Shown here: one piece after another, positions 1-64,000 of the stretch | How the letters are laid out: the number at the start of each line of letters is the position of its first letter | Position numbering within the stretch: the stretch's first letter is position 1 | Assembly (NCBI RefSeq): GCF_035083965.1 | Contig: NC_089739.1 | Span: forward strand, 10,466,001-10,530,000 | Direction of reading: 5' to 3' | Length of the DNA stretch: 64,000 bases | Origin: Branchiostoma lanceolatum | Lineage: Eukaryota; Chordata; Leptocardii; Amphioxiformes; Branchiostomatidae | Made by a program: the position numbers and the translations under genes | The notes under the pieces: model-generated | The model's database searches: none | Told to the model about the DNA's origin: nothing | Seen by the model: only the letters and a program-made list of their open reading frames with translations

Positions 1-604
1 AATTCCGTCTATTAATTCCCTGAGAACAAAGACACGGTGCACCGGTGAGCCAGTATTCCATCAAAGAACAGCACGCATCATAGTGCATTATGTGTAAAAG
101 ATGTAGCGATGTAAAGATCGAATCAGATTGCATTTGGTCGCTAGCGAAATAGAATACATGATTAGAAAGACCTGGAGAGTCAATATTTTTTCGTCATCCA
201 TCGATGATTACGGTTGCATCAATAGACCTCTTTCCAGTTACGGCGGCCATTTTGAATTCCGAGAGGTCAGCTCGGGGTCATGAACCAAAACGAGGCAGTA
301 CCTGACCCATATCCTAAGTCTATAACCTGTAATGCCACTTATATCATCTTCGGTGGTACATTTCGCCACTCTAAGATGAAATGATCTAATATATTTCCCT
401 TTATATGTAGACAATGTTGTAATTGTGGGCATTTTAACTTAATTTTGGCTAATTTTTTATTCGTTTTTCACAGTTTTTGACGGGTAACTTAAGGACAGTG
501 TCTACTATTGTATATCCTCCATTTGTACTCTCCATCGATAACCGAGGTTTAATATCTTTACTAGTAGGATTAAATGATAATTGTCATTGTAATTAATCTA
601 CCAG

Positions 605-802
605 ATAACGGGTGACTTCGCATTCGAAGCCAACGAGGCCAGGAGTGCAGACATTGCTCTGTACAGCGTGGCCATCGGTAATCCAGTTCTTGTAAACGAT
701 GTCGCGCTGAAGGCTATCAGCGGGGAATCCGATCATGTGTTCGACAGCGACAACGCCTGCGAAGTCGCCAACCGTATACTGAAGGACCTGTGCGGTGCGT
801 AA
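605..802 (+). CDS. Exon of a von Willebrand factor A domain protein (partial gene)
   Basis: The plus-strand reading frame after an acceptor (taattaatctaccag) encodes about 65 residues ending a VWA domain. The segments ADIALYSVAIG, ALKAISGES, DHVF and ILKDLCG match the usual final strand, 'AIA' segment and last helix of collagen- or matrilin-type VWA modules (family knowledge). Upstream exons are not in the window. The frame reaches TAA at 800-802, but a donor-like GTGCGT at 795-800 suggests the exon may instead end at 794 in phase 1, as extracellular modules often do. It could therefore be the last exon or an internal one. No partner exon was recognised to the right, so the full protein is unknown. 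VWA modules usually mediate extracellular adhesion. Confidence 0.6.
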   Translation: MTGDFAFEANEARSADIALYSVAIGNPVLVNDVALKAISGESDHVFDSDNACEVANRILKDLCGA

Positions 803-809
803 CTCTAAA

Positions 810-1135
810 ATAATTACCTCCATGAAAAATGGAGATATTGTTTTGGGTGTGTCTGTGTGTCTGTTTGTTTGTCTGTTTGTTTGTGTTTCCGGACTACTGT
901 AGTCAGCGTAACTCAAGAACCTCTTGATGGATTACGATGATATTTGGAATGTGGGCAGGTGTTATGAAGCCGAAATTCAAGGTCGATTTTGGGCCCCCTG
1001 GTATGTGACCTTGGTACTGCAGCAGAAATTCCATTTTTGTATCTCTTGACCTGGACGTGCTATGGTCTTGATTTTTTGGTGGCAGATAGCTTGTGGTGTA
1101 ATGAAGACGTGGTGTGGGTTTGGGCCCCCTAGTTT
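810..1135 (+). repeat. Dispersed repeat, copy A (GGGCCCCCTGG family)
   Basis: This block starts with a short hairpin (tccatgaaaaatggaga), runs through a TG/TTTG-rich tract, and then contains tcaagaacc, gatatttggaatgtggg and gggccccctggtatgtgacc. The same ordered landmarks occur reverse-complemented at about 5790-6100. A second shorter gggccccct echo lies near 1123. It has no ORF of note. It is probably a non-autonomous mobile element of unassigned class. Confidence 0.55.
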
Positions 1136-1771
1136 TTTGTATAATTTTCTCCTTATAAATTGTATATGATGTTTACAACTCAAAATTTACTTACTAGTTC
1201 CTCTTCTTTTTCATTTGTATCATTAGGATTTATGGTATAATTTCCGTTTGTTCTTTCGTTAATTTTGCTTCCTTTTGATTATGTATAACTATTGTCTAGT
1301 TTCAAGGGGGGGGACGAAAAGCCACATAGGCTTCTGCATGCCCCCCCCCCCCTGCATGTTTTAATTTGCCCTGTTTATCTATGGTTTTATAATTGTATAC
1401 ATGCATGAAAACAATAAACAACAATAGCTACATACATAACACTGCACATATTAAATTCAAATTTGCAGCCTGAATTATGCTCATGTTTCCGCATTCAACG
1501 GTGGTAGACAACTGAAATTAGTCATATGCTGCAGAGATTTAAAAGAATAAAGGGTCGTACATGCCACAAAGGGAAAAGGGACTTTGGAGAACAGGCAACC
1601 AATTCGTCACCGCAATGCCTTCTTTTCGTGTGACTAATAGAACGGTACCAATGTCAAACATCAGTGACAGTAGTTTTCTGATAGTTGATAAGTTCTTGTC
1701 TCTCTCATAATATAGAATTGTAAAAATCAATCGTGCTGTACCGGCTCAGTCGATTTTGTGACACCCGCTTA
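1136..1771. other. No gene recognised; AT-rich spacer with G and C runs
   Basis: The stretch holds short poly-G and poly-C runs near 1304 and 1341 and otherwise AT-rich sequence. No supported exon, RNA gene or element boundary was seen. Confidence 0.4.
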
Positions 1772-1974
1772 ATGCTACGGTCACATTTCCAAACAGGGGC
1801 CCGGCCGGGCTGTTTGCGGGAATGGAAAAGGAAAGTGTATGCCTAGAAATAAACACAAATTATGCTTATGATTGATATTTTTTATGTTTGTGTGCTTTGT
1901 TGTCTTTTATGACATACTTTTCGTTCTCGCAAACTGCCCGGTCGGGCCCCGGTTTGGAAATGTGACCGTAGCAT
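1772..1974. mobile_element. 203 bp MITE with long TIRs and TA target duplication
   Basis: The left end ATGCTACGGTCACATTTCC is the exact reverse complement of the right end. Inverted similarity continues for about 45-50 bp through a GC-rich gggcccgg segment. TA dinucleotides flank both ends (1770-1771 and 1975-1976), as expected for Tc1/mariner-type insertion (family knowledge). The AT-rich centre has no transposase, so this is a non-autonomous copy. Confidence 0.8.
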
Positions 1975-3300
1975 TACTCAGAACGTATTATACATTACGG
2001 AGAAGAATCCGCACCCCATTTGGACTATCAGATTACTGCCAGGAGGTTTTTGAATAAAGAATTCCAACTGTATTTCTTCAATGATTACAGGGTGAACCAA
2101 CAGGGAGAATGGGGTCGTGTGAATTGAGGACCTCTACATCATTGTAACCTGGCATCGAGTAATATCCAAGCAGATGTTGAACAGGATACGAGACCATTTT
2201 TCCGACTGCCAGTCTTTGCTTACATTAGCAGTTCTCATATACTTTAAGAGAACATATTTTATCTTCATTCAAGAATGGGCAATTAAAAAACCCTACTTTT
2301 GTGGAACTTTTAGTGACACAATATTTCAGTTCAATTAGATGAATATAATAAATAGGATTTCCCAGTAAATAAAAAGGATGTTATTTATTCATGCTAATTT
2401 GAAACAATCAACTGAATTAATACCAGCTCTTGATTGGTTTTGATTTTCTGAACATCTCTCCAAGTTGATATTCATCGTAAATGTAAGAACAACAAACAAT
2501 TAGATAGATTTATGAATTTAAAAAAGCAATCCAGTTGCTTAATATATAAGTAAGTTTATTGATTCGATCATTCATTCATCACTAAAATACATGGCAGCGT
2601 CCTCAGCAGAGGATGCTGAATTGCGTACGTTAGGCGTATATGTATTGCATTTAACAAAATCTAACTTAAATTTAAACAACTAGTACTATTCAAAATCTAA
2701 ATCAAAACAACTAATATTATACAAGCAACTAGTACTGTGCAAGATGAAATAAGAGGTACTGTAAACAAGAAGAAGAAAACGTATTGTACGAGGAATTAGA
2801 AACCAAATAAAAATGTCAGCATTCGTATTATTACAGCTCTTCATCCCAGAATTCCATCACATTTTGGAAGCGATATTATTGTAAGGGAAATAATAGGGCA
2901 CTGAGACTGTGGAATAAGGGGAGTATTGTAGATTTTTAAGCAAAATGCGGGTTTCCCTCATTTTCTGCATAACCTATGATAATAAACATTAATTGTTTAC
3001 CTCAAAACTTGTCAACATATTTTCCATTGATTATTGAAATAGTATACATGTATGTACGCTAATAACAAAAGATCCACCAGAAATATACTTATGAGCAAAA
3101 CAAAATGGGGTCCTAGATTCGTCGCAAAAATGTATCGGACGGATGAGGGTTAAATTTTTCAGCATATTAGGCCATGTTGGTTTGAATGTATGGGTAACAT
3201 CCGCGCGCATATGAATTTTCGTCCTATTGAAAATTTTCGGCCATACTTTAATCACAAAAAGTAGCTGCAAAGTGAGACAATCCGTCCAGGCATTCTTGAG
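1975..3300. other. No gene recognised; AT-rich spacer
   Basis: The sequence is AT-rich with frequent stops in all frames. I see no exon with supporting splice sites and no clear repeat boundary. Confidence 0.4.
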
Positions 3301-3305
3301 TTATC

Positions 3306-3543
3306 GTGTACCCCCCCAAACCCCCCCCCCCCCCCCCCTCCCCACACACACACACACATGCACACGAACGCTGTGCAAAACATAATCTTGGCGAAGGTAA
3401 CTGGCAGTTGGTTTAGAGCGATTGCAACTCGATCTAGCTAGTTAACGTTACTAGTCGGCGCTTATATATGATCCATGGGAATACAGTTTTGTCGATAGCA
3501 GATAGTTGCAGTTCTAGAAAGAAATGGTAGGCAACACTATTTC

Positions 3544-3620
<77 letters not shown>

Positions 3621-3660
3621 CCCAACCACACATACACACACGCGCACACACACGCGCACG
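3306..3660. repeat. Poly-C run and (CA)n microsatellite
   Basis: A near-pure C run (about 3306-3340) is followed by a short CA tract. A long (AC)n block then runs from about 3546 to 3618, decaying into mixed ACAC/GCGC up to 3665. Confidence 0.9.
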
Positions 3661-3665
3661 CACAC

Positions 3666-4320
3666 AGCTCAAACGCATCTGGACTTAATGCTGAGCTCAA
3701 CACCAGTTACATATTCAACCACACCTGTCCTTGGTGCTGAATACCACCCACACACAAACAACTATGTTCTTCTGATACTATACCTTTCAAAGACAAACAC
3801 ATCTGTTCATGGAGATAAATTTGACCAATTGGTTAATCTTTGGAAATGAATCTCATTTGCATCTTTGATAACATGAATGACCGAATTAGTATCGGAAAGG
3901 GAGTTGGTAGACGCCGCGGCCGGTTCCATCAATGATAGCGTGATCATACACGGAATTGCGTGACACGCGACCCCATGACGAAGACGAATGTAATAAGCAG
4001 TTCGTCAGTCATCGGTATAGTAAACGTGTACGCGCCTATTCATAAAGCGTTGCACATCCACGTCACAATGCATTTCAATAGGATGACGGCTGACGGCTGC
4101 GAAGTATTGCAGTTCCAGTAAACCTTGCTAGGCGACGCTTTTGATCCATAGTAAAGAAGCATTTTTTGGCAATTAGGATTGCTGGCGACGTTTTTGATCC
4201 ATGAACTTGGAAGTCACATGCTCTAGGACAAGATCATTTATTGTGACAGAAGTTATTCAATGCCCTGTACTCGAGTTTCTTACGTTTACAAAACTGATTC
4301 AGTAACACGCACAGGCAAGC
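3666..4320. other. No gene recognised; contains a short internal direct repeat
   Basis: A phrase similar to gcgacgcttttgatccat occurs at about 4131-4150 and again at about 4184-4203, so a roughly 53 bp unit is duplicated. Nothing else could be assigned. Confidence 0.35.
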
Positions 4321-4324
4321 GACC

Positions 4325-4440
4325 CTCATCGTTCGACAGTCAGACAAAAAGGCACACAGACAGACACACAGATAGACAGACATCCATAAACAAACAAACA
4401 CAGACAGACACACATACAGGCACAAACAAGAACAGTACCG
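4325..4440. repeat. Degenerate CAGA/CAAA simple repeat
   Basis: The tract is rich in cagacagacac and acaaacaaacac. It opens long spurious reading frames on both strands. Confidence 0.7.
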
Positions 4441-4764
4441 AAAACATTTTATTCGAAGGTAATGAATAATTGTGAATGATGATGTTGGCTGTTTCTTCGT
4501 TCCGAAGATCATTGGGAAGGTTGTCCTCCTCTGCAGGCTCTTCTGTGGCTGTGTAACCCAATCCTTGATCTGCACACTCTGCTGCAGGCCGGGCATGTAA
4601 AGCCCTGTGTAGGTGGCAACTGGGCAGCAGCAGCTGTCATTAATATAATACACTTATATGTGTATTAGTTAGCTAATTTCAATGCAGTAATTTTATGTAG
4701 CCTGTAGGCAATTCTATGTAGTCTGTCTGATGTATTTTCTGTGGTTACTCCAGGAAGAGTAGCT

Positions 4765-4990
4765 TCATACTATGTATGTAGCTAATGGAGGAAAATAAAG
4801 TATCCAAAGTATCCAAAGTATCCTGTGGCTTCTCTTCTCTGCAGCAGACTCTCTTCGAGCTGTTTCGAATCTTTCTGCACCTCTTTTGGTTGCTGCTCTC
4901 CATGCGTTTCTGTCATTCGCAATGTTCTCCCATTCTTTTACTGGAATAGGTATATGCCAATAGTGTGAAGAAAGGTGTGTAAGCATATGT
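4765..4990 (-). mobile_element. 3' end of a non-LTR retrotransposon ORF (fragment)
   Basis: The minus-strand translation contains KEWENIANDRNAWRAATKRG followed by a basic tail (RRESAAEKRSHR). A W..(I/V)A.DR..WR....RG motif followed by a charged C-terminus is typical of the end of LINE ORF2 proteins (family knowledge). Just beyond the ORF is a threefold GGATACTTT tandem (about 4798-4825), which resembles the simple-repeat tail many LINEs carry. Upstream reverse transcriptase sequence is absent, so this is a 5'-truncated relic. Confidence 0.55.
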
Positions 4991-4999
4991 TAAATTCAT

Positions 5000-5790
5000 C
5001 CCATACCAACTTTCGTGCTATATTTTGTTTCAACACGCTGACAAAGTCACACAAAAAAAATTAAGAAGTCCCGGAACAAATCGATTTAAAGTGGTAAATA
5101 CCATAAGGGTGAATGAAAGTCGATAGGGAAAAATAATAGGCATCCACATAACAAGTTTCGATACCTAACAAGAGAGCAATGAGGAATCACATATATTTCT
5201 ATCTGCCTGAAGATAGCCAAAATTCCAAAATCCTTTTCTAACTTGCGTATGCCAAACGTGTGAATAGAGTCCTACGGGAACGTGCCCTTGACACCCCAAT
5301 ACCAAATTCACGGTCACTTGGTTTGAAAACTAGGGAACTGGGGCCCGTAATACCGATGATTCGGGGGGTCAGATAATAGTAAAAAAAAATCTTAAAGTTT
5401 AATACCTTGCTCCCTTATCCAACAAGAGTTCGGAGACCTCATATCTCAATGAAATATTTGGATTATGCAAATGACTTCCACATTTGCATAATCTATGCTT
5501 GGTCATGTACACCTTTTACTACCTTACATAGGTCACATTGTTGACAGACCAATTGTTTACCAATTACCACTGAGAAGGATGATACACTTTTTCATAAATT
5601 ATACAAATGAGGAACTTATTTGCATAATTAGTATCCGTCCCATCAGTCATAAACTACATATGTTCGATGTATTTGAGTCATATAATGGAAAACACTGAAA
5701 ATATACATTTCCTCATGAATTATGCTAATGATGTCAAAATTTGCACTACATTATGTTACATCTTTGTCTAAGCTTATTGCATACTAAATG
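5000..5790. other. Spacer with recurring 'tttgcataa' phrases; no gene recognised
   Basis: Phrases such as atttgcataat and tgcataatta recur near 5464, 5485, 5620 and 5716, suggesting an old degenerate repeat. No exon is supported. Confidence 0.35.
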
Positions 5791-6100
5791 GCATGGAAAT
5801 CCGTCGTTCCTTTGTACTGTTATACTCATTGGAAGTTTGGACAAAAACGCCCCTGCAGTTCCAGAGCAACCAAGGCTACATACCAGGGGGCCCAAAATCC
5901 CCCTTGACCTTTGTCTTCCCAATAGATCCCAATACCTACCCACATACCAGATATCATCATAATCAATTGAGCGGTTCTTGAGTTATGCTGACTACAAAGA
6001 TCCGGAAACACAAACAGACAGACAGACAGACAGATACGCCCCCCCCCCCACGCACACACAAAACAGTATCTCCTTTTTTTCATGGAGATGAAAATGCTAT
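5790..6100 (-). repeat. Dispersed repeat, copy B (reverse orientation)
   Basis: This is the reverse complement of the family at 810-1135. Shared landmarks are taccagggggcccaaaat, tcttgagttatgctgac, the CAGA tract, a C run, and a terminal catggaga hairpin. No coding capacity. Confidence 0.6.
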
Positions 6101-6344
6101 TTATGACATTTATCGTGCAACGTTAATACCTCCTTGCTTCTACTATACAAAAATCACAATGCCGCCCCAGATGATACCGATATGTGAAATTCGGGGTCCT
6201 ATTCCATGAATAGCCAACATTAGTCACTTTGCTACTTAAAACCTATGTAACTACATCCGTAAAATCAATACATCATGACATGCTAAACGTTTAGACCATT
6301 CCCTATGGCGTTGCCAAAAAAATTCCCAGAAAAAAGGTGTCGTC

Positions 6345-6400
6345 TGTTTCCTATTACTTTCCCACAATGCACCATTCCGGAAGTTCACTTTTACTTTCAC
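6345..6400 (+). promoter_or_regulatory. Promoter-like cluster: ZNF143-like and ETS motifs
   Basis: The sequence ttcccacaatgcacc resembles the ZNF143/SBF motif and is followed by attccggaagtt, a good ETS site. A run of ttcacttttactttcact follows. This pairing is common at animal housekeeping start sites (general knowledge). It lies about 100 bp upstream of the ATG-containing candidate exon at 6500. Confidence 0.45.
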
Positions 6401-6499
6401 TCGTGATCGCACGGAGAGACATTCCTGTATTCAGAACGTGTCTTCTTACGATATCTTACAATTTTCTGCCGTCTTCTCGCTGTAAAAAGAAGAAGAAAC

Positions 6500-6543
6500 A
6501 TGCCGATACTACTGTGGTGGTTTCCAGCGGTCGTCGAAGACAG
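6500..6543 (+). CDS. Candidate first coding exon of the MARVEL-domain gene
   Basis: An ATG in good context (gaagaaacATGCCG) opens 14 codons plus two bases and ends at CAG with a strong donor GTACGG. The leftover phase (AG + G) fits the acceptor at 12270 exactly and would give ...VVEDR joined to ETSSTTTT. Support is the phase match, the promoter-like motifs just upstream and the lack of a better start. Against it are the 5.7 kb intron and a hydrophobic, unfamiliar N-terminus (MPILLWWFPAVVED). Another first exon could have been missed. Confidence 0.35.
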
Positions 6544-6619
6544 GTACGGCGTAATATTTGTTTTTATCCGGCTGTACTTTCTTTAATTTTGGTGGATGAT
6601 TTTTTTCCGCCGGCTTAGC

Positions 6620-7315
6620 GTAAGGGGTGGGGGGCGATGGAGGTTGGTGTTATCATATCTGATATCTAAGCGAGGATATTTTCAATTTTTTCTCCTCTAT
6701 AGTATTGATATTTTAATTTTCCACCTTTTGGTCAAGGTCAAAACGTAATGAAAAATGTCACGCCCTGATTTTGATTTGAAGGCAACAAAAAATGTGAAAT
6801 TTGATATGAGAAATTATTTCTAGGGTTGTTACTATTTGCAGATTTTTAACAATTTTATTCAGAATTTCACAGATTGTATTGGAAAGAAATTATGTGAAAA
6901 AATCGATGCAATTTGGATGAGAAAATATGATTTGACACTTGATATATGACCATGATTTGCATGTGATCACTGCTATAAGGTGCTATATGCTATATTGATT
7001 GATTATGGCTAAGGTATTATAACATTATGTTTATGAATTGATATTTGTGAAACACTAAACACTATATTCGGGGAAAAGCACAAAGAACAAATGTATATGA
7101 TAATACAGAGGAAACTATCTTTTTATAATAAGATTTAATTTGACGTGATTGTACATAATGATTTATTATAAATGATATTCATAATGATAACGGTCGTTAA
7201 CCTTCATCGGTCAGATCTTGTTATATATGAATGATGCAATGTCCTAATTTCCTACAGTTTAGTACAAATGTGTTTGTGTGAAACTGATTAGCATATTATT
7301 AGTGGTCTCGGAGCC
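6620..7315. other. AT-rich spacer or intron; nothing recognised
   Basis: The sequence has very high AT content and dense stops, with no motif or repeat boundary that I can support. Confidence 0.35.
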
Positions 7316-7319
7316 TGTC

Positions 7320-7625
7320 ACTCAATATATCATAATGGATCAAATCGTGGAACCAGAGGTCAAGGGTTCAAATCCTCTGGAGGTTGAAGGTTGTGTCCCA
7401 ATTTAGTAGTTAAGCCACATGGATCAAAAATCTGTAGATGGCCAAGGTTTGAATATTAATCCTACACTATCCATCCTTGAACTTGAAGTGATTCAGTGCT
7501 TAGTATGTGGGACCATCAAACCCCTGCATGCTAAAGAACCCAACACACGTATTGAGAAGAGTACTCTAAGATTGACCTAAGTGGGCATGGCCGAATTGGA
7601 GCCTCCTTTCCTGTGTGTCTCTTGA
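7320..7625 (+). mobile_element. tRNA-derived SINE, diverged copy
   Basis: A B-box-like segment (gggttcaaatcctctgg, about 7363) is followed by a tail with ctaaagaacccaacacac and attgagaagagta, shared with the SINE copies at 11466 and 11750. The A-box half is degraded. Confidence 0.5.
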
Positions 7626-7667
7626 ATACAAATGATCATGACTTATCTTTGAAGATTTTTCAAAAAT

Positions 7668-7878
7668 AATACTGTAATTCACTTTATCTTCACGGTAGCA
7701 AACTTTCATGGTATAATGAAAATTTACATTTCACTGAACTTTAACTTCACGGTGGCGGCAAGTGATTTACAGAACAGATGTGTGAAGAAATCATAAATAA
7801 TAACAATAGGCCTTTTTCATGGTACAGACTACAGTGAACATAAAGTTACAGTAAGAGAAACAAGAATTACAGTATTAG
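7668..7878. mobile_element. MITE of the TACTGTAATTC family
   Basis: The left end aTACTGTAATTCACTTTA and right end GAATTACAGTATT are inverted repeats. The interior has 'cttcacggtggc' type phrases also seen at 10079 and 10600-10800. There is no ORF. Confidence 0.6.
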
Positions 7879-7879
7879 T

Positions 7880-9370
7880 TGTTAATAGGCAAAAGTCCCA
7901 GGGCCTGTTAAATATACATTTTAATCTGTAATGTTTATTATTAATGAAAGTACACAGCACCTATATAGCACTAGTGTGTATGTAGTTTATGTAGAGACCA
8001 TTAGTGCTTCACTAAGTAAACGTCATTGTTTACAGTGTAAACATGATCTGTCAACACTGAGGACAATATTGACATAACTCGAGGACCAAGTCTAATTATA
8101 GTTTAGCCTGCAGTGTTAAAAGATGTCAAGTCCCCATATAGATAAGGGTTGAACAAAGAATTTGTTTTATCTGAGGTTTTCTGTATTAGCATTTGTAAAA
8201 TTACTCTAGTGTGTACTAGATATACATGTCTATATAGAAGAAACACTATATATTTTGGTAGAAGGGAAAAGTAAGGTTTTCATGGCATTTTAACAGAGAA
8301 GTGTGCACTTTTTGCAGTAGAAAAAAAATATACTACAGTGCTAGTAAGTGTTATACATTGAAGGGGCATACATTTACTGTATTTGTACATGTGGTGGCAT
8401 GAATCTCTGATTAAGATAGTGCAAACTCTGAAAATAAAACTATTGCAAACATTTTCAGATCTACAGTACAAGGGTGTAGAGCTTAGAATATATTTCCTGT
8501 GTCCACACCCAAATTTCCTGGATTTCTGTTCAATGATTGTGCCACCCACTTACCAAGAATCCACAGCAAAATTTATGTTAAAATGTTCACATTTAGTTTT
8601 GACCATTTTTTTTTCCCAGAAAAGCTTTGAATCTAGACTCATATCTTTCCGAGTGCTCCAGAAAGGTTATTGTAAATGGTTTTGACCCTTTTCCGCTAAA
8701 TGATCTTTAGGGTAAATTGCCCTTTCAGAAAGACCAAATATAAGTCATGTGTGAAATACATTTCTCTTCGGGTAACACTTAAGAAAAAAATCCAATTTGG
8801 TTATCCTCCAGGCCACTATTATATCAAAACAGTTAGTATATCATCTAATTTTGTGTCTAAATACTACATATAAAACCATACAAAATGCTATGATATTATA
8901 TAGCCTTCATCAAGGTATACAAATCACAAGGCATTTCTTCTGCAAAGACATTTGCATATATGATGATGAATTTTGAATCTATATCATTGGTGTCTAAAAA
9001 AATACATACACCATGTAGTCTTTGAGCCTATGCCAGTTTCCACGAACCTGTATGCATCATTAAATGTATCTAAAAAGGGGCCAGTCCAGAAATAGAAAAG
9101 GGCAGGGACATACACACATTCGCATAAACCATTTTATTTTCTTAATTAACAAATAAAAATAGAAGCCATATTGCAACCATTTTTTTTCCAATAAAAAAAA
9201 TGATACAAAACTTAAAAAAAAGTGAATATCTTGCAATTAGCAAGTTTAAATCTCATATTCCAATTACAAGACTGTAAACGACGTGATTCTTTTTCTAAAT
9301 ATCTCCTATCGTATAATCCCAGAGTATTTTTAGAGCAGATTTACACTTGCACAATTGTTAGAATGTGGCC
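7880..9370. other. AT-rich intronic or spacer sequence; nothing recognised
   Basis: No exon with paired splice sites and no clear repeat ends could be supported. Several homopolymer runs are present. Confidence 0.35.
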
Positions 9371-9379
9371 AGGGTTTGT

Positions 9380-9600
9380 TGAGCTAGTCCCTAGGGATTT
9401 CCACTGCAATACCGCAGCTTGTTTGAATGACCTTGGGTTTTGCAATGAGGTCGTTGAATGGGAACGCGCCAGCGGCCTGTTGTACGTGTGGCGGAGTGCT
9501 GATAACGGGAACAATCAGCGCGGCGCGGTATTGTCACCGTCGCGCTGTCAGTGCGCAGGCGTTTGATGAATGGGTTGCAGTTATGTTTGAAATGTGTGAA
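9380..9600. other. CpG-rich island in AT-rich surroundings
   Basis: The roughly 200 bp are notably richer in G+C and CpG than the flanks (gcgccagcgg, cgcggcgcggta, gtcaccgtcgcgctg). All three plus frames are partly open, but none resembles a known protein. It could be a promoter, an unannotated 5' exon or the core of an old transposon. No target duplication was found. Confidence 0.35.
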
Positions 9601-10076
9601 GTACATTTTGCTGCCCAACTTGGCCAGCTTCGAATTCTTTGGGCAAACAGTTATTTCTGAGGAAACCTATTTGATAAGCATGTTGCTTTGTGAGAATTTA
9701 ATTCAGATTTTAGACAATAAAATCTCTAAGAGATTTTTAATACTATAGGATAGACTACATACATGTACAACAGGATCATAAAAAAAAATTATATTAGAAC
9801 TACATGTACTGGCAATAACTCCATTGAGCATGAAATTGGCAAGTTTATTTTCTGTAAAATTATTTGCTTCATGAAATACATACATGTATGTATATATAGA
9901 TAAGTATACAACCATACGTGTACTAGTAGTTGTTTATGTGTGCAGTAAAGGGTAACTATAATTGTTGAAATTAATTTTTTTCCCATTTGTTATGTAAATG
10001 AACACTGCGGATATGTGTTCTACTAGCTAGACTCATATACTACAGTACTGTTGTATCTGTTAATGCATGCAGAAAT

Positions 10077-10160
10077 GTTTGCGGTGGTTTTATATTTGCA
10101 GTTTTAGCAGTGAACTCTTAACCATGAACTTAAAACCACCGTGCAAAGCCGTGACTGTAG
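10077..10160. repeat. Small inverted repeat related to the 10.6-10.8 kb element
   Basis: The phrase tgtttgcggtggttttat and its inverted counterpart taaaaccaccgtgcaaagc form a roughly 80 bp hairpin. The same gcggtggttttaagttcg wording occurs at about 10730. Confidence 0.5.
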
Positions 10161-10592
10161 CACTACTATTGTTTCAAACACGGACTCAAAAGCACTACGA
10201 ACACTTAATTCTCTCCCTACCACAAAATTAAATCCCTGTAAACAATATTTCTGCATTTACAGACTGAGTGTAGGATTTTCAATTAGTATAATGTTTCTAC
10301 TACAAATTTAATAGTTTATATTTCACTTTGAGTCTAACATCAACTCTCATGATTCTGCTGCATTACTCTCTTAAACAAAATTGCCAGTCTCCTAAAAGAT
10401 ATTCCAAGTAGTATTACAGTATATAGTATTCGAAAAGATATTCCAAAAGATCTTCCATGCAGTATTCCAAGCAATATTCCAAAAGATCTTCCAAGTAGTA
10501 TTTCAAACCTTATTCCAAAATATATTCCAAGCAGTATTCCAAGCTGCATTGCTCCTTGTAAAATGTTGCCAGTCTCCTAAAAAGAACAACCT

Positions 10593-10830
10593 TCTGAATT
10601 ACTGTAAATGCATTTAAGTTCGTGTGGTTTTTATTAATCACGCCAAGGCGAAAATGGAGTGTTAGCGATGGTTTTAAGATCGCGGCAGTGCTATAATTAC
10701 AAACTGCTACAGTACTGGACAAAAATGTTTGCGGTGGTTTTAAGTTCGCTGTGAAACGGTCACGGCGAAAACCGCAAACATACATGTAAAACCACCGCGA
10801 TCATTCCTGCATTAATATTACAGTTACTGT
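10593..10830. mobile_element. MITE of the TACTGTAA family with internal palindromes
   Basis: The left end attactgtaaatgcattt and right end cctgcattaatattacag are imperfect inverted repeats. Between them, gcggtggtttt and aaaaccaccgcg stretches can fold back on each other. No coding capacity. Confidence 0.55.
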
Positions 10831-11465
10831 AGTCCTGCTGTAAAACAGACCTAAAAGATAGTCCAAGCAGTAGAGTAGAAGAATGCTGATGGTAAAAGAT
10901 GGTTGCATAATTGTGTAGTCAATTATACAGTGAGGATGGGCGGAGCGAATGGAACTGTATGCCTTTCTGCCCCTGACGTTAAATCGAAATTGATCCACAG
11001 CATACTGAACTAGTAACTGAAGTGTTACAAAGATTTGCACTCCATTTCAAGCTTGTAATAATTTCATCACACTAGTGAAAAAGAACTGACGTGTACAGAT
11101 AGCGTTACAAGTTTAGAAACTAGACAGTTGATTGACGTATCGGATATGAGATTTCTGGTAGCATTATGATTATAATGTGGCAGCCTACTTCACAGGTTTT
11201 AGGCAAATTATAGGTTTTGAACTTGAAGATTATTTATTATTAATATTAGGTTGGTATTGAGTAAAATTATATATTTTGTCATGTAGTCTTTTAAGTGAAT
11301 GTAAATTGATACAATTCAAACTAGACACAACTTCTTTTAATTTAGCAATTTCTTTAATTAGCCAATGCAAAAATACACCTTTTTTTTTCAATATTGAATT
11401 AATTTCAATTGTCCAGAATATAACTTATTGTAAGTCTGTGTCATGTTGGCCTAAATGTGGCATTA

Positions 11466-11725
11466 TGTAGTGGCATAACAGTTAGAGTGTTAAATTAAGC
11501 TCAGAACCTAGAGGTCCTGGGTTCAAATCCTCTTACATATCACAGATAATGCACTGTTGGGAAAGTCACTTTACATTCATGACTTTCCTCACTCCACCCA
11601 GGTGTAACTAAAAATGGGTACCTGACTTCAGATGAGGATGTAAAACTAAAGGCAGTGGAAGGATTGAGAGGGATGGGCTCCGCCTTCCAATACCGTGCCC
11701 TAGACACAGTGGATGCCCACTAGCA
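11466..11725 (+). mobile_element. tRNA-derived SINE
   Basis: An A-box-like start (tagtggcataacagttagag) and B-box (gggttcaaatcc) are followed by a body with gaaagtcactttacattcatgac and tgggtacctgacttc. The body is shared with the copy at 25975. The copy ends near agacacagtggatgcc. Confidence 0.6.
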
Positions 11726-11749
11726 GTGGCGTCGCAGTGGCGTAAGTGA

Positions 11750-12060
11750 CGTCGCGGTGGCGTAGTGGCAGGGTGTTTGGCCCTAGAACCCAGAGATACC
11801 GGGTTCGAATCCGGGGTTCCTTGATTAGTCCCGTTGACATTGTGCCCTTGGAAAAGGCACTTTACACGACTTTTCCCACTTAGGTGAAAATTAGTACCTA
11901 GCTTCGGTTAGGGACGTCCCTCGCATAGGACGTTAAATGTAGGTCCCGTGTTTGAAGATCTAGAGAGCCACAACTCAAGCATGTTAAAGAACCCAACACA
12001 CTTATTGAAAAGAGTAGTGGTCCTTCCCGGTGTGTGTGGATCATATAAATCTGTCTGGAT
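11750..12060 (+). mobile_element. tRNA-derived SINE, well preserved copy
   Basis: The A-box region gtggcgtagtggcagggtg and B-box GGTTCGAATCC are spaced as in a tRNA. A body with ggcactttacacgac, cttcggttagggacgtccc and aagaacccaacacac follows. Copies or pieces lie at 15388, 50465 and 55085 (minus). The copy ends about 200 bp upstream of the first confident MARVEL exon. Confidence 0.75.
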
Positions 12061-12269
12061 ATGCAGCTTGTACTCTTCAGTACAAACCTGGTGTGTTACG
12101 CCTTGATGCGGTTTACCGGGTATGCAATACAAACAAAAACAAGTACTACATGTAGCTACTGCCCCTACAGCGTTACTAGTAGCCTCAAAAAGGCTATAGG
12201 ACACAGTACTAGTTTATTACCGTCTTTCTTTCATAAATTTTTGTTCTTACGCCATTTTGTCGTTATTAG

Positions 12270-15200
12270 GGAGACGTCTTCCACGACTACGACATTCCCA
12301 GATGGTTCACAGAGCACCACGCAGACCGTCCGCAGTCGGATGGGCCTCACCATCGACAAGGAGTTTGTGAAATCTGTGCCGGGAGTGCTCAAGCTGGTGC
12401 AGATGGTGAGTCTATCATATGGTATTATGCACAGTGTTTTGTGAACAAGGATCTTGGCAAATCAAATTTTGTTTGAAGTAACCTATAATTAGATAACTTA
12501 TGTCTATACTAAAGGTTGCCTGGTGATCACATGGGAATCATTTTTGTATTATGATATGATGCACTTTATATCGAATGATATAAGATGTATTATTACTACA
12601 TGTTTAGCTAGGTTTAAGTTCTGCAGTATACAGTGTCCTTCCCTCCTAGTTTCCTTCCTTCCTTCCTTCCTTCCTTCCTTCCTTCCTTCCTTCCTTCCTT
12701 CCTTCCTTCCTTCCTTCCTTCCTTCCTTCCTTCCTTCCTTCCTTCCTTCCTTCCTTCCTTCCTTCCTCCTTCTGTACTTCCTTCTGTACTTCCTTCTATA
12801 CTTCCTTCTATACTTCCTTCCTACTATTATTTACTTCCTTCTGTACCCCTTTCTTTACTCCATCCGTCCATCCATCCATCCTTCCTTCCATCCATCCATC
12901 CATATATCCATCCATCCATCCTTCCATCCATCCATCCATCCATCCATCCATATATCCATCCATCCATCCATCCACCCATCCATCCATATATCCATCCATC
13001 CATCCATCCATCCTTCTATCCATCCATCCATCCATCCATCCATCCATCCATATACCCATCCATCCTTCCATCCATCCATATATCCATCCATCCATCCTTC
13101 CATCCATCCATCCATCCATCCATATATCCATCCATCCATCCATCCATCCATATACCCATCCATCCATATATCCATCCATCCATCCATCCATCCTTCTATC
13201 CATCCATCCATCCATCCATATATCCATCCATCCATCCATCCAACCATATACCCATCCATCCATCCATCCATCCATCCATCCATCCAACCATATACCCATC
13301 CATCCATCCATCCATCCATCCATCCATCCATCCATCCAACCATATACCCATCCATCCATCCATCCATCCATCCATCCATATACCCATCCATCCATCCTTC
13401 CATCCATCCATATATCCATCCATCCATCCTTCCATCCATCCATCCATCCATCCATCCATCCATATATCCATCCATCCATCCATCCATATACCCATCCATC
13501 CATATATCCATCCATCCATCCATCCATCCTTCTATCCATCCATCCATCCATCCATATATCCATCCATCCATCCATCCATCCATCCATCCAACCATATACC
13601 CATCCATCCATCCATCCATCCATCCATCCATCCATCCATCCATCCATCCATCCATCCATCCATCCATCCATCCATATACCCATCCATCCATCCATCCATC
13701 CATCCATCCATCCAACCATATACCCATCCATCCATCCATCCATCCATCCATCCATCCATATACCCATCCATCCATCCTTCCATCCATCCATATATCCATC
13801 CATCCATCCTTCCATCCATCCATCCATCCATCCATCCATCCATATATCCATCCATCCATCCATCCATCCATATACCCATCCATCCATATATCCATCCATC
13901 CATCCATCCTTCTATCCATCCATCCATCCATCCATATATCCATCCATCCATCCATCCATCCAACCATATACCCATCCATCCATCCATCCATCCATCCATC
14001 CATCCATCCAACCATATACCCATCCATCCATCCATCCATCCATCCATCCATCCAACCATATACCCATCCATCCATCCATCCATCCATCCATCCATCCATC
14101 CATCCATTCAAACTCCTCTAACACCAGCTCCACTGTTCCCTCCCCAGTTCCTGTGTTTCATGGCGTTCCTCCTGTCGGAGATCGGCGTGTGTTTCTGGAC
14201 CTGCGGCGCGTACAACTTCTTCAGTTTCGTGACGATCACATCGCTGCTGTACGAGCTGTGGATATTCCTGTGGTACCTGTCACACGGGTACATGAAGATC
14301 AGCAGAGTCTGCTGGGAGAAAGTGGTAGGCAGGTTTTTTTTACTGGGAAATTTTGAAATGGGGGAGGGGGGCATTGCAAGGTAGTGGAGCGACCAAGATG
14401 TAGGAATGTGTGAAGGGGGGTTGTGGACAGGCTTTTAGATTTATAGATGGGGTCCAAAATTTGTGGGGGGGGGGGATGCTGTGATGTGAGGGCTAGGTGT
14501 GTTCTAGACTAATCATACTTTCAGCAGACCATTTTAAGCACTAAAAACTGCTCGTTCCCTCTCTGTATCCCAATATGGACTCTATGGATTAACAATTTCC
14601 TGGCATGTCAATCAGTCTTCATGCTGTCCCAGTGTCTGGTAGGACTAAAAAAAGCATCAGTGACACTGTAACAACACAGTAACATGTGTCTGTAATTACC
14701 AGGGAAACAGGGGGTCGTCCAATTCCTTCTTATTTTAGTATCATGCGTCCAATTGACCCATGGACTCATGCCTAGATAAAAACCTGGTTGGGGGGTTTTA
14801 GACAATTTTGAGTTAAAATGGTGCATTCTAAAGCTTCCTGAGAGGCAAAATTACTCCCAGACAAGTCACAGTTGAAGACTCGGGCTTCATGTACATATGA
14901 CCTTGTAGTATCTCTAGTGAATCAGAATTTCACGCTTTTCAGAGAATCTGCTCCCCAGGCCTTATAAGGTAATTAGGCGCATTTTCAAGGCTCGAATGGA
15001 GGCGCAGCACCCTTGTTCCCTGCCTTAGAAAAAGCCCTTGTATACGGTCCTATTGCAAGATGAACGACATAATCTCCAAGCAGATTTTGGGGTAGAAAGT
15101 CAGTTACAAACTTAAGATAAGTGAAAAACATTACTGTTTGTATGCCATTCACATACCTGTATATATCGATATTAGCCAGCATTGAATTAAGTTACTCAGA

Positions 15201-16180
15201 TTGAAACTGCCTGTTATAACAAGATTCAAGTACATTTTGTACTTATCTTTATCTTACCAAGAATTTTCTTTCTTTTTTGTCCTCAGGACTTCATTGGTAC
15301 ATGCGTGGTGATTGGACTAAATCTCCTGGCGTCCATTATCCTTGCGGCCCAGGCTTATGACGGCACCGGTAGTGCTGCTGCGGTAAGTACACCTTTCGAA
15401 AAAGAGTAGGGGCATGCCCCGGTGTGCGATGGTCCAAACCTTACAGTCCAGTCTGGGATGACATCTTGAAAAGGTGATAGTTCACCTGTTATGTCAATCC
15501 TTCCACAAAATGTGGTAAATCGAAATAAATGATAAATAATAAATAATGTCACCATATTGTTTGACATTGACTTGGTCAAGACTACACAATAAATTGTTGT
15601 ACTGTGTTCTGATCATTAAGTTTTGATATCTTGTTGCTGTTAGATCACAGTTGGTTAAACTTAAACATTTTAACATTCAAGACCTCAAAATATCGTTTTT
15701 GATATCTTTTAATGTTTGGCCAAATGTGTGGGGGTATTATACTTATAGGCAAGGGGAGGGCATTACATGTACTGTGTATTTCACTCCTCTACTAGTAATC
15801 GCTTCCTATCCTGAATATAGTCTTCGTTGAGTACTTTGTAGTTACTAACCATTCCCTCTTTACATTATGTGCACCACCTAGCAATCCTTAGAGGTACTGC
15901 AGGTACATAAAGATGCTCGTGACAGATATGTATGAGTATGATCTCCCCCTTTTTTTTTAACAGCATGCTTGATTGATGTATTCCCATTTCCTAGGCCTTT
16001 GGTTTTTTCGCCACTATCTCCTTCATTGCTGGCGCTTACGTGACATGGAAACTATGGAAGGAGGGACAGGAAAAAGTGCGGATAGCGAAACTCGAAGCCC
16101 AGGCAGCCGCTGGCTCACCCGATTTCGAGCAGGGCTCCCCTCCCCCTTACGACTCAGCCATCAACCCCAACGCTATATAA
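12270..16180 (+). CDS. MARVEL-domain four-transmembrane protein (CMTM/plasmolipin-like)
   Basis: Four exons join in frame: 12270-12405, 14148-14324, 15287-15382 and 15995-16180 (stop TAA). The N-terminal part is a Ser/Thr-rich cytosolic tail followed by [19 protein letters not shown]. The next exons give four hydrophobic helices: one starting [17 protein letters not shown], one around [20 protein letters not shown], one around [20 protein letters not shown] and one around [17 protein letters not shown]. This four-pass layout with a first helix preceded by a short 'PG.LK..Q' segment is typical of MARVEL proteins of membrane apposition and trafficking (family knowledge). The C-terminus carries SPPPYDSA, a PPxY motif that could bind WW domains (inference). 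The exact subfamily is not settled. The start codon is uncertain: no ATG precedes the domain in the first exon listed, and the best upstream candidate is 6500-6543. A long 3' UTR probably follows. Confidence 0.85.
12650..14107 (+). repeat. 1.45 kb tetranucleotide block: (CCTT)n then (CCAT)n with higher-order structure
   Basis: Pure (CCTT)n runs from about 12650 to 12770, followed by decayed cttcctt[ct]ta units to 12850. (CCAT)n then runs to 14107, interrupted at intervals by ccatata(t/c)cc, ccttc and ccaacc variants. Blocks of variants recur in the same order (for example catatacccatccatccat followed by atatcc near 13150, 13490 and 13875), showing segmental duplication inside the array. The unit has no stop codon in most frames, so ORFs of 360-580 codons on both strands are artefacts. 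The array ends only about 40 bp before the acceptor at 14147. Confidence 0.97.
14420..14790 (+). repeat. Dispersed repeat family D, copy 1
   Basis: Landmarks in order are ggggtccaaaatttgtgg, a G run, taggtgtgttctaga, cagaccattttaagcac, gtcccagtgtctggta, gtaattaccagggaaac and catgcgtccaattgac. The same order is found at 28565-28970 (minus) and 52250-52640 (plus). It lies in a MARVEL intron. No ORF was seen. Confidence 0.7.
14812..15060 (+). repeat. Dispersed repeat family E, uninterrupted copy
   Basis: The run from gcattctaaagcttcctgag through cacagttgaagac and gaatctgctccccag to ggcgcagcacccttg matches the interrupted copy at 58555-58765 plus 61483-61530. This copy therefore shows what the locus in RIOK3 looked like before insertion. 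Its end (gcccttg) resembles CAGGG-type element ends. Confidence 0.6.
15388..15535 (+). mobile_element. SINE 3' fragment abutting a splice donor
   Basis: The phrase acacctttcgaaaaagagta and the following gtgcgatggtccaaacctta match the SINE at 50570. The fragment starts at about +6 of the donor GTAAGT of the MARVEL exon ending at 15382. Confidence 0.65.
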
Positions 16181-19100
16181 ACCAGGCACCGTCTTCAGAA
16201 AGAGATGCACGAACCGTTCACTAGATGGCAATAGCAGATATATATGTGAGTGCAAGTCTTCGTAATTGTGTCTGGATCTGGCAGTGAAGTTAGTGGCACG
16301 TTTGCACACTTTACAAGCCACCGATCGGTGAGATGTGTCCAGATGTATGTTGCGTACACGAAGTGTGTTGAGACGTTGAAAATGTGACGTGCGTCCAAAA
16401 GAAATGTGGTTAAAAGCATCACAATGGTCTAATCTTACCAACGACACTTATGATAGACCATAATATGCTGCTGTGAAAGGGTACATGTTTTATCATAAAT
16501 TCATTTATCGTGAAAGGGTTTATCATAAAAACTGAGTTGACGTGCAGGTTGATAATTGTCTAGGAGAAAAAATATCATATTTCAGTATTAAGCACAATTT
16601 TGTGTCTTTCCGCCTAGAAGGTAATATGGACAAACAAAATATGTACACAAGAAAACAGTCCTTTGCTTTAATTTAGTTTAAAACCGTAGTTGTACGTCTA
16701 AAAGCTTTGCTTAAATGTTAAACAGTATAATGTATTTAATTGGTTGTTGTGTTGATTGCTATTTTGTAACGAAATAGATTATTTTGCTTAGTTTCTTCAT
16801 CATTCAAGTATCTCTTTGAATTTATATGTTATGATATTGTTTATGATAATGATTATAATGATAGTGAAAGAAACGGATACTTAGAAAATCATGTGAGTGT
16901 TTGGCTAATACTTCTCAGAAAACTTTACTGTCATTATCCATTGAAAGATTAAGAAATACATGCACAGAGATGTGATCATTTTGAAACACCTAGTATTTAA
17001 CTTATAAGGGGATATTTTATCTGTTGATGGGAAATCTTTTTTAGCAGTTTCCTCTTAAGTTTTGCAATAAGTACTGTCAAAAATCAAAGAAAACAATTGA
17101 GTTTATTATTAGTCTAAGAGTAGAATTGAGAACTTACTAGTAAAGGTACAAAGGCCTGGGATTCCAGGTACATGTAAATGTAACGTTACAGGCATCCATG
17201 TACCTGTATTTACGGCTTGGTGAAAAAGTAGAAGTTATAATCTATATAGAGTTACTGTATCAAATCTATAATTATTTTGTGTGGCTTACTACTGTGTCTT
17301 GTAACACATGTTTTCAAGTTCGTGTCCAACACACTAGTTCAGACTTCCGCAGATTGCAAAAACTTTTTGTTTGTGACATACACATGTACATTGTCGTCAG
17401 CAATTGCTCGAACATTTTGTCAACATTTCGAAGTGTTCCTACAGCGTACATATTATTGTTCACGTGCATGATATTCAAATACATCTGTATCTGTATCTAT
17501 ATAGCCAGTATAACCGCCATTCGGCGAAACACACCAGTTACATCATACGTGTCATGTATCCTGTGTTTTCAAATGTGTTGAAATAACGTGCTCCCCCAGA
17601 TGCAAAACAAGCAATTTTTTAGGTCGGAATTTGTTGTACGGTTATATTATAATGTTAATTCTCATGATTCAGACTGGTAACCAAAGACTGACATATTCTG
17701 AAAAAAATGGAAGTTCGAGAGATTTACTAAATAAATGTAGCATCAGTTAACCCTGAGGTACAGTATGCACACTTCAGATATCCAGATGTTCAAGACATTC
17801 TTTCAAAGACCTTGACGCTGTTTTCTTAATAGGACAGTCTTAGGGAACCTGGCAGAATTAAGAGAATTAACAATACCGTCTTTGAAAGTCGTCATGCATG
17901 GACTCAAGAGTAGCCACAAGTTAATTACAATGCTGTTGACTGTCAATGGATCTAAGCCTACATTTGTAGCTCTATGCTCTGAACACCCAAGTCAATGTCA
18001 TGTTAGATTGGACCAAAGTTGTTGAGAAAGGTTTGTAGCCATGTGTGTCCACATGTGTATATGTATTTTGTGAGCTTCGTAAATTGTATAGTGCAAACTG
18101 TCCCCGTTTTTCTAGGGTCCAGCTTTTTTAATGGAGAATTTCTGTGGTGTATTTTATGGTGTGCAGACTTATGCAGGACTTTCTATAAAGCCCATTTATA
18201 TGTACATGAAATTGTATAGTATGCAGTCAGTTGCAATTGAGTGAATCCATGTGTAGTTTTGATGTTATGGTAAAGAATAGTGGAGTTATCGATGATAAGC
18301 TGGAAGCGGTCGGTTGATGTCAAAGTGATTTTAAGCCCCTCCCTTCAAATCTGGTAGGTTATCCTTTTGAGAGAAACAAAAAGGAAATTTTGTAAAAGGA
18401 TATTGTTATCACCCCCTTTTACCCACCCCTCCCCACATATTTATATTGATAATCACACAGGTAAGATTGGGAATTGTGAAACTTAAATTGTGTCAGCAAA
18501 ATGCTACTTCAACTAACTTGATTTGATACTAAGTTGAACATTTCTTTTTAAGTTTCCAACCAAAATTATCCCCTTTTTAAAATCCTTTTCCAAAAAACCT
18601 GGCTAAAATCACTTGTCTTTGTTTATCCAATCAGGGCTACAGTAACTGATACATCTAGGGCTAGCATCCTGTTGACTTAGCATTGCAGTGTTACCCCATT
18701 TGATTGGTCAAAGTTACAATGTTGAATAACTACTGAATGTTAGTATGTGCATTGATAGTAGAAATGATCTTTGAACGTGAGTCCTGAATGGATATGTTGG
18801 TGGAGTGAATTTGATGTCAAGTGCCACAAAGTTTAGTATGATAAAGTAGGGCTATACCTGGCTGTATTGTTAAGAATTAAGTCACATAACTGGTCAGTGC
18901 TTTTGTGCAAATTGTTAGTTTTCAAAAGCCACATAGGCGATAAAATTGAAGCTATTGTAAGATAGCAATAAGGGGAATTATGACATGCAATTATAAGTCT
19001 TAGGTGACTTAAAAATGTGAAGCAAGCTAAACTAAACCAGATTTCAGTGTAACTAGAAGAAAATTTGTTGCCTTTGTATTGTTTGTATTTTGAATTTATA

Positions 19101-22050
19101 TTACTTGATAGCCTGTATGATAATAAATTTCTTAATTTGTCATCTAATATAAGTTGCATATGATAAGTTGCATAAGTGTAGACTGTACAAGCATAAATGT
19201 ATTTACTATAGGAAACTATATATACTTAAACTTAATGTTGCCTCTATTTGTAATGCTAAATTGCATCAAACTTGTTTCAATTTAATTTTTTGTGCCAATT
19301 TTTGCCATATTATTTATTGCATTTTAAGCATTTTGCCAAGCAGCATTTGCTCATTATTTATAAAACTTTACTAATATTTTTTCATACTATTTTTTATCAT
19401 AATTTTGTTGCATAGACAGACAGAGATTCTTCATTATTGTTACCATTTATATTAATCCTAGTAGCAGATTATACTGTCAATATTTCCCATTTATGAATAT
19501 TGATGTAAAAGAAATATTATTGCACACACACACACAAAATTGTCTATCTGTTAGGAGACTGTACTCTGGATGTTGTAGTGTTACATACCCAATCATACAC
19601 ATGTATGTACATGTAAACCAAAAAGTGGTGTTTGTGTATGTATGTGTATGTTTCAGTGTCTTAGCGTATACTACAAAATGTACATGGTGGTGTCTTGTTA
19701 AAAACACTTGAACTGCAGAATATGGGGAGATTCTGAATATCCAAAATGACTTAAATACATGAGAATAAAAGATATAGAATTTGCTGAAATGTCTCGTTTG
19801 TCATTTCTTTTTCTGTGATTCTTATAAGTGAGAAAAGTCCATGCATGTATGAAAAGCTCCCTCTAGTAAATGATGTTGGTATTACAGCTAAATCAGACGG
19901 TCACCATGCATGCAGTGATCAAAAGTGGACATCGGATGTCTCGCATGCCAAGCTATAGATCACATGTGCATGTGTGTGCTTTGTAAAACCAGATCATAAC
20001 TAATTGGATAATTCAAAATGATGGATACATGACTTGTCATTCCACAGTTTTATTCTGTATATAAAATGTATCAAAACTGGTTTAAGTAAAGTATGATATT
20101 TACATTGTATATGTACAGTATGGTTGACAGTTACTGTGCTAAAAGTAATTTGTCTACATCCAGACCAGAGTTTAACCTTTTGTCTGCTGAGGTACCCTTT
20201 TGGCACAAATTTAAAATGTGTTGGTCAGGGGTTAATAATTAATAATAACTTTATTGCAAGTTCATGCCCGAAGGCTAATTGCAGACAAACAAGTACATGG
20301 GAATACATGGGAATCAAAAATAGTTATCTAGACTACTGTCAAAGTTCTAAGTTAACTAAGGTTGACTATGGTTGGGTTTGACTTCTTTTTTGAAGGCAGT
20401 GGAAAATGAAGAGACCCACGTTTTAGATACAGGTATATTGTACATGTACAATGTACATGTAGCAATGGCTTGTTTTGAAGTGGCTGGCTCTAAATGGAAG
20501 ACATGTTTCTGTGGTAAAACCCAAACCAGTCCACTCCCATCCCTTATGAGTTGAAACGAGTATTTCACCTTTTGCCAGAAGAATATTGTACATGTACATG
20601 TAGGTCACCCTGCAGTAATCAAATTGTCACTAGATGTCTCCCCTGACACATCAAGGAACACATTTCCTCTCATCCCTTATGAGTTGAGAGGAATCTGTCA
20701 CCTTTTGCCAGAAGAACATACATGTACATGTAGGTAATCCTGCAGTATTAAAAATAGTCACTAGATGTCTCCCCTGACACATCAAGGAACACATTTCCAT
20801 GTACATTGTACAGTATAGATGCCCATACTTGCATAGGTGTGCAATTCCTACCACCCTTGGTGCAATCTACATGTATGTACATGTACACGACACATTGTGC
20901 TCCATTGCCAAAACTCAACATATACGGATTTCATTCGTTATTAAGTCAGGCTTCTTTTCTGTATCCCCAATTGTATGTATTTATCAAGTGTTTTTTTGAA
21001 AACGTGGCCCCTTCCCACAACATCTAACATTGATGGGTGCACAGTTCTACTGTGATCAGTCCCCCTTGGCGGACCCTGCAGCTATCAGTAAATCCGAGGG
21101 GGAAAACTTCAGCATGTGTAGAGAGGAGGTCTTGGTGGGGTAGCTGTGTAGGAGCTCTGGTGGTTGTCCATCTGACCTGGGTTACAAGGATCGGAAAAAA
21201 AAAAACTGCTTACAATAGACTAAGTTAGAGTGTATCGGTGGACAGGGTTTGATCCCAGAGTCAGCATCAGTAAAAGGAAACCCAAGCAATATTAGGGTAA
21301 AAAAATCAGATTTTGAAAGTCCATTTATTTAGTCATTTCTATACATGATTTGTTAAAACAACATTATCATAATGTATAGCAACGCCCATTATGCAAAAAT
21401 ATGACATCATTGTGATGTGAGAACTCACTGAAAATTGTGTCCAGAGTTTTTGTAGGCTCGTGAAACTAAGGGTATCATCGTACAGCACGATTTTGCGCCG
21501 TTTTAAAATGCTCAAAGTATGAAGTTATTACGCAAATGTGCCAAACAATGTTAGTAAATGTCACTACCATAAAGATTTCAGTACTTTTTAATTTCTATTT
21601 TTTGGGCCCTGATATTGCTTTGGTTGCCTTTTATTTAAGACATGTTGTGTGGGGTTGCATTTGTCATTTTGGATGGGGATGTACATTTGTACAGCTGGCA
21701 GCCCCATGTGTATATGTGAAAGCTTTAGGCTTAAAACTCAAGCATCAAACCTCTATCCAGCAAACTTATCGAGAAGAGTAAGCTAAGATCGGCCCAGTGC
21801 GCTTGGCTAAATATGCGAGCCATAATATGCATGTAGATTCTAGCTTTGACTGAGTTGACTAAAAGTGACTACATTCAAATATTCCTACGATCAACTACAA
21901 GCTAACAATAGAAATACAAAACAAATCTTAAAATTCCAGGTACTGAACGATATAGGTTTACATACATGTACGTGAATCTTTAAATATTTTTATACAATAG
22001 GGTAAGAATAATAGTGGTTTCAGTATCTTTTCTGAGTGAAGCCGCATTTC
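16181..22050. other. 3' UTR and intergenic region between MARVEL gene and TAF5L
   Basis: No further coding exon is supported on either strand. The region contains AATAAA-like signals (for example ctaaataaatg near 17730 and gagaataaaag near 19763), a tandem duplication at 20536-20798, frequent acatgtac palindromes, short CA tracts near 19525, and a SINE-tail-like piece near 21735-21780. A missing last exon of TAF5L, if it exists, would lie here but was not recognised. Confidence 0.4.
20536..20798 (+). repeat. Tandem duplication of a roughly 130 bp unit
   Basis: The unit catcccttatgagttga ... cttttgccagaagaa ... tcactagatgtctcccctga ... ggaacacatttcc occurs at 20536-20666 and again at about 20672-20798 with a few differences. 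It includes the acatgtacatgtag palindrome. Non-coding. Confidence 0.85.
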
Positions 22051-22055
22051 AAAAC

Positions 22056-25000
22056 TTACTCTTTGTCTGGTATGTTTGGTCTCATGTCCCAGACCCTGAT
22101 GACGCTGTCCCCCCCCGCCGAGGCTAACATGGTACCGTCCCGGCTGTAGCTGATGCTGTAGATACTCTCGGTGTGTGCGCGCAGTTCTTTCAACATGTCG
22201 CCCGACGTCAGGTCCCACACACGAACACACTTGTCCTCACCTAAACATTGTAGGTAATTTGTAAGGTTTAACCTTCAACATGTCACCTGATGTCAGGTCC
22301 TGCACACAAAACACCTTCCCAGCAAATGCCACCTAGCTAGTTAAGAACAAAATACATGTTGCTCAGTTGCCACTTACTGTTCTTTTTCGACCGTTTTCAA
22401 GCATAAAATCGTGGCGACAGATTTCCTTAGTCTGTTGTTGTGGTGTTTCGCTTTGCGTATGTCATTATCGGCTTCTACCATTATGCTAATAGGGTACTCA
22501 GAAGAAGGTCGCTCTTTTGATTTTATTATTATCCTATCCAGTTGAGTCCACATCAATTTGATAACAGCGTGAAAAAAATGAAGATTTTGAACCCGGCGTG
22601 TGGTGGTGATGCAGCTTCTACCGGCGCACCGTGACCGTTATTGGCACTGTACTTGCGGGGCCGAAAATCGTCTGGCCGCGACCTTCAACATGTCAACTGA
22701 TGTCAGTATTTCAAAGTACTTAGTACTCCTGCAAAAGTCTTTATGTACTTTGAACTCTTTCACATTCTCAGTTTCAACAATTTTTGTTTGTTTTTTGAAT
22801 AACAACCTGATACTACATGTATCGTATACTATTAGACGTACATTTGTATAGATGTACATTGACAAGCCTTTATTGGAAATATTAGCAGCAACTTTTCAAA
22901 GCTTACCTGCAGATGCTAAGTGCTTTCCATCAGGAGAAAATGCCAGAGAAAATATGGTTCCCTGTAAGAGAATAGAATATTAAACAATCAGCAAAACTTT
23001 AACATTAGATAATGTACGGCGATAAAAATAACAACAGTACTGACAATAAGGAAGAAATAACAACTCTGCTGCGGTTGGAACAATTCTTAAAGGAGTCCTA
23101 AACTCCAGAAGGAGGTGTCATTTTCCACTAGATTATGTATCAATGAATACATAATCAGCTGACTTTTAACAGAATTTTGCTTATGGTGAATTACACAATC
23201 ATTCTTTAAAACAATATGATACTCAATAAACCCTTGCAGACCCTACCCATGTATTCCCTATGGGTAAACATTCATCTTTAAAACTTACTTTGTGCCCATC
23301 TTTTCCGTGGAAGATACGTACAAACTTGCCGTCCTGGACGCTCCAGAGACGAACCGTACGATCTGAAGACCCCGTGGCGATGTAGTTACAGTTTGGGTGA
23401 AATTTCACACACTGGAAAACAAGATACAAAAAACGTTATGCGTCAGTAGTTTCAACATGAACATTTGTGTTTATTATATTCCAGATGCTGAAATAACTGT
23501 GCTATTATTGTCAATGAATGGTTGCTACATGTACATGTACAGATCACAGATTTGTATTCAATGTAGAAGAAAAAGCAAATATAGTAAAGATGATTTTCAC
23601 TTCCTATACTATAGTGCCACAAACAAAGAACTTCAAGTTGAAGTTCTTAACTTTAAAGTACATGTATCTAAAGTTTTTAATTTTTTCATCATTGTAAACT
23701 GAATTTACGAACACAAGAACATCTGATCTGAAGATTTGCAAAATTAATATGACATATTTCTATTACAAGATCGGGTTTACAAAACATTCAGATTCTGAAC
23801 ATTCATAAATACCAAAACATCATAGATAAAATAAACATACCAATATGTAAAAATTCTAAAGCATCAGAGGGCTTACTAAATACAACATCAGATTCAGAAT
23901 GAAGAGGATAAACTATGAAATTAAAAAAAAAAAAAAGTTTAGGCCATCTTACGTCAACGTCTTGAGAATGTCCAGCAAATATCCTGAGCGGGAAGGTTCT
24001 GTCCAGTGCCCAGAGTCTCGCGGTTCTGTCCTGGGAGCAGCTCACGAAATACGCACCCAACGGACTACGCACCATAGGGGGGGGGGGGAAATATGATAGG
24101 ATTGACATGACTGTATGTATAACTGTGCAAGCATCTTTTAACTATTTTTGTGTAACTTTGCTATTGTGTTAAAATGACACAAAAAAGAGTAGAAAGAGTA
24201 TTACATTTGTATGCCGAGAAGTGGCCTCTTACGGCCTTGCATTGAGCGAGATCGTTTAAAAAACAACATAATATTATATGATATTATATGATATTAGAGA
24301 TTTTTTTTTAAATGTGGCATATTTGCATAGAAACTAGATTATATCTGAAGGAAATGATATTATACAAAATGTTGGGTATTGCATAATTATGGGGGGCTGA
24401 TATTGTCTTTCATGAAAATAGGTCTGGATTATTATAAATAGGTCTGGATTATCGCTTAGTTTTTACTTATTAATAATAATATTGCAACACAATCTCAGAA
24501 TATACATTTTTTGTGCGAGAAAGACTATTATTAAATTAGTGGTCATGAAAGTAGTATAACTATGTGCCAAAATGCTAGGCTCTACCATCCTCCGCGGGTC
24601 GCTGGGAAAATAGTAGAAATTGGCCAATATTGTATGAAGGGAGTCGGCTATGGAGATAGGGTCCAAAATTGCAGGTGCAAATGTTACCGTCCATGGCCAA
24701 AGTCCCCCGGCAAATATATTCTCCCTATAGCCGGCGCGGTTAGTCTGGTAGAGACTAGCAAAATGCTGTTATTTGTATAAATTGATTTCAAACGAACCTG
24801 GTGTCTATGTCCCATACTGGATAGCTGTGGCCTTTGTACTGGACATCATTGGTGAAAGTTGAGAGATTCCATAGTCGTACTGAAACGTACAGTCAGAAAA
24901 CACAATCAAGACTAAGGTGGCGCTTTTGCGGTGGCGCTTTTGCTGTGAGAACACTGTCCCAAACGTGGCTAAGCTTGTATCCCCCCTCGTCTCGGTTCAT

Positions 25001-28000
25001 CACTGGTGTTGTCTTGTTCTTTATCCAGGCGGCTTCCTTGATCCAACGGGTACGTCTGTTATCCTCTCTGTTGATTACCTTGGCCTCCTCCCAGTCAATG
25101 ACGCAGTTATGTCTAGCAATGATTGTGGTCAGTGACAGCCACGTTTGGGACAGTGTTCTCACCGCAAAAGCGCCACCTACGTTGGCTACTTATAGCGGTG
25201 AGACGCAGTACTCCAGCTAGAAGCTCTGAAGAAGGTGTCTGACAGACATCGAAACGTTAGCAGGTGATCATGAGATTACCTGGTTGTGTAAAAAGAATCT
25301 CCTATATCCTATATTCTACCAACCTGATGAAATTATTTTCGGAAGTCCTGTTCAGTGTTTTAAGTAAGTCCCTATACCTTGTTGATAGAATCCCATGCAG
25401 ACATTTCCTTATTCAACTCAGGTGAAAATGAGTAGCTTTGCCAATGGAATGTCTTCCTGGATGGGGCGCCACAGAAATTGCATGTTTGAGGAGAGTCACA
25501 CATCAAGCACCTCAAAAAGTCTTAGAGTATTAGTACTTCTTTCCAGTGGATAAAACCATCTGGTCTTGATTTACAAAAAGCAGTTTATCTGTTATGCGAG
25601 ACAAAAAACAAAAGCTGACCTGTTGTGTCCTCAGAGCAGGTTAACAAGAAGGTGTTGTTTGGGAGGAAAGAGGTGCCGTAGACAGGTCCACTGTGACCAC
25701 GCATGTGCTTCACCTCCTGTCCAACACTGACAAAAGAAGATATTATAAAACAAAAATGAGGAAACTCATCAAGTAAACTCTCCTTATAATTAGAGCAAAA
25801 AAAAAAATGGATTGTGTTAGTAAGCAATTACATGTTGTAGAGCTTTAAAACTTAGAGTGTCTTTAATGCCACATGTAAAATAGTTCTAAGACTTGTATGC
25901 AGTATGTGTCATTAGTTTATTGTGCTGATTTTTTTGTATATTCAGGGTAACAAAGACTTAAGATGTATACCCCAAGCAGTGGCGTTGTGCTGGTGTAACG
26001 GTACTCGTAAGGGTAGTTGGCCCAGAACCCAATGGTCCCAAGTTCAAATCCTCTGACATCTCACCAGTCTTGTGCCATTGGAATGGCACTATATACTAGT
26101 GCGACTTTCCTAACTCCATCCAGGTGTAAAAATTGGTACCTGACTTCAATTTGAGAGGTAAAAAGAGGTGGAAGGAGAGGAATAGGCCTTCCAATAGCGT
26201 GCCCTAGACACAGTGGATAACAACCCACTGCCCCTATGGCCTCAAAAAGGCTATGGGACTGCTTCTTCTTTTTCTTCTCGAATCACCACTTATATCTGCC
26301 ACACACTCCCTCTCAGGACTACTACCATTTTATCACATTCTAAAACTAATTATAATACCGGGTTGTACATACTTGTCTTCTCTGACTTTATCATCTAGTA
26401 CATCCCCTGCAAGGTTGATTCTTGAGACGTCCACAGAGTGATGAGCTGCTTTCAGTTTTCGAGACAAGCCGCTCCAAACCTTCACTGTGGAGTCGTCAAA
26501 AACTCCACACACAAACCTGGAGTCATCGGAAACTGCAGCTGTGTTTAACCTATAATCACCATGATGGTAGAAGAAAAAAACAAGTCAGTGTACCACAGGG
26601 GTCCATACTAAACCCTACATGTACATGTACATGGGCCCATACTAACCCTACATTAACTGTATTTGTTTGTACCACAAGGGCCCATACTAGACCCTACGTT
26701 AACTGTATTTCTGTGTACCACAAGGGCCCATACTAGACCCTACATTAACTGTATTTGTGTGTACCACAAGGGCCCATACTAGACCCTACATTAATTGTAT
26801 TTCTGCGTACCACAAGGGCCCATACTAGACCCTACATTGACTGTACATGTATTTGTGTGTACCACAAGGGCCCTGGATACAAGACCCTACATTAATTGTA
26901 TTTCTGCGTACCACAAGGGCCCATACTAGAACCTACATTAACTGTATTTCTGCGTACCACAAGGGCCCATACTAGACCCTACATTAACTGTATTTCTGCG
27001 TACCAGAAGGGCCTATACACAATCCTGGTCAGGGAAACTAAATATCTCAATTCTTCTGAAACTTGAGCTAGATTAGATACTCTTTAATAAGTTAAATGAC
27101 GACACAGTTTTTTCCAATTTCTTAAAACAAAGATGGCTGCTGCAAAACCCACCCTTGGAATGTATTGTGGAAGCTGTACAGACACACTGACGACAGATAC
27201 GGCGTTCCCTCCCGTACTCGCCGGATACAGTCCTGCAGCGACACCTGCGTCACGTCACCCGGCTGAACCTTGTTGTCGGGCGTGTGGGGTGGGGTCGCCA
27301 TGTTAACCTCATGCCCCCCACCCCTCTTGTCACTGTACAAGTCAAGGTCACCATTTTGTGTTGGTTTCACTTAAAGGAAGGAAGAAATAAAAGTTGTGAG
27401 AACAAAATGAAACATTATATTTCATATATTCTAACCTTTTTATGAGCAAACATGAACAATTTCATTTAAGAAAAATACAATGCACAAGCTGCTCTAGTTA
27501 GAAACAGATTAATAGAGGTGAGTCCACCATATACGAACATATACGACAGAAATAAAATACAACACTGACTGATGACCAAGTATCCAACATAGTGCAGGGG
27601 AGCCCCCTTTCAACTTACAGAGAAACTGCACTCAGTCTTCAGATACCACCATCTGCTTACTTACATACATGTATAAAAGTAACAACGACATGGGGAATGA
27701 ACATCTTTTACAAAACTTACCATTTACATGTAGGTAGGTGTTGAACAGTCTGAGTAAAATGAGGTTGTCATCACTCTGAAAAATAAATAAATAAATAAAT
27801 ATTCTTGCAGTATAACAGGTGTCAAAATAACTGATTTTACAATCACTATTTGAAATATAAGAAATGGAAGCAAATTTGTATTATATTGCATATTTCAAAA
27901 GTGTTTTAACACTTAAAAGTTTTAACATGATCATGGTGTAGCTGGCTCCATTAAGGACTACAGCATCTAGCAGTAAAAGTAGGGTTCAGAACTATGGTTT

Positions 28001-31000
28001 TGAACCCCTGATTTTGTGGAGATAACAAGATATCTGGATCAAGCTACTAAAGACATCACAGAACACATTTCTACAAAATAAATCAGGATAAATATACAAT
28101 TTCATGTATCATTAGTTGGCTTGAGTATACTTACCTGTAGGTACCTCAGAAGATATTGGAAGGATTTGTCTGACAGACTTATGGCATACTTAGTCTCTCT
28201 GAAAAAAGAAATTCAACAATGTACTATTAGATAAAAATTTCACCTAGAATTACTTGCAAGTAGTAAAAATAAATCTGAGATTTTAACTTTGCTTTATACA
28301 AATATCTATCATGAGAAACTCTAGTTTGCATGTCAAAAAGCATCAATCATTACTTGCTAACCTGAAGGCTTTGACCTTGGGTTTAGTGAACAGGTCCTGT
28401 TTACACATGACCCCTGCCAACTCCTCGATCAGTTCGTACCACTCCATGTTGTCCACCAGGAAGTTACCATGGTGACGGGTAAAGAATGCTTCAGCTGGAT
28501 ACACACACAGAAAAAACAGTTCACATACACATGATAGTGTATAATGATTGTACATGACTTGTACATGTATGCAGGCTTTTAGTTAGGCATGCGTCCATGC
28601 GTCAATTGGACGCATGATACTAAAATAACAAGGAAATTGGATGCCCTCTTTTTCAGCTTTACGCACAGAGGACCCCCTGTTTCCCTGGTAATTACATACA
28701 CATGTTACTGTGTTACAGTGTAACTGTAATGTTTTTTTAGTCCTACCAGACACTGGGACAGCATGAAAATTGATTGACATGCAAGGCTACCAGGTAATTG
28801 TTAATCCATAGAGCCTATTGGGTGACAGAGAGGGAACCAGCAGTTTGTAGTGCTTGAAATGGTCTGCTTAAAGTATGATAAGACTAGAACACACCTAACC
28901 CCCGCATCACAGCACCACCCCCACCCCCCCACCCCATTTTTGGACCCCTTGTCTATAAATCCTAGCTAAAAGCTAGCCTCTACCAGGCTCCGCCGGATGG
29001 CTGGAAAAATAGTAGAAATTGGCCGTAATAGAGTGAATAGTGTGCCAAGGGAGTTAGCTACGGAGGGAGTACATTCTGCCATCGACGGAGCCTGTCGGGA
29101 CACGGCATCTCGTTTGATGTCCACTAATCGCTATCTAATAGGTGCGAAGTAGCTAAATAATCCTCTTATTGCTTTCCGACTCGCCCGTGACGGCCCGGAC
29201 AGGAGCAGCCCACCAGTGAACATGTGGACAGGAAGTGTCAGAGATCACGAAAGTTTGAAGTCATAACGGTCCAGACCAGTGCCCTACATCGTAGTTTAAG
29301 CGATATTTTTTGTCCTCTGATGTAGTTATCTGTGACAGTTTTTGTACTGCGATGGTAGTCGATCGTACGCGTGTGCGCCGCGTAGGTATAATGAACCCGG
29401 GAATGTTTGGCTACGAGTTTGCGGCAGGGCCCGGCCCGGCTCGGCCCGATGCCGTCGTGGAGATTTCTGTATTCGTCAGACTTCTGACGGAGGCATCGGC
29501 CGGTAAAACATTTTGTTTTCAGGCCACACCGTCCTGCCTCAACCAGCCCGAACCGTTTGTTGCCACCATAAACCTCTAAAATGCGCAGTTTGGCTGAATT
29601 CAACAAGGAAAAAATGTCTACCGTATTTCCCCGCTTGTTCGCTGCAGATTAACCGCACAGTAACGTAAATATCTCGTAAACAATAAACATATTACATTTC
29701 GTTGCAGAAAAAAAAATCGACTTTAGACCATTTGTTCAACAAATGAAAATGTTTCTATTATATTTTAGCGAGGAAATACCGAGAATGCAAGCATCTTGAT
29801 ACAGAATATAATTTTTGGTGCGTTCTGCTGCCACCCGCGTGTGACCTTTGTCCCACACACAGCTGGCTTGCCTACACACAGGCCCGGCCGCGCCACACTG
29901 CGCGCTGAGCGATTTACGACCTAAATGATCTTCAGCGCTGAGTTAGTTCCTTTGTACAGATAATCGGGGGATTAATTTGATACCCTTTATAGATGCCGTG
30001 TCCCGACAGGCTCCGTCGATGGCAGAATGTACTCCCTCCGTAGCTAACTCCCTTGGCACACTATTCACTCTATTACGGCCAATTTCTACTATTTTTCCAG
30101 CCATCCGGCGGAGCCTGGTAGAGGCTAGCTAAAAGCATGCATGTACATGTACAGTGTATGTGCCAGAGTAGAGCCTGCAATCTAGCAGAAACTATATATG
30201 TCAAGGTACATTTTAGAGACTGCAATCTGGCAGTTATGTTGTCTTGCCAGTAGAGATCTCCATCTGAGTCTGTAAAGTTACAAGACTGACAGGAATTTTC
30301 TACTTTTCCTGTCGAAACCTGCATCTTAAGATTCATGCCTAATTGACTTGAAAACTAAACTTAAACTTACCAGCATCCCTGTGTCCGTTGCAGACCAAGT
30401 CCAAGTGTAGGTGTACAAACATGGGATACAGTAGAACTGTCAACTCCGACTGGGAAAATACAAAAATATGGTTATCAATAGGATATTGGAGATTCTTAAT
30501 ACACAACCAGGTATTGTTCTCACCTGCTAACGTTTCGGTGTCTGTCAGACACCTTCTTCAGAGCTTCTGACTGAAGGACTGTCCCAAATATGGCTAAGTT
30601 TGTATCCCCCCTCGTCTCGGTTCATCACTGGTGTTGTCTTCCTTCCAATAACTTGGTATAGAAACTTAGCCAGACGGGTTAAGACTAATGCAGGTTATAA
30701 GTATTGCAGGTTTAGATCTTAAGACATCGGAATACCATATGGGTGTTTGCAACCATATATTGTAACTAAGAATAATGGAATATTAAGAAAATGTTAAGTT
30801 ACCTGGTGAGCTTGTGGGGCATCATCTATGAGTACTTTGAGTCTGAAATATTGGAGAGATGGTATGTAATTTAATATACTAGTAGTCTAGAGATATTAAT
30901 GCTTGAATAACAAAAACATTGAAGTGTTAAGTTAGATACAAGATAATTTTGCAAGCAGATACATAACTCAACCTTTACATGGTCTAGTCTAACAGACTAG

Positions 31001-33640
31001 GAACTACTCTGTTTATTCTTACTAAAACACATCCAATCACATTATGGTGACCAGCTCCTCTTAGCCCTGTCCTGCCACTTGCTATACGTGCATGTGATCA
31101 AACACCACATGCTACTTGACTAGCTACCATAGTGACAGCTGTCTGACCCAGTTTCAGGTCATTGACCTTAATTGTTTGGAGAAGAAGAAATACAGCACAG
31201 CGATATGTTTACCTTCAGTGAAGGTAAAAATAATTTGCTATGGTAGACAGATCCTAGAGGTTGGCTCCCCCATTTAAAGATCGCTGGCCCTTCTATCATC
31301 CAGCTGGCAGTGAAAATTTACATTTATAGCTTTTTCAATTTATTGTCCAACACGTGCGCCTCTCCATGGGACTGGTATCCCCTTTTTGGCTGTCAGAAAA
31401 TAAATGCTCAACCTCATCAGACCGGGGTTGTTTCCAGTATGGTTTAAGACGATAATAAAACAAAGGAAATCTACAGACTTAAACTAAAAAGTTTGTGATA
31501 GTAGATCTAGAGCTTTGTGTTTAAGTACTTACCCACTGTACTGGTCTTCATAAAGGGTAGGGTCTGGATCACTGGAAAAAAAAGGCAAAAGGTATTTAGT
31601 GGTCGAACCTCAGACTGAGGACGAAGAACGATGCTTTTTTTGTTAGCTAGTAGTGAGATGCGGGTTCGCTACAAATTGCGTACATTTAGCTGGGTGGGTA
31701 CAGCAGCAGGGTACTAACCAGGTGTTAATGGGTACCTGACTTCGGTTGGGGAAAGTGGTATTGAGGTCACCTGGCGGCGCCAAATGGCAGCCGCCCAGAC
31801 TCTTGCAACAGTTCCACAAAATGCAAGTGTGGATAAGATATTATATATGTTGTGTAGTGTGTGAAACCTGTAATACCCTTCAGTGTAATACAATTCAGTG
31901 CTAGAAAGGCTGCCATTGCAGGTAATTTCTGACCTATAAAAACCATTATTATTATTATTATTATTTTATTATACCCACCAGCTGCTAAATGTGAATGAAG
32001 TGCTGACCCCCGACTCAGACAGTACGGCACCCTGTACCGCCATCTCTGACACCGTCTGACTCAGCTTCTGCTCCTTCTTAAAGGTCGTGTCACTGTCCTG
32101 GTCAAGGGTGAAAGGTCAAGGGTGAAAGGTGTTAGATGTGGTTAGAAGGGGACAGACCGGTAACTGGCGCAGGCGCAGAAGGCCAACTTTTAGCCCATGG
32201 AAATAGGTTTGGTACCCTTGGTAAAGGTAGCTGTAAAGGGGCTTTTTTCCAGGATATGTTGATATTTTGGAGCTGGATTTTACAGGTAAGGGTTTCTACC
32301 TTCTTATTAAGTTGAAAAATCAGACTTTCATCCATGTTTGTGGTGTCTGTAGGCCTGCAAAGTTTGCTGTTTTTGTGTGATTATCAGGTGGAGAAGGGGG
32401 TCAGAGGTCAACTTTGGTAAACAAGCCCGGATTCGTAGGGGTTCCGCCGATTAGAAAGTTGAAATTTTGCTCTAGATTGAAACTTTGGAGGCCTGACAGC
32501 CCTGCCAATGCATGTTTTTCATGGACTAAAACTCTGGTAGGTGACTTTTGACAGCTTCTTTCTTACATGATTGCCATATATTAAGATAGGAAGCTTCATT
32601 ACTGTTCTGTGGCCAGAAGTACATATATTTATTTTACACGCATGAAGCTTTGCTTTAGTAAAACAGTAAAAAAAGAATATATACTGTGGATTCATAAATT
32701 TTTGGCGGAGATTTAATTTCGGAGTAGGAGCGACAATGAGCTTTTTGTGGTGTTTAAGTGTAAATCAATAATGTAGCACTTAACTAGCTACATATTCGCA
32801 ATGACTTTTGTCATGATTTTGGAGTGGAGAGGCCTAGGTACAGTCTGTGAAAACCGCAAAAATAAAACTGCAGCGACTATTTTATGATTTGCAGTAACAG
32901 TCTGGTAACACTAAAACTACTGTAATTTTTTATTTGTTAACTGTAACATAATTTTAGCTGATTTAACGGTCACTAGTTAACCGCTAAAATTTTATCATAG
33001 CAAATATTTGATCATTAGTCTAACATTTGAGACAGTGATGTTTGTTCCAACCATTAAAATTAAGTGCTGTGACCAATTCCATTTTCCCCCAACTGCTATA
33101 TTTTCCTGCCACTTAATATTAAAATGATTTACAGTGGTAACATGTGATGTTATACATACAAAAACCTACCTAGCCATTGCGTTTAGAAGTTCAAGAATAT
33201 TCTTATGTAATATTAATAAAAAAATATAGTCGTGCCCATATGTGTTAGATACTAAACTACATGTAGTATTACCAAATGCATACCTGTTTACATTCGGAAT
33301 AAAGCTTGCATAATTTTTAAATGGATACCTGTAGTTTGGAAATATTCATTAACTTCTGTCTATTGATAATATTGTATAATATGCTTATCATTTGCTAAAT
33401 GTTATTCTCCGCAAATATAAATTATCCTTTTGCAAATACAGTATAACTGAGCGCCCCCCCCCCCCCTCCATTGTTTATAGTGGAGTAGAGTTATGCTCGT
33501 TTTGCCGTTATTTTGTGCCGTATTTTCATACAGTTAAGCTCCTTAGAAATAATAAAAGATCATAGTCTTACCGAATATTGTCTTTTCTTCAGATACTGAA
33601 ACACAGCGGACTGAATATCCTCGCTTTTTACGCGTTTCAT
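22056..33640 (-). CDS. TAF5L: TAF5L, WD40 subunit of the SAGA/PCAF histone acetyltransferase complex
   Basis: Sixteen minus-strand exons join without phase error: 33640-33572, 32097-31979, 31571-31533, 30842-30803, 30449-30371, 28494-28362, 28198-28135, 27775-27721, 27369-27153, 26549-26373, 25726-25620, 24879-24798, 24064-23953, 23411-23289, 22961-22907, 22240-22056. They total 552 codons including TAA. The start [20 protein letters not shown] matches the LisH-like N-terminus of TAF5L rather than TAF5. Then come the TAF5 N-terminal helical domain ([24 protein letters not shown]), the linker [18 protein letters not shown], and WD40 repeats ([94 protein letters not shown]). TAF5L scaffolds the TAF module of the nuclear SAGA/PCAF coactivator (family knowledge). 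The protein ends about 40 residues before the human one (589 aa as I recall): TAA at 22056-22058 overlaps a donor-like GTAAGT, so a further 3' exon remains possible. Confidence 0.93.
22192..22715 (-). pseudogene. Partial copies of a TAF5L WD40 exon segment in the adjacent intron
   Basis: The exon text caacatgtcgcccgacgtca (22192-22211) reappears in the intron as caacatgtcacctgatgtca at about 22276-22295, followed by ggtcctgcacac. A third, shorter copy, accttcaacatgtcaactga, lies at about 22681. The copies cover the 'DLTSGDML' part of the blade and lack splice sites, so they are non-functional shards. Confidence 0.6.
24576..24757. mobile_element. 182 bp MITE related to the 28974 long-TIR element
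   Basis: The ends TAGGCTCTACCA and TGGTAGAGACTA are inverted. The left side continues gggaaaatagtagaaattgg, almost as in the 28974 element. The flanks carry CCAAAATGC (24567-24575) and GCAAAATGC (24758-24766), an 8 of 9 bp target duplication. Confidence 0.75.
24905..25300. mobile_element. Penelope-like element 3' fragment with inverted duplication
   Basis: The minus strand reads [16 protein letters not shown], then NRTRW-like and [18 protein letters not shown]. This matches the terminal part of Penelope-like (GIY-YIG-bearing) polyproteins, which characteristically end in a '(M/L)NRDEG' motif (family knowledge). A roughly 45 bp stretch (gtggcgcttttgcggtg ... aacactgtcccaaacgtgg) occurs inverted on both sides (24910-24972 and 25135-25185). 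On the right a plus-strand tail has a perfect-length hairpin between CTGAAGA and GAAAC. Stops and duplication show it is dead. Confidence 0.6.
25975..26265 (+). mobile_element. tRNA-derived SINE in a TAF5L intron
   Basis: The A-box-like agtggcgttgtgctggtgt and B-box-like agttcaaatcctc are followed by ggcactatatactagtgcga, ccaggtgtaaaaattggtac and agacacagtggataac, as in the copy at 11466. Confidence 0.6.
26587..27020 (+). repeat. 46 bp minisatellite, about nine units
   Basis: Units start gtaccacaagggcccatact and continue agaccctacattaactgtat plus ttctgt/ttgtgt, at about 26671, 26717, 26761, 26807, 26859, 26909 and 26956, with degenerate units on both sides. The array lies in the TAF5L intron between exons 27153-27369 and 26373-26549. 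One unit has an extra acatgtacatgtacatg insertion. Confidence 0.9.
27780..27801. repeat. (AAAT)n microsatellite
   Basis: A short aaataaataaataaataaat run sits just upstream (on the minus strand) of the acceptor of the TAF5L exon at 27721-27775. Confidence 0.8.
28565..28970 (-). repeat. Dispersed repeat family D, copy 2
   Basis: This is the reverse complement of the family at 14420-14790. It contains gtcaattggacgcatgatac, gtttccctggtaattac, taccagacactgggacagc, gtgcttgaaatggtctgc and a C run. The 28974 element begins directly beside its end. Confidence 0.7.
28974..30127. mobile_element. 1.15 kb element with about 137 bp TIRs and 9 bp target duplication
   Basis: The left end (28974-29110) is nearly the exact inverse of the right end (29991-30127). 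Both carry TAGCCTCTACCAGGC, gctggaaaaatagtagaaat and gggagttagctacggaggg, and both reach the gatgccgtgtcccgac boundary. GCTAAAAGC flanks both sides (28965-28973, 30128-30136). Long TIRs plus a 9 bp duplication fit Mutator-type elements (inference); 8 bp hAT-type insertion is an alternative. The GC-rich interior has only a 70-120 codon ORF on each strand (29238-29606 minus, 29310-29579 plus), neither recognised. It is non-autonomous and sits in a TAF5L intron. Confidence 0.85.
30495..30645 (-). mobile_element. Penelope-like element 3' tail fragment
   Basis: On the minus strand, the codons for the NRDEG-type end (atgaaccgagacgagggggg) run into a tail with CTGAAGAA, a perfect 7 bp stem hairpin and GAAAC (30532-30561). 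The same tail is found at 25226-25255. It is truncated at both ends and lies beside the TAF5L exon 30371-30449. Confidence 0.55.
31600..31835 (+). mobile_element. tRNA-derived SINE-like fragment
   Basis: A B-box-like atgcgggttcgctac is followed by ccaggtgttaatgggtacct and gacttcggttggggaaa, phrases shared with the SINE bodies elsewhere. The 5' part is unclear. Confidence 0.45.
32675..32905. mobile_element. Diverged MITE of the TACTGTAA family
   Basis: The left end atactgtggattcataaa and right end atgatttgcagtaacag, with internal ccgcaaaaataaaactgc, resemble the ends at 35065-35290 and 10593. Ends are decayed and no target duplication is visible. Confidence 0.4.
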
Positions 33641-33905
33641 GTTTTTTTTGTGTCCCTCTGCGAACGTGGGGTCAGGTCAAAGTTCAAAGGCAATCTTTTT
33701 TGATAATTCTTTTTTTTTTACAGAAAAATTGGCATCTTAATTCATACCTAGCAAATGATATTATTTTGAATACATTTTCAACAAAATTAAATTTCTGGAA
33801 AATAAGACTGTAAAGTTTGAATCGTTAACCAGCGCTAGTTACTAGGGGTCAACTAGGGTCAACTGGAGACATCACATGACTTCCGGGTGTGGACATCACA
33901 TGATT
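33641..33905 (-). promoter_or_regulatory. TAF5L promoter region with nuclear-receptor DR1-like site and ETS motif
   Basis: Just upstream of the TAF5L ATG, AGGTCA-A-AGTTCA (33674-33686) forms a direct repeat with one-base spacing, the layout bound by HNF4/RXR-type receptors (family knowledge). Further out, gggtcaactagggtcaact repeats itself and gacttccgggt is an ETS-like core between two acatcacatga copies. Function is inferred only from position and motif. Confidence 0.45.
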
Positions 33906-36900
33906 CCTCCTTCCTTGCTGAAACGCGTTGGGAATAGGTACGTTTTTCTGGAGCTCTTAAGATTATGACTTTAATATCGTTTATATAAGGATAAACAAGA
34001 TATCTTAGACCGAGAATGTGTCTTAGAGGTCTCAAACTAACAAGAAATAGACATACATAGGACTGACATGTGAGAGAAAGACGATGTTTGGTGTATTTTT
34101 TTCAAAACTCGTGCAAGCTCGTTTCATGTACTGACGTGTTACATTTGTGTAGTGGGCTGTTTTTTAAATTAAAACTAAAGTTATAGTAGCTATGACATGA
34201 ATAATTTGCTTATATGTCGACTGTTTTGGAGCTTTATGTAACATAGAGGGAAAAGTCTGATTTGAAATCTAGATGACGAAATTCTTAACCATAATTTATG
34301 CTGCCACTGGTGACTCAAAGTCACGAGTTCTAATCCCACCTTTGAGTTCAAGGATATCATCATATGAGGGTCTGCATGGGGGGGTGTGTTGGGGTCCTGG
34401 CAAGGCTTCACGGTAAATTCAGCAGATTTAGAACATGAGACACCACTGAAGACGACGGTTTGTTGCCACTTAGTCGCCTGATCTTGTGGAAAATTTTTAA
34501 ATCATGAGCCGCTGAAATGCTATTTCCTGCGTAACGAGGAATTACTCAATAACGCTTAACGTTGAATTCAGGATGAAAAATAACACGCTACATAGACTTG
34601 ATATATCGATAACGTCTAACGTTGCATTAGAGCGGGTCGGCAACGATTAACGGTGAATTATTTACTTAGATAGCACATAACGCTTAACGGAAAAGGGCAT
34701 GCAGGCCCTCTCATATTGCCCACCCAAATTGGTGTTCATATATATCAGCCTAGTTGGTTAAAGAAATACCTCATAAATGATTGTCACAGCAAGTTTATTT
34801 GTGTGTGTGTTTTTGCAAGAAAATTTCTAGTGGTCTGTCAAGTTTTTGTTGTTTGTGAATCACAGCATGAACGTATTCTAAGAGAACAATGGGAAAGTCC
34901 TTTTCGTGTCTGTCCTCAGGCGATACACCTTTGTGTAAACATACAGCGTACCCAGCCAGAGCACAAGGTCCTCACGAGGTCTGGGGATTTATATCTAATC
35001 AGGGCCAAGTGACCTTTACAACTTGGGCCAAAGTTCGCTCAATGTGTGATTGTCAGTAAGGCTCTAGGAATACCGTAAATTCAGTTATTTTTGTGGGAAC
35101 TTGATTGTTTTGAAAAATGTTTTAGGTGTGTTTGAAGTTTATGGCCGTAACAGTTATTTACTAACGCATATAGCACTGGAGGTGCATGTATACTTGTCTA
35201 GTAAGTAAGTGGTGTCACAATATAATGGAGAGGTCACCAGAAAAATGCAAAAATAAAACTTTTGCAAATTTTGCAAGATTTACAGTATGCACCTGCTACC
35301 AGCAATTTGCATACTAGTAACATTCTTCTAGATTGCATGTAAAATATGAAAAACGTTTTAAGATATGTGAAGCACAATTAATTAATCTTACGTACATGTA
35401 CCAGTAAGGCCACGCCAATTCAATTTCTTGGTTAACAGATTTTTATTTTCCAAAAAAAAATTTGTAGAAAAAAAAATTTTTTCACAGCTTTTACTGATAA
35501 AATTGCCAATTAATCTTATTAGCTGATAAGGTTATCAAAGTCATTAGTTGGTTGATGGGTTTATTACTTTTAATAGCCCTGGTCAGTACTGGTCAATATT
35601 GGTTGGTCGTTTGGTGATCAGAACATTCAACTAAAAAAGTTATGATATATACACATTCTAATAGATTAAAGAGAATGTTTTCAGTTACTTGTACTAGTTT
35701 ATGTAGGAGGAAGAATTAACTATTAAGGATTCATTGATCATGATATATCAATTCAAAACCATCGTTTAGCAAAATGTTGAATTGAGAGCATGAAACTTTG
35801 AAAGTAGAGTTAGGTATTTTGCTCAAAATTCTTTGTCAAGATTCAATTTCAAGTGGACTGTGTCATGATCACTGTAATTTTATCTTGCCCCAGGGGCTTT
35901 GACTTGATGACTCAGAGCCTTGTGATAAAAACCAGCTGTCTTGTCTTTCAATGTACATACCATTGTCTGCTCTGAGTCATTTTGTGGTCCATTCATATGA
36001 TCATACACATAAAGGGGGCTATCAATGGTAAGTACAACATGAAACTTGTGATGTTTAACTTTAAACCTGCCGCTTGCCATAACTTCAGCAAAGTGTTTTG
36101 AACTTACTACTATCATTAATTGTGGGGTACTAAGTACTGCTTGTACTGTGTTGACTGTATACCAGCATTCAGCAAGATTAATATTTAATTGTCTCAGGCA
36201 ACGTGCACCCCAGTGTAGCCATGCACATTAAGAGTAGTTTTCAGAGTAAAGTGTACACTATAGAACGTGAGTTACATTTAGGTGTGTGGCAAACATCATA
36301 CACATGTACTGCTATCTTTGCAACTTTGATGCAAAAATGCTAATTCTTACAGTTGCTGTAGATAACATTTACTTTAGCTTGTAAATCTGTTTTTAAGAAT
36401 TGCATGCGCAGTCAAACTCAAAGTGAGAAAAAATAAATCTGTGCACGCGCACTCTACAATATACAATTTGTACATGTACAATGTTGTAATTTCTACTACA
36501 TGTACATGGCGTCAGCAGCATTTCTCTCATCAATTATTCTTGCAAGTTGCTGTTTTAAATTAGCATTTCGCCTGGTCAGGGTAATACTGTACAGTAGTAT
36601 ATTAGTTTAAGAGTTTGTTCAAATATTAGGGTGTTTACAGTAGAATCACATGGTAATCATGCTCCAAAGAGCAAACACATGTACCTAATGTAACACAGCT
36701 TGACATCCAACTGTAATCTAATATAATCATGCTAAAATCGAAGATTAGAATTACATTTGCACTAACTAAAGGTGATAATTTTTTTCTTAAAGTTTAACTT
36801 AAACTTAAAGTAACTTTTCCTTCCTGTATGATTGTGTACTACTTATACGAAAGCTTATTCGAATTCTAAAAGTTTTATCATGTAAAAGATAGAATGTTTA

Positions 36901-37690
36901 AGTTTAGCCAGGTGTTGTAGGTGTCCAACTGAATGATTTATGGCTATTGTGAACATCATGTGACGGTCACAAGGTATAGGCAGGTGCCACAGGACTTGCC
37001 AGTGACACCTACATGTGTATCATACTTCATTTCTTTGTTCTCAGCACTGCTGCAAAGGTCTGCTTTTTTTTGGTCCTGCGGTTAAGAATTGGCAACTTAG
37101 TTTTCTGTAGGTATTTCTCTTCTTCTAGACCTTTATATTTGTTTTCTGTCCATGTATTTACTGCCGTAGTCAGATTTAGAATTTGGAGAGTTTCTTTTTG
37201 CCGAATTGTAGCATGTTCAAAATGTTGTGAATCCGAATTTTGGGTGTTAAGAAGTGATCTTTAATCCCTAAACTTTCAGCTTGAGCTCTCATAATTGTAG
37301 AATGTACCTAAGCTTATTAATAAGTTTTTTAGTTCACCAAATACAATTTAGAGAATCTGTCAAATTAGTGCTCTAAGTTCAGTCATTTTTCGCAGGAGCT
37401 AAAGTTGGTGTTAAAAGGGGAAAGGAGGTTTTTACAGCGTTTTAAGTTTGCTTTTTAGATGATGATTCTATACTCAGTAGTTACCGGTAGTATTAGTAAA
37501 TACATTGGAAACTTACAAATTGTATCTGCTGGTAACATGTACCTTGAAAGCTATAACTGTTGACAATGCCAGTTGTATTCTAGGATTTATCCATTGTACA
37601 AAATACTGAATAATATATGACGACGTATACTATTTTTCTTTACACTTGAAGTTTAACATGACCGCTTCCTTTTTTTTTCTTCTTCTGTTT
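33906..37690. other. Intergenic and 5' region between TAF5L and CTSB
   Basis: No coding exon is supported. It contains a cluster of AACG(C/T)(T/C)TAACG-like phrases at 34545-34695, a MITE-like repeat at 35065-35290, a one-ended fragment of the GGCCAC-type MITE at 35406-35470, and acatgtac palindromes near 36475-36505. A 5' noncoding exon of CTSB is expected here, because the first coding exon is preceded by an acceptor, but I could not place it. Confidence 0.4.
35065..35290. mobile_element. MITE of the TACTGTAA family
   Basis: The left end atACCGTAAATTCAGTTA and right end gcaagatTTACAGTATgc are imperfect inverted repeats. The interior gcaaaaataaaacttttgca also folds. No ORF. Confidence 0.5.
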
Positions 37691-37705
37691 CGCGTTAGAT
37701 CCACG

Positions 37706-40700
37706 ATGCTCGCCTGGGTTGTCTTGTCCGTGATCGCAGCGGTCTCCGCCAAGGAGTTTCCCATCCACCAACCACTGACACAAGAGATCATCGACTATGT
37801 CAACTCCGTCGACACTACATGGAAGGTGAGAAAAAATTGCAACCTATTTTCTCTCGGAATCTATTTGAGAACGCACCAGAGAATCTACCATAAAGTTTCC
37901 AATAGCGTACACACTTTTTGACAATTTCAAGTCTCAAGCAGTTGTCCCAGAAGGACCCCAAAGTCGGGGCGCGCATGTTAATGGGGATGTGTACACTATT
38001 AAGAACTTACAAATGTAGCAGTATACCTGATCTTTGAATTAAGTCAACTTCAAAACCAACTTTTTTAGATCAGTAGCTCACATGTTTAGAATCATTTTAT
38101 TTTGTATTTTAATACCGTGCAGCGTGCCTGCGAAGATGGTATGTTATACCAAATGGCGGTTACACCGGCTATATAGATACAGAATATTTTTTATGTTTAC
38201 TAATTTTTTGTTTGTTTTTTCTCTCTTTTTTGTATCATCATCATCATCGGTCCTCCTCTTATATTATTTATTACGAGGTGTAGCAAGTGAAGTTTGCTCT
38301 CCAGGACTTTGATTTAATGGAAGATAGTGAATGTGTGTGAGTTAATACTCAAATGGTTTGAATTACTTGCCAATTCATTTTTTCGTGCGGACATGATCTT
38401 GCAGGATGAGGGAGGTTTCACTTAAACTGTTTAAGTGTGTGAACTTTTAAGTTTGAAGTTGAAACAGTTTTATTATTGATAGAATAAACACATATATTTG
38501 CAGTGTCATGGTTTTGTAGTGACCTCTGCGGAAATAAGACCACTGTGAACATTTCCAGATACATGTATATACAGTGAATTAGTGCTGCGTACTGGTTCTG
38601 TGTACCGGTACTGTACCGTAAAAATTTACACCAAGTATGTGCTTATTTTGTGACTGATCTCCTGAGCTCATGCAACACCAAGCGTGACCAAAGTGATACC
38701 TAACAGAGTAAGTAATATGCAACAGATCATTCAGGCAGGTCGGGAGTTTTGATAGCATTTGGCATTTTAGGCCAAGGCAGTTTGGTGGTAGGAAACCTAG
38801 ATGTATTTTTCGAATTAAGATACTGACAAGTTGAAAACAGTTTATGTTTTTGTCATTGAAAAAGTTCAGAAGAACACATGTTAATTTTTCAAATTGTTCA
38901 GGTGCAGGTTCAGGTCCGGACCTGTACCTAAACCACTGTACCGGTACCTGTACCTAGATGTTACGTTTAGGTACGCAGCACTACAGTGAATATTAATTAT
39001 GCTTATAGAATTTATGATTGCACTTTGACCTCAAATGGTTCTCAGTGAGTGGAACGTACCATTTTGCTCTTCAGGCTGGGTGGAACTTCCAGGGTGCGAC
39101 AGTGTCCTATGTGAAGGGACTGTGCGGTGTGATCAGGGACCCTAACAACCACAAACTCCCACTCAAGCTGCACGAGCTTAATGCTCAGGTAAAGACATCT
39201 ATTAGAGAAAGTATCTCCTTTGATTTAAGAAATAACAATTATTATTGATATATTATAGAGCAATATTAAGCATTCAACACATTTTGAGAATTTGACTGCA
39301 AAGAACTGCAAAAATGTGTGCCAAAAATAGTTACTCAAGCAACTGGATAAAATTTTGAAAAAAAATATTTTCAGACAGCAAAATTATCCGCTGCAAAAAT
39401 GTGGTATTTTGCGTAAATTGCATACTAGATTTAATATGAATTTTAATTGTACAGCTACCTGCTTATCATCTTTCCCTCGGACAGAAGTAGCATGGACACA
39501 GTTTATCTGAAAATTTGGTTAATTTCTGGGGGGTATGTTTATTCCGGGGTGTACGTTTATCAATTTTTGAAGATCTGTCCAGGGGTATGTTTATTCCGGT
39601 GGGTATGTTTATTTGGGAGATGAGAGTAAGTATGAACCAGTTTGTCTCAACTTTATTGGTACCAGGTTTATGATTTTGTAAATTGTTCTTGTTCCCAGGA
39701 CATCCCTGACATGTTTGACTCCCGGACCAAGTGGGCCAACTGTCCCACCATCAAGGAGGTCCGTGACCAGGGCTCATGTGGCTCCTGCTGGGTAAATGTC
39801 TTTTATTTACATAATTTATGCAGCACGTTTGTGTGCCCTATTTTTGATATATATTTTGCTCCATTTAAAGGTGCCCTAAACGATTTCAGAGGGTAAAACT
39901 TGAAATATTCTGGGGAAAGCAATTCTGTTTGGTGAAATTGAAATTGACATTTACTTCCCCATATTTGCACATTTACATCATTATTTCATACTTTGGGTGT
40001 TTAAAAAGAGCACAGAAACAAGCCGCAAAAGGAGTATTCTATTTATTGGTACATGTACCACCCAAAAATCAGCCCAGAATCCAGCCGTAACCATTTTAGG
40101 CCTCAAAACATCATACTTAAAACATAGGTTTTTGGCGAAATTTGCACGTCCGAATTTCTTTTCGGGAAAATGCCGGATTTGCATTGGAAACGACGACGTA
40201 GAACATATTGTAGATATATGCATTTTGTGAGACTGCCACGGGGCTGTCTCCAGATTTTTATTTTTGTCTGCCCCACTCATTGCTTGCTTGTGATGTTGAT
40301 TTTCATAATAGATCTGTCATTTTAATTTTTTTGAAAATACATGACAATTTCCTGTCTGCATGGACGTGAAGATTATTTGGATGGATGGGTTGATATTTTG
40401 TCCCTTCCAACAAGCAAATTTCTTTGGAGGGACATGTCCTGGAGAAAGCCACGATAGACAGTTTATTTCAGTCAAGTCATGGTTTTCGATGCTTTGCAGC
40501 TTTCTCTAAGCCAACAATGTAATCGGCTGCTAAAATTCTGCATCTTTTTTAAACAAATCAAGCATAGATTAGTCAAATCAGAGTAATTAATTATAAACCA
40601 CAGCTTGTAATCATGCCATTGGAAATGTAAGACAAAATAATTGATCTTTTCTCTTCCAAAATGATTGTTTTAACATTGACTATATGACTATCTTTGTGTA

Positions 40701-43700
40701 TAATATGTTTAACGTAGTCAAATCAATGATCATTACAATGAACCAATCAATGAAATCGATTTGCTTCTACCCCCCTCCCCCCCCGCTCTGCAAATCAATG
40801 CTTTTATATAGGCTGAAGCTGCAGCTGAAGCGATGAGTGATCGTGTCTGCGCTGCGTCAAACGGAAAAGTTCAAGTTCACCTATCGTCGGAAAATCTCAT
40901 GGCGTGTTGTGAGACATGCGGAATGGGGTAAGTCTAGAATTACGCCAGAAACAATACAGGTTTTGCTATCACAAACCTGTAAATATTCATGATTCGTTTT
41001 CTCAGGCTGTTGCTGCCGTTGAGGCAATGAGCGACCGTATCTGTGTTGCGTCGATGGGAAAGACGATGGCACGTATATCCTCCGAAGACCTGAATTCCTG
41101 CTGCAGAACCTGTGGTAACGGGTAAGCCGCAAAGCAGCAAACAAAAAAAAGCCCCAAAAAATCAAATGTACTATAAACACTGATCACTTTGTGAATTGAT
41201 ATTCCTTTTCAAATTGGGAGAACATGATTTATTAATAATAACGGTTTTAAATTTACAAATATCGGTCTTACCAAATCTAATTTGCTTGGGCTGGCTTTAG
41301 ACTTTGCACTGATTAGATACAGCACTATATTCAAATGATCGTTATGTACATGTATGTGAAAAGAAAATTCTAATTTCTTGATGTGTAAATTGTTTGAAAT
41401 TCGGCTGACTTAGTAAATGCTTCAGTTCATTTGGCCACACCAATTTTATTTGTTGGTTCTTGGATTTCTAAAGATAACCAGATTCAAATGTTACGCTAAA
41501 AACAGAGTCTGAGGCCTGTAACTAAGTGTAAACAGTTTCCATGAGGGACTATACAATCATGCAGTAAGATTAATCTTTTCCTCCCAGCTTTCTGTTCTCA
41601 TCTTGACTTGACTCAACTAGCTTCTTTTTTTTTCACTTCAAAATGTCTGAGAACCAGTAAGAAATAGATCAGTGTGGCTTTATAGCCTTAATATTGGGCC
41701 TATATACATGTATGACAAGCAACCATATATTATACAATGTCATGCATTGTATCTGACATGCATTTGGATACAATGATTGATGCAATTTAACAGCTTGCTG
41801 CTGCTAAAGGCATTTTTAATTAAAAGTAAAGAATGTAAAAGTTATGTTTTGGAATCATCCTGAATAAAAGGATGGCCACTTAACCATGTTTGATTGTATT
41901 TACCAGGTGCAATGGTGGTTTCCCTGAGGCAGCCTGGGAGTACTGGAAGAGGGACGGCCTGGTAACAGGTGGACCCTACGACTCCCATATGGGGTGTCAG
42001 CCCTACGAGATCGCGCCCTGCGAGCATCACATCAATGGTTCCCGCCCCGCCTGTGGAAAGATCGAGCCAACGCCCAGGTGCAAGAAATCGTGCGAATCTG
42101 GCTACAACGTCACCTTCGCAAAGGACAAGCACTACGGTTTGTAACTTTGCTTTCAAATACATATTACGTCATGTTGTATCTTAAGTTAGTTTTGATTTCA
42201 TGTTGATTAATTCATTTTCCCAGGGACTTTATTTTGGAAAGGAGGTTTTTGCGGTATTCTAAGGGTCCCCAGAAAGTGCGAAATGGAACGAAATGGAACA
42301 AACTTAAACAACATATGCAACATTAGTTCATTCCATTTCGTTCCCTTTCGCTCCATTTCGCACTTTATGGGGACTGGTATTCTAAGCTGGGTAGAAACAA
42401 ATTTGTAGTACAGTTCTGTGGTAATTCATTGGGAACGCATATTCCTGGTGCAATTAGTGAAAGAAATAAAATTCGAAAGCGATAGATAGGTCTCTTTCAG
42501 TTCAAAGATTGTTCTAATCTTACATTTGAATTTAGGCCACAGCAAGTAAATTTTATGGATGACATCCTCCGCAGACCCCAAAATTAATGAGATAGGGCAA
42601 AAAAAAACAAGGCGGGCAAAAAAAACAAGATTCCTATATTTTCAAATTTTGAGGTCATGAATCTTGTTAAACAAGAATTGAGGTGACGAAATATGATATC
42701 ATGACCAACAGGTCTTTTATTCCTGTATTCAACCAATGAGGTTTCAAATATAATATAAAACCTCCTTGATTCAACAGGAAAAATGTCCTTGTAGATGTGT
42801 ACACATCTCAATAGACCAACTACAACAAATGCAGAAAAGAGCTTGTTGTACGTATACCATCATCTGAAGCAACAGTACACTGGGTATTCATATGTGATGA
42901 AACACCTTGTGTATACAGCTCAATTAACTAGACCCCCCCCCCCCCCCATTATTTATATAATGTCCTTGCTAGATCTAGAACAAACGCAGAAAACAGCTTG
43001 TTATTGTACCATCATGGGCAGGAACTACACTGGGTATTCATATGCAATGAAACACCTTAGACTGTCAACGTTTAGGACATATTTGCCCATTTTTGGCATG
43101 TTGACCACCGTCGGAGGGCAATGAAATTTCTTGTTTTTTATTTCGAAATCAGGCGAAAATTAATGAGCGCGCTGATGTCATCCATAAAAATTACTTGCTG
43201 TGGCCTTAGTTTGGAAACTATGTTTTCCTCTACGTTCATTGTATCTTTAATACAATATGTCATATACTACATTTGTGTAAGTAAACAACATATACTGAAA
43301 TTTATGTTTTTGTATTGTGTTGTATACACTAGCCAAGACAGCCTACTCTGTGAGCTCCAAGGTTGAGCAGATCCAGATGGAAATCATGACTAACGGACCC
43401 GTGGAGGCTGCCTTTACCGTCTACGCCGACTTCCCACACTACAAGTCTGGTGAGTCATCAGAACTACTTAAGGTCTCATGCCTGAATTGGTCCACGTGTT
43501 GATGCCCAAAGAGTGCGGGCTAAAAAAATAATTGGGCCCCAAAGGCATGTGTTTCAGTCGATCATAAATTACCTTCGATCGATCCCACCTGATATACATT
43601 TGAGATGGAAGCTTGTTCATGTCTGACAGGATAAGGCAGGAAAGTTTCGGCATCCAAGCGATTGTCGGACTTACACGCCTTTTAGACCTGAGTACTACGG

Positions 43701-45472
43701 TCAGGCTCAATCGGCACCAGAGAGCCTTTTGCGGCTAGTTGGTAATTTCAGATTTAAATGCCATTAAATATCGCTTCCTCAGGTTATATTTTGTTGACAT
43801 TTTTTTCATCGTCTAAAGAACGTGTGTGCTTGCAATAGAAAGTAAAACATCTCCAGAAACTCTGTATTTTATTGAAATTACGGCCATGAAAGGTTCGTGT
43901 TTTAAGTTTATTTCCTATGGGACGGCCTAATTGCCGTGTGAGACCTTAAAACGACTTCGCAATAACCAGGTTGGCAAAATTTGTTGACCGCCAGAAGATT
44001 GCCGTTTTTTTAGAATTGCCACAGATACTTGTTTTGCCTGAACATCTTCAATTTCAAACATTGGCCGATCCCTAAAAAATTGTATTGCAGAAGGAAAATT
44101 CCTTTTTAGAGTTTGCATGGCAAGCTGTTTTTCCTGCTGTGTGACAACGGCTTTAAAGAATTGGCCAATGAGACTGAAGGACACATTAATGCAATTATGT
44201 AATGTAATTTAGCAGTCATGTTCTCATTGGGTGATTTACATGTCCAGGAATCATCACCAGTCTGGAGATAATATAAACTGCTGTTGACCAATCAGAATCT
44301 GCAATAAACATACAATGTATGTGGAATATGGTGTCAAGTCTGTCTTAACTGATCCCATTGGCTGATTTTCGTACAGGTGTATACCAGCACGAGTCTGGCG
44401 CTGAGCTTGGCGGACATGCCGTCAAGATTATTGGATGGGGAACTGAGGGCAGCACCCCTTATTGGCTGATCGCCAACAGCTGGAACAGCGACTGGGGCGA
44501 TATGGGTAAGGAATATACGGCTGCACATTCGTAAACAATTTAACATCAGGACTAGTACACATATAGCTACATTATACAGTAATAGAGGTTTAGTACAGGT
44601 CCCAATATGTTATTACTGTAATTCTTGTTTCTTTCACAATAACTTTATGTTCTGTTTTCACGGTCACCTCTGTACCGGGAACATCACCGTGAAAAAATCT
44701 GTTGTTATTATTTATGATTCCTTCACACATCCATTCTGTATATCACTTGCGGCCATTGTGAAGTTAAAGCTCAGTGAAAATGTCCATTTTCCTTATACCG
44801 TGAAGTTTTGCTACTGTCAAGATAAAGTGAATTACAGTATTAGCTTAAATAGATATTACATTTCTAACTGGGAAGAAACAACCGTAGAAGTAAACCGCAA
44901 TTACAATGTAGATTAGGATGGATACAAGGTTAGTTCATGTCTGTTTATTGATCAATTATAGATCCAATTTCCTTTCAAAATGCTGATAAGGTGCATTTCT
45001 TAGTAATAATTTTATTTGCAAGTTCTTGCTCAAGGGCTAATTGCAACATGAAACAATACTTAGCAAGGGTATACTGTGCTGATAGTGCGAGTTAACAATG
45101 TTGACAAGGTTAGTAACCTGTACTTGTGACTGAACAATCCAGCACCTAAAGACTAACTTGTGATCTTGACTCTTGACCGATAACAGTGAAATGAGATGAA
45201 TAAACAATCTGATGTAACTTAGACATTCAGAAATACATATGCAGCACTAATGCTTGGTTAGTTCACACTGCCATGGTAATAAAAGAGCGTGTAGTGTGGC
45301 ATTAATGCTGCATTAGATAACAGTTTGGCAAGGGTACTACACCCTACGCCATTGTACCAGTTTGTACCTGACGATTATTTTTCTTTCCGCAGGATTCTTT
45401 AAGATCCTCAGGGGTCAGGACGAGTGCGGTATCGAGAGGGACATCGTCGCTGGCGAGCCGCGTCTCGACTAG
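37706..45472 (+). CDS. CTSB: Cathepsin B, lysosomal papain-family cysteine protease
   Basis: Exons (one alternative used) are 37706-37825, 39075-39188, 39699-39791, 40812-40927 or 41006-41121, 41907-42136, 43333-43449, 44377-44505 and 45393-45472 (TAG). Either choice gives 332 residues, close to the human protein (339 as I recall). In order: a signal peptide ([15 protein letters not shown]), a C1-type propeptide, the mature start [20 protein letters not shown], the active-site DQGSCGSCW (catalytic Cys before Trp), [13 protein letters not shown], the occluding loop [12 protein letters not shown] with its His pair (diagnostic of cathepsin B), the catalytic His in [11 protein letters not shown], and the catalytic Asn in [11 protein letters not shown]. 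It acts as an endo- and dipeptidyl carboxypeptidase in lysosomes (family knowledge). An acceptor (cgcgttag) directly before the ATG indicates a noncoding first exon upstream. Poly(A) signal at 46102. Confidence 0.96.
38580..38983. mobile_element. 404 bp hAT-like MITE with perfect 8 bp target duplication
   Basis: The ends TAGTGCTGCGTAC and GTACGCAGCACTA are exact inverses and are flanked on both sides by CAGTGAAT (38572-38579, 38984-38991). The interior carries ccggtac and cagGTCCGGACCTG palindromes, also seen at 57510-57560. It lies in CTSB intron 1. Confidence 0.88.
40812..40927 (+). CDS. CTSB: CTSB alternative exon 4a
   Basis: This 116-nt exon follows acceptor ttatatag and ends at donor GTAAGT. 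It encodes [20 protein letters not shown] and then [18 protein letters not shown] plus GG. It enters in phase 0 and leaves in phase 2, as does exon 4b, so either can join exon 3 (CW) and exon 5 (G-CNGGFP), but using both would shift the frame. It covers the helix after the catalytic Cys and the SSE(N/D)L..CC disulfide segment. Confidence 0.9.
41006..41121 (+). CDS. CTSB: CTSB alternative exon 4b
   Basis: This second 116-nt copy follows acceptor ttttctcag and ends at donor GTAAGC, only 78 nt after exon 4a. It encodes [20 protein letters not shown] and then [18 protein letters not shown] plus GG. Cysteines and the MSDR(V/I)C and SSE(D/N)L..CC frames are conserved with 4a, but more than a third of the residues differ. 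That suggests selection on both copies rather than decay of one. Confidence 0.9.
41428..41485. repeat. One-ended fragment of the GGCCACACCAAT MITE
   Basis: The phrase ttggccacaccaattttatt followed by gttggttcttgg matches the left end of the Harbinger-like MITE at 51354. The other end is missing. Confidence 0.5.
42264..42375. mobile_element. 112 bp MITE with 11 bp target duplication
   Basis: The left end GGTCCCCAGAAAGTGCGAAA and right end tttcgcactttatggggact form long imperfect inverted repeats (about 45 bp each), leaving almost no unique centre. Both flanks carry GGTATTCTAAG (42253-42263, 42376-42386). It lies in the CTSB intron after exon 41907-42136. Confidence 0.85.
42535..43205. mobile_element. 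671 bp Harbinger-like TIR element with TTA target duplication
   Basis: The left end GGCCACAGCAAGTAAATTTT (then atggatgacatc) is the inverse of the right end (gatgtcatccat, then aaaaattacttgctgtggcc). TTA flanks both sides (42532-42534, 43206-43208). GGCC-type ends and a TTA duplication fit PIF/Harbinger (family knowledge). Inside are two diverged tandem copies (about 42810-42900 and 42960-43075) resembling the C-terminal part of a LINE reverse transcriptase, plus a poly-C run. No transposase. Confidence 0.8.
42810..43080 (+). mobile_element. Two fragments resembling LINE reverse transcriptase C-terminus
   Basis: Copy 1 reads [15 protein letters not shown] before a stop. Copy 2 reads [20 protein letters not shown] and then [16 protein letters not shown]. 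The pattern L..(I/M)QKRA...I.G..Y..Y..A...L.L.TL..R is typical of the end of non-LTR reverse transcriptases (family knowledge). Both copies are broken and lie inside the TIR element at 42535-43205. Confidence 0.5.
43472..43945. mobile_element. 474 bp element with TTAA target duplication
   Basis: The ends GGTCTCA and TGAGACC are inverse, with imperfect extension (tgcctgaattgg / cctaattgccgtg). TTAA flanks both sides (43468-43471, 43946-43949), as for piggyBac- or Kolobok-type insertion (family knowledge). It begins 22 bp after the CTSB exon ending at 43449. No ORF of note. Confidence 0.65.
44613..44862. mobile_element. MITE of the TACTGTAATTC family
   Basis: The left end ttaTTACTGTAATTC and right end GAATTACAGTATTag are inverse. 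The inner pairs cacggtcacc / atcaccgtg and aactttatg / gataaagtg add a stem. It lies in the last CTSB intron. Confidence 0.7.
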
Positions 45473-46101
45473 TCAGGCAAAAGTCTGCCACGCCACGCCC
45501 ACCATCAGAACCATATCATTGGTCACTTAGTGATAATCCAACTGTACCTGCTTGCATTTCTTACAAGAACCACTGGTGTTTCTACTACTAGTACTTGGAG
45601 TACTTTTCTACCGACCACAAAGTTTTATGTGGAAGAATAATTGCTGCTGATGAGAAAAATTAAGAGAATTTAGAAAATCCGCTTGATTACAAGAATTTGT
45701 CTAGAAATTTGATAAAATTTTAAGGATTGTAATGAATATATGAAAGGGTTTGAAATTATTCACTTTCTTAAAGGATTTAGTTGATACGTAAAATATTTCT
45801 ACATTTTCATACATATGTAAGTACACTTGATAGAAATATGTTGAAGAGTTGATTTTTAGGTCTTCTTTTGGTGTAGGTTTTTCTAGCCTTATATACACCG
45901 CAGAAAAAGATATACCATGATGATTTTCTTTCTATTTACTGAACTACTCTAAATGCAGTTATTCATAGTTTCGATGGTAAATTTAAGACTTATGCGCAGA
46001 GCGCTAAGCAGAATCTTTGAAGATGCTGAATCAATTTCTTCTGTACTTTCTGAGAAGCTTTTTTGCAACGGGGACATGTAAATTTTCTTCCATTGAGCTG
46101 G

Positions 46102-46107
46102 AATAAA
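46102..46107 (+). terminator. CTSB poly(A) signal
   Basis: AATAAA lies about 630 bp after the CTSB stop and is followed by a GT-rich stretch (agttgtgttgtttgc) at a typical downstream-element distance. Confidence 0.65.
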
Positions 46108-46615
46108 GAGCCTTAATCAAAAAGTTGTGTTGTTTGCTAATACATTAATTTGATACATGTATGTAAGATATGTAAGATCATCAATTAGGTGAAGCATGGT
46201 TCTTTTTCAAGCAGCTAGACAAGTGGTAGTGCAATACGGCTCGCGATAAGGGCCAAGCACAACCGGTCATCCCCTGCACTCATCTCGATGTTGGGGGTCT
46301 TTAACAAATCTAAAGCGGTCTTTTTAAAATGCAACATCAGTAATCCGACACTTTTTAGACGTTCAGATGTTCGAAATATATTTTGAAAGGCATTCATAAC
46401 ACATGTACAGTTTCGTTTTGATGTGTTGGCTGATACATGTACAGCCCACTTGTATTAGGAAGCATCAATAAAAGACTGGCAAAGATGACCAGTATAGAAG
46501 TGAGAGCTGAGAGGGTCCAAAAACATTATTTGCACTGTGAAAAAGGAAAACCCCAAAAGAAGAAAAGACATAATTTATTAAATACATTCTTAATTTATTT
46601 GTGCATAATAGACCA

Positions 46616-46745
46616 TTGCCGGTACTCTCCAAGTAGAGGTACCGGCAGAGGTGTTGGTTGGTGACATAAAGAAAACGGGACAAAATAGAAAGCCCGTCAA
46701 AAACCAGCCAGACCCACTCCTCTGCTTGGATAGTACCTTGCCGGG
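46616..46745. mobile_element. Roughly 130 bp TIR element (GGTACTNTCCAAGNAGAGG ends)
   Basis: The left segment ggtactctccaagtagagg and right segment cctctgcttggatagtacc are imperfect inverse copies, each bordered by a ttgccgg-like end. Target duplication is unclear. Confidence 0.55.
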
Positions 46746-47607
46746 ACTAATTATAATTATTAAAGCTTTTACCACCAAATGCTAGTATGTTAATCTTTCT
46801 ATTCAACTGATGTATTCCTAGCATGTTGATAATGTCAATCAAATTACCAACGTAAAGCAGTGGTATAATACAGGATATCCTTTAAATGGCCTTAATTTAC
46901 AAAAATAAATTAAGGAACTTCTTATCCGTTACCTTTTTTGTTTATTTTAGAACATATTTTAGAATGCTTTAGTCATTACCTTGTGTTTAAATATTTAGAA
47001 CTTAAGAATATTCCTGATGCTTCCGTTATAATGTAAACATCATTCTCTTCATTGACACAGGACGGTCGGACGGACGCCCAAGACGTCTGAGTTTCATTGT
47101 ATTTTTCCAGTGGTAACAATTAAATTATATTACTCTATTGCTGACCTGGACATAAAAAAACATGTGTAATATTTCAGTAATTGTTTCCAACCTAAGTCAT
47201 AACATTCTCCTCATCAAACACTTTTTAAGGGAATCTGTAAATTTTGTTATCATTGGCTCATCATCATCATCATTCATTACTTGGTTGAGAAAAAATTGCC
47301 ACAATGCAGCTGATTGTAAAACTATTGACGTTAATAATAGGTTATCAAAATTACAGAAATTTCAAGAATTATGAATTTATGCAAATCGTCTGCCAATTTT
47401 ACAGGAAACAAGGTTTTCAATATGTTGAATCAATTCCATAACAAATGTAGAACTTTAAAATAATGGAAGATCTTAATGTTTTTAAACTTTAATCGATTCC
47501 ATCCATTTCAAAATTGATCATTGCTGTCGCTAGTAGTAGTACATGTAAGTCCCATTCTAAGATGTTGAATTCCTTGGACATAGATTAAAGATTGTGAGAT
47601 TGTATTA

Positions 47608-50600
47608 TCAGTGCCAGTCCAGGTAGTGTTCATATATCCAGTGTATCTGCGTCCAGTATTGCCATGTCATAGCGGCTACCACCAGCACACATGACACATG
47701 TAGGGGTGAAAGGGTGGTCTGGATTGTGAGGGCGTTGTGCTTTGTCTCTGTCAGCTGTCGAATTGTTTCCACTATCTCCATGGTGACACTATAGGATGGG
47801 TCCTGCTGGGACATCTTGCTGAAAATCTGAAAAAAAAGCACAAAGCTGCATCACCTATTTTCAATAAATGGGACATAATTTGCATAGTTGATCACTATCT
47901 CCATGGTGACACTGTAGGATGGGTCCTGTAGCGACATCTTGCTGAAAATCTGGAAAAAAACAGCACAAAGCTGCATCACCTATTTTCAATAAATGGGACA
48001 TAATTTGCATAGTTGCTCACTATCTTCATGGTGACACTGTAGGATGGGTCCTGTGGGGACATCTTGCTGAAAATCTGCAAAAAAAGCACAAAGCTGCATC
48101 ACCTATTTTCAATAAATGGAACATAATTTGCATAGTTGATCACTATCTCCATGGTGAGACTGTAGGATGGGTCCTGTGGGGACATCTTGCTGAACATTTG
48201 CCAATAAAAGCACAAAGCTGCATCACCTATTTTCAATAAATGGGACATAATTTGCATACTTATGCCTTTCAACTAGGAAACGGATGTCTTTTATTGGTCT
48301 ACTTGCAATGTTCATTTAGAGTGCACATGATAGAACATACTATGTTTAATCCCCTCTTTCGTTTTAACATTTTGCATTAAATTTAGTTTAAATGATGTTC
48401 GTTGGGTGTATATTGAAAATGAAGAAAAATTCATTTCAAAGGTCAAAAGTGTACGATTTTCTGGAGTTTGTATTGACTTCCCTTGCAAAAACTATCTTAC
48501 AGAAAAAAAAACTTGAGAAACTTGCATGTTCAAAACTACTTTTTACCTCCTCACAAAAGGGCCTCATGATGCCCCTAAAGTTCTCCATGTTTGTTGCGTT
48601 GATCATCATCTTCACAGCCTCTCCCTTCCTGATCTTCACAACACCCTGGAACACTTTGGGGTTGTTGTAGCAACGGGCCAAGGTTGCTATGGCCATCACC
48701 TAGGCAACAGGAAAATGACTGAATCTGATTCAAAGTTATGGTTGACAAACATATTATAACTTTATATATCATCTAGTTTCAAGCTCAGCGAGACCAGTAT
48801 TAAAGAGTAGGTATGAACAATCAGAGGCCTGGACATACATGCCCAAAGTGTGGGCTTCTTCAAGTACAAACACTGTTAAGACAGATCAGAGCATTTTTAG
48901 GACACAAGCTTTTGAAAAGTGCAATTCTGCTTTTCAATAACCGACTATCATTTCACATAACATATCAAAATCGCGATCTTTCTCTAAAACTTGCCTTGCA
49001 TGTATTTTAGCCCCTCTAAAGAATAAGATAACTGAATGCTACCATTGCAGTCGAATTGAACATTGCACAACTCAAATCTTTTAGTCATTGTCAAAAATTG
49101 TCTTACCTGGGGTATAGCGCAGAAGTTGAAGACACTTTGGTTACGTAGCCTTGACATGTACTTCATTACATCAGGCACATGTAGCAGGGCATTCGTCACC
49201 AGCTCATTCAGACACCACAGGGCATTCTGGGACATCTCAGATTGTCTGAAGTCAGACAGCTTTTTGGCATATTTACTCCAAACCTGTAAAAAAGTAGAAA
49301 TACCTATTTCTCAATCATTTCTTCTTTCATAAACTATTTGTTCATTCATTTGATACCTTCTGCTACCACCTGTACTGGTGCTACCCAATCAGTCTTTAAA
49401 AAGTTAAGCCACATTCTTACCTCCTGCATTGAGATTCATGCCCTGGAAAAGTCCATTATAAAGATTATACAAATCATTCTGAGCTGTAAAACTCACTGAC
49501 AAAAACCAACCAATCACTGGGCTGAAAAACAATTAAAGAAATATTGACTAATCACCGGGCTGCTAGACTAAGAAAGACCAGCCAATCACTGGGCTGCAAT
49601 GACAAATGAGACCAACCAATCACTGGGCTGCAATGACAAGAAAGACCAACCAATCACTGGGCTGCAACACCAAACAATCACTAAGCTGCAAGACAAAAGA
49701 AATATCAACCAATCACAGACTGTACAGATAATTAAATCACCTGTCTTGGCCAGAACTCCCTCCCATCCACCTGGTCCTCCAAGTAGTCCCTGATGATGTT
49801 AGTTTTCTGTAGAAACAGACCCATGGAGTTGGCCAGGTCTGTATCTTCTCCCACCAACTGGTCCTCGAACTCTGACCCAGAGAACAGTCTGGATAGTCCG
49901 ATGCCTACCAGTCCCGCAACGTAGTGACAGTACTGCACAGAGCAAAAAAAAGTTGTCACAAAGTTTTCATAGCCTAAAATTTATCTGAAAACGAGGCTTT
50001 AATTTGCTGAATTCTGGGGAAACGTCAATGGTGTACTGCAATCCCTCTATAATACATTGTAAAATATAGAAAATATGAAAGAAAAGATGATGTCATAATA
50101 TCATATCAAGTTTATACTTTGTTCAAATGGAAAACATTTACCTATGTGAGATGATCTAATTTTAACTGTCTTCCTCAGAATTCAAGTGGCCAATTACAAT
50201 CGTCTATTTCAGGTGACATTATGGACATATGACATCAGTAACTGGTCATAGCTACTAGGAAAGCAAACTCAGAGTAAAAGATAATTGAGTTTTCCCAATC
50301 TGCACACAATGCTATTATTAGGCTCCTTCCCAGAGAGTTACATAATATAACAGCCCCAAATTTTCACATTTGACTTATGCTTAATGTTTATCAAGAATGT
50401 GTCGTCATTAGGATGAGAATAGGAACTTTTTAAACACACCATTTTTTAAAAAGGATATTTCCATCCTTCAGGTGTAAATGAGTACCTAGCTTCGGTTAGG
50501 GACGTCCCTCGGATAGGACGTTAAATAGAGGTCCCGTATTTGGGAAGAGCCACACCCTGCACACGTCAAAGAACACACCACACCTTTCGAAAAAGAGTAG

Positions 50601-53493
50601 GGGCATTCCCCAGTGTGCGATGGTCCAAACCTAATAGTCTGGTCAGTTGACATCTTGAATAGGTGATAGTCACCTGTTAATAAGTTTATGTCAGTCCTTC
50701 CACAAATGTGGTAAAACTGAATAAATAAATTAAAAAAGATAAATGAATAAATAAATAAGAATACCTTATCCCAGTCTGCCAGTGTATCAACATCACTTCT
50801 CTGTACAAACTCTGCCATGCCTGCCCCCATCCTTCTACAGATATCAGAGATCACTTCCTGGTACAGGGGCTTCAGCTTCCGGAACTCCTGAGAAATCTAA
50901 AAATACAACTTTTTTGTTAAAATTCCTTCGTTCTTTCCTTTGATATTCAAAATTTTCAAAAGGCATTCATCTAAAATGAAAGCAAATACGCACTTCCACT
51001 ATAAAACAAAACTGGCCATCAATTTATTCCTTTGGGTAAAGATAAAGGAAAAAGTTACTAGTACATAGAAATGTATCTTATGTCAGTATTGACAGACAAT
51101 CAACCGGATAGAAAGTCAGCATGTGATTCTCATGATGTTGTTCTCTTGAAGTATAGCATGTCACCAGAACCTAAGCCTTTGTCAAGAAACTTATGATGGA
51201 AGCTATTAGTACAAGGTTGAACAAGAACAATGCAGCATTTGTTGCCTGAACTAAATCCTCATTTAATGTAATGGGTGTACATAAACTCAGTGACATTACA
51301 GCTTTATATGATCCAAAGATTTCTCATTCCTGGTCTTGCATTTACAAGGCTTAGGCCACACCAATCTTATTTCTTGGTTAACAGATTTTTATTTTCGAAA
51401 AAAAAATTTCGAAAAAAAAAAATCATTCTTTTTCTAAAAATTTTTTTTTGGGAAAATAAAAATTTGTCAACCAAGAATTTAAATTAGTGTGGCCTTAAGT
51501 TAAAAGAAAACATTGCAACTCACAGTTGGGAAATCTTCGAGAACCATTTTGTCTTTCTCATTGCTGTCCATGAACCTCCATGCTGGGTCCTGTAGATAGG
51601 TGTAGAAATTATGCAGCATGTCCAGTTTGGTGTCCAGTGGAATGGTCATGTCATCTTCTACTGTGTCCAGGGCTCTCAGGACCAGGTAGAATATACACAC
51701 CGCATCTCTGGAAGAAAAGTTTGTAAAAATGCACATTATATTAAGATACTGTGTACAAAAATTAACTGCAATGACCTATAATACACTCAACACAAATAGT
51801 TTGGAAACTGAAGTTTTGTAAATTATATCTTAGTTATATGAAACTTTACTTTAAGTTCAGTAGAAAAAAAGGTGGAAAATTGGATTTCCAAGATGGCCGC
51901 CTTGAAATCCGGAAACTGAAGTACCCAATGTGAACTGACCAGTGTTGAATGTATACCAATTTATCAGTTTTATGGTACTATTAGTATCAGATTATATCAT
52001 AACCACTTGATTAGTTTATAATCCTTTTGCAATGATACCATATGTTTTGTGATCCTATGTTCAAGGACCAATTGCCAGAGCTGATTGTATGGGGTATGAG
52101 ACCCGCGGAGGCTGGTATAGCCTACTCGGAATCATTGTTGAGCAAGGGATAGAGTCACCCGCTGCATAGTCCAGAAATGCACCCGTCAGCAATGGATTGT
52201 ACTTCTGATCATCCTTTGAGAGCTGAGTTAGCCCTCCTTATGTAGCTTCGCTTCAGGCTTCTAGCTAGGATTTATAGCTAGACAAGGGGTCCAAAAATGG
52301 GGGTGAGGGGTGGTGATACTATGATGTGGGGGTTAGGTGTGTTCTAGTCTTATCATACTTTTGGCAGACCATTTTAAGCACTAAAAACTGCTTGTTCCTT
52401 CTCAGTGTCTCCCAATGGGGTCTATGGATTAACAATTTTCTAGCATTTCAATCAGTTTTCAGACTGTCCCAGTGTCTGGTATGACACTGTACAACAGTAA
52501 CCTGTGTCTGTAATTATCAGGGAAACAGGGGGTCCTCTGTGCGCGTCCAGCTGAAAAAGGGGGCGCCCAATTTCCTTGTTATTTTGGTATCATGCGTCCA
52601 ATTGACGCATTGACGCATGCCTAGCTAGAAGCCTGCTTTGCTTGGAGCTTGCTTGTCGGCTTTGCTGCGGGTCAGTGCAGTTGCTTGGGTTACTTTGGCA
52701 CCCAATCCCTTGGCCTACCACTTATGGTCATATGTGGTGGACTAACCTGAGGTCACCATCCAGAGCTTGAGTGACGGCGGCAAAACTGCGGCTGGTCTGG
52801 TTCAGGTACTGATAACAGGTGCGCATGCTCGGGCACATCTGGTCCTACAGAAATAAAAGGTTGAACATTTTAAGTTTTAGCTTATTGCAAGTTCTTGTCC
52901 GTAGGCTAATTGCAAGTGTAACAGTGCGGGTTCAAGCGCCTCCAACTGACCAGTCTAACTGGTCGCGACCTTTCAGCCTAGTGGTTAAGGCGTGCGTGCC
53001 TGTGATCTTGGCTGCTGGTTTCGGCGCGGGTTCGAATCTCGGTTGGGATTACTGACATTATAGTATTGACTCTACTCTACTCTACTCTACTCTTGGCTTA
53101 GCTCTACTCTACTCTACTCTACTCTACTCTACTCCACTCTACTCTACTCTACTCTACTCTACTCTACTCTACTCTACTCTAAGTTCTACTCTACTCTACT
53201 CTACTAGTACTCTACCCTATAAATGTGAAATCTTAGTACAATGTTACTTCACAGTAAAGTTGGAACGATTTTACCACTAAACAGCTTAAAGATGAACACT
53301 TAAGACCGTCCGACACAAGAGATGAAAGTATTTCGTTTAGAAAGGATTAATATTTTAGTACCAAGGCCATGACCGAAACACTACTCACGTAATGACATTT
53401 CGTCTGGACTGTTTCGCATCCTCCTAGCTTGAATTTCAGCAGCGAATAAATCTCTTCCGGGTGTCCCGCTAGCGCAGAACGCATGAGATCCAT
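47608..53493 (-). CDS. FDFT1: Squalene synthase (farnesyl-diphosphate farnesyltransferase)
   Basis: Eight minus-strand exons join in frame: 53493-53389, 52844-52747, 51707-51524, 50896-50765, 49932-49741, 49283-49107, 48699-48547, 47826-47608. They give 419 residues (human 417 as I recall). It condenses two farnesyl diphosphates to squalene with NADPH at the ER, the first committed sterol step (family knowledge). Visible hallmarks: the start [39 protein letters not shown]; the first Asp-rich motif [28 protein letters not shown]; the second Asp-rich motif in [44 protein letters not shown]; and a C-terminal hydrophobic anchor ([16 protein letters not shown]). All catalytic motifs are intact. 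The gene lies tail-to-tail with CTSB and head-to-head with RIOK3. Confidence 0.97.
47764..48260 (-). repeat. Tandem repeat (about 121 bp x 4) copying the FDFT1 last-exon acceptor
   Basis: The unit contains the first about 19 codons of the last FDFT1 exon ([18 protein letters not shown] on the minus strand), its acceptor, and intronic sequence ending tgggacataatttgcatag. Copies after the true exon have exon shards at about 47894-47947, 48018-48076 and 48140-48196. All three keep the reading frame open. Acceptor AG is kept in the first two extra copies (ttccag, ttgcag) and lost in the farthest (ggcaaatg). Confidence 0.9.
50465..50755 (+). mobile_element. tRNA-derived SINE, 5'-truncated, in FDFT1 intron
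   Basis: The copy starts within the body (tcaggtgtaaatgagtacct) and continues cttcggttagggacgtccc, acacctttcgaaaaagagta and gtgcgatggtccaaacc. It ends in an aataaataaat tail 10 bp from the FDFT1 donor at 50764 (opposite strand). Confidence 0.7.
51354..51494. mobile_element. 141 bp Harbinger-like MITE with TTA target duplication
   Basis: The ends GGCCACACCAATCTTATTTC and its inverse (ttaaattagtgtggcc) continue as tcttggttaacag / gtcaaccaaga and attttcg-rich centres, so nearly the whole element is a hairpin. TTA flanks both sides (51351-51353, 51495-51497). Fragments occur at 35406 and 41428. Confidence 0.85.
52250..52640 (+). repeat. Dispersed repeat family D, copy 3
   Basis: It has the same ordered phrases as 14420-14790: ggggtccaaaaatggggg, taggtgtgttctagtct, cagaccattttaagcac, gtcccagtgtctggtatga and catgcgtccaattgacgc. 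It lies in FDFT1 intron 2. Confidence 0.7.
52955..53055 (+). mobile_element. tRNA-like SINE head
   Basis: The A-box-like tagtggttaaggcgtgcgtg and B-box GGGTTCGAATCTC are correctly ordered and spaced. The segment runs straight into the (CTACT)n microsatellite, which could be the SINE tail. Confidence 0.55.
53066..53215. repeat. (CTACT)n pentanucleotide microsatellite
   Basis: The unit actct/ctact repeats about 25-30 times with few interruptions (ggcttag near 53094, aagttct near 53181). Confidence 0.95.
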
Positions 53494-54462
53494 TTTGGAT
53501 CGTCTTGCTGACTTTAGAAATGCAAAAAAGGGCCAAGAAACGCTGCTTTCTGCTTCCTAAACTTGGCTAGAAAGTCTGACCCATATGATGAGTAGAGGAA
53601 AACCTGGTTATCGGGTCTGCATTGTCATTGGTCGAAAATCCCACCTGAGGAAGTCTTGACCAATCAGAGACGCCGATAGGATAAGGTGATATAGAGCGCT
53701 CTTGTTCCCAGAAATCACCCTATTCGTAAAAATGCTTTGAGATGACAAACATTGGTTTATTTGAACGTATAGAACTTTGAGATATATCGTAGTTATTTTG
53801 AGTCCTTTAAAAAAGAGATATACGCCTTGAAAATTTGCGAACAAAGCAAAATACATGCAAAATCCTGGATACGAGTCTTACAGATGTAACCACTATAACG
53901 ATGAGATGTGACATATTTATATTTACTTAAATATTGCAAGACTATTTCTTATTTTTGATATTTTTGTTAGAAAAATTGTAAATTAAATAGTTTGAAGTTA
54001 AATTTTGGCCTTTTAGTCCAATGGTGATTATGCATTAAAAGGCACACTTCTTATTAATTTTAATTTCACCCTGTATCATAATGGTTGACTCCAAATTGAA
54101 ACGTCACACTGCCGCCATCTTGGCAGTTGCGCAAGGCGGAGAAATCTGCCTTCTGAAAAATTGTTTCCATTATTTCTATTTTTGGCTTCTTTTATGCTCA
54201 AACCTATTAGATCACCTTGTGCAATATATACCCAACCACCTGTAAGTCGCATCTCACTCATTATGGAAAAGGACTAAGAGATCTTTGGACGTTTTTTTCT
54301 CAGGTTTGTTACGACTGCCCTCCCCCTTTTGCTTCGGTTGCAAGTGCAGACTCGGCAAATTTTGTACATATTTTTTGCCAAACTGTGCGAATCGACAGCC
54401 TTTGTATACATTTTTGTACAGATTCTAGAGTGTATATATTGTAGAGAAAATATATCGAAACG
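53494..54462. promoter_or_regulatory. Divergent FDFT1/RIOK3 promoter region
   Basis: The spacer between the two start codons is 969 bp. On the FDFT1 side, ATTGG (53627-53631), ATCCCACCTG (53638-53647) and CCAAT (53660-53664) lie within 40 bp. SREBP half sites flanked by NF-Y (CCAAT) boxes are the known architecture of sterol-gene promoters, including human FDFT1. On the RIOK3 side, gccgccatcttgg (54111-54123) is a YY1-type site, a common housekeeping promoter element. No TATA box was chosen. Function is inferred. Confidence 0.5.
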
Positions 54463-57400
54463 ATGGAAGGTTCGGGTTTAGCGGTTCTAGAGCCTAGCCC
54501 GGTTGCAGGGCCCGTACCTGTTCCGGCGCCGGTTCCGACAACAAACGCCTGGACGGCCAGGAAAGCGGCGAGTACAAGTCCGTGGAACACTACTGGCCAA
54601 GCGCCGACGCCTTGCTCTCTCACGGATGTGATGAGCGAAGAACTGGCCAAGGAACTACACGAAGAAGAAAAGGGGACTTTCCAGAAGCTAGCTGTTGGCA
54701 GGTTTGTACATTTTGTTCTAGTAACGTTATGCTAAAATGCCATGTTATAATTTGTTTACGTGTCCTTATAGTGTTAACAATAATGAATATTTCATAAACA
54801 AAAACGAACAGCGATGGGTCCTAAAACTGTTTCACAACCAGCAACCACATGACATAATACACCAGTTCCTGTAAACCCGATATGTGTACTAGTAGCAAAT
54901 TTCACAGTACCAAAGAAATGATGAGTTTGTAGAATTATCTTTGAGTCCTCTGTTGAAATAATAATAGTACAGTTGTAACATAATTTGGTAACACAAGGTC
55001 ATGCTGAACACATCGAAGTTGAAAACTTCTTCCACGTAACCACATATGTATGCCAAGAAATTGGCAATTACTGACATGTATCGGGTCAAAGCAGACAGTA
55101 AAGTTTGGACCATCGCACCTCGGGACATGCCCTTGCTCTTTTTCGAAAGGTATAGTGGGTCCTTTAACGTGCTTGGGGTGTGGCTGTCCCCAAACACAGG
55201 AACTCCATTTAATGTCCTATCCGAGGGACCTCCCTAACCTAGGCTAGGTACTCATTTTATTAGACCTGAGCGAAGTGAGGAAAGTCGTGTAAAGAGCCTT
55301 TCCCAAGGACACAAGATCCGTGACAGGACTGAATTTGAACCGGGGTCAAACACATTGCCATTACGCCACGCGACCCCACCCGACCCCCAAAATACCACTG
55401 TTGTTGAAAAATTGAAAATTTACAGCCTCCTTTCCCCCCATGCATTCTAATTTGGTATTGTATCCTTTATTTCAGTGGTTCAGACTTCCTGACTGCCCAA
55501 ACAGATGACCTAGACGTCAGTGATGACCTTCTGCTAGCACAAATGTTACAGAGGGAGTTTGACCTTGAACATGACCAGATGCTGCGGATGGAAGAGAGGA
55601 AGGTCAACGGAGACAGCAGAGGTGAGCACCAAGTGTCGTTATCACTACCTACTAGGGGTGGATACCGGTTCGCTGGACCTGATTCGGACCTTTATAACAT
55701 CCAAGAACCGAGGCCCAAAAACCTGAAAGAAAAAATCTGAGTCCCCAAAAACCTGAACAAATAGAAATATATTTGTCTCTTTTGTTTGATAAAAAGTGTT
55801 AACAGTTTTGCAGGGCTCTCCCCAGAAATTTTTAGGGGAGTGGTGCTCCCATTTTTAAGAGAGTGCGCGAAGCGCCCTAAAGTCGCGCGCAGCGCGACCA
55901 GGAGGGGGGGAGAGGTTTGGAGAGGGGGGGGATTCCCCCCCTTTCGAAATTAGAAGCTATTGCATTTTGGCCATCTTAATTGCAATTTGAGGCCTTCTCC
56001 TGGAACTTGAGCTGTGAATCTTACAGAATAAAGAGACAGAAAATCTGTTGCATTTTGCCTTTATAAATTGCAATTGGAAGCTTTCTCCTGCAACTTAGGC
56101 TGTGAATGTTACAAACTAAAGATAGGATCAGAAGATCAAGCCCAAATTGTTTTAAATTATGATTAGGTTATTTTAAAAAAATTATTTTAAAAAAAAGTAA
56201 TGACTATTCATACAATTATGTAATGAATTTGAAATAAGAATTAGAAATTTATGCCAGTAGAACATTATTCATTAGTATAACGTTAGAGCACATTGCTATT
56301 TATTTAGTAAAATGCCCCGCCAAACTTCGTCCAATTCCACCTGGTTTGGAAGGGTATACCAGGAAAATTAACCGAATGTTGCCATCAGATCAGAAAATGC
56401 TTGGTTAATTTTTCAAAATCAATAATGTTACAATCACCCCAAAACTGCTCCAGTTATCGTCACAAAATTTGATCCATGCCGAAACTGTGTTAGGGGATTT
56501 CCCGCCATGTGATCACGTGATGTCTTGCATAAACCAATCAGAGCACATGTTTTCATGACGCCGACCAATCAGCGCTTAGATTCATGCATATCAATGAGTA
56601 AACAAGATGGCCGCCGGATTGCCGCTAGCGAGGGTAATTTGAAGTCAACCCCCGGCGTGAAATGCGACTTGTCTACGCTACCAAAGCAGAATTTTCACGG
56701 GAAAACAATGAAAGGAATAGATTCTCCGCCGAATGCGACCACAAATGACGGCAAATCGGGCAAATCACAACGTAGGGGCTGAAATGCTCGGCCGAAAATC
56801 GTGTTTTCCTTCACGTATTTTTGCTGGCTTTCTCTGATTGAGTCTTGAAAAAACAGGTTTTTAAGGAGATCAATGCATGTCACAGGCACCGATATCCATT
56901 GCTTGCAAGCATAACAATGACAAGAAACAAAGGAGTGTGATTACCCAACGGTAGGTGGCGTCCCCACGCCCGTAAGTACAATACAAAGCCAAACTTGTGG
57001 TGACTGTGTTACGATAATAATTTTCCGATTTCTCGGCAAAGTATGTAACTGTTATGTAGCGGTCGGGAGTTAATACTAGTCGGGAGTATCGACGCCGATC
57101 CAATTTTTCGCTATTTTTTATCTACAAAAATACAAAGAAAAGACCCTAAATTTGAAAATTTTGGGAGAGGCGCTGGGAATTTTGGGAGAGGCGCAGCGCC
57201 CTTGCACCATTGCATAGGGAAAGCCCTGGTTTTGAGTCTCCCCTCTGACAAAAAAGGCATTTAATTTAAATGTTACAATTATTTTAAATTTTAAAATAAG
57301 TGCAACATTCAAATAAAAGGCATTTGACTCCCAAAATAAGTGCAACATTCAAATAAAAAGCGAAATAATTCAAATATCAAACACAGGTTTATCTTGAAGT

Positions 57401-60400
57401 TGAAAGTCTTCTCACCAAGAAACTTTTATAGTCCTGTGTGTCAGTATCAATTCTCTATATATGCTTAATATTGGTCTAATGAAACAAAACATGAACTGGA
57501 CAGGATCAGGTCCAGGTTCAGGTCCGGACCTGAACCTAAATCTCTGGACCTAAACTTGGACTTGGACCTTATCAAGCCGAACCGGTATCCACCCCTACTG
57601 TCTACTCATTCTGGAGTCATAAAATCAATCATTATCTAATTGAGTGGTTAGCACTCTAGCCTCTGGAACTAGAAGCCGCGAGTTCGATCCCAGCTGTGTC
57701 GCCAACATGCGCCCTACCGGAAACGGTCGCAGACCTTAGAACGGGACATTAAGCTGCGGTCCAATATCCATTGCGCTTGTCGAGAATAGCTTAGACTAAG
57801 GGATTTCCCTGGTACAATGAACCTGTAAATATCGTGCATGGCGTCTGTCTTCTCCGTCAAGACCAGTGGAAGATTAGCTCTTCAACACAAATCTTTACGC
57901 TAAGCCCGAGCGAGGTTGGAACCCCTGTCCTTTGGATCCATTTTGAGAAACTATTTGCACTCTCCTTTTTCTACAGTGACCATCTCGTTTGAGAACTACC
58001 GCATGGTTCACCCTGCTGAGACAGAGGACAGCAGTGAGAGTGATGAAGACCTGGAGGATGCTTGGGACCACGGTACTGAGAATTTATCCACTTCTCTTCT
58101 TAACAAAACTTATTTCATTGACAATGATCTGTATTTGCACATTCCTGACAACATGGGCTAAATGCAGTATAGCATGTAGTTTCAATATTACATGAAATGT
58201 ATAATTAAGTTCACTTCACAGCATAGACTGAGACATGGACTCCCTATTAATAGTTTGGTTTTGCAAACTGTTTTGTTTTAGTGTTATGGATAAAACAAAG
58301 ATGACGGCCTTCTGGCTACGATAATCACATGCAAGATAGTCTCCGCCTTTTAAAACACGAAGCTCCTCCCCCAAGAGCACGATCTGGATAGACACCCTTG
58401 ATTATCCCAGACGCGCTCAGCTGGAGCACATCCTGGATATCCCAAACCTGCACTCATGGCTTGGGACGTGTTTGGGATATCCCGAAACTGCTCCAGAGCG
58501 TGTTTTCGATATGGAGAGCGGTTTTTGGATACAACAGGGGGGAGCAGTGTGGAGTTTGTGGATGAAATGGGGCATTCTAAGGCTTTCTGAAGGGAAAGAA
58601 TTACTGTCAGACTGGTCACAGTTGAAGACTGTGGTCAGTGTGGCCACATGTGACATACATGTAGTACTTGTAGCATCCCTGGTCAATACGAATTTTGGCA
58701 ACACTTCAGGGGCAAGCCTAAGGGTATAGTATAATTATGCTTGTCAGAGGATCTGTTCCCCAGAGTAACTTACTTTTATATGCCCACAGAGTAAGCGTTA
58801 ATAGGTGCCTGTGGTATTTAACAGACGGCGCATTAAGACACTGGCCGCAACCAGCCGAACGTGTGGTCAGGAAAATATATACAATGCGGGAACTATGTCA
58901 CCACCACTGTGTGAGTGTCTGTGGGGTTTAACAGACGTCGCATAAAGAAACTGGCCACAACAAGCCAAACGTGTGGTCAGGAAAATATATATATATACAA
59001 AGCGGGAACTATGTCACCGTAATTGTATTAGGTGTCTGTGGTATTTAACAGACGGCGCATTAAGACACTGGCCACAACCAGCCGAACGTGTGGTCAGGAA
59101 AATATACACAATGCGGGAACTATGTCACCACCACTGTATGAGTGTCTGTGGGGTTTAACAGACGGCGCATAAAGAAACTGGCCACAACAAGCCAAACGTG
59201 TGGTCAGGAATATATATATATACAATGCGGGAACTATGTCACCGCAATTGTATGAGCGTCTGTGGGATTTAACAGACGGCGCATTAAGACACTGGCCACA
59301 ACCAGCCGAACGTGTGGTCAGGAAAATATACACAATGCGGGAACTATGTCACCACCACTGTATGAGCGTCTGTGGGGTTTAACAGACGGCGCATAAAGAA
59401 ACTGGCCACAACAAGCCAAACGTGTGGTCAGGAAAATATATATATACAATGCGGGAACTATGTCACCGCAATTGTATGAGCGTCTGTGGTTTTTAACAGA
59501 CGGCGCATTAAGACACTGGCCACAACCAGCCGAACGTGTGGTCAGGAAAATATATACAATGCGGGAACTGTGTCACCGCAATTGTATGAGCGTCTGTGGG
59601 GTTTAACAGACGGCGTATTAAGAAACTGGCCACAACCAGCCAAACGTGTGGTCAGGAAAATATATATATAGACAATGCATAGACAATGCGGGAACTATGT
59701 CACCACAATTGTATGGTGGTGCATGAAGAACTGGCCACAACCAGCCAAACGTGTGGTCAGGAAATTATACAAAATACGTCACTGCAGTTGTACCACAACC
59801 AGCCAAACAAGTGGTCAGGAAAATATGTACAATACGGAAACAGAGGGCAACGTAGCTGTGTGTCTGTTTGATATAGCGGACGACAACTAAAGAAACTGCA
59901 TTATAAAAGCCAAACTCGCGACCAGGAAGGTATGTACAGTAAGAAAAAACGATTTCGTAACTGTATAATTGCCTAGGCGATTTAACGGAGCGGGCGGGTG
60001 GGTTGTCAAGCGTTCTGTTCGCGGGATTGGACTTAGAGCAAGTGTGTGCGGCCTGCTAAGGGTCTGGCGCTACAATGAATAAATGCCTCGTGTACAGAGA
60101 CCACCCGCAGGAGTGTCAGACAGATAGCTTAGTAACTATGGCAACTGTCTGGGACTACGTGGGAAATGGTTCGTTCTCGCTTCACGTCAGAAACCCGGCT
60201 TTGCCATGCAGTTTTGCCGGGCAAATGGCTTTCTGACTTCCAGCTTGTCTTAGCTAGTTCACACTTAATCAACCACAGAGACCACATGTGTTTGGCGGTA
60301 TATACAACCTTATATTCTGGTGCACACAAACAATGGTACAGCATCAACACGTGCGACGCATGGGGTAAGACAGAAATTGTCTGGAATACATTGCCAAAAG

Positions 60401-63353
60401 TCTTATGCCCAGAACCCGGCCAATATACACGCCTAACTGCGTGGTAGACCGGCATCCAGACCGCGCGTGGAGAGGCTTGAATGCTTGATATGTTTCCACA
60501 AGAGGGTATAAGTAACAGGCCAATCGGGCACTAATTGTGCCGTACTACAAGGGAAAGAAAATTTTGGGACGGAACATTCTTAGATACATTTCAGCTTGCG
60601 ATCTAAAATCCCCCGGATACTTTTGTAGTATTGTAGATTTCCCATGTCGGACAGATGTATTCCGTCGGGTTGGTAGTTATGGGGGTTACATCGCCAAAGT
60701 CGTCTGTGGTCCCACACTGTGACCTTGGGGTAATCCTTGACTAAATCCTTCAATATGTCCGAGAATTTCTGGAGGCGCGTAGGAAAGTCAGGCATGTTAG
60801 GTGGGTTCACTGGCCGGCATAGGGGTGCGCCTAGTATGACAGATTGTACTGCCTGGATGTTTTGAAGGGAAAACGCCAGGCCGGCGAGGTTTTGGGCTAC
60901 AAGCTCAGGGCTTAATGCCCGATTTGACAAGTCAACGACACCAAGCTCTACATAAACTATATCATACGGAAAATCTCGGATGTAGGGCAGTAGACGAGAC
61001 CTATAGCGTGGAATGTTGCAGCCTGGAATGCTATAGAAGTCCACGCAGGCCCTTGATAACCAAAAATCCCGCGAAACCGCACGACCGGCCTGAGTCGTAG
61101 TTCTTGCACGGATAAAAGCCTCTAATCGTCTAATGAACGAGTGTCCAGAGATAAGGACCGATCTATGACCGTCGTCCATTTGACTCAAAAGATAGAACTC
61201 ACCGCGTAGTCAGTAGCGGGTCTGCAGGGCACGGTGATGTCTCCCGGGCCGGAATGCGGCACTGCGCCGGGATGCGGGACTGGAGGGCACGGTGATGTCG
61301 GGCCGGCAAGTTGTTCCAGTAGACCGGAATGTCAAGGTTTCAGTTCACGAGATTGAGCAGTGAGAAAGGCGGATCCCGGCAGAAGTAGTCCGAGTTGTCA
61401 AGCACTCTGTTCGCAGAAGTAGTCCGAGTTGTCAAGCGTTCTGTTCGCGGGATTGGACTTAGAGCAAGTGTGTATAATCAGGGCATGGGGGCACAGCACC
61501 CTTCTTTCCCTCTTTTCAAAACGACCCTGTTTTTTTTTTTTTGCGACGCCTGAGGGGCAAGCCTAATAGTATACTTTATTTTCTTTTGTAGATAAACCTG
61601 TGACTGTACCCAAGCGAGGGTACACTGGCAGAGGACAAAACATGGTCACCAAACATGACGCCAAGATCTGTGGCCAGAAAAACTCAGCTAGGATGATGCA
61701 GGTTGGTGCTGTAGTGTCTAACATAAATTAAATAAGATAATTTTCTACTAATAACTATGGACACTTCATAGCCATCAATGTGTGTGAACGTAAGTTTGTA
61801 GCTTTGATCATTATGCACATGGAAAAAGTAGTTTCCTTGCAGTGTTATATGTGCCAAAATGCTGTATTTTGTCTTAGAAAAAAATCATATTAAGGGCAAT
61901 AAATTTGATGACGTCATCCATATGGTCCAATAATCAGATTTAGAATTCTTTCATGACCAGCTATTAATATTCAGTACTACAACAGTTCTTTCTCAATTCA
62001 CTAGTGACAAAAATGGAAAGTCAAAATGCCAATTTAGCCAGGGAGGAGACATTAAAGGCATCCAGAGTATTTTATGAGGCTTGAAACTTGAATTAGAAAA
62101 ATCAAATTTCTAAGTCATTCCTACACATAGTAAGTTCAATAACACTATATCATCACATATCGAAATTGATTTAGCAAAGATCCGATGTCGTTGTGTGGTG
62201 AGAACTTATAGAATATTCAAGCCCTAATAGACAGATCCTGTCTGTCCATCACAATTAGCGGTTCGACCAATGAGAGAGTGACAGCATGTCCGTGAAATAT
62301 TTACATTTTTATGTTTTAATTTCGCATTTCTACGTTTTGACTGAGGTGGGTGGGGCTATGGTATCTACGGTATTTAGAGTAGGCACGTGAAACTAAAAGA
62401 TCACCATGTAGTTTATTTTTGTGCCGCTTTTGAGCACTTTTGATACGAAATCCGCACGCAAATGTGGTAAACATTGGCATTGAATGTCAATTTCATAAAG
62501 ATTGCAGCAACTAGAATATTTCCAGTTTTCAAGTCTCATAGAATGCTCTGGGTGTCTTTGAGTGTCTAACACTATGCATTGTTGCACAGTTTCCCCCAGA
62601 CTTCCACAGTGGAGACAGTGTGGGAATGGTACTACCTAACCATGTCTACAACTCGCTGAAGGTCCACTCCTACAAAGAGGACCATCGAAGCCACAGGGTT
62701 CACGACAAGAAGGAAATCTCAACAGCTGTGAGTTGTTTTTTACCGTCCTTTGGAAGTTAAGTGAGCGGGGTAAAAAAAGACCTTCTAATTCTGTCTATCA
62801 GAATAAAAATTGGAAAGAAACCACGGTTTTGTTTTTAATGTAAATTGATGATACTCTTTACTATGGTTAAACACACTTAAAATCATCAGATGATTTATTT
62901 TACCAGCAGATCATTTTTTTCTCTAGCACATGTACCACAGTAGTCTTGTTTTTCAAGCAATTCATATCAGTTTTCTGACATCAACCGAACAATAACGATG
63001 GACCAATGGAATATATGACCTTAATTTTGCATGGCTGTGTTGCATAAAACCAAATTCATTTTGAGAATAGGTATAAAGTCAAATATCCGTAGATATTGTT
63101 GATATTTCAGTTCATCATTATTTTCAAACCTAAGAAACAAGAAAATAACCTTTTGTTCTGTTGCGTTATGAAAAAATGATATCCTTATAAGTTGTCTGAT
63201 TGAGGTGTTTTCTCTGTTGTTTTAGGAACAAGCTATTGACCCTAAGACTCGCCTCCTCCTGTACAAGTTGGTGAACGCTGAGATTCTGGAGTGCATCAAT
63301 GGCAGCATCAGTACTGGAAAGGAAGCATGTGTTTTCCATGCCTTTGGTGGGAA
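54463..63353 (+). CDS. RIOK3: RIOK3, atypical RIO-family protein kinase (5' part; gene runs off the window)
   Basis: Six exons join in frame: 54463-54701, 55476-55621, 57977-58072, 61592-61701, 62590-62727, 63226-63353. The N-terminal half matches RIOK3: SLTDVMSEELAKELHEEE, SDDLLLAQMLQREFDLEHD, VTISFENYRMVHPAE, an acidic Ser-rich stretch (EDSSESDEDLED), GRGQNMVTKHDAKICGQKNS, NHVYNSLKVHSYKEDHRSHR and AIDPKTRLLLYKLVNAEIL, up to the nucleotide-binding loop GSISTGKEACVFHAFGGK. In human RIOK3 the loop reads STGKES as I recall; here the last Ser is Ala. The catalytic part lies beyond the right edge. RIOK3 acts in the cytoplasm in pre-40S maturation and innate signalling (family knowledge). It starts head-to-head with FDFT1. 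Introns 2 and 3 carry large nested transposons. Confidence 0.95.
55085..55378 (-). mobile_element. tRNA-derived SINE, full-length, minus strand
   Basis: On the minus strand the head tggcgtaatggcaatgtgtt and B-box ccggttcaaattcag are followed by ggctctttacacgactttcc, taggttagggaggtccctcg and cctttcgaaaaagagcaag. It is the same family as 11750-12060. Confidence 0.75.
55653..57597. mobile_element. Outer hAT-like element in RIOK3 intron 2 (interrupted by a nested element)
   Basis: The ends TAGGGGTGGATACCGGTTCG and cgaaccggtatccaccccta are inverse. The flanks are CTACCTAC (55645-55652) and CTGTCTAC (57598-57605), a diverged 8 bp target duplication. The right arm carries gtccggacctgaacc palindromes like those at 38900. 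The left end is only 31 bp from the exon 2 donor. Confidence 0.75.
55811..57228. mobile_element. Inner 1.4 kb CAGGG-type element nested in the outer one
   Basis: The ends CAGGGCTCTCCC and gggaaagccctg are imperfect inverse copies. GTTTTG directly abuts both ends (55805-55810, 57229-57234). Sub-terminal gcgcgaagcgccc and gaggcgcagcgccc echo each other. The interior has a plus-strand ORF (56525-56782, with MSKQDGRRIAASEG) around a YY1-like aagatggccgcc, not recognised as any protein. There is no transposase. Confidence 0.7.
57640..57915 (+). mobile_element. tRNA-derived SINE, second family
   Basis: The A-box-like gagtggttagcactctagcc and B-box gagttcgatccc are correctly ordered. A distinct body follows with aacggtcgcagacctt, cattgcgcttgtcgag and agcccgagcgaggttgg. 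It ends about 60 bp before the acceptor of RIOK3 exon 3. Confidence 0.65.
58555..58765 (+). repeat. Repeat family E, left part (interrupted copy)
   Basis: The run gcattctaaggctttctgaa, cacagttgaagactgtgg and gaggatctgttccccag matches 14820-14955. The rest of the repeat resumes at about 61483 (gggggcacagcacccttc), so the sequence between is an insertion. Confidence 0.6.
58783..59930 (+). repeat. Minisatellite of about 112 bp, roughly ten units, with dimeric higher order
   Basis: Each unit contains aacagacggcgcattaag, ctggccacaaccagccgaac, gtgtggtcaggaaaatata and gcgggaactatgtcacc. Two variants alternate: 'gcattaagacactgg..accagccgaacg' and 'gcataaagaaactgg..acaagccaaacg', so the true period is about 223 bp over most of the array. 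The last units (59700-59930) are truncated and diverged. Confidence 0.92.
60002..60047. repeat. 46 bp direct repeat, left copy
   Basis: It starts gttgtcaagcgttctgttcg and ends cttagagcaagtgtgt. It is identical over 46 bp to 61428-61473. Confidence 0.95.
60580..61188 (-). CDS. SGNH/GDSL-type hydrolase-like ORF (202 aa), probably transposon-borne
   Basis: A single uninterrupted minus-strand ORF starts MSQMDDGHRSVLISGHSFIR. Block I-like VLISGHSFIRRL has the GxS position of SGNH hydrolases. DIVYVELGVVDLSN sits where the Gly/Asn blocks lie, and PDGIHLSDMGNLQYY holds the C-terminal Asp-x-x-His catalytic pair (DGIH), all in the expected order (family knowledge). It has no introns, unlike the host gene, and is read against RIOK3. 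Similar short SGNH ORFs accompany Ngaro-type elements in aquatic animals. Enzyme activity is unproven: the Asn of block III is not clear (ELGVVDLS). Confidence 0.75.
   Translation of the reverse strand: MSQMDDGHRSVLISGHSFIRRLEAFIRARTTTQAGRAVSRDFWLSRACVDFYSIPGCNIPRYRSRLLPYIRDFPYDIVYVELGVVDLSNRALSPELVAQNLAGLAFSLQNIQAVQSVILGAPLCRPVNPPNMPDFPTRLQKFSDILKDLVKDYPKVTVWDHRRLWRCNPHNYQPDGIHLSDMGNLQYYKSIRGILDRKLKCI
61428..61473. repeat. 46 bp direct repeat, right copy
   Basis: It is identical to 60002-60047. A diverged partial copy (gttgtcaagcactctgttcg) sits directly before it at about 61394. Confidence 0.95.
61483..61535 (+). repeat. Repeat family E, right part
   Basis: The phrase catgggggcacagcaccctt continues the family E copy broken at about 58765 and ends in acgaccctg and a T run, 60 bp before the acceptor of RIOK3 exon 4. 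Confidence 0.5.
62054..62559. mobile_element. 506 bp TIR element in RIOK3 intron 4
   Basis: The left end aaaggcatccagagtatttt, then atgaggcttgaaac, is an imperfect inverse of the right end (gttttcaagtctcat, then agaatgctctgggtgtcttt) over about 45 bp. The interior shares phrases such as cgtgaaactaa and acgcaaatgtg with 21450-21540. The right end is 30 bp from the acceptor of exon 5. Confidence 0.65.
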
Positions 63354-64000
63354 GTAAGTCACTTTAAGCCAACACAATGATTAAGCCATGTTGTATTCAT
63401 GTAGAAACTAAGAAATAGAAAATTTTGCGACTTGTAAATATATGATAGTCAGATTTGAAAGCTGAGACTTGAAGTGAAATCATAATTTTAGCAGGTTGTT
63501 TTGAAAGTCAGTGTTGGAGTTAACGTTTGTTTGGCAATGTTTTACTGGAACGTTACATGCAGTAGCATGGCATGCACTGGTTTTCACACTGTTGTTTTTG
63601 GTGTGCCAAATACAATACTGTCTACTTATTACCAGTATACTTTTTATGTTCGCCGATTCGTTCAGACCCTTGCACATACATAATGTAGGACAGTATCAGG
63701 GTATATTTTTGTAAAGAGTGGTTAATAGCTTTTTTCCTTTTTCCTAACATGGTCAAGGCACCCCCTGGTACATGTGACCCCCATTTTATGTCCCTTCCGA
63801 AAGACCAGTACAGCCCCAACCGAGATGTCCTGACCCCAGGACTTGAATCAGGGTCTCCCAGTTACCAACTAATTACCAACTGTGAGGCTGCTACCAGTTG
63901 AGCCTCGTGCAGAAGTGGTATTAGTTAATGCTAGCTATATTTTTCTGTAATGTTTGATGTTATTGTGAACGACAGCAGTCAATTTTGATCAATCTTTATG
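63354..64000 (+). other. RIOK3 intron 6, partial
   Basis: It contains a minus-strand tRNA-like SINE (63735-63915) and no recognised exon. The next RIOK3 exon lies outside the window. Confidence 0.5.
63735..63915 (-). mobile_element. tRNA-like SINE fragment
   Basis: On the minus strand, ggctcaactggtagcagcct (A-box side) and ctgattcaagtcctgggg (B-box side) are in order and are followed by a short body. Confidence 0.5.

Follow-up and report, generated by a model that had tools for sequence, protein, structure and literature searches.

Papain-family enzymes usually diversify through whole-gene duplication. Splicing of tandem exons in a mutually exclusive manner is well documented, and the closest described systems are exons 4a and 4b of OGDH (PMC7969005) and the human mutually exclusive exons (MXEs) surveyed in PMC5740500. 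In both, the tandem exons are homologous, match in length and phase, are separated by a short intron, and break the reading frame when they are joined. The criteria for MXEs given in PMC3228551 are length, splice pattern together with frame, and homology. According to the same source, 90 of 16180 non-MXE exons (0.56%) on the fly X chromosome share such MXE features.

The lancelet gene described here likewise contains two tandem, homologous exons with these properties. The host of the pair is a papain-family catalytic domain, unlike OGDH and the other general MXE cases. The exons lie in the cathepsin B gene (CTSB) within the window, which is the whole stretch of 64,000 nucleotides that was analyzed. 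Exons 4a (40812..40927) and 4b (41006..41121), both on the plus strand, are very likely tandem-duplicated mutually exclusive coding exons, and the gene probably makes two enzyme forms by using one exon or the other. At the level of sequence, this reading is well supported.

The lancelet cathepsin B gene and its surroundings

The CTSB gene is intact, spans positions 37706-45472 on the plus strand, and has only GT-AG introns. Exon 1 (37706..37825) contains the start codon, the signal peptide, and the start of the propeptide, with a Propeptide_C1 match. Exon 2 (39075..39188) encodes propeptide. Exon 3 (39699..39791) ends in DQGSCGSCW, where Cys108 is Cys29 of mature cathepsin B (CatB), and its last base, 39791, is the end of the TGG directly after the catalytic Cys codon. 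The alternative exons 4a and 4b each consist of 38 codons plus 2 nt, and their translations end in CCETCGM and CCRTCGN, respectively; the intron between them occupies 40928..41005. Exon 5 (41907..42136) encodes GCNGG and the EHH of the occluding loop and is followed by exon 6 (43333..43449). Exon 7 (44377..44505) contains catalytic His277 and Asn297, and exon 8, with the stop codon, is found at 45393..45472.

The procathepsin B product is 332 amino acids long with either 4a or 4b. Both isoforms match Peptidase_C1 (PF00112; 1.1e-64 and 9e-65) and the CatB propeptide (PF08127; 8.8e-16 and 8.9e-16). The best solved relative of both is procathepsin B 1pbh, with 432.1 bits for the 4a form and 432.6 bits for the 4b form. 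C108, H277, and N297, which we take to be the catalytic residues, align with 1pbh, as do H188-H189 of the occluding loop. All five residues are encoded by exons common to both isoforms. Among the PDB chains used here, 1pbh is presumably human, 1cte rat, and 1ito bovine.

By tblastn, the window contains no further CTSB gene and no other duplicated exon of CTSB; the remaining matches had E values of at least 2.9. Rfam gave no match at the gathering threshold, and one scan of IMG/VR found no relatives of isoform 4b. Comparison of both isoforms with GTDB genomes gave one papain-family locus, in Clostridium beijerinckii, at an uninformative 33% over residues 238-315.

Adjoining CTSB, SQS_PSY matches are observed in two of four tested minus-strand ORFs from 48984-51775. 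The ORF at 49732-49980 matches at 2.9e-14, and the one at 51500-51775 matches at 0.0015, under the curated cut-off. FDFT1 is part of the human CTSB locus (PMC11587650). The presence of a squalene-synthase-family neighbor, as with FDFT1 at human CTSB, suggests that the lancelet gene is an orthologue of vertebrate CTSB.

At its 3' end, the squalene-synthase-like gene contains four copies of a 123-nt unit (47770-48258, minus strand; 94% matches). In three of the four copies, an acceptor-like CAG precedes ATTTTCAGCAAGATGTC, with which the terminal coding exon probably begins, and only the copy nearest the stop continues into the full exon. The 5' end of the terminal exon and its acceptor appear to have been tandemly duplicated.

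Other features of the window are farther from CTSB. A TCCT/TCCA tetranucleotide array of about 1.5 kb is located at 12636-14107, where the GC skew is extreme (-0.676 over 12001-14000). At 58809-59670, a 224-nt unit is present in 3.8 tandem copies with 96% matches, and a shorter period of about 110 nt underlies it. Two minus-strand regions match protein families. Three ORFs at 23223-26584 match WD40 (1.6e-8, 2.4e-6, and 0.0015, the last under the cut-off) and are probably exons of one WD-repeat gene, which by eye we take to be TAF5-like. A single open frame of 209 amino acids at 60580-61209 matches GDSL-like lipase/acylhydrolase at 4.3e-9.

Homology, constraint, and reach of the exon pair

An earlier note on this DNA had located exons 4a and 4b from the letters alone, and its coordinates proved right to the base. 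Each exon is 116 nt long, is bounded by AG/GT junctions, and is entered in phase 0 and left in phase 2, and the gap between them is indeed 78 nt. The note had further held that including both exons or neither would break the frame. This is the case, as a transcript with 4a and 4b stops within 4b, and a junction of exon 3 to exon 5 stops a few codons on. The pair is read as mutually exclusive because the non-exclusive products are frameshifted.

At the protein level, 4a and 4b are identical at 23 of 38 residues; the 15 that differ (39%) bear out the earlier figure of more than a third. At the nucleotide level, 71 of 116 positions are identical, and the matches at codon positions 1, 2, and 3 number 31, 27, and 11 of 38 sites. 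Open AG..GT segments of 116 nt are common by chance, with 28 on the plus strand and 34 on the minus strand (62 in total, 4a and 4b included). Homology was controlled with 1302 open AG..GT segments of 89-149 nt from within the window. Compared with 4b, 4a scores 125 and the best segment overlapping neither exon scores 33. A third copy of the exon was sought in the eight introns among phase-compatible open AG..GT segments of 89-149 nt (2, 5, 12, 0, 0, 10, 2, and 1 candidates per intron, from the first to the last). None was found, the best candidate scoring 25 versus 125 for the true pair. Exons 4a and 4b thus have the similar length, the same splice-site type and phase, and the homology expected of MXEs.

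The differences between the exons are mostly silent. By the Nei-Gojobori method, pS is 0.89 (23/25.8 sites, saturated) and pN is 0.25 (22/88.2 sites), with a bootstrap range for pN/pS of 0.15-0.48 in 2000 resamples. When the 45 differences were scattered at random over the 114 coding bases, the number of identical residues averaged 12.1 and peaked at 19, so that none of 20,000 trials reached 23; a stop was gained in about 77% of trials. The excess of silent differences and the saturation of silent sites argue for long purifying selection on both exons. The pair looks old, and both of its members look constrained.

Neutral drift was simulated with each exon as the starting sequence, in 4000 trials per run. 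After 0.25 substitutions per site, 23% (from 4a) and 32% (from 4b) of the trials were open with at least 23 identities. This fell to 0.1% and 0.2% at 0.5 substitutions per site, and no trial qualified at 1.0 or 1.5. The simulation would therefore miss a relaxation of constraint in one exon that is no older than about 0.25 substitutions per site.

The two exons stand at about equal distances from mammalian CatB, each being identical to the human, rat, and bovine enzymes at 18, 20, and 19 of 38 residues, respectively. Identity to the 9s60 chain is 19 for 4a and 18 for 4b. Each exon has three unique changes against human, rat, and bovine CatB; against 9s60, 4a has two and 4b has three. The exon region scores 76.6 bits (4a) and 75.2 bits (4b) against 1cte. 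Fourteen positions, including four cysteines, are invariant across 4a, 4b, and the four mammalian rows of the alignment. Exons 4a and 4b resemble each other more than they resemble the mammalian sequences, and relative to the mammalian rows they have five residue states and a one-residue gap in common. This is consistent with duplication after the lineage had separated from vertebrates, although the shared states could instead be ancestral.

Exon 4 covers residues 31-69 of mature CatB, which comprise the helix that follows the catalytic Cys, together with the boundary between the light and heavy chains. The numbering is what we take to be that of mature human CatB, placed on the lancelet protein by alignment. 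Compared with human CatB, conservation among the mature-enzyme exons is lowest in exon 4 (as 4a), with 19/39 identical residues (49%). Exons 3 and 5-8 are 54-77% identical, and the pro-region exons 1 and 2 are below exon 4.

Position 32, after CWA, is Glu in 4a, Val in 4b, and Phe in the four mammalian rows; Val is found at this position in some invertebrate and protozoan CatBs. In the 4a form, the match to the light chain 1csb_A (47 residues) extends as far as Asn126, and the match to the heavy chain 1csb_B begins at residue 129. Asn47, at the chain boundary, is kept in 4a and is Met in 4b, where the light-chain match ends two residues earlier. Position 69, which presumably sits beside the S3 pocket, is Met in 4a, Asn in 4b, and Asp in the mammalian rows. 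The gap shared by both exons relative to the mammalian rows is at position 65.

Splice sites, exon choice, and rival explanations

The intron between 4a and 4b is far shorter than the other seven CTSB introns, which are 510-1249 nt long. The earlier note had called the splice sites of both exons good. That description suits 4b and both donors, GTAAGT (4a) and GTAAGC (4b), each of which agrees with the consensus at 7 of 9 positions. It does not suit the 4a acceptor, which is weaker. With 9 pyrimidines in 17, it is the poorest in the gene, the other seven acceptors having 10-13, and on this ground 4a may be the regulated exon of the pair.

The same note had proposed that the 78-nt gap may block splicing between the exons sterically. 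The literature places the steric limit at a branch point about 50 nt from the upstream donor (PMC5740500, PMC7969005). In a scan confined to yTnAy, the sole branch-point match in the intron (TTCAT, for the 4b acceptor) is 62 nt from the 4a donor. As this is beyond the limit, steric exclusion is no more than a possibility. In OGDH, by comparison, the mapped branch points are 25-41 nt from the 5' splice site (PMC7969005), whereas the CTSB pair combines the 62 nt with a hairpin. This hairpin is a perfect 9-bp stem-loop, TACAGGTTT / AAACCTGTA, at 40955..40981 on the plus strand (intron nt 28-54), between the 4a donor and the branch-point match. It could shorten the effective path from donor to branch point to about 35 nt. 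A stem of this kind is seen in only 9 of 2000 dinucleotide shuffles and in 11 of 659 windows of 78 nt. The fold of the 78-nt intron has a z of -2.1, matched by 6 of 200 shuffles. Over the wider 381-nt region, the fold does not stand out (z -0.79, matched by 18 of 100 shuffles).

Annotated MXE clusters reportedly tend toward long-range pairing (PMC6071210). In the one sequence analyzed here, docking/selector pairing was not above chance. Shuffles paired at least as well in 60 of 100 cases between the middle intron and intron 3, in 10 of 100 between the middle intron and intron 4, and in 35 of 60 between introns 3 and 4. U2/U12 incompatibility is not supported, as neither donor is a U12-type site. 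Frameshift coupled to NMD would be the surest filter against non-exclusive transcripts.

In the proposed mechanism, each productive mRNA would contain one of the two exons, and transcripts with both 4a and 4b or without exon 4 would be removed by NMD. The choice of exon may be biased by the short, hairpin-bearing intron and by the weaker 4a acceptor. The central proposal of the earlier note, mutually exclusive exons, is supported by homology, frame logic, and purifying selection, and from the sequence we infer that both exons are used. Points against it are the Glu at position 32 of 4a, the yTnAy distance of 62 nt, the acceptor of 4a, the chance-level long-range pairing, the ordinary fold of the 381-nt region, and the insensitivity of the drift simulation to very recent loss.

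Two of these points would also suit a gene that makes one enzyme only, in which one of the duplicates, with 4a the likelier candidate, was abandoned recently and is intact yet no longer spliced in. The polypyrimidine tract of 4a is the poorest in the gene, and its Glu stands in place of the Phe seen in all four mammalian CatB rows. The drift simulation is also compatible with a loss no older than 0.25 substitutions per site, at which 23-32% of trials were open with at least 23 identities. Nevertheless, both exons have 18/38 identities to human CatB and three unique changes each, 4a has a full GTAAGT donor, and its exon region scores slightly above that of 4b against 1cte. Abandonment of one exon is thus considered unlikely. 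The early stop in both-in and both-out transcripts raises another reading, a switch between productive and unproductive splicing. Here, a single enzyme would be the main product, and CTSB mRNA would be lowered via NMD of transcripts with both exons or neither. The 78-nt intron may still be spliced, with its branch-point match 62 nt from the donor, and MXE-joining reads are reported in 83 of 377 human clusters of such lengths (22%; PMC5740500). Such a switch needs no conservation of protein sequence in both exons, yet both are conserved, and we regard it as quite improbable.

Lancelet populations are highly polymorphic (PMC7008246), and an assembly artefact could have set two alleles or paralogous exons side by side. 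A nucleotide difference of 39% with saturated synonymous sites is, however, far beyond allelic divergence, and tblastn found no other CTSB exon doubled in the window, which leaves an artefact with hardly any probability. Mutually exclusive use of 4a and 4b is the reading preferred here.

Two proposed cathepsin B forms in the context of known enzymes

Under mutually exclusive splicing, both products would be cathepsin B, with the pro-region, the occluding loop, and the catalytic Cys/His/Asn in common. They would differ in the helix behind the active-site Cys (position 32), at the light/heavy-chain boundary, and at position 69 beside S3. The likely outcome would be two forms unlike in stability, maturation, or peptide preference.

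In mammals, two-chain cathepsin L is produced by legumain (PMC8972049, PMC11735880). Cathepsin B and legumain are both among the highly expressed genes of the amphioxus digestive diverticulum (PMC6015868). A guess by analogy is that legumain might cut lancelet cathepsin B at Asn126, the cited cases being cathepsin L and not cathepsin B. More broadly, and tentatively, the exon switch might govern both the maturation and the behavior of the protease. The 4a form would have a legumain-type Asn and a charged residue in the core helix, and the 4b form, without the Asn, would stay single-chain or be cut elsewhere. The result would be two distinct CatBs, e.g., a gut-digestive and a general lysosomal enzyme.

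Among the open-access titles and abstract openings surveyed on cathepsins, proteases, and amphioxus, none reports mutually exclusive cathepsin exons. Such exons are not described in the available text of PMC8791509, PMC12533970, PMC11311815, or PMC6015868. In PMC11311815, cathepsin appears in the reference list only, and in PMC12533970 as a drug target only; PMC6015868 cites a 2003 paper on cephalochordate cathepsins. The earlier note was aware of no comparable case in vertebrate CTSB, and neither "CTSB" nor "cathepsin" appears in the main text of PMC5740500, the survey of human MXEs.

The animal seems to have diversified CTSB by duplicating only the exon for the catalytic-site helix and the two-chain boundary, with both copies long kept. 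The two forms would be a natural enzyme pair, identical outside 38 residues, with which to probe the part that helix packing and chain cleavage play in tuning a cathepsin. The locus may also serve as a further example of the origin of mutually exclusive splicing where the intron is very short.

As a cathepsin B of papain family C1A, the lancelet enzyme has the pro-region, the catalytic Cys/His/Asn, the EHH motif, and the four cysteines of exon 4 in common with its relatives. It differs in having two alternative segments for residues 31-69 and, relative to the mammalian rows, Glu or Val in place of Phe32 and the gap at 65. Human CTSB pre-mRNA also has splice variants, giving several mRNAs from one gene, as here (titles cited in PMC11311815). 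By its title, the human variant affects the 5' region, whereas the lancelet pair affects the catalytic helix. Schistosoma japonicum and the lancelet are alike in obtaining more than one CatB from neighboring sequence (PMC8791509). In S. japonicum, whole genes are tandem-duplicated, and in the lancelet, a single internal exon.
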